Below, in pieces: positions 1-22,724 of a stretch of DNA of 22,724 nt. Location of the stretch: positions 1 to 22,724 of the IMG/VR virus record IMGVR_UViG_3300045131_001435; one strand, 5' to 3'. How positions within the stretch are numbered: position 1 is the first letter of the stretch; the number at the start of each line of letters is the position of its first letter. Source of the DNA: a virus. The position numbers and the translations under genes were made by a program. The notes under the pieces are model-generated. The model searched no databases, was not told the origin of the DNA, and was given only the letters and a program-made list of their open reading frames with translations.

Positions 1-1483
1 AGGCAGCTCGACTGCGGGAAATAGCGTAAGGATGCCCGCCGTCACCCATGATCATAAAGTGATTTATAAAATGTGGGTTGATACTACCTGGCACCCAAGC
101 GGTTATCACGGCCTTAACCATCAACCCTCCTGCTTTACTGACGTACTTACTCATTTCAATGTTCGAAATCTCCGCAACCATCGAAGCTGATTTTACCTTT
201 TCAAACTTGTAGTCGGTCAGCGCCACCGGATCGTTACGTTCGGTTACAAACTCCCAACCGCACACCATGCAAATTGTTGCTCTCGGCTCAACCACTTCGT
301 CACAGTTTGGACAGGTTTTAATTTTCTTTTCCTCAACCAAAAGCTCCTTCTTTTTCGATCTCCCTGGTATCTCCACACGCGGTGAATCTGGGTCTCCATG
401 AGTCTGGCAGTTATTAGCCAAATCAAGAATCAACACGTCTTTTTTGTCTGGATGCGGACGGAGGCCACGGCCTGTCATTTGAATGAAAAGTCCAGGGGAC
501 ATTGTTGGACGGCACATGATAATACAGTCAACTGCCGGTGAATCGAAGCCCTCTGAAAGTATTGTCACATTCACGATTATCCTGATTTTACCTGATTCAA
601 AGTCAGAAAGAGCTTGATACCTGGCATCGTCATTTAATTCTGAATGAATAATGGTTGCCTGTTCTCCGAACGCTTCACGAAGTTTTTCTGCATGAGCAAT
701 TGTTACAGCAAAAACAATAACATGCTTTCGATCTGAGGCATGTTCATCCAGCGCAGCCACCGCAGACCCGACGTGCTGTTGTTTACTCATTACTGCCGAT
801 AAATCACCCACATTATAATCTCCTGTTTTCCGTACACCGGCTAAATCAGACGAGATATCGGTTGTTGTTTTTGCTCGGTACCCACAAAGATATCCATCTT
901 TTTGAAGATCAGAGATTGATATTCGATAATGTAGATCAGGGAAAAGATTAATATTGCCTGGTTTACAAGCAGTCCCATAAATATATCCCTGAGAAAGTCT
1001 AAATGGTGTCGCTGTCATACCTAATATTCTAACTTTAGGATTATATTGGATCATGGTTTCAATCCATGTCTTATATTGGCTTTTGATATTCATGCCTGGT
1101 ATTTTGTGCGCTTCATCAACTACTACCAAATCAAACGGGACGGTTGTTCCTGTACGTCTTGATAGCGTTTGTATGCTACCAATCACAATAGACTTATCCG
1201 TATCAATATCATTTGATATAGAGGCACAGGCTATGCCTATAGGAGCCACCGGCCATGTTTTGAGAAGTTTGTCTTGCGCCTGTGTAATCAGCTCCCGACG
1301 ATGCGCCAATATTCCGATTCTTAAATTAGGCCATTGTGTAAGAAGTCGTTTGATGAGTTCTGAGAAAATTAAAGTTTTCCCGGCTCCGGTCGCCGCTTGA
1401 ACCAATATAAATTGATCCGTTGGTATAGCGTCCCAAATCACCTTTAAAACTTCTTCTTGGTATGGTCGTAATGTATAATCCAT
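1..1483 (-). CDS. SF2 DEAD/DEAH-box helicase with zinc ribbon, partial
   Basis: This is a superfamily II helicase, expected to unwind or remodel DNA with ATP during phage replication or recombination. The gene starts at ATG 1483, with AAAGG about six nt upstream, and runs off the left edge, so about 494 residues are present and the C-terminus is missing. Visible motifs are Walker A ATGAGKT (residues 31-37), LAHRREL (59-65), DEAH (123-126), motif III GMTATPF (155-161) and motif VI QMTGRGLRP (335-343). A four-cysteine zinc ribbon follows (C391, C394, C405, C408). It is the last visible gene of a leftward operon with a Sak4-like ATPase and a DUF669 protein, a usual phage recombination neighbourhood. 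The helicase assignment is firm; the exact in vivo role is inferred. Confidence 0.93.
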   Translation of the reverse strand, partial: MDYTLRPYQEEVLKVIWDAIPTDQFILVQAATGAGKTLIFSELIKRLLTQWPNLRIGILAHRRELITQAQDKLLKTWPVAPIGIACASISNDIDTDKSIVIGSIQTLSRRTGTTVPFDLVVVDEAHKIPGMNIKSQYKTWIETMIQYNPKVRILGMTATPFRLSQGYIYGTACKPGNINLFPDLHYRISISDLQKDGYLCGYRAKTTTDISSDLAGVRKTGDYNVGDLSAVMSKQQHVGSAVAALDEHASDRKHVIVFAVTIAHAEKLREAFGEQATIIHSELNDDARYQALSDFESGKIRIIVNVTILSEGFDSPAVDCIIMCRPTMSPGLFIQMTGRGLRPHPDKKDVLILDLANNCQTHGDPDSPRVEIPGRSKKKELLVEEKKIKTCPNCDEVVEPRATICMVCGWEFVTERNDPVALTDYKFEKVKSASMVAEISNIEMSKYVSKAGGLMVKAVITAWVPGSINPHFINHFMIMGDGGHPYAISRSRAA

Positions 1484-1502
1484 TTCTACCTTTGCTCAAA
1501 TC

Positions 1503-1523
1503 CCCCTGGGGATCCCCCAGGGG
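1503..1523 (-). other. perfect 9-bp hairpin between DUF669 and helicase genes
   Basis: CCCCTGGGG (1503-1511) and CCCCAGGGG (1515-1523) form a 9-bp GC-rich stem around a 3-nt loop. On the leftward transcript it lies between the DUF669 stop and the helicase start. It is not followed by a U tract, so a classical terminator is unlikely. It could stabilise or process the message, or reduce helicase translation. Confidence 0.6.
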
Positions 1524-1532
1524 TTCAATGTC

Positions 1533-2009
1533 TTAAATTTGCCACGGCATTTTTGTATCTGCCGGTATTGCAGCCATCGCCGCAGCCGCGACGTGTGCTG
1601 GTGGTATGTTGTTGACTGCCGCTGCCACCTTTGCGCCATCCAGTGGTTTATAACCGCTGATTTCGTTCTTCGGCTCGTAATCACCGTTCTCATCGGTTTT
1701 GATCTTCACTCTGATCTGGCACTTCTTCCCGTGCAGTTCCTCGGTGTCGGCAATGTAGTTTGGGTTCCGGTGACCACAGCAGGTGGCCATTGTCTTGAGT
1801 ATCTTCATTGAAACTTCGTTTCCGAGGCTGGTGATAGTCCAGATGTGATTCGGTTTCCCGATAACCTGAAAAGTCCAGTTGATGTAAGGACCTTTCTTGC
1901 CTTCCTTGATCTCCGAGTTGATGATCTCTGCCGGGTACCAGCCTGGCGGAAGGAGATCTAAGGAATCCTGTGCTTCGTACTGCGTTAAATCTACTGAAAT
2001 TTGAGCCAT
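1533..2009 (-). CDS. DUF669 family phage protein (putative ssDNA-binding)
   Basis: This 158-aa protein looks like the phage DUF669 family: the N-terminal segment around LLPPGWYPAEI (residues 20-30), a central GPYINWTFQV-like strand and the GKKCQIRVK segment. Family members are encoded beside Sak4-type ATPases and are thought to bind single-stranded DNA; that function is known only from context. Start ATG 2009 is set by a strong GGAGG nine nt upstream, which lies inside the last codons of the preceding Sak4 gene, so the two are probably translationally coupled. The C-terminus is alanine-rich and ends MPWQI, which is not the acidic SSB tip; that type of tip is found on the neighbouring 135-aa protein instead. 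Confidence 0.8.
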   Translation of the reverse strand: MAQISVDLTQYEAQDSLDLLPPGWYPAEIINSEIKEGKKGPYINWTFQVIGKPNHIWTITSLGNEVSMKILKTMATCCGHRNPNYIADTEELHGKKCQIRVKIKTDENGDYEPKNEISGYKPLDGAKVAAAVNNIPPAHVAAAAMAAIPADTKMPWQI

Positions 2010-2011
2010 AG

Positions 2012-2713
2012 TTAAATTCCTCCTTCTAAAATTTTGTTTCGTAAGTAACCTAAATCCGGTTTTTCAACTGGGGCCAGCTTACCAGAACGGTCTTTCCCCG
2101 GATAACGATCCGAGTTAGAAGTCAAAAAACACCGATATGGTGTTCCGTCATCAGTGGTTTGAGTTACAAGATAAAGAACAAGATCAAAATAACTCGGTAA
2201 ACGTTCTTTGAGCTGTTTCCCTGCGATATCCGCTCCGATATATCGACGATTTAAATCATCTAATTGAACGGTAGGCAAGCAGGTAAAGACAACCGAATAA
2301 GATGATAAATCTCTGAATCCTTTAATGATTGATAACATCGAATCACCATAATCATTCCAACGCTTGAATGCATCTTCTCCTTTTGTATATTTTGCCTGCA
2401 TACTCTCATTACACCTGCCAGATATCTCTGTTAAAGAGTCCAAGAAAATCCAAGAATATTTACTCTTGAAGTCAGGTGATAAAAACAATTGATATACCTC
2501 TTTGAGATCAGCAAACGAGCTAATTTCAAATCCTTCGACTTTCCCTGATTCGACAATATCCTTGACGCTTAAAAGGCCAGCTTCTGCCGATAGACAGCAC
2601 ACTCTTTCACCATCTGGTATCGTCCTGAGCAAAGATGTTTTTCCTGATCCAGTATTCCCCAAGACTAACGCACTGAACCTATTGACGGACTGAACGCCTA
2701 TTGGTTTTAACAT
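2012..2713 (-). CDS. Sak4-like RecA-fold ATPase (AAA_24), ssDNA annealing/recombination
   Basis: This is a 233-aa P-loop ATPase of the phage Sak4 type, a shortened RecA-like core thought to support single-strand annealing recombination. Walker A is GNTGSGKT (residues 19-26) and Walker B is WIFLDS (88-93). A KDRSGKLAP-type segment followed by EKPDLG lies near the C-terminus, as in other family members. The length is normal for the family. Start ATG 2713 has AAGGAG seven nt upstream. It lies between the 135-aa protein with an SSB-like tail and DUF669, with only two nt separating it from the DUF669 start. The family assignment is secure; recombination activity is inferred from relatives. Confidence 0.88.
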   Translation of the reverse strand: MLKPIGVQSVNRFSALVLGNTGSGKTSLLRTIPDGERVCCLSAEAGLLSVKDIVESGKVEGFEISSFADLKEVYQLFLSPDFKSKYSWIFLDSLTEISGRCNESMQAKYTKGEDAFKRWNDYGDSMLSIIKGFRDLSSYSVVFTCLPTVQLDDLNRRYIGADIAGKQLKERLPSYFDLVLYLVTQTTDDGTPYRCFLTSNSDRYPGKDRSGKLAPVEKPDLGYLRNKILEGGI

Positions 2714-2735
2714 TGGTTATCTCCTTGTTTATTGT

Positions 2736-3143
2736 TTAAAACGGGATATCGCTTTCATCCTCAATTTTCTCGAAAATTACTTGCGGCGCGCCTGGCTTAA
2801 TCTCCCTGCTCCATGCGATGGCCTTTGCAAACTCCGCATTTTCTTTCATGGCCGATTCAAGTGCTTTTGTGGATGATGGCTTGAACTCATAGACGAAAGT
2901 GTCGTTAAACACATCAGGGAGCAGTGTTTTCACCTGCGCCAACCGATCCTGATACCATTTGATATTCTCCTTCAACTGCACTGTGACTTTGATACCGGCT
3001 TCCAACAGATGGCCGGTTTTGCTTCCGTTTCTGTATTCAGCGGCTCTCGACAGTTCGAGATTGATACCGCGTAATTCCTCTGTCATTGCCTGTATCTGAA
3101 TTTTCAATTCAGAACCTCTGACTATTAACACTTTAGTGACCAT
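2736..3143 (-). CDS. unrecognised phage protein with SSB-like C-terminal tip
   Basis: I do not recognise a named family for this 135-aa protein. The first half (residues 10-70) looks helical and charged, and no OB-fold SSB pattern is visible. Its striking feature is the last eight residues, EDESDIPF, which closely match the acidic DDDIPF tip that bacterial SSB uses to dock repair and replication proteins. ATG 3143 has GAAAGGAG at good spacing. It is the gene just upstream of the Sak4-like ATPase. It may recruit host SSB partners or compete with SSB for them; this is inference from the tail only. Confidence 0.75.
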   Translation of the reverse strand: MVTKVLIVRGSELKIQIQAMTEELRGINLELSRAAEYRNGSKTGHLLEAGIKVTVQLKENIKWYQDRLAQVKTLLPDVFNDTFVYEFKPSSTKALESAMKENAEFAKAIAWSREIKPGAPQVIFEKIEDESDIPF

Positions 3144-3184
3144 AAACCTGCTCCTTTCTTGGATATTTATAAGAATGGCGTAAA

Positions 3185-3209
3185 ACCCCTATCCCTTCAG
3201 GGTAGGGGT
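3185..3209 (-). other. stem-loop upstream of the 135-aa gene
   Basis: ACCCCTA-T-CCC (3185-3195) pairs with GGGTAGGGGT (3200-3209), giving about ten base pairs with one bulged base. On the leftward strand it is followed by TTTT only, so it would be a weak terminator at best. It is about 40 nt upstream of the 3143 start and resembles the intercistronic hairpins of the right-hand operon. Confidence 0.5.
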
Positions 3210-3337
3210 CGTTGACTTTTCCGGCACACTATCCAGCGACCCAGGCGGGGTAATGTTTTAAACCTTTTCCAACCCGATGCCTCGAAGCTCTGGACTGCGA
3301 GGCGGCTCTTATCAGAGTGTCCGTATGGCTGCTCCAT
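3197..3337 (-). CDS. possible 46-aa basic protein
   Basis: A 46-codon frame starts at ATG 3337 with an excellent AGGAGG five nt upstream and overlaps the end of the 58-aa gene at 3312-3488 in another frame. The product is basic and tryptophan-containing with no recognisable domain. Its stop lies within the hairpin at 3185-3209. The strong ribosome-binding site is the main support; no similarity is seen, so it could be fortuitous. Confidence 0.35.
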   Translation of the reverse strand: MEQPYGHSDKSRLAVQSFEASGWKRFKTLPRLGRWIVCRKSQRPLP

Positions 3338-3488
3338 CTGGCCCTCCTAAATCAATTCTGGTTTCAAGGTCGAAACGTTCATCAATCAACTCTGTGACCA
3401 TTAGCCATTCGCAGAACAAAATCCAGCGGCTCTGGATGTCTTCAAATCTACTCCAAAGCCATAAAAACTTTCCTGTGGTTCGTATCAT
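3312..3488 (-). CDS. small Trp-rich hypothetical protein (58 aa)
   Basis: A 58-residue frame starts at ATG 3488 with AGGAG seven nt upstream. The N-terminal half is rich in tryptophan and hydrophobic residues (FLWLWSRF, then RWILFCEWLM around residues 21-30) and the C-terminal half is acidic. It could be a small DNA-mimic or membrane-associated phage protein, but no family is recognised. It sits in the leftward early operon between the zinc-ribbon gene and the 135-aa gene. The good ribosome-binding site and operon position argue that it is real. Confidence 0.55.
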   Translation of the reverse strand: MIRTTGKFLWLWSRFEDIQSRWILFCEWLMVTELIDERFDLETRIDLGGPDGAAIRTL

Positions 3489-3642
3489 TTTTAGTTCTCC
3501 TGATAATTTCTTCGTGGTTGAAAAGAATCCCGACCTTGACCAGCTTTCTAACCAATATCAGATAGAATCTGACGCCCGGCAAACGAGCTGGATTGGTTTA
3601 CTGCACCTGGTCGGGGAGGCGCTTGGAGATCCGGGCTGGATG

Positions 3643-3873
3643 TCAACTGCGTGATTGTTTATAAGCCCCGTGCGCTTTAAATGCGCGGTCATAAGTGTCG
3701 GTGTCGGCTGCCCGGTAGCATCTAAGGCACGTCCGGCTGAGATACTGCCCACTGCCCAGGACATACCCGGCAATTGGCCGGGTGTTGCATATCTGGCAGA
3801 TGCCAGTGTCAGCTATTGGCGCGGGTGCTGGCCGGTGGTAGGCCGATGATGGTTTTAATTTATGGAATCTCAT
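3643..3873 (-). CDS. small zinc-ribbon protein (76 aa)
   Basis: A 76-aa protein with two CxxC pairs, CQIC (26-29) and CLRC (49-52), spaced as in a treble-clef or zinc-ribbon knuckle. The flanks are proline-rich (15-20) and basic at the C-terminus. ATG 3873 is chosen because GGAG lies six nt upstream; a TTG at 3903 is also open but would overlap the previous gene and has no better signal. Such proteins are common in phage early regions with unknown roles in DNA or RNA binding. The 154 nt that follow, to 3489, show no convincing gene. Confidence 0.6.
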   Translation of the reverse strand: MRFHKLKPSSAYHRPAPAPIADTGICQICNTRPIAGYVLGSGQYLSRTCLRCYRAADTDTYDRAFKAHGAYKQSRS

Positions 3874-3886
3874 AATCGTCTCCGGT

Positions 3887-4681
3887 TCAATTGTAAATTT
3901 CAATGTTCTTCAACCGAGTTATTATCGAATCGAAATTAATTGTTTGATCACCATTAATCCGAGATTTAATCGCTTCACCCAATTGCGCCATTACATCTGA
4001 CATCATTATAAGAGAGTCTCTTTCGGGTTCAGTTATTCGGATATCGCGTACATGGCCAAGTGTTTCAAATATCCCGCAGAGAAGACTGCGTATTTTTCTT
4101 ATTGCGAACTTAATTCTTTCTTCCGACAACATATCCATAGAGCAAAGCGATATACTATTATCCATTCCGTCCATTACAGATGAAAGCTCTTCCAGTGCGC
4201 TATACTTTTTACGAAAAGTTTGCATATCCTTTTTAGCATCACGGACGAGCTGTTTACGCATATCCGAATTGTCTAAAACTTCGCTTAATAGTCTATACCC
4301 TCCATTGTTTGACCTATCATGTGAAAGTGAAACGTATTTTCTCAGCGTAACGCCATCGCTATCCATTGAATTATCTGGTAGGAACATCATGTTATCTGAA
4401 TCATGTTTTATAATGGTAAGATCAAGTCTAATGACCTGCCTCGCCTGGTTCAAGCGGTACGCATCTGCTGCTATGGTATCCGCCCACTGGAATCTGCCAT
4501 GCAAAGATGTTTTGGTATTGCTGGCATAAACTACAACTTTCTCAGCATCGAGAATCCCGTCGTTGCTTTTTCTGATAATTTCAAGTTCTTCAGATACCGT
4601 AAATGATGGGAAGTCCCGGTCTTTTTCGTCAATCACGCTGTAATCAAACGCTTTCTGTTGAATCAGTTCGTCCATTTTCAT
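3887..4681 (-). CDS. phage early protein of unknown function (264 aa)
   Basis: This is the first gene of the leftward early operon. The segment SLHGRFQWADTIAADAYR (about residues 59-76), followed by NQARQVIR, matches a pattern I associate with uncharacterised phage early proteins that have an aromatic-Trp-Asp/Ala-aligned motif before QAR. The C-terminal half (about 140-264) appears helical and charged. Two ATGs are possible: 4681, with AAGGA only three nt away, and 4675, with the same AAGGA nine nt away; the second has more usual spacing. No catalytic motif is visible and the function is unknown. Confidence 0.8.
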   Translation of the reverse strand: MKMDELIQQKAFDYSVIDEKDRDFPSFTVSEELEIIRKSNDGILDAEKVVVYASNTKTSLHGRFQWADTIAADAYRLNQARQVIRLDLTIIKHDSDNMMFLPDNSMDSDGVTLRKYVSLSHDRSNNGGYRLLSEVLDNSDMRKQLVRDAKKDMQTFRKKYSALEELSSVMDGMDNSISLCSMDMLSEERIKFAIRKIRSLLCGIFETLGHVRDIRITEPERDSLIMMSDVMAQLGEAIKSRINGDQTINFDSIITRLKNIEIYN

Positions 4682-4834
4682 ATTTCCTTGTCGTTCTTTG
4701 CGCTTCCCTATCCGCCGATATTCCTTGACGCCTCACCGCATCCGCAGCTTCATCCGTGAAAAACCAGCTTCCCGTCATATGCGCCGGTCAAGGTCGCTCG
4801 GGGTTGCCGGTTGGGGTGTTGTTATGTTGGATAT

Positions 4835-4864
4835 ATATTAATCAATAAGATGAATTATTGTCAA
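4835..4864 (-). promoter_or_regulatory. leftward early promoter (PL-like)
   Basis: On the minus strand TTGACA (4859-4864) is followed after 18 nt by TAATAT (4835-4840), a strong sigma-70-type promoter. It sits just downstream of the repressor terminator and points into the 264-aa gene, leaving a leader of roughly 145 nt. The placement matches lambda PL. The 343 nt between the 264-aa gene and the repressor hold only this promoter, the inverted repeat and the terminator. Confidence 0.75.
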
Positions 4865-4868
4865 GATA

Positions 4869-4909
4869 TTTTATCACTCTTAATGATGAATTTTTTCTAA
4901 GTGATAAAA
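4869..4909. promoter_or_regulatory. inverted-repeat operator candidate upstream of PL
   Basis: TTTTATCACT (4869-4878) and AGTGATAAAA (4900-4909) are a perfect 10-bp inverted repeat separated by 21 bp. The nearer arm lies five bp from the -35 box of the leftward promoter. A related half-site (GTGATTAA) lies at 5576-5583 over the rightward promoter. This is likely a repressor or Cro operator. Confidence 0.6.
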
Positions 4910-4916
4910 TTTTGGA

Positions 4917-4954
4917 CAAAAAAAAGGCCCGATCAACCGAAGTTGAACGAGCCT
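4917..4954 (-). terminator. rho-independent terminator of the repressor gene
   Basis: On the minus strand a 13-bp stem (4925-4937 with 4942-4954; one mismatch, one wobble) carries a UUCG tetraloop closed by C-G and is followed by eight U (4918-4925). This is a textbook intrinsic terminator, about 70 nt after the repressor stop. It insulates the leftward early promoter from repressor transcription. Confidence 0.93.
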
Positions 4955-5024
4955 CTTATAATAATGGTACGTTTTGTTTATTACGTTATCATCAACCTAA
5001 AACACATCCTACGTCCATTACTTG

Positions 5025-5540
5025 TTATTTCGATCCATTTACGACCTTCAGACCATTGAGTTGATTTATAGGTGGGGAATCCGACGCATTCGTATTTTTC
5101 AATAATGTTCCTTTTTTTGTTGATTCAATTTCTCGTTTTATCGTTTCACCAAACGATCTGAATCTTTCATACTGAGCGACTGTTCCATGTTCAATTACAT
5201 ATTTTGCTATGCCAAGAAGAGAAGTATCTGTATTGACAATTTCCTGTGTTTTTGTTTCAATCGTTTTAAATTTTATCTCACAGACATCATGCTCTTGTTT
5301 CTCTCCAACATATATTCCTTTATAAAATTCATCTTGATTTATATTTAATCCTTTACATAATTTATCAAGAGTTACCTGCCCGATCCCTCGTTTTGTATTT
5401 CCAAATTCCTTTAAAATATTCGTAACATAAGATGGCGAAACGTCCAAGATTTTAGCCAAGTCTTTATTTTTTAACATCTTTTCCGCCATAATTCTGAGTA
5501 AATTTACCCGTATTATTTCTGAAATTGTTGGGTTTCTCAT
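5025..5540 (-). CDS. CI-like HTH transcriptional repressor
   Basis: This 171-aa protein has an N-terminal Cro/CI-type helix-turn-helix (about residues 12-70): LAKILDVSPSYVTNILK forms the turn and recognition helix, followed by GQVTLDKLCKGLNI. The C-terminal 100 residues are charged and lack the Ser-Lys dyad of LexA/CI peptidases, so RecA-stimulated self-cleavage is unlikely and induction may be by antirepressor or another route. It is divergent from the Cro/YdaS-like gene with 50 bp between starts, and a strong terminator follows it. No good Shine-Dalgarno is within ten nt of ATG 5540 (GAGGA is about 12 nt away). Its role as lysogeny repressor is inferred from fold and position. Confidence 0.85.
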   Translation of the reverse strand: MRNPTISEIIRVNLLRIMAEKMLKNKDLAKILDVSPSYVTNILKEFGNTKRGIGQVTLDKLCKGLNINQDEFYKGIYVGEKQEHDVCEIKFKTIETKTQEIVNTDTSLLGIAKYVIEHGTVAQYERFRSFGETIKREIESTKKGTLLKNTNASDSPPINQLNGLKVVNGSK

Positions 5541-5556
5541 ATAGGATAATTTCCTC

Positions 5557-5585
5557 TTGACTTCATTTCATCTATGTGATTAACT
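5557..5585 (+). promoter_or_regulatory. rightward early promoter (PR-like)
   Basis: TTGACT (5557-5562), 17 nt, then TTAACT (5580-5585) preceded by TGA, an extended -10 feature. The -10 match is modest. The predicted start falls at about 5591, the ATG of the Cro/YdaS-like gene, so that transcript could be leaderless. A GTGATTAA half-site overlaps the -10. Confidence 0.5.
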
Positions 5586-5590
5586 TAACC

Positions 5591-5827
5591 ATGTCTGAAA
5601 CACTTAAAAAATATTTAAAAGGTAAAAGTCGAGAATCCTTTGCTCACAGCATAGGAACCACGAAAAATTACGTCAATTTACTCGTCGTACATTTGCGCCG
5701 TCCATCTCCCCGCCTCGCTCTTCGTATCGAACAAGCCACCGGTGGACAAGTTACCAGAGATATGATGCTGTACCCCGAACTGTACGCCACCACCGACACC
5801 CAAAAATCAAACAACCTAACCGAATAA
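5591..5827 (+). CDS. YdaS/Cro-like HTH regulator
   Basis: This small DNA-binding protein (78 aa from ATG 5591) resembles the YdaS/Cro family: a short HTH (about residues 13-36) followed by PRLALRIEQATGGQVTRDMM, the usual family ending. It is the first gene rightward from the repressor and probably acts as Cro, switching early transcription at the shared operators. A GTG at 5576 is also in frame and would add five residues. Neither start has a clear Shine-Dalgarno, which fits leaderless translation from 5591. Confidence 0.82.
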   Translation: MSETLKKYLKGKSRESFAHSIGTTKNYVNLLVVHLRRPSPRLALRIEQATGGQVTRDMMLYPELYATTDTQKSNNLTE

Positions 5828-5867
5828 CACCTCAAAAAATATCCGTCAACCGAAACGAGGCCACCTG

Positions 5868-6068
5868 ATGAAATTTGACAATGCCGTAAATATCAAAATT
5901 GACGAGAAAATGGCCAGGTATCTCGGCAAGATCATAACCAGTATCGACTGTACACAGTCCGAATTCATCAGGACGTGTATCCACCTCGCCGGCCCCCAGA
6001 TTGAACGTCATCCCTACCTGATACAGTTATTGCCACACTCTGCTGAGAACTTAACACCACAGTCGTAA
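5868..6068 (+). CDS. ribbon-helix-helix-like small protein
   Basis: A 66-aa protein whose first 45 residues (VNIKIDEKMARYL, then CTQSEFIRTCIHLA) follow the Arc/MetJ ribbon-helix-helix pattern: one alternating strand, then two helices with a polar turn. It probably binds DNA as a dimer. ATG 5868 has GAGG about eight nt upstream. It lies between the Cro-like gene and the DUF3223 gene, so a second early regulator is plausible. The family call rests on pattern only. Confidence 0.6.
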   Translation: MKFDNAVNIKIDEKMARYLGKIITSIDCTQSEFIRTCIHLAGPQIERHPYLIQLLPHSAENLTPQS

Positions 6069-6086
6069 AGCAAAGGATTTATTACA

Positions 6087-6746
6087 ATGGCAAAAAGTTA
6101 TGTGGTGGATGGCGAGCATTTCAAAACCAAATCGGCTTTAACTGATAAGGTTCGTGATATCCTTTATGCGTATGAATTTGAACAAGGTTTGAATGACATC
6201 AATCTCAAATTCATGAACGCGATTCTTGCCATGCACCCATCTGCTGATGTCAAAATTGGTTGTGGTGTTTCAACCATATTCGTCCGGCAAAATCCAGTTC
6301 ACAAAAGAAACCGTGGGTTCTGGATTAAACGCACCGATGGCACCGAAACAGATTTCAGTTTTCTTGAATGCCTCAAACCAACAGATCCACTTAGAAAGTT
6401 TAAAAATGCCTGCCGTCAAGCAATTTCAGGTGATGTATTTGTTTTTAGAGTGAACAACCTTGACGGTGATTCTGTGTGTCCGATAACCGGAATTGCATTA
6501 AATGTTTATAATTGTCATGTTGATCATTCCCCACCAAACACGTTTGACAGTATCGTAACTGATTTTATTACTACCAATTCAATCAATCCTGAACACGTCA
6601 TTTTAAACAGTTCTGATGCTGAAATAGGTGATAGTTTTAATGATACTGTTTTTGCTGAAAACTTTGTCACCTTTCATAATGAAAGAGCTGTTTTACGTCT
6701 CGTTTCTGCACGTGCAAACCTAAGTGAAATAAGGCGTTCATGCTGA
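6087..6746 (+). CDS. DUF3223 (DCL-like) protein with HNH-like C-terminus
   Basis: The N-terminal part (about residues 11-96) fits DUF3223, the DCL-like domain: the FKTK start, FMNAILAMHPSADVKIGCG (43-61) and DGTETDFSFLECLKP (84-98). The C-terminal part has CPITG (131-135), HVDHSPPNTF (144-153) and a final H-x-x-x-A-x-L-R (197-204), a layout like HNH nucleases or their relatives. The family is found in phages and plant organelles and is poorly characterised; plant DCL proteins have been linked to rRNA maturation. It overlaps the primase gene by seven nt (ATGCTGA), suggesting coupling. Nuclease activity is inferred from the motif only. Confidence 0.75.
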   Translation: MAKSYVVDGEHFKTKSALTDKVRDILYAYEFEQGLNDINLKFMNAILAMHPSADVKIGCGVSTIFVRQNPVHKRNRGFWIKRTDGTETDFSFLECLKPTDPLRKFKNACRQAISGDVFVFRVNNLDGDSVCPITGIALNVYNCHVDHSPPNTFDSIVTDFITTNSINPEHVILNSSDAEIGDSFNDTVFAENFVTFHNERAVLRLVSARANLSEIRRSC

Positions 6747-8989
6747 ATTTATCTAACATAACATCCGCCATGATACAGGCCGGACAAACACCTCCTAAAT
6801 CCATCATTGCAGATGGTGTTATTCACCGGTATCCGGTTGAAAACGGAACAGGAAAGATACATGGGAAATCTGGATGGTATTGTTTCCATACTGATGGCCC
6901 TGTACCAGTTGGATTTTTTGGCGATTGGAGGAAAGGCACTAGTGTCAAGTGGGTATCTGACGAATACTCAAACCTTGGGTATCTGGATCAAATGCAGGCC
7001 ACTGCATTTATGGCGCAGGCAGAGATAAATCGTAAAAATCAACAGGATGCTGAATATGCAAGAGCTGCCGAATCAGCGAAAGAAATTTATGCAGCATCAA
7101 AGAGTCCAACCGAACATGCGTACCTTATTAAGAAGAACATTGCAGCGTATCCCGGCGTTAAACAGGCTGGTAATTCGCTCGTAATTCCCGTTCTCTCAGA
7201 ATCTTTTCAAGTCCAGTCTTTACAATACATCAGGCCATCAGGTGATAAGAAAAACCTACCCAAAGGTAAAATGAAAGGCGGCTTTTTCATCATCCAAGGC
7301 AGTTCAACCATTTTAATCTGCGAGGGATACGCAACCGGCGCAACTCTCCATAGGTGTACCGGACATACTGTTTATTGTGCTTTTTCAGCAGGAAACATCC
7401 TGTCTGTTGCTCAAATTGTTAAATCCAAAAACCTTGAGTCAACCATTATTATATGTGGCGATAATGACATCAAAAAACAGGATAACATCGGCGCAACAAA
7501 GGCCACTATCGCTGGAGAAGTTATTAGTGCAAAAGTGTTTTTGCCTGAAACATCCGGATCTGATTTTAACGATCTGGCGAATGAATCCGGTGATAATGCA
7601 GTTTTGAAAATGTTTACAGAATTAAAACATACAATACTCTCTATAATAACACCAACATCTATCGAAAAATTTGATAGATGTTCAATAAAGCCAATCCCAA
7701 ATATTCTTTTAAATCCTGGTGGTATATTGCAAGAAACGCTGGATTACATGGACAAGATGTGTCCGGTGTCAGTGCCGATATTTAACCTGGGTTGTTCACT
7801 TGCTTTACTTGGCGCTGTTGGTGGACATAAAATCTGTGGGCCAACAGGTATCAGAACAAACCTTTATTGTCTTCTCCTGGGACATTCTGGTTCAGGTAAA
7901 GACGGCGCCCCGGCAATCGTGAAACAAATTTTATCCGATACACCAGACTTAATGCACTTCATGGGTGGGTCAAAATTCACCGGAGGCGCAGCCATTTATT
8001 CAGCCATATCACTAATCCCTGACAAGTATTCAAAGATTTTCTTTCTTGATGAATTTGCAAAAATATTGAAGCGTGAACGAGCAAAAAACAATACTGCTGA
8101 AACTGTAGGCTCTGCCTTTCTTGAATTATATTCTGGAGCTTCCGGTGAAAAATCTTATGCAGATGCGTCAAATAATAAAAAATATCCCTGGCAACATGTC
8201 TCCATGATCGGTAGCGCAACACCCGACGATTTATGGGCGCAGATAACACCAACCGATCTCCAGGATGGTTTTATTGCACGGCTTCAAGTCTTTGAGTCTC
8301 ACCATGATCCTGTCTCGGCTGGATATGAAATGCCGATGTATTACGAAAACAAACCTCGCCAGCTCATTAAAAAACTAATTGAAATCGCCAATATCGAAAT
8401 GCAGTTCGATCCTGATTGCGCTGGGAATATCGAAACAAATGCACCAATAATGAAAAAATATGTACCTTTTAAATTAACCAGAACCGGCGAGGCTCTTGAA
8501 TATCTGAAATATTGGGATGCAGAAATCAATAAAAAGCAGTGTTTATTCAAAGGCAAATGGCAGGGATATATTTACAACCGCGCACGAGAAACAGGTGAAA
8601 AATACGCACATGAGCATCATCTAAGTAAATTCGGAAAACGATGTATCAGCCTTCCGCTTGGTATAGATTCATACCAATATGGCCTGTCGCTTATTGACTT
8701 TCTTGATGAACATATCCTCAGCATGGCTGGCAATTATGTTTCAGAGAACGACTGGCACGCAATGGAGCAAAAAGTTATCCGAGCAATTAAAGGAAAAGCT
8801 ACTCCAAGCAAACCAGGTGTGTCTTCTGCGGTTCTTTTTGGTCAGCTTGTCCGGATACCTGAACGAGACAGGAAACATTTACTGACTGGCCTCCTCAGCA
8901 CCGGACAGCTTTATACAAAAAAGCATAAAGGCAAAGCCGGGCCTGAAACTGACATACTTTGTCTATCGCAACTTACAGATGAAGAATAA
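6740..8989 (+). CDS. TOPRIM primase - DUF3987 helicase fusion
   Basis: This 749-aa replication protein combines priming and helicase-type ATPase activity. The N-terminal region (about 20-180) resembles plasmid/phage primase N-terminal domains. A TOPRIM domain spans about 188-285, with E195 in CEGYATG and D241/D243 in GDND. A DUF3987 ATPase core follows: Walker A GHSGSGKD (381-388), Walker B FFLDE (434-438), GSATP (491-495) and FIAR (511-514). The last 70 residues (676-742) look like a separate winged-helix module and recur in the protein at 9423-10067. ATG 6740 has AAGG six nt upstream. It is followed by an AT-rich, repeat-bearing gap, as expected beside an origin. Confidence 0.92.
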   Translation: MLNLSNITSAMIQAGQTPPKSIIADGVIHRYPVENGTGKIHGKSGWYCFHTDGPVPVGFFGDWRKGTSVKWVSDEYSNLGYLDQMQATAFMAQAEINRKNQQDAEYARAAESAKEIYAASKSPTEHAYLIKKNIAAYPGVKQAGNSLVIPVLSESFQVQSLQYIRPSGDKKNLPKGKMKGGFFIIQGSSTILICEGYATGATLHRCTGHTVYCAFSAGNILSVAQIVKSKNLESTIIICGDNDIKKQDNIGATKATIAGEVISAKVFLPETSGSDFNDLANESGDNAVLKMFTELKHTILSIITPTSIEKFDRCSIKPIPNILLNPGGILQETLDYMDKMCPVSVPIFNLGCSLALLGAVGGHKICGPTGIRTNLYCLLLGHSGSGKDGAPAIVKQILSDTPDLMHFMGGSKFTGGAAIYSAISLIPDKYSKIFFLDEFAKILKRERAKNNTAETVGSAFLELYSGASGEKSYADASNNKKYPWQHVSMIGSATPDDLWAQITPTDLQDGFIARLQVFESHHDPVSAGYEMPMYYENKPRQLIKKLIEIANIEMQFDPDCAGNIETNAPIMKKYVPFKLTRTGEALEYLKYWDAEINKKQCLFKGKWQGYIYNRARETGEKYAHEHHLSKFGKRCISLPLGIDSYQYGLSLIDFLDEHILSMAGNYVSENDWHAMEQKVIRAIKGKATPSKPGVSSAVLFGQLVRIPERDRKHLLTGLLSTGQLYTKKHKGKAGPETDILCLSQLTDEE

Positions 8990-9012
8990 CTTTATACAGC
9001 GTGTATAAAGTT
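8988..9012 (+). terminator. stem-loop at the primase stop codon
   Basis: AACTTTATACA (8988-8998) and TGTATAAAGTT (9002-9012) form a perfect 11-bp stem with a 3-nt loop, overlapping the primase stop. The following ATTTG is only weakly U-rich. TGTATAAAGTT recurs at 9068-9078 within a second, A/U-rich hairpin followed by TTTTTT, so the pair may make a tandem terminator or protein-binding repeats. Confidence 0.5.
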
Positions 9013-9141
9013 ATTTGAATAGATATAATCAATTAAAACAATAACTTACAAACTTTCAAAAAAAACTTGTATAAAGTTTTTTAAGGAAAACTAACTAATG
9101 AAAACAAGAACTTACGATAAAAATAATTAAACGTTAGACAA

Positions 9142-9212
9142 TAGACGGGGGTGGCTCACCTGTGTTTAGCGTGAACAGATGATTTTATCCGAATATATGC
9201 CTACCCCGTCTA
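9142..9212. repeat. long inverted repeat (TAGACGGGG arms)
   Basis: The arms at 9142-9155 and 9199-9212 match at 12 of 14 positions and flank 43 nt. The arms include the recurring TAGAC/GTCTA motif. They are the only GC-rich part of the gap and could form a cruciform or bind an initiator dimer. Confidence 0.65.
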
Positions 9213-9329
9213 AAGTTAGTATAGTTTATTATCTATATGTATTTATTACATATTAAACACAATAACCTTATATAGGCATGTCTAAAGTTGTCTAATGTTT
9301 ATATTGTTATTATTATAAGTTATTGTATT

Positions 9330-9358
9330 TATTATATAATATATACTATTATATAATA
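9330..9358. repeat. 11-bp AT palindrome in origin-like gap
   Basis: TATTATATAAT (9330-9340) and ATTATATAATA (9348-9358) are perfect inverted copies around 7 nt. It is pure A/T and lies about 65 bp upstream of the next start codon. It could be part of an unwinding element or a promoter region for the gene at 9423. Confidence 0.5.
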
Positions 9359-9422
9359 AATAACCTTTAAATACTTGATTTTATTATCATTTATCATAAT
9401 TCAAAGTTCATACGGTGAACAC

Positions 9423-10067
9423 ATGAAAAAAAACACTACGATTGATTACAGCAGAATCGCCTATATCAAGATGTGGGAACGTCAAAAATCCATCTATGTG
9501 GAGTGGAATGACTGGATGGTAAACGACACGACGCTATGGAAGATGAATGATATTGCAGAAGACAATGGTCACGATGCAAAAATTTTATCTCTCTTCGATC
9601 AGTACAGGCCGATCCTGCATAGGAAATCTCACATCATGGTAAGAGCTTGTGGTGAATGGCATAGGTGTCCGATTGAAGCCGTACCCGCGCTTATCGAAAT
9701 CCTGGAGAATCTGTTCAAGGACTTTGGTGAACTGACAGAGAAAACCATAGCCATTGATCCTAAAGTCAGAAACAAATTTATTAAACCAGCTTTAAATATC
9801 AGTCCAAATCTAAAAAATATAATTGGCATTCATACAAACGCAACAGAAGAAAGAATTCTCAGAATTATTAAATCCAAAGCAACACCAGAGAAACCAGGCA
9901 TATCAAAAGCAGTTCTTTTTGGCCAATATTTGAAAATACCAAAAGAATATACGAAATTCTTGCTCGATGGATTATTCGCATCTGGCAAATTGATAACTCG
10001 AAAATATAAAGGCAAAGCCGGTCCTGAAACTGAACTCTTATGCTTGGCGAACGGAGCAATGATATGA
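9423..10067 (+). CDS. protein carrying a second copy of the primase C-terminal domain
   Basis: This 214-aa protein starts at ATG 9423 (GGTGA about five nt upstream). The N-terminal half (1-130) is rich in Trp and charged residues with no family I recognise. Residues 143-210 match residues 677-744 of the upstream primase-helicase: by eye about 39 of 68 are identical without gaps, including KATP, AVLFGQ and KGKAGPET. The shared module looks like a winged helix. The protein could therefore bind the same DNA or partner as the primase and assist or compete with it at the origin. It overlaps rusA by four nt. Confidence 0.8.
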   Translation: MKKNTTIDYSRIAYIKMWERQKSIYVEWNDWMVNDTTLWKMNDIAEDNGHDAKILSLFDQYRPILHRKSHIMVRACGEWHRCPIEAVPALIEILENLFKDFGELTEKTIAIDPKVRNKFIKPALNISPNLKNIIGIHTNATEERILRIIKSKATPEKPGISKAVLFGQYLKIPKEYTKFLLDGLFASGKLITRKYKGKAGPETELLCLANGAMI

Positions 10068-10525
10068 ACCCCGAACCAAACACAATCACCCTGCTCATCC
10101 CTGGACAACCTGTTGGTAAAAACCGGCCTCGGTTCACGCGCGTCGGTAAGGGTGTCAGAACGTATAGTGATCAAGGCGACGAAGAGCAACTCTGGGTGAT
10201 GGTTGTACGGCAACAACTCAAAGAACTCGCTGTGCGTCATTTCAGTGGCGCTGTGGCCATGAAAATTGTCTTCTGGATGAAGCGTCCTGCTGGCCATTTC
10301 GGTTCTGGTAAAAATGCTGGCGTCCTCAAAGCTTCTGCACCTGCTGCACCTGTCACAAAGATCGACTTGGACAATGGGATTAAATGGACGCTGGATGTTC
10401 TGAATCATTGCGATGTGTGGCAGGATGATTCTTTCGTGATTGGGATTGATGCAAGGAAACGCTATGCGGAGCCTGGTACTGAACCACGGACTGAACTGGT
10501 GTTGCGCGAAGTCACTGGTGTCTGA
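10064..10525 (+). CDS. rusA: RusA-family Holliday junction resolvase
   Basis: This is a 153-aa endonuclease of the RusA family, which cuts four-way junctions as a dimer in phage recombination or packaging preparation. Family features visible are PVGKNRPRF (16-24), the metal-binding aspartates D101 and D103 in KIDLDNGIKWTLDVLN (99-114), D121 in WQDDS and a final K132/R133 segment. ATG 10064 is chosen because GGAG lies seven nt upstream and the ATG overlaps the previous stop as ATGA; a further ATG at 10040 is weaker. Its place after the primase cassette is typical. The 86 nt that follow contain only a hairpin. Confidence 0.92.
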   Translation: MNPEPNTITLLIPGQPVGKNRPRFTRVGKGVRTYSDQGDEEQLWVMVVRQQLKELAVRHFSGAVAMKIVFWMKRPAGHFGSGKNAGVLKASAPAAPVTKIDLDNGIKWTLDVLNHCDVWQDDSFVIGIDARKRYAEPGTEPRTELVLREVTGV

Positions 10526-10538
10526 CAAAATTCTTTCT

Positions 10539-10566
10539 TGGCTCACGAAACGTAAAGCATGAGCCA
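10539..10566 (+). other. stem-loop after rusA
   Basis: TGGCTCA (10539-10545) pairs with TGAGCCA (10560-10566) around 14 nt. No T run follows, so it is more likely an mRNA 3'-end or processing structure than an intrinsic terminator. Confidence 0.45.
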
Positions 10567-10611
10567 CAAACCACTTTGTATCTATTTCATGATCCACAAC
10601 TGAGGTGATTG

Positions 10612-10770
10612 ATGTTTAAGTTCATTCGTCGATGGTTCTTAACGCTGAAATTCTATTGCCAAGGAGATAGCCTCCCCGATGCCTGGGAGTGTGCAGTGCT
10701 TACAATGTCCGGGTTTCGCCGTGTAATTCTTTCAAAGAAACTTAAAAGACAGCCTTGGAGGCTTAAATGA
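10612..10770 (+). CDS. small basic hypothetical protein (52 aa)
   Basis: A 52-aa frame starts at ATG 10612 with GAGGTGA immediately upstream, a near-ideal Shine-Dalgarno. The product is basic, with RRWFLTLKFY near the N-terminus and KKLKRQPWRLK at the end; the middle is WECAV. No family is recognised. It overlaps the next gene as ATGA, so it is likely a real member of the rightward train of small genes. Confidence 0.65.
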   Translation: MFKFIRRWFLTLKFYCQGDSLPDAWECAVLTMSGFRRVILSKKLKRQPWRLK

Positions 10771-10940
10771 GCGAAACAGAGAAAGACTTTCAACGAATTG
10801 AATTTGATCGCTGGCTTGCTAAATCAAAGCGGTGTCCGGCGCGAGTAAGCAATTTGTGGTGCAGTTACGAATGCAGTATCAATCAAAAAGACTGCTTCTT
10901 TGAGACCTGTTTCGCGAAATACTGGGAACACGAATTATGA
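10767..10940 (+). CDS. small cysteine-containing protein (57 aa)
   Basis: A 57-aa frame with six cysteines (C23, C32, C36, C43, C48) in a pattern that could hold a metal: WCSYEC, KDC, ETC. Five of these are clearly placed in the C-terminal half. ATG 10767 has GGAGG seven nt upstream and overlaps the previous stop (ATGA); its own stop overlaps the next start. The family is not recognised; a zinc-knuckle phage protein is plausible. Confidence 0.62.
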   Translation: MSETEKDFQRIEFDRWLAKSKRCPARVSNLWCSYECSINQKDCFFETCFAKYWEHEL

Positions 10941-11155
10941 AAAAGTCACTCAAATCCGCTGTAATCGTTCTGGCTGTATTTTTTCTTTTCATTGCGCCTG
11001 TACATAACGCAATGCTCCAGTCACCGCCTGTGGAGCTTTACACGCTGCTTGAGGTGGATAATGACAACGATGCAGACGGAGCAGAAACATGCAGCGAGTT
11101 TGTCTGCTGCACGTTTGAAAAAATGCTGCTCATCCTCGATGAACCAAAACCGTAA
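10937..11155 (+). CDS. small membrane-anchored or exported protein (72 aa)
   Basis: The first 25 residues have a basic start (MKKSLK) and a hydrophobic run (AVIVLAVFFLFIAPV), a signal peptide or single membrane anchor. The remainder is acidic (DNDNDADGAE) with three cysteines (ETCSEFVCCTF). It overlaps the previous gene by ATGA. It could be a cell-envelope or superinfection protein; no family is recognised. The short helix and absence of a clear signal-peptidase box leave export versus anchoring open. Confidence 0.65.
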   Translation: MKKSLKSAVIVLAVFFLFIAPVHNAMLQSPPVELYTLLEVDNDNDADGAETCSEFVCCTFEKMLLILDEPKP

Positions 11156-11174
11156 ACAACAGAAAGGAAAATCA

Positions 11175-11519
11175 ATGCAAAATCTGCTTATTAAATTGGC
11201 TGAAAAAATATCATCAATCGAATCTCTCGGGGTATATCTTGACGAAATCAGGATCACGGACAGATTCAAACTCATGGATGAAGACCCGATGACTATTACC
11301 GGTCTTTTACGTCCAGCCGGCGAGTATTTTTGTGCATCCATCGACGTGCTTATCGCCGTTGATAAACCTGAAGAAGAATCCGTGTTGTTCGAACAAATAC
11401 GAAATTATCCTACCGTGCAGGATGTTTCTGGGTGCAAAAAAATTGCTGACACGGATATCTGTACAATCGTTCGCAGAGATTCTGTTGTGAAGAAGTCCGT
11501 GAAGAAAAAAGGCAAATAA
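11175..11519 (+). CDS. hypothetical protein (114 aa)
   Basis: The start is placed at ATG 11175, which has AAAGGA seven nt upstream; an open extension to 10992 would overlap the membrane-protein gene and is unlikely. The product is an alpha/beta-looking 114-aa protein with a strongly basic tail (KKSVKKKGK). No catalytic motif is seen. The stop overlaps the next ATG by one nt (TAATG), indicating coupling within the small-gene train. Confidence 0.65.
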   Translation: MQNLLIKLAEKISSIESLGVYLDEIRITDRFKLMDEDPMTITGLLRPAGEYFCASIDVLIAVDKPEEESVLFEQIRNYPTVQDVSGCKKIADTDICTIVRRDSVVKKSVKKKGK

Positions 11520-11707
11520 TGGCGATTATCAAATGTCCAGTATGTGAAACTGATATTGATTTACATGTATCTGTTGCATCACAAAAAGAAAAAGCTCTGA
11601 CATCAACAGATATCAATAGATTTCTTGAATGGAACAACAGCATCAATGGCAGTATCCCGAGTTATTGGGACTGCTGGCAGGCAGCCATTTCAACGGTGAA
11701 AAAATGA
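11519..11707 (+). CDS. small CxxC protein (62 aa)
   Basis: A 62-aa protein opening with MAIIKCPVCETDI, a single CPVC knuckle that could bind zinc as a dimer or with C52 in YWDCW. The rest is probably helical. The start shares a base with the preceding stop, and its stop overlaps the next ATG. No specific family is recognised. Confidence 0.6.
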   Translation: MAIIKCPVCETDIDLHVSVASQKEKALTSTDINRFLEWNNSINGSIPSYWDCWQAAISTVKK

Positions 11708-11910
11708 TTGACAATGAAGAAAAAACTACTATCAAACGGCTCAGGTTGCTTGGACTGGATCACGATCCCGAAGGATACCCGGTGATTACAATGGCGGATT
11801 TAACTCTGCTGCTGAATATCATTGAAAGAGAAGAGGCAATATCAGTTGATAGAAAACTCAGGATCCGGCAGCTCCAATCTGATATCAGGGAACAACGATC
11901 TTTCTTCTAA
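11704..11910 (+). CDS. hypothetical helical protein (68 aa)
   Basis: A 68-aa protein from ATG 11704, which overlaps the previous stop as ATGA; an upstream in-frame ATG (11629) would lie inside that gene. The sequence (KTTIKRLRLLGLDHDPEGYPVITMADLTLLLNIIE) reads as a short regulatory or adaptor domain, with a charged helix at the C-terminus. No family assigned. The stop overlaps the next ATG. Confidence 0.58.
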   Translation: MIDNEEKTTIKRLRLLGLDHDPEGYPVITMADLTLLLNIIEREEAISVDRKLRIRQLQSDIREQRSFF

Positions 11911-12227
11911 TGGAAAGACTTTCGATGTATTATCGGAAAGGATATTGCGAGGCTTTGTGTTGGATTGCTCCTGAATGGCCACCTGGGGTGCCGTGTAACC
12001 GGTCAGAGTATTTGGACGGGTACAAACGTGGGATTAAAACCAAAGTGAAAATGAAAAGGAAAAACACAATGACAAAATTTGAAGAGTGGCTCGAAAATGA
12101 AAAAGAATTTGTGTTGAAAACTGAAAGAGAAAGGCAATTGGCCAAGGCAAGCTGGAACGCAGCTTTGACGATGATTTACAATCTAATTGACACGGTAACC
12201 ATAAAGAAAGGAATGGAAAATGAATAA
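11910..12227 (+). CDS. hypothetical protein (105 aa) with internal start
   Basis: The frame opens at ATG 11910, overlapping the previous stop (TAATG). The first half contains WIAPEWPPGVPCNR and a basic YKRGIKTKVKMKRK; the second half is a charged helix (FEEWLENEKEFVLKTERERQ). An in-frame ATG at 12069 has its own AGGA eight nt upstream and would give a separate 52-aa protein. Either both products are made from one frame or two short genes have fused. The function is unknown. Confidence 0.55.
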   Translation: MERLSMYYRKGYCEALCWIAPEWPPGVPCNRSEYLDGYKRGIKTKVKMKRKNTMTKFEEWLENEKEFVLKTERERQLAKASWNAALTMIYNLIDTVTIKKGMENE

Positions 12228-12480
12228 AACAGAACTCATAACAACAATCGCTGAAAAGACGAAAGTCACGAAGTCAATCGTATCTGATGTGGTTGAAATA
12301 ATGCTCTCCACCCTTATTGAACAAGATAAAGTTTCAATCAAAGAGTTCGGCACGTTCGAGTGGAAGACCAGGCCGGCCAGACAGTGCCGGAATCCGCATA
12401 CCGGTGGTACAGTTGACGTTCCTGAAAGCAAGATTTTGACATTCAAAGTCTCCAACGGACTGAAAACGTATGCAGACTGA
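12220..12480 (+). CDS. HU/IHF-family DNA-bending protein
   Basis: An 86-aa histone-like protein: N-terminal helices (LITTIAEKTKVTKSIVSDVV), the KEFGTFEWKTRPAR strand pair (41-54), and R57-N58-P59 at the tip of the DNA-binding arm followed by HTGGTVDVPES, as in HU/IHF. It ends a few residues earlier than usual. As a dimer it would bend DNA, helping replication, recombination or terminase assembly at cos or pac sites. AGGA lies nine nt upstream of ATG 12220, which overlaps the previous gene. Confidence 0.92.
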   Translation: MNKTELITTIAEKTKVTKSIVSDVVEIMLSTLIEQDKVSIKEFGTFEWKTRPARQCRNPHTGGTVDVPESKILTFKVSNGLKTYAD

Positions 12481-12679
12481 TATTTTATATGATATTTGCA
12501 CTGCTATGGGGGTTGAAACAACATCCAAGATAGCGTATTTAGTGCCTAAGATCAAAGACTTACGAATCGGACATGAACGGTATTCAAAGGTTCGCCATCT
12601 GAACGCAGAAGATTTCTATAAAATATTCAAGCATAATGTGCAAGGCAGTCGGTTCGACGATTTAATTGACAATATGTGA
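12470..12679 (+). CDS. hypothetical protein (69 aa)
   Basis: A 69-aa frame overlapping the HU gene by 11 nt. It looks helical, with a charged centre (KIKDLRIGHERYSKVRHL) and a C-terminal FKHNVQGSRFDDLID. No family is recognised. The Shine-Dalgarno is weak, so translation is probably coupled to the HU gene. Confidence 0.52.
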   Translation: MQTDILYDICTAMGVETTSKIAYLVPKIKDLRIGHERYSKVRHLNAEDFYKIFKHNVQGSRFDDLIDNM

Positions 12680-12697
12680 AAAAAGGAGGTGATTACT

Positions 12698-12766
12698 ATG
12701 ACAAAGAAAGCAACAAAACCAGTTAAGAAGGGTGGTAAACCCAAGGGGAAGCCAAAACCTTGTTGA
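12698..12766 (+). CDS. 22-aa Lys/Pro/Gly peptide with consensus ribosome-binding site
   Basis: The very short frame MTKKATKPVKKGGKPKGKPKPC follows AAAGGAGGTGAT, a full complement of the 16S rRNA 3' end, at seven nt spacing from ATG 12698. Nine of 22 residues are lysine and the last is cysteine. A hairpin follows ten nt after the stop. Such a site would give very strong initiation, so a real basic peptide (nucleic-acid binder or charge-neutralising peptide) is likely. It is too short for normal gene callers. Confidence 0.6.
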   Translation: MTKKATKPVKKGGKPKGKPKPC

Positions 12767-12776
12767 TTGCAACCAG

Positions 12777-12804
12777 AGCAGCCATGATGTTTTTAATGGC
12801 TGCT
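12777..12804 (+). terminator. hairpin after the 22-aa gene
   Basis: AGCAGCCAT (12777-12785) and ATGGCTGCT (12796-12804) form a perfect 9-bp stem with a 10-nt loop, followed by only TT. It may act as a partial terminator or 3'-end stabiliser for the upstream transcript, just before the MazG-like gene (start 12820). Confidence 0.55.
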
Positions 12805-12819
12805 TTAAAAGGGTGAAAC

Positions 12820-13164
12820 ATGACAACCAAGTTATCTGGATTCCAACGTTACATCGGCACCTGGGGACAAGATACGTTTCCAGAATCTACTTTATCTGGC
12901 CAAATGGCGCATCTCGATTTGGAGATATGTGAAGTTCAAGAAGCCGCAACTAATTATTTTAACAATCCAACCATAGATAACAAAAAAGAATTTCAAACCG
13001 AGATAGCAGATGTTTTTATCCTCCTTCTTGGTGTCGCACATAGAATGGATTTCGATCTAATGCTTGTTTCGGCAGACAAGTTCCGGGTATTGCAATCTCG
13101 AAAATGGCTGCCTGCTAATTCCGATGGCGTTTATCACCACATCGCTGAGGACATCGTGGCTTAA
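12820..13164 (+). CDS. MazG-like nucleotide pyrophosphohydrolase (DUF550)
   Basis: This 114-aa protein has an all-helical MazG-like pattern: HLDLEICEVQEA (31-42) giving E35, E38 and E41, then EIADVFILLLGVAHR (61-75) giving E61 and D64, and the family-typical SRKW (93-96) near the C-terminus. Such enzymes hydrolyse (d)NTPs to monophosphates with magnesium; phage versions tune nucleotide pools or blunt alarmone signalling. AAAGGGTG precedes ATG 12820. It is the last gene before the terminator at 13216. Confidence 0.85.
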   Translation: MTTKLSGFQRYIGTWGQDTFPESTLSGQMAHLDLEICEVQEAATNYFNNPTIDNKKEFQTEIADVFILLLGVAHRMDFDLMLVSADKFRVLQSRKWLPANSDGVYHHIAEDIVA

Positions 13165-13215
13165 AACGTGTTCAGAGCCAGGGTTTCGTTGTGCTCTCCC
13201 CTTTCGCGGTCGGTG

Positions 13216-13252
13216 ATCCAGGATCGTGGCTCGCACTGGATTTCTTTTTTTT
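13216..13252 (+). terminator. rho-independent terminator of the rightward early operon
   Basis: ATCCAG (13216-13221) pairs with CTGGAT (13236-13241), and the stem is followed by TTCTTTTTTTT (13242-13252). The loop can form a further GTG/CAC pairing. It lies about 50 nt after the MazG-like stop and ends the long rightward operon. Confidence 0.8.
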
Positions 13253-13272
13253 GCTTGTGCTTGTGTTGTTAA

Positions 13273-13365
13273 GCGTTAGGGGGGCCGGCGGGTAGTCTCG
13301 CCGGCTTTATGGCGAGACCGAAGCGGAGCGTAGCCAGAGGACAACCGGCGGCGAAGCCGAAACGC
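13273..13365 (+). ncRNA. GC-rich structured element with alternative hairpins
   Basis: Within 93 nt, GCCGGCG (13284-13290) can pair with CGCCGGC (13299-13305), or GTCTCGCC (13295-13302) with GGCGAGAC (13311-13318); the two share bases and exclude each other. CGGC-ggcgaa-GCCG forms a third hairpin near 13347-13360. GCGTT (13273-13277) can close the unit with AACGC (13361-13365). It is far more GC-rich than its neighbours and lies between the terminator and the ATPase gene. It may be an RNA switch, a small RNA or a remnant of a mobile insert. No coding frame is convincing here. Confidence 0.45.
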
Positions 13366-13407
13366 CCAAAATAATTACATAAAAATATCAAAACGCAAGG
13401 ATAATAA

Positions 13408-13926
13408 TTGGAAGAACCAAAAATAATCGCTTTCAGTGGAGCGCACGGCACCGGCAAAACCAGTGCAACGTACTTAACGGCGCACCAGTTAAAACTCAAT
13501 CAAAGATCAGAAGTCGGTGTCATACTCGAAATTGCTCGGCAATGTCCATATCCGATAATCAACAAAGGAAGCTCTACAACAACAAAAGATTCACAACTTT
13601 GGATATACAGCGCTCAATTACAAGCCGAGCTAAACGCTGTACGAAGATACGGGGTAGTCGTATCAGATAGAACAGTTATTGATACAATCGCATATACCGC
13701 TGCTGCTGGTATGTATAGCCTCGCTTATGCTATGCGTGAAATCGCCGCACAGTACGCAAAGACGGCATACAAGGAAGTCCACTTCCGAACGATTAACGAT
13801 CATGATTACCTGGTTGACGATGGAACACGGAATTTGAATTGTGACTTTCGTGGGGAGGTGGAAATGGCGATGCTTTCACTGTATGCGGATTTGGGGATTC
13901 AGTTGATTTACGATGAAAAGGAATAG
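13408..13926 (+). CDS. P-loop ATPase/kinase (AAA_28-like)
   Basis: This 172-aa protein has Walker A GAHGTGKTS (11-19) and VVVSDRTVIDT (83-93), a DR-containing strand like that of nucleoside/nucleotide kinases and NadR-type AAA_28 proteins. It probably phosphorylates a small metabolite or nucleotide. The start is TTG 13408, supported by AAGGA seven nt upstream; no other in-frame start lies before the Walker A motif. It is six nt from the PP-loop gene that follows, and the pair may act in one pathway, such as nucleotide or nucleic-acid modification. The substrate is unknown. Confidence 0.78.
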   Translation: MEEPKIIAFSGAHGTGKTSATYLTAHQLKLNQRSEVGVILEIARQCPYPIINKGSSTTTKDSQLWIYSAQLQAELNAVRRYGVVVSDRTVIDTIAYTAAAGMYSLAYAMREIAAQYAKTAYKEVHFRTINDHDYLVDDGTRNLNCDFRGEVEMAMLSLYADLGIQLIYDEKE

Positions 13927-13932
13927 CAGCCA

Positions 13933-14736
13933 ATGAATCAGACACCACTTAATCACGTTGGCATTACTCATGAGCAAAAAATTGCAGACGGTATCCTGCT
14001 TTTGCAAGAATTTGAATCATCCGCATTGGAATACTCTCAAGATGGATACTATCTCTGTTTTTCAGGCGGGAAGGATTCTGTTGTCGTGAAGGACATTGCA
14101 ATCAGAGCTGGTGTTAAATTCACGTCAAATTATTCTGTGACAACGATTGATCCGCCAGAATTGACACGTTTCATCAAACACCATCATCCAGATGTAATAT
14201 GGCATAGACCGAAGGTGCCGATGCTGAAGATGGTTGAAAAGAAAGGAATACCGACACGTAGAAGGCGATGGTGCTGTGCCTTATACAAAGAGAATGGGGG
14301 GGCAGGACAAGTCAAGATAATGGGTATCAGGTCGGCGGAATCACCGCGCCGAGCAAAGGCATGGCAATCAGTTACGGAATGGAGTGATAAAAAAGATAAA
14401 ACATGGGTTATTAATCCAATACTTTCTTGGACAGATAAAGAGATATGGCAATATATACGGGCCAACCATATACCATACTGTAGTTTATACGATGAAGGCA
14501 AAAAAAGAATTGGGTGCATAGGGTGTCCTATGGGTAACAGAAAGAAAGATTTTGAAAGATGGCCGCACATGGAAAAGCGATGGCGCAGTGCTGCAAAATC
14601 AAGATGGGATTTGGTGGATTCGACAAAAATGCAATCAAAAGCAAAACGACCTTTTAAGAATTCCGACGAATTGTTCGACTGGTGGATGTCGGATAAATCA
14701 ATACCAAAGGGAGCATGCCAAATGGGATTATTTTAG
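13933..14736 (+). CDS. PAPS reductase-like PP-loop ATP pyrophosphatase
   Basis: This 267-aa protein of the phosphoadenosine phosphosulfate reductase/DndC superfamily has the PP-loop SGGKDSVV (44-51). C114-C115 in RRRRWCCALYK and C195/C198 in GCIGCP give a CC...CxxC arrangement seen in iron-sulfur-binding members. Related phage proteins adenylate a substrate for sulfur or other atom transfer; roles in sulfate assimilation, tRNA thiolation or DNA phosphorothioation are all possible. No dnd partner genes are visible here. It follows the kinase-like gene within six nt. The superfamily is firm; the reaction is not. Confidence 0.85.
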   Translation: MNQTPLNHVGITHEQKIADGILLLQEFESSALEYSQDGYYLCFSGGKDSVVVKDIAIRAGVKFTSNYSVTTIDPPELTRFIKHHHPDVIWHRPKVPMLKMVEKKGIPTRRRRWCCALYKENGGAGQVKIMGIRSAESPRRAKAWQSVTEWSDKKDKTWVINPILSWTDKEIWQYIRANHIPYCSLYDEGKKRIGCIGCPMGNRKKDFERWPHMEKRWRSAAKSRWDLVDSTKMQSKAKRPFKNSDELFDWWMSDKSIPKGACQMGLF

Positions 14737-14750
14737 CCCGTCTTTACCAG

Positions 14751-14778
14751 TTGAAAATTTATTTCGTTGCAATATTAA
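14751..14778 (+). promoter_or_regulatory. possible promoter before terminase genes
   Basis: TTGAAA (14751-14756), 16 nt, then TATTAA (14773-14778). It lies in the only gap upstream of the terminase pair and could drive late transcription. The match is moderate. Confidence 0.4.
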
Positions 14779-14824
14779 TATGTTAGGTGTTCACTTTAGG
14801 AGATCAATTAAAGGAATCTGTTTC

Positions 14825-15505
14825 ATGTCAATGACAGAAAAACAAAAGAAAAAAAAGCGAGCCGAATATCAACGAATGTACGAACATCGTAAAAAAACTG
14901 GCGAACCGATGCCACGGAAGATACCACCCCCAGAAGGCTTCGGCAATACCACTGTTTTAGCGAAAAGACTTGGTATTAACAAAACAACTCTCTCCCTTCT
15001 TATAAAGAAAGGTGTTTTCGAAGGAACTTTTACCAAGACAGATGGTGCTTACCTGTTTGACATCGAGGCAGCAGTCCAAAAAGCAAAGGATTCATCAGAT
15101 CCAAGGCAGAGAGGATTTAAAAACAAAGTACTTAATCACACAACAGAATCCTCTCCAATAACCGATCATGAGGACACAGATACAATAATTAAACACCCTA
15201 AATCAGATGACTTCAAGGTCCTGTCTTTCAACGAAGCGAGAACCATAAAAGAACAATACACCGCAGAAATGAAAAAGATGGATTATGAGGAGAGAGCTGG
15301 AAATCTCTTAAGGGAAGAAGATGTAACAAAAGGCGCTTTCGAAATGTACCGTCAGGCCCGGGATAGCTTGCTGAATATCGTTGATCGAATCAGTTCGCAG
15401 TTGTCCGTGGAAAACGACGAATTCAAAATCAGATTAATTCTCGAAACAGAAATTAAGAATGCAATAAACCATATCCGCGTGAGCTTGAATGAACAATGGA
15501 CATAA
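14825..15505 (+). CDS. terminase small subunit (Nu1-like)
   Basis: This 226-aa protein has a lysine-rich start, a DNA-binding HTH (GNTTVLAKRLGINKTTLSLLIKK, split here as 40-50 and 51-62), an acidic/flexible middle and a long helical C-terminus (about 135-220) typical of small terminase oligomerisation. It would bind the packaging site and recruit the large subunit. ATG 14825 (AAGGA ten nt upstream) is chosen; the open frame to 14552 lies inside the PP-loop gene. It overlaps the large-subunit gene by 17 nt. The family call rests on HTH plus position and C-terminal pattern. Confidence 0.8.
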   Translation: MSMTEKQKKKKRAEYQRMYEHRKKTGEPMPRKIPPPEGFGNTTVLAKRLGINKTTLSLLIKKGVFEGTFTKTDGAYLFDIEAAVQKAKDSSDPRQRGFKNKVLNHTTESSPITDHEDTDTIIKHPKSDDFKVLSFNEARTIKEQYTAEMKKMDYEERAGNLLREEDVTKGAFEMYRQARDSLLNIVDRISSQLSVENDEFKIRLILETEIKNAINHIRVSLNEQWT

Positions 15506-17327
15506 CATTTATGTCAAAGCCTGTCTTGATGCACTTGAACTTGATACCATCACCACAGTCGACGAATGGGCTGATCAAAATAGGCTCCTTGATTCAGTCT
15601 CAACAAGGGAGTCAGGCAACTATCGTACAAGCCGCACGCCATATTTGAAAGAAATAATGCAGTCACTCTCGGTCACTGAAACAACCGTCAATGACGTTGT
15701 TGTTATGAAAGCCACCCAGATCGGATTGTCAGAAGTCGCCAATAATTTTATCGGGTATATCATGGACTGTGTCCCCGGTCCCATCCTCTATATGCTCCCC
15801 ACTGTTGAACTTGCTGAACGTCACAGTAAGACACGTATAACTCCAATGATCAACAACACCCCCAGTATTCTCGCGAAAACCGTTACTGAGAAAAGCCGTA
15901 AATCAGGGAACACCATCACGACAAAGAATTTCACTGGTGGCGCACTGTTCATGGCCGGCAGTAATTCTGGCGCTTCTTTCAGAAACGTTTCCATCCGATA
16001 TCTTATACTCGACGATATTGATGGTTTCTCGCCAGACATTGGCGGTGAGGGTAGCCCGATCAGCCTCGCAGAGAGACGTACTGACACATATTCAAGCAAA
16101 AAAAAGATATTGAAAATCAGCACGCCTACACAGAAAGGCGGGTCCCTGATTGAGAAAGAATTCCAGAAATCAGATCAAAGGTTTTACCACGTCCCTTGTC
16201 CTTTTTGTGCCACTCTCCAAATCTTAATCTTTTCCACTGACGGACAAGAACATGGCCTCCATTACACTGAACAAAACGGGAACGTAACCGACACTTGGTA
16301 CACATGCAAGAACTGCCAGGAAAAAATTTACGAACATCATAAAACAGAAATGCTCGAAGCTGGGCAATGGATACCATCTCAACCGAATCGAAAAAAAAGA
16401 GGGTATCACATCAGCGGGTTACTTTCCCCATTAGGTTTTGTTTCCTGGTCGCAGATCGCGCAAGAATACCACGACGCAAAAAAAGACAGTATGACCATGA
16501 TGGTCTGGGTCAATACGCGCTTGGGTGAACCCTACGAATCTGCCGGGGAACAACCGGAATGGGTCAACCTTTACTCCAGGAAAGAGCCTTACCAGCAGAT
16601 GAAGCCGCCGAACGGTGTCAGGTTCATCACAGGCGGTGTCGATGTGCAGGAAAACCGTATTGCCGTTCTCCTGCGTGGGTGGGGGGTGAATGAAGAATCC
16701 TGGTTGATTTTTCACGCAGAAATCTATGGAGAATGGGAAGATCAGCTTGACGATTTACTGTCATTCAATTTCACCAATGAACACGGCGTAAACATACCGA
16801 TCCTCGGTGTGGCCATAGACTCAGGTTACAAAACACAGCAGGTTTACAGTTATTGCCGCAGTCGGAATAATGCTGTTTTTGCTGTGAAAGGTGAACGCGC
16901 CCGCAATAAACCAATCATTGGTAAACCATCTCCACAGGATTTGAATTGGAGAGGAAAACATATCCCAAAGGGTGTCCATCTATGGCCGGTTGGAACCGAT
17001 ACAGCGAAGTCAACCATATATGGGCGCCTCAAGAATAACACAAAGCCCGGTCCCTATTGTTACCATTGGCACACAGATACATCAGAAGAATATTTCCTGC
17101 AGTTGACTTCGGAAAAAATCGAAACACGCATAAAAGATGGCTTCCCTTATTTTGAATGGGTCAAAACAAGGGATCGAAACGAAGCGCTTGACATAGAAGT
17201 CTATGCTTACGCAGCGGCGGTCAAAGCCGGTCTGTTGTGGATCAAATCAACAAACAAAGAACAAAACGTCAATTACGCGCCTAAAAAACCAAAACTCACA
17301 ATAACCAGTTCTTTCATGGAGCGATAG
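15489..17327 (+). CDS. terminase large subunit, GpA family
   Basis: This 612-aa packaging motor/nuclease is related to lambda gpA. ATPase motifs are KATQIGLSE (74-82, the adenine/Walker A-like segment) and LILDDIDG (172-179, Walker B). The zinc pairs C237/C240 and C273/C276 lie in the linker. Nuclease acidic residues are D385 in GGVDVQ and D444 in AIDSG, followed by the conserved NEALDIEVYAYAA (564-576). The length is usual for the family. It would translocate DNA into the procapsid and cut at cos. It is not followed by the expected portal gene; a short HTH gene and convergent operon come next. Confidence 0.95.
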   Translation: MNNGHNIYVKACLDALELDTITTVDEWADQNRLLDSVSTRESGNYRTSRTPYLKEIMQSLSVTETTVNDVVVMKATQIGLSEVANNFIGYIMDCVPGPILYMLPTVELAERHSKTRITPMINNTPSILAKTVTEKSRKSGNTITTKNFTGGALFMAGSNSGASFRNVSIRYLILDDIDGFSPDIGGEGSPISLAERRTDTYSSKKKILKISTPTQKGGSLIEKEFQKSDQRFYHVPCPFCATLQILIFSTDGQEHGLHYTEQNGNVTDTWYTCKNCQEKIYEHHKTEMLEAGQWIPSQPNRKKRGYHISGLLSPLGFVSWSQIAQEYHDAKKDSMTMMVWVNTRLGEPYESAGEQPEWVNLYSRKEPYQQMKPPNGVRFITGGVDVQENRIAVLLRGWGVNEESWLIFHAEIYGEWEDQLDDLLSFNFTNEHGVNIPILGVAIDSGYKTQQVYSYCRSRNNAVFAVKGERARNKPIIGKPSPQDLNWRGKHIPKGVHLWPVGTDTAKSTIYGRLKNNTKPGPYCYHWHTDTSEEYFLQLTSEKIETRIKDGFPYFEWVKTRDRNEALDIEVYAYAAAVKAGLLWIKSTNKEQNVNYAPKKPKLTITSSFMER

Positions 17328-17507
17328 ATGCAAACAGGAACACTTGTCCACGTCCGAAGAGCAGCACAAATCCTCAGTTGCACCGAACGCCACATTTATA
17401 ATATGATCAAATCCGGTAAGATAAAGGCGATAAAGATAGGCCCCAGGGGGACCCGCGTAACAAAACGATCAATAGAAGAATTTTTATTAATTCAAAAAAA
17501 AGAATGA
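17328..17507 (+). CDS. excisionase/MerR-like HTH protein (59 aa)
   Basis: A 59-aa protein begins directly after the terminase stop. HVRRAAQILSCTERHIYNMI (8-27), GKIKAIKIG and a terminal RSIEEFLL match the helix-turn-helix_17/excisionase layout. It may be a phage excision or transcription factor. In many GpA phages a short head-joining gene occurs here instead, so this is a departure. It ends head-to-head with the leftward operon, sharing no gap. Confidence 0.78.
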   Translation: MQTGTLVHVRRAAQILSCTERHIYNMIKSGKIKAIKIGPRGTRVTKRSIEEFLLIQKKE

Positions 17508-17831
17508 TCACTTTTTCTTAATCCGACAACGTTTATACTTTCCGCTGTTCGGGCGACCACCTTTCTCTCCATTTAACATCGAAGCTTCTTTTTTCTTTGG
17601 GCTTTTCACCAGTCCACCTACTCTCCCCATTGCACCAGCACACTCCGCGACAGTTACCACACAACGCAAAGCTTCCTTTGCAAACTTCTTCCATGCGACC
17701 ATACCATCGAGTTTCAATTGTTCGACAACTTCGATTAAACCTTCTTCAATTAATAGCTTTTCTACTTCATCTCTTTTTTCTGGTTCGCACCAGTCAAGCA
17801 ATATGTCACATTTTTTATTTGTCCAAACCAT
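17508..17831 (-). CDS. hypothetical basic-tailed protein (107 aa)
   Basis: This is the last gene of the leftward small-gene operon. ATG 17831 has AGGAG eight nt upstream. The N-terminal half is acidic and helical (CEPEKRDEVEKLLIEEGLIEVVEQL), the C-terminal half strongly basic and Gly/Lys-rich (SPKKKEASMLNGEKGGRP, then KYKRCRIKKK), suggestive of nucleic-acid binding. No family is recognised. It converges on the HTH gene, whose stop is adjacent. Confidence 0.65.
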   Translation of the reverse strand: MVWTNKKCDILLDWCEPEKRDEVEKLLIEEGLIEVVEQLKLDGMVAWKKFAKEALRCVVTVAECAGAMGRVGGLVKSPKKKEASMLNGEKGGRPNSGKYKRCRIKKK

Positions 17832-17845
17832 TATCAATCTCCTCT

Positions 17846-17859
17846 GCCCCTTTCGGGGC
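17846..17859 (-). other. GAAA-tetraloop hairpin before SD
   Basis: GCCCC (17846-17850) and GGGGC (17855-17859) form a 5-bp stem with a GAAA loop in the leftward RNA, preceded by ACGCC context and followed two nt later by AGGAG of the 17831 gene. It is one of three GNRA hairpins in this operon. Confidence 0.6.
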
Positions 17860-17876
17860 GTTTGTTTAGTTGTTTG

Positions 17877-18215
17877 TCAATTACAAAGATAACAGCTATG
17901 ACCAGGCTCGTAATCAAGTTTTAGGTTTTCAATTTCAGACACCATAGGTGAGGGTATTGTTGCTAAATCATTAAACGAATCAATAAGTTCTCTTTCAGAT
18001 TCCATCCACGATACGGTTAACGAGTCGATCTGTACACCATGCTTAATGACAGCATATTCCTGCGCACCGTCTTCACTGAATGAATCGTTCAAGAAGATAA
18101 AATATCCTAATTGAAATCCCGTACAAAGACATTGGGTACCATTGAAAAGGATTTTCGCCAGTTCCCCAAAAGATTCAATTTTCCTAACATTGAATTTTCT
18201 GTTTATGTGCATCAT
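17877..18215 (-). CDS. hypothetical protein (112 aa)
   Basis: ATG 18215 has GGAGGTGG eight nt upstream and overlaps the previous stop (ATGA). The protein has no known domain. It ends in CYLCN, and contains a central acidic stretch around ESERELIDSFND. Cysteines C29, C31 and the C-terminal pair could form a metal site. It belongs to the leftward operon of small phage genes; function unknown. Confidence 0.62.
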   Translation of the reverse strand: MMHINRKFNVRKIESFGELAKILFNGTQCLCTGFQLGYFIFLNDSFSEDGAQEYAVIKHGVQIDSLTVSWMESERELIDSFNDLATIPSPMVSEIENLKLDYEPGHSCYLCN

Positions 18216-18376
18216 GTTGCCACCTCCAGTTTCATAACTGCTCTGTTGATAAGTTGCATCGCCAGAAGGTTCAACTCCATGGCGTTCAGTCGCTCGAATC
18301 TCGTCAGTATGTCATGAAGGTCCAGAACACTTATACCCATTTTCAATGAAATTTTAACATCATCAGAAGCTTTCAT
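18212..18376 (-). CDS. hypothetical helical protein (54 aa)
   Basis: A 54-aa frame from ATG 18376 with GAGGAGGG six nt upstream; it overlaps both the previous gene (ATGA) and the next (ATGA). The sequence (SLKMGISVLDLHDILTRF, then NAMELNLLAMQLINRAVM) reads as two amphipathic helices, compatible with a small helical-bundle regulator or dimer. No family is recognised. Confidence 0.6.
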   Translation of the reverse strand: MKASDDVKISLKMGISVLDLHDILTRFERLNAMELNLLAMQLINRAVMKLEVAT

Positions 18377-18576
18377 GTTCCCTCCTCAATTTTCTTATGC
18401 ACGGTACAAATATCCGATCGACCACCGTCGCAATGTAAACACCATAATTTATCGTTTCCACCGTTCTTCATACACGGCTCATAAAACAAGCAACCAATTT
18501 CTTCGTCTATTGTATCTGCCAAACAAATCCATTGGAACCTGCCACCGGTGAACAGCCTACTTGCAAGATATTCCAT
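18373..18576 (-). CDS. small cysteine-rich protein (67 aa)
   Basis: A 67-aa product from ATG 18576, with AAGGAGG at good spacing just after a GAAA-loop hairpin. It contains CLFYEPC, then WCLHC and DICTVHKK, giving at least six Cys plus His for zinc binding. The N-terminal part (RLFTGGRFQWICLAD) is strand-like. The family is not recognised; a small zinc-binding phage protein is the best description. Confidence 0.62.
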   Translation of the reverse strand: MEYLASRLFTGGRFQWICLADTIDEEIGCLFYEPCMKNGGNDKLWCLHCDGGRSDICTVHKKIEEGT

Positions 18577-18587
18577 GTTTCCTCCTT

Positions 18588-18603
18588 GCCCGGTTTCCCG
18601 GGC
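18588..18603 (-). other. GAAA-tetraloop hairpin before SD
   Basis: GCCCGG (18588-18593) and CCGGGC (18598-18603) form a 6-bp stem with a GAAA loop in the leftward RNA. AAGGAGG follows directly, and CAACGCC context precedes it. Confidence 0.65.
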
Positions 18604-18631
18604 GTTGGTTATACTGTCATAAACGTTTAGG

Positions 18632-18790
18632 TTATTCAACATATTCCGGATATTCGTAAACTTCCTCTAGAACGTCGCACAGGTCAATATATCCAGGATA
18701 TTCAGGATATTTAGGTTTTTGCTCCATAAACTCATGAACTCTTTGCTTGAGTTCTTCAATTATCGTTAATTTTTCTTCCAAAGTTCTCAT
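18632..18790 (-). CDS. hypothetical acidic protein with YPEYP repeats (52 aa)
   Basis: A 52-aa product from ATG 18790 with AAAGGAGG at good spacing. The first 30 residues form a charged helix (LEEKLTIIEELKQRVHEF). The C-terminus is Tyr/Pro-rich (KYPEYPGYIDL, then YEYPEYVE), with a short internal repeat. No known family. Confidence 0.6.
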   Translation of the reverse strand: MRTLEEKLTIIEELKQRVHEFMEQKPKYPEYPGYIDLCDVLEEVYEYPEYVE

Positions 18791-18800
18791 ACTTCCTCCT

Positions 18801-19037
18801 TTAAATAACACCTGCAATTATCAGCCATGAAGGCAGGCCATGGCTGCAAGTACCATCAGGTTCAGTAATGCAACCATCAGGCGTTTCACAAACACCCTCG
18901 CTTTCCCATTCTTCCAGTTGTTCCAAGTCTGGCATTTCATCGCATTCAAAAGCGTCAGGGTTCTTGATTTGGTAATGCTCAAGGCTAATCCCTTCCTTAA
19001 GCTTTCGATAACCTCTATTCGATGAATAAACGTACAT
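18801..19037 (-). CDS. small protein with CxxPDGC...EPDGxC...HGxPSWL motif
   Basis: A 78-aa product from ATG 19037 with AAAGGAGG at good spacing after a GCAA-loop hairpin. The C-terminal 25 residues hold CETPDGC, ITEPDGTC and SHGLPSWL, a cysteine motif I have seen in small hypothetical bacterial and phage proteins. It resembles a compact metal-binding fold. The N-terminal part is acidic (ECDEMPDLEQLEEWESE). Function unknown; the motif makes it a real gene. Confidence 0.7.
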   Translation of the reverse strand: MYVYSSNRGYRKLKEGISLEHYQIKNPDAFECDEMPDLEQLEEWESEGVCETPDGCITEPDGTCSHGLPSWLIIAGVI

Positions 19038-19052
19038 AGTTTCCTCCTTTGT

Positions 19053-19068
19053 GCCTCCTTGCGGAGGC
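19053..19068 (-). other. GCAA-tetraloop hairpin before SD
   Basis: GCCTCC (19053-19058) and GGAGGC (19063-19068) form a 6-bp stem with a GCAA loop in the leftward RNA. ACAAAGGAGG follows, and CAACGCC precedes it. The right arm itself contains GGAGG, so unfolding could also expose a second SD-like site. Confidence 0.65.
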
Positions 19069-19077
19069 GTTGAATGT

Positions 19078-19302
19078 TTAATAATCTCTTTGCGTGCCTC
19101 TAAAAGTTCTCCTGTACTCAGTTTCACCCTTATCATTTCTGATGCACGGTAGGTGTGTTGGATACCCTATACTAGGGTTGTGCTGGTATTCAGTTCGGTT
19201 TTCATAATCAACCATATCCACTTGCTCAAAGCACAAGAGCATATTACGCTCAAGCCGTTTCAAGTTGATAAGTTCTACATTTTTTTCATGTTTCGTTTTC
19301 AT
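19078..19302 (-). CDS. hypothetical protein (74 aa), paralogue of next gene upstream
   Basis: ATG 19302 has GGAGG seven nt upstream and overlaps the end of the 19286-19459 gene. The N-terminus MKTKHEKNVELI matches MKTQYERNMDLI of that gene, suggesting duplication. The rest is charged, with YENRTEYQHNPSIGYPTH in the middle. No family is recognised. Confidence 0.62.
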   Translation of the reverse strand: MKTKHEKNVELINLKRLERNMLLCFEQVDMVDYENRTEYQHNPSIGYPTHLPCIRNDKGETEYRRTFRGTQRDY

Positions 19303-19459
19303 TTTTAACCTCCAGTTGTTCCTGCTGAACATAAGGTCTTCCAAAACCAGGCCCCTTATCTCTGACTGTTCTTCCGCTTTCATAATATTCGTCCGGTGGG
19401 TTCCCATACCGGTCGTAGCTGTGGATCAAATCCATATTACGTTCGTATTGCGTTTTCAT
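19286..19459 (-). CDS. hypothetical protein (57 aa), paralogue of next gene downstream
   Basis: ATG 19459 has GGGAGGG at good spacing and shares a base with the previous stop (TAATG). The protein is polar and tyrosine-rich (HSYDRYGNPPDEYYESG). Its first 12 residues match those of the following gene at five identical and several conservative positions. Function unknown. Confidence 0.62.
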   Translation of the reverse strand: MKTQYERNMDLIHSYDRYGNPPDEYYESGRTVRDKGPGFGRPYVQQEQLEVKNENET

Positions 19460-19629
19460 TATTCCCTCCCTTCGTATACCCACGGAAAATACTTTCTATC
19501 GTGCTCGTACATTGCATTAAATTCAGCTTCGTAAATCTCGGGGTGATTCTTTTTCTCGAGTTCATCGTCATAACGTTTATCACGCGCTTCATCTACCGGA
19601 TCATTATAAAACCTACTTGCTTTTTTCAT
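19459..19629 (-). CDS. hypothetical charged protein (56 aa)
   Basis: A 56-aa product from ATG 19629, with AAAGG about ten nt upstream and a short palindrome GGTTAGTAACC beside the start. It is very charged and aromatic (RDKRYDDELEKKNHPEIY, then HDRKYFPWVYEG). Helical, no known family. Its stop overlaps the next start. Confidence 0.58.
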   Translation of the reverse strand: MKKASRFYNDPVDEARDKRYDDELEKKNHPEIYEAEFNAMYEHDRKYFPWVYEGRE

Positions 19630-19676
19630 GGTTAGTAACCTTTCGGGCAGTTAAAGGCGTACCCAGGCCATAATGC

Positions 19677-19838
19677 TTAATCAAATACTTCGTAATCGTA
19701 ATGAGTATCATTTACTGATTCGTCGTAGTATTCCGCTATTGCAAGCATTTGCTCGTCGTGATCATCGAGCATTCTAAGCCTACAGATTCCCTGATAAATT
19801 TCGTAATCTCTTTCATCTCTTGTTTTGATAATCATCAT
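19677..19838 (-). CDS. hypothetical acidic protein (53 aa)
   Basis: ATG 19838 has AAGGAG six nt upstream, making a 53-aa product; the longer open frame to 19988 runs through the previous gene and is not supported. The sequence is acidic (MLDDHDEQMLAIAEYYDE) and ends in a Tyr/Asp-rich tail (DTHYDYEVFD). It could be a DNA mimic, but that is only a composition argument. Confidence 0.55.
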   Translation of the reverse strand: MMIIKTRDERDYEIYQGICRLRMLDDHDEQMLAIAEYYDESVNDTHYDYEVFD

Positions 19839-19884
19839 TTTGATCTCCTTGGGTAGTTTTTTGACTTGCCCAGGTCGTAAATTT

Positions 19885-20067
19885 TTAGAGATAAATCTGG
19901 ACAGGGTGACCGGTGAATATTGCCATGATCTCATCTTGATCAAGTATCGCCCAGCGCTTGAATGCACCTGCCACAGTTTCATTTTCATACCGGTTGATTT
20001 TAACCGTTAGAATTGTTTGAAGTACACAAGACTTGTAAACCACAGTTAGTTGCTGTACAATTTTCAT
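19885..20067 (-). CDS. hypothetical protein (60 aa)
   Basis: A 60-aa product from ATG 20067; GAAGGA lies close (about four nt), so an in-frame ATG at 20082 with five more residues is also possible. The sequence is a mix of strands and one helix, with GAFKRWAILDQDEIMAIF in the middle. No known family. Confidence 0.52.
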   Translation of the reverse strand: MKIVQQLTVVYKSCVLQTILTVKINRYENETVAGAFKRWAILDQDEIMAIFTGHPVQIYL

Positions 20068-20080
20068 AAATCCTTCTTTC

Positions 20081-20103
20081 ATCCAGCTACAAGGCGGCTG
20101 GAT
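20081..20103 (-). other. intercistronic hairpin
   Basis: ATCCAGC (20081-20087) and GCTGGAT (20097-20103) form a perfect 7-bp stem with a 9-nt loop between the 20115 and 20067 genes of the leftward operon. Confidence 0.5.
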
Positions 20104-20114
20104 ACGCACAAAGA

Positions 20115-20420
20115 CTAAATCAAAGACTGTTGCATAATATCGCAAAAATCACTCTCCCATATTCGTACAGGAGGAAGAGGAAAGTTTTCTTTCGGAATGC
20201 TTTCGCCTGGGCGTACAGGCGGGACAAGGTGAAAATACATCGTTCGTTGATTTTCTCTATCAATAAGCTCCTGCCGGTAGTCGGCAACACCAGGATGTAT
20301 TTGTTGCAGAACGGTAGTAAAGATTACAATAAAACGACTACCTTCACGCTTACTGAATTCGTACACATTAACATCATCAAACTTTCTAACTTTGTACATT
20401 GCATTATTATATGTAAACAT
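20115..20420 (-). CDS. hypothetical protein (101 aa), first gene of leftward operon
   Basis: ATG 20420 has GGGGG about five nt upstream and a 5'-leader hairpin before it, so it is the first gene after the regulatory region. The product is 101 aa, with a strand-rich beginning (MFTYNNAMYKVRKFDDVNVYEF) and a proline-rich centre (HLVPPVRPGE, then PLPPVRIWE). No family is recognised. The in-frame GTG at 20450 lies inside the leader hairpin and is unlikely. Confidence 0.6.
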   Translation of the reverse strand: MFTYNNAMYKVRKFDDVNVYEFSKREGSRFIVIFTTVLQQIHPGVADYRQELIDRENQRTMYFHLVPPVRPGESIPKENFPLPPVRIWESDFCDIMQQSLI

Positions 20421-20433
20421 AAAAACCCCCTTT

Positions 20434-20453
20434 CCGGTGGCGGTAGCCACCGG
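20434..20453 (-). other. leader hairpin of leftward operon
   Basis: CCGGTGGC (20434-20441) and GCCACCGG (20446-20453) form a perfect 8-bp stem with a 4-nt loop, just upstream of the first gene's GGGGG ribosome-binding site. It could protect the 5' end of the transcript or control its initiation. Confidence 0.6.
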
Positions 20454-20526
20454 CTACTTATAATATAAATAAAAAATCGAATTTCAAAGAACGCTGCTAT
20501 ATGCAGGGTCGGACAACATTATATAA

Positions 20527-20542
20527 TGCACTATGCGTGCCA
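20527..20542 (-). promoter_or_regulatory. sigma-54 (-24/-12) promoter candidate for leftward operon
   Basis: The minus strand reads TGGCACGCATAGTGCA, matching the sigma-54 consensus TGGCACG-N4-TTGCW at all but one base, with the essential GG and GC 12 nt apart. A start near 20515 would give about 95 nt of leader before the first gene. A weaker sigma-70-type TATAAT (20518-20523) overlaps its downstream side without a good -35. Confidence 0.55.
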
Positions 20543-20554
20543 AACCCAATAGAT

Positions 20555-20570
20555 TGTTTCATGTGAAACA
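20555..20570. promoter_or_regulatory. parS-like / TGT-N10-ACA palindrome
   Basis: TGTTTCATGTGAAACA differs by one base from the chromosomal parS consensus TGTTNCACGTGAAACA. It also fits the TGT-N10-ACA upstream activating site used by NifA-type sigma-54 activators and sits 13 bp upstream of the sigma-54 candidate. No parA or parB gene is in the window. Either reading, or a simple repressor operator, is possible. Confidence 0.5.
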
Positions 20571-20602
20571 TTATAACATGCTGATATGATTGAAGAAAAC
20601 GA

Positions 20603-20778
20603 TAGCTATAATGTAGCTAAAAATAGCTAAACTAATAAAACAACAAGAATGTAATAAAAGCACAAAATTAGTAACATAAATGTAACATAAATATGCAACA
20701 AAAACAGATACTTACAAAAACACCCGAAAAACTAAGACATAAATGTAATAAATAAGTATAATAAAAACAGACACTTAC
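20603..20778. repeat. AT-rich repeat cluster between divergent promoters
   Basis: No gene is seen here. TAGCTA occurs at 20603, 20614 and 20624. GTAACATAAAT is tandemly repeated (20671-20681, 20682-20692). ACATAAATGTAA occurs at 20674 and 20738. A 16-bp unit, AAAAACAGAYACTTAC, occurs at 20700-20715 and 20763-20778. The latter two describe an imperfect direct duplication of about 63 bp. They may be protein-binding iterons of a regulatory or replication region. Confidence 0.55.
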
Positions 20779-20804
20779 GACAAAAAAAACCTAACCGATT
20801 AAAC

Positions 20805-20833
20805 TTGACAATACGCAGCGGATGGCGTATGCT
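20805..20833 (+). promoter_or_regulatory. sigma-70-type promoter of the SLOG gene
   Basis: TTGACA (20805-20810), exactly 17 nt, TATGCT (20828-20833). The predicted start lies near 20840 with the AAGGAGG ribosome-binding site just downstream. Confidence 0.75.
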
Positions 20834-20861
20834 AAAAGGAAAAAAACAAGGAGGAGCGAAA

Positions 20862-21233
20862 ATGAAAATAGCAGTGGTGGGGAGCAGAGGGTGGGAAGAC
20901 TACGCAAGGATGGAAGTGGTGCTGGACAAATATCCAGCCGGCGAGCTGGTGAGCGGGGCGGCGCAAGGCGCTGACCGGCTGGCGGAGGTGTACGCAATAA
21001 AACGGCGTATACCGATTTCGATTTTTAAACCGAAAATGGAAGCAGGATATAACGTAGCAGAATACCACAAGCGAAATCAGGCCATAGTGGACAAATGCGA
21101 CGGACTGATTGCATTTTGGGATGGAAAAAGCGCCGGGACAAGAGGAACGATAGAACGAGCAAGGCGTGCAGGCAAACTGCTGGAGGTTGTGCGCCAGGTA
21201 GAAGGAGGACAAAAACAGAAAAGCTTGTGGTGA
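20862..21233 (+). CDS. DUF2493 / YspA-like SLOG-family nucleotide-binding protein
   Basis: A 123-aa Rossmannoid protein: IAVVGSRGW (3-11) with the first phosphate-binding loop, VSGAAQGADRLAEVYA (29-44), then RNQAIVDKCDGLIAFWDG (about 71-88) and SAGTRGTIERA. These are the typical signatures of the cpYpsA-related SLOG family, thought to sense nucleotide-derived ligands and common in phages. ATG 20862 has AAGGAGG eight nt upstream; the region upstream is promoter, not coding. It stands alone on the plus strand between a leftward operon and a non-coding island. Confidence 0.87.
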   Translation: MKIAVVGSRGWEDYARMEVVLDKYPAGELVSGAAQGADRLAEVYAIKRRIPISIFKPKMEAGYNVAEYHKRNQAIVDKCDGLIAFWDGKSAGTRGTIERARRAGKLLEVVRQVEGGQKQKSLW

Positions 21234-21240
21234 AAAACAG

Positions 21241-21261
21241 CCACCAGCCACCAGCCACCAG
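21241..21261. repeat. 7-bp tandem repeat CCACCAG x3
   Basis: Three exact copies of CCACCAG lie just after the SLOG stop, immediately upstream of the sigma-54 candidate at 21265. They may be slippage products or an RNA-binding tract. Confidence 0.8.
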
Positions 21262-21264
21262 CCG

Positions 21265-21280
21265 TGGCACAACCCTTGCA
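21265..21280 (+). promoter_or_regulatory. sigma-54 (-24/-12) promoter candidate facing the repeat island
   Basis: TGGCACAACCCTTGCA fits TGGCAC-N5-TTGCA exactly, with GG and GC 12 nt apart. The predicted start near 21292 would transcribe the hairpin-rich non-coding region to the right. Confidence 0.5.
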
Positions 21281-21312
21281 AAACCCCATTGATTGAGGCG
21301 TTTTTGCTTTTA
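21278..21312 (+). terminator. possible terminator after SLOG gene
   Basis: GCAAAAC at 21278-21284 pairs with GTTTTTGC at 21300-21307, with one bulge, and further CC/GG pairs, followed by TTTTAT. It would end SLOG transcription but overlaps the sigma-54 candidate, so the two calls compete. Confidence 0.35.
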
Positions 21313-21326
21313 TAGAACCAAATCAC

Positions 21327-21375
21327 CCCGCCGTGCATGAACAGTCGAGCGCGGTTACTGACAGACCACGGCGGG
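21327..21375. repeat. hairpin family A, copy 1
   Basis: CCCGCCGTG (21327-21335) pairs perfectly with CACGGCGGG (21367-21375), total 49 nt. This is the longest stem in the family. Confidence 0.75.
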
Positions 21376-21400
21376 TAATTGCGATATTCATCGCGCCAAT

Positions 21401-21594
21401 AACTGGCTTTTCTTCCTTCTTATCAATATCACAAATATTCCCGCCGCAAGATATACTCGAACGCGGCGAATGGCTGCGCTCGGCGGGTAAATGCGATATT
21501 GGCCGCGTGCTTTTGCATTTGCTTTTATATTTTTTTTCAGGTTTTAGAGTTTTGAGAGCTTGAAAAAAAGGAAATCAACTGGCTTTTCTTCCTT
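21401..21594. repeat. 18-bp direct repeat
   Basis: AACTGGCTTTTCTTCCTT occurs exactly at 21401-21418 and 21577-21594, bracketing family A copy 2. A decayed version follows copy 4 at about 22282. Confidence 0.75.
21440..21487. repeat. hairpin family A, copy 2
   Basis: CCCGCCG (21440-21446) pairs with CGGCGGG (21481-21487), total 48 nt. It is nearly identical to copy 4 across the whole unit, including the left flank AAATATTC. Confidence 0.78.
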
Positions 21595-21822
21595 ATACGC
21601 TTTCTTCCTTTTTTTTAAGATCGAGAAAATAACCAAACGATAGTGCGGTAGGAACTTGAGGAATTATTCGAGTTCAACGTCATGGGTGGTGGGTGGGGTA
21701 GAATATCAAATAATGCTTTTATCCTTATTATGGTTTTTCATCCTTATTTGTGCTTTTGCTTATATCAGTTAAGCAGTAAATACTAACCAGCCAAAAAACA
21801 TGTAACGTTTAATTAGTACCTG

Positions 21823-21865
21823 GTGGCGTGACTGATGCCTTTTTTGCAGCAGGCATGACACCTGC
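21823..21865. repeat. hairpin family B, copy 1
   Basis: GTGGCGTGAC at the left and GCATGACACCTGC at the right bound ATGCCT (21835-21840) pairing with AGGCAT (21851-21856). Each end also reads GG-N10-GC (21825-21838, 21852-21865), a sigma-54-like core. Confidence 0.7.
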
Positions 21866-21904
21866 ACCATAATTCGCGTACCACGAAACATCGCTGCAAA
21901 TATT

Positions 21905-21953
21905 CCAGCCGTTGCTTTACAGAAGTGCGTGCCGAATGGCAGATCACGGCGGG
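21905..21953. repeat. hairpin family A, copy 3
   Basis: CCAGCCGT (21905-21912) faces ACGGCGGG (21946-21953), seven of eight positions pairing, total 49 nt. It follows family B copy 1 by 39 nt. The internal GAATGGC is shared with copies 2 and 4. Confidence 0.68.
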
Positions 21954-21962
21954 GTAATGGTG

Positions 21963-21991
21963 TTGACTTGCGGGTGTTTATCGCCGCTAAT
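21963..21991 (+). promoter_or_regulatory. weak sigma-70-like promoter in the island
   Basis: TTGACT (21963-21968), 17 nt, GCTAAT (21986-21991). It points toward family B copies 2 and 3. A moderate match without other support. Confidence 0.3.
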
Positions 21992-22005
21992 TATAAGACT
22001 GTCCA

Positions 22006-22047
22006 GTGGCGTGACTGATGCCTTTTTGCAGCAGGCATGACACCTGC
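22006..22047. repeat. hairpin family B, copy 2
   Basis: This is copy 1 with one T deleted from the T run. The stem is ATGCCT (22018-22023) with AGGCAT (22033-22038). GG-N10-GC cores lie at 22008-22021 and 22034-22047. Confidence 0.7.
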
Positions 22048-22120
22048 GCAGGCATTCCGCATATCTCAGAACCATAAATGTCACAAATTAAAAGATAGTG
22101 CAGGATAAGATATATGTTCA

Positions 22121-22168
22121 GTGGCATGACCCGTGCTTTTTTTCGTTTGCACGGGGCATGACACCTGC
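22121..22168. repeat. hairpin family B, copy 3 (changed stem)
   Basis: The ends match copies 1 and 2 (GTGGCATGAC; GCATGACACCTGC), but the stem is CCCGTGC (22130-22136) with GCACGGG (22149-22155). Both arms changed while pairing was kept. GG-N10-GC cores lie at 22123-22136 and 22155-22168. Confidence 0.7.
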
Positions 22169-22208
22169 TTCACAATTTGCGTATCACGAAACATCGTCCA
22201 CAAATATT

Positions 22209-22256
22209 CCCGCCGCAAGATATATTCGAACGCGGCGAATGGCTGCGCTCGGCGGG
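22209..22256. repeat. hairpin family A, copy 4
   Basis: CCCGCCG (22209-22215) pairs with CGGCGGG (22250-22256), total 48 nt. Nearly identical to copy 2; preceded at 40 nt by family B copy 3. Confidence 0.78.
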
Positions 22257-22320
22257 TCACGGGGATGATCGCCGCGCCAATAACTGATTTATACTCCGAT
22301 TTGTCTATTGATGAAATATT

Positions 22321-22369
22321 CCAGCCGCAGTTAATTAATTTTTCGTGAGCCATGTCAGTCCACGGCTGG
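22321..22369. repeat. hairpin family A, copy 5 (compensated stem)
   Basis: CCAGCCG (22321-22327) pairs with CGGCTGG (22363-22369), total 49 nt. Relative to copies 1, 2 and 4, the C-G pair at the third stem position is A-T, changed on both sides. It lies 112 nt after copy 4, the same spacing as copies 1 and 2 (113). Confidence 0.72.
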
Positions 22370-22481
22370 GTATCGGTGTGGCAAAGCGGATAGACATCTT
22401 CCTTGCCCGCCGCAGGCGTAAAATATCAGACCGCACGCTGTCAGTTTCACGTCCAAGCTGCATCATCACGTCCAAGTCCAT
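22335..22481 (-). CDS. doubtful 48-aa frame whose start lies in the 62-bp repeat
   Basis: A frame from ATG 22481, with GAGGTGAA directly upstream, runs 48 codons to 22335. Its first 18 codons (MDLDVMMQLGRETDSVRS) come from the first 62-bp repeat unit and the rest from unique DNA overlapping hairpin copy 5. It may be the 5' part of a gene whose start was duplicated, or be fortuitous. No family is recognised. Confidence 0.3.
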   Translation of the reverse strand: MDLDVMMQLGRETDSVRSDILRLRRARKMSIRFATPIPSRGLTWLTKN

Positions 22482-22724
22482 TTCACCTCAGACCGCACGC
22501 TGTCAGTTTCACGTCCAAGCTGCATCATCACGTCAAAGTCCATTTCACCTCAGACCGCACGCTGTCAGTTTCACGTCCAAGCTGCATCATCACGTCCAAG
22601 TCCATTTCACCTCAGACCGCACGCTGTCAGTTTCACGTCCAAGCTGCATCATCACGTCCAAGTCCATTTCACCTCAGACCGCACGCTGTCAGTTTCACGT
22701 CCAAGCTGCATCATCACGTCAAAG
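22427..22724. repeat. 62-bp tandem repeat, at least 4.8 copies
   Basis: Units begin at 22427, 22489, 22551, 22613 and 22675; the last runs off the window. Units differ at one position (CGTCCAAG or CGTCAAAG), in the order C, A, C, C, A. Each unit holds two CACGTCCAAG-type sub-repeats and, on the minus strand, GAGGTGAA plus ATG and 18 open codons. As 62 is not a multiple of three, a frame started in one unit ends in the next (25 codons), so it is not a protein repeat. Confidence 0.93.

Follow-up and report, generated by a model that had tools for sequence, protein, structure and literature searches.

A probable strand-oriented array of non-coding hairpin modules located between terminase and portal genes in temperate tailed phages, with one family resembling the integron attC apex

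The stretch of DNA analysed here (the window; 22,724 nt) is a 22.7-kb IMG/VR fragment of a temperate tailed phage, and its right end very probably represents the edge of a kilobase-scale, non-coding and strand-oriented array of hairpin modules, located between the terminase and portal genes in a clade of such phages. The array type was previously unannotated, and we could not match it to any described family. Taking anatomy and mechanism together, the explanation that we favour, tentatively, is that two of its hairpin families (B and C) would be kept because folding on one particular strand is required, most likely in a single-stranded DNA (ssDNA) setting, where a T-rich-loop hairpin may serve as a recognition site or a recombination-prone site.

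Positions 1-16473 of the window match, in reversed orientation and with 99.75% identity, a 53.6-kb contig encoding integrase, tail, head and lambda-type portal genes. Two further assemblies of this phage end at exactly 16473, inside the terminase gene, which marks either a strain branch point or a real break. The portion of the array within the window lies on the plus strand (21240..22724), the gene preceding it on this side being the terminase large subunit (GpA type; 15489..17327, plus strand), and the other array end (about 1 kb) precedes the portal gene on the 53.6-kb contig, which derives from the same phage. The merged order reads terminase, small minus-strand genes, YspA-like gene, hairpins, unassembled gap, hairpins (53.6-kb contig) and portal, an order that we infer across the gap from the two contig ends and the hairpin families common to both. 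A contig bridging the gap was sought through a 62-nt tandem repeat (22426..22724; 4.8 copies), which reaches the contig end and includes the linker word CACGTCC, and none was found; the repeat copies are 98% identical and the repeat was absent from other IMG/VR contigs. A block of small ORFs between terminase and portal (17508-20450) runs on the minus strand, opposite to the late genes, and the five of these ORFs that were tested had no Pfam match. No tRNA or tmRNA was detected in the window and no tRNA near the array, and a tRNA or tmRNA reading of the hairpins was rejected on these grounds.

Five family A hairpins, all on the plus strand, were re-found at the positions and with the lengths (48-49 nt) given in the sequence-only reading of this DNA: copy 1 (21327..21375; 49 nt), copy 2 (21440..21487; 48 nt), copy 3 (21905..21953; 49 nt), copy 4 (22209..22256; 48 nt) and copy 5 (22321..22369; 49 nt). 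All five possess the arms CC(C/A)GCCG and CGGC(G/T)GG, and the paired copies, noted at a period of 112-113 nt, are spaced by 113 and 112 nt. Conserved flanks extend beyond the hairpin, with AAATATTCC on its 5' side and CATGNCAG..CACGGC on its 3' side. The loops had been described as largely different, which is partly correct, but copies 2 and 4 are near-duplicates (90% identity over 78 nt) and the flanks are conserved; these two copies are the products of one recent duplication. Read on the minus strand, copies 2 and 4 give RRAQPFAA, which prompted a comparison with C4/P4-type antisense RNA; this candidate was rejected, having no Rfam support. None of 100 dinucleotide-shuffled versions of the window contained the arm pattern and, since the flanks are also common beyond the hairpin, the five copies are homologous repeats, well outside what chance would produce. 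The window matches the arm pattern a sixth time within the YspA-like ORF (20934-20983); this match has no common flank and looks like chance.

The covarying stem proposed for family A was not borne out. Copies 1, 2 and 4 have C-G as the third stem pair and copy 5 has A-T, indeed a double change, but the same pair is broken (A/G) in copy 3; none of the remaining six pairs varies across the five copies, and the covariation score of these five copies was equalled by 222 of 500 shuffles. Given the shared flanks and the identity of copies 2 and 4, sequence homology alone could account for the arms, as well as structure could. The model search that had been suggested was run with the five copies on the phage and its relatives, where nothing comparable was found elsewhere. 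Moreover, family A was absent from 297 genomes of the Desulfuromonadales phylum, its pattern had a single chance match in IMG/VR, inside a coding gene, and BLAST of the hairpin region against phage and plasmid collections returned no match. Family A is confined to this phage.

Interleaved with family A in the window are three copies of a second hairpin, family B, absent from the earlier reading (21822..21863, 22005..22045 and 22120..22166, all on the plus strand); two further copies lie at the far array end on the 53.6-kb contig. Family B follows a plan of GTG, a G.A mismatch, CRTG/CATG, an A.G mismatch, a 7-bp stem ending in TGC/GCA and a T-rich loop, the first copy reading GTG-G-CGTG-A-(7 bp)-T-rich loop-(7 bp)-G-CATG-A-CAC and the third having the stem CCCGTGC/GCACGGG. 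A hammerhead-like core near the first copy (CTGATG..GAAA) was rejected, as the other copies lack it when read by eye. Among 45 copies collected from the window and the clade, 96.7% of cells were paired and 8 pairs showed double changes, with a covariation of 0.336 compared to 0.124 in shuffles (0 of 500 reaching the score) and 64 double-change cells compared to 13. The alignment was fitted to the family B model and is biased toward its structure, a bias against which the shuffles and slid controls (at most 0.112 vs 0.336) guard. The evidence that family B covaries, and that its pairing is under selection, is strong. G.T outnumbered A.C by 41:2 in this family, an excess coming almost wholly from one conserved column.

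A portal protein search yielded 35 related loci, and family B matches were present in 9 of the 17 portal-related contigs examined, usually as several copies with a spacing of ~150 nt, upstream of the portal gene and nearly all portal-directed. In relatives with 77-84% portal identity, a non-coding array of 6-8 kb occupies the corresponding place, the best case being a 50.0-kb contig with about 55 hairpins counted in 8.4 kb. Hairpin density in these arrays was 5.2-5.7 per kb compared to about 0.3 per kb in shuffles; in two relatives it stood at 5.4 and 5.9 per kb, compared to 0.2-0.3 per kb in shuffled sequence (means of 1.9 and 1.2 hairpins) and 0.5-0.7 per kb in coding DNA. These arrays are dominated by a third type of hairpin, family C, which reads CTCCC...GGGAG and has outer arms that vary. 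Watson-Crick pairing holds at its third outer position in 60 of 63 cases, with all four pair types, against a shuffled maximum of 37; such strong compensation shows selection on pairing. Long ORFs over the arrays matched no protein family and are spurious, and a coding-repeat reading was rejected for that reason. The array is missing from other, more distant relatives, and is therefore not essential to this phage type. The sequences of families B and C, and of a further element (M1, see below), were found in IMG/VR in this clade only, and literature searches for phage hairpins in tandem or in arrays gave nothing matching.

The selection on structure put forward in the sequence-only reading thus stands for the array, through families B and C, and falls on the basis given for it, the covariation of family A. 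The outcomes named there as telling against it, absence of covariation or membership of a REP-like family, were encountered in part for family A alone and not for the array. Among the three roles suggested, ssDNA sites and a non-coding RNA are both compatible with the data, and a packaging signal has no specific support.

Strand orientation is pronounced throughout. TTTT occurred in 34 of 55 hairpins and AAAA in 1 of 55; among the linker words, the counts on the two strands were 31:0 for CTTTTATC and 24:1 for GGCGTGAC. The linker ATATCAAATAATGCTTTTATCC (21702..21725, plus strand) is likewise common to the arrays of relatives. These biases show the array to be an oriented element, presumably folding on one strand, a property that does not separate RNA from ssDNA. 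Over all imperfect stems, the ratio of G.T to A.C (10:5) did not separate the strands.

When 85,000 prokaryote genomes were searched with a pattern for family B, five sites emerged. In four of them the hairpin is closely similar and forms part of an integron attC site (in a Desulfuromonadales, a Sediminihaliea, an Anaerolineales and a Pseudohongiella); the Pseudomonas site, the fifth, matches only weakly (19 bits). Additional attC sites came from model searches. Family B is the apex of a widespread type of attC site, present in genomes of several phyla. An Anaerolineales MAG contig (L022, Chloroflexota bin) is a cassette-like integron array, composed of cassettes throughout, with at least three attC sites that have a B-type apex. 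Wherever cassette genes allowed orientation, the hairpin was on the attC bottom strand (7 of 7 sites), the one that is reported to take part in recombination as ssDNA (PMC2727003). The phage copies do possess the apex hairpin of this attC subtype, with 94% identity over 34 nt to the G002 copy, and one model fits both. The likeness covers the inner hairpin TGGCGTGAC-TTTTGC-loop-GCAAAAG-GCATGACA, including its G.A and A.G mismatches and its G.T pair, as well as strand-specific folding. It does not extend to the R''/L''/L'/R' arms, the RYYYAAC/GTTRRRY boxes, the cassettes or IntI, none of which accompany the phage copies. With an attC model, genome attC sites scored 88-115 bits over its full length (1-105), whereas the window copies matched positions 32-72 only (21-29 bits); full-length matches in phages were few (28.5 bits at most), and none of those checked had a complete R-box pair. 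No RYYYAAC...GTTRRRY pair frames any family B or A copy in the window or at the G002 end, no cassette-like ORFs were found between hairpin copies, and the phage integrase is not an IntI (TIGR02249, 67.7 bits vs a cut-off of 265). Because outer arms and R boxes are absent, the phage hairpins share the attC apex but are not attC sites.

Since family B corresponds to the attC apex, and does so on the bottom strand that folds as ssDNA, it is possible, by analogy, that the phage hairpins also function as folded ssDNA. This reading is only moderately likely, with an RNA role close behind it and selfish repeats possible.

Modules are also duplicated and reshuffled from phage to phage. Between two phages, they differ in order and number at 84-91% identity, with downstream genes 79.7% identical, and similarity ends 20-60 nt from the hairpin apex in 74% of cases, compared to 43% at random. 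The window encodes, on the minus strand, a Sak4-like ssDNA-annealing recombinase (2012..2713), a candidate for module shuffling, and an adjoining SSB-like protein (DUF669; 1533..2009). From the position of these breakpoints and the presence of the two genes, we infer that modules may multiply and reshuffle through homologous recombination between the conserved T-rich linkers, probably with help from the Sak4 annealase and SSB that the phage itself encodes. Breakpoints in the linkers are equally expected from plain homologous recombination.

The alternative closest to the ssDNA reading is a transcribed array. Its plus strand would then be made either as an extended leader to the head-gene operon or as a long non-coding RNA of its own, and the many U-rich-loop hairpins would bind a protein, titrate it, or modify transcription into the portal operon in a processive manner. 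All modules run in the same direction as the portal operon downstream, and in several relatives the array lies directly upstream of that operon. The mismatch pattern is also what such an RNA could leave, with G.U tolerated or kept at one family B column (38 of 45), G.U favoured over A.C at one family C column (26:1), and T.T and G.G mismatches outnumbering A.A and C.C by 31:1. On the other hand, Rfam 15 gave no match at the gathering score, only sub-threshold and chance-like ones, and promoters and intrinsic terminators were not in excess: stems followed directly by a T-run numbered 14 compared to 11.8 (sd 3.3) in shuffles in one case and 5 compared to 2.8 (sd 1.6) in the other, by which an array of intrinsic terminators was rejected as well. 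Integrons, moreover, carry the hairpin on the strand opposite to cassette transcription, and the freely varying number and order of modules would be unusual for one defined RNA. The ornate large phage RNAs GOLLD and ROOL (PMC12286853) are likewise large, structured, non-coding and phage- or prophage-borne; they differ in having one defined fold, in contrast to a modular, variable array of many small hairpins, which in addition has neither an Rfam match nor a nearby tRNA island. Overall, a transcribed array is somewhat unlikely.

Selfish or neutral palindromic repeats (REP- or MITE-like), which would accumulate in an intergenic site that tolerates them, be homogenised through recombination and have no function for the phage, are less probable again, and we consider them unlikely. 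They would suit the variation in copy number and order and the loss of the array in other relatives, the restriction of family A to one phage, and the occurrence of family B in an unrelated context, the integron attC apex. However, decaying repeats would not be expected to show either the double compensatory changes in families B and C or the near-perfect orientation, a phage of 45-50 kb would pay a large cost for 6-8 kb, and no transposase or RAYT adjoins the array in the parts read and for the families scanned. REP/BIME-type repeats resemble the array in being many short imperfect palindromes in non-coding DNA, but the phage array is uniformly oriented and combines several interleaved families with conserved T-rich linkers, and their RAYT transposase was not seen here among the families scanned.

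A cos or pac packaging region, or another genome-end signal, is very improbable: the array does adjoin the terminase genes, but in relatives it lies inside long contigs, up to several kb from the portal gene, and no known cos or pac site resembles a set of 50 heterogeneous hairpins. A genuine integron attC cluster (CALIN) can hardly be maintained, for although CALINs are known from tailed phages as hairpin arrays in which true attC sites flank ORFs (5 of 6 tested sites recombined with IntI1; PMC9892861), and the inner 34 nt of the attC apex are common to the phage copies, the present array is devoid of framing R boxes, outer arms, intervening ORF cassettes and IntI, and matches the centre of the attC model alone.

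In compact phage genomes, several kb of one-way, non-coding hairpins under pairing selection demand a reason. It is possible, and we hold this tentatively, that the locus is an undescribed one, in which a rapidly reshuffled and oriented hairpin array of 6-8 kb acts as a nucleic-acid device, made up either of ssDNA hairpins for recombination or replication or of a giant multi-hairpin RNA, and shares its family B hairpin with the attC apex. The common hairpin raises the question of whether integron attC apices exchange parts with phage hairpins, or whether one and the same factor binds both.

Outside the array, the window also possesses M1, a conserved and structured GC-rich branched element of ~100 nt (13272..13369, plus strand; GCGTTAGGGGGGC...GAAGCGGAGC...AACGCCC), located between a MazG-like ORF and an AAA ORF. 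It is 78-85% identical to an element found inside or beside the arrays of at least five relatives, one of which has two copies, and is possibly a separate conserved RNA.
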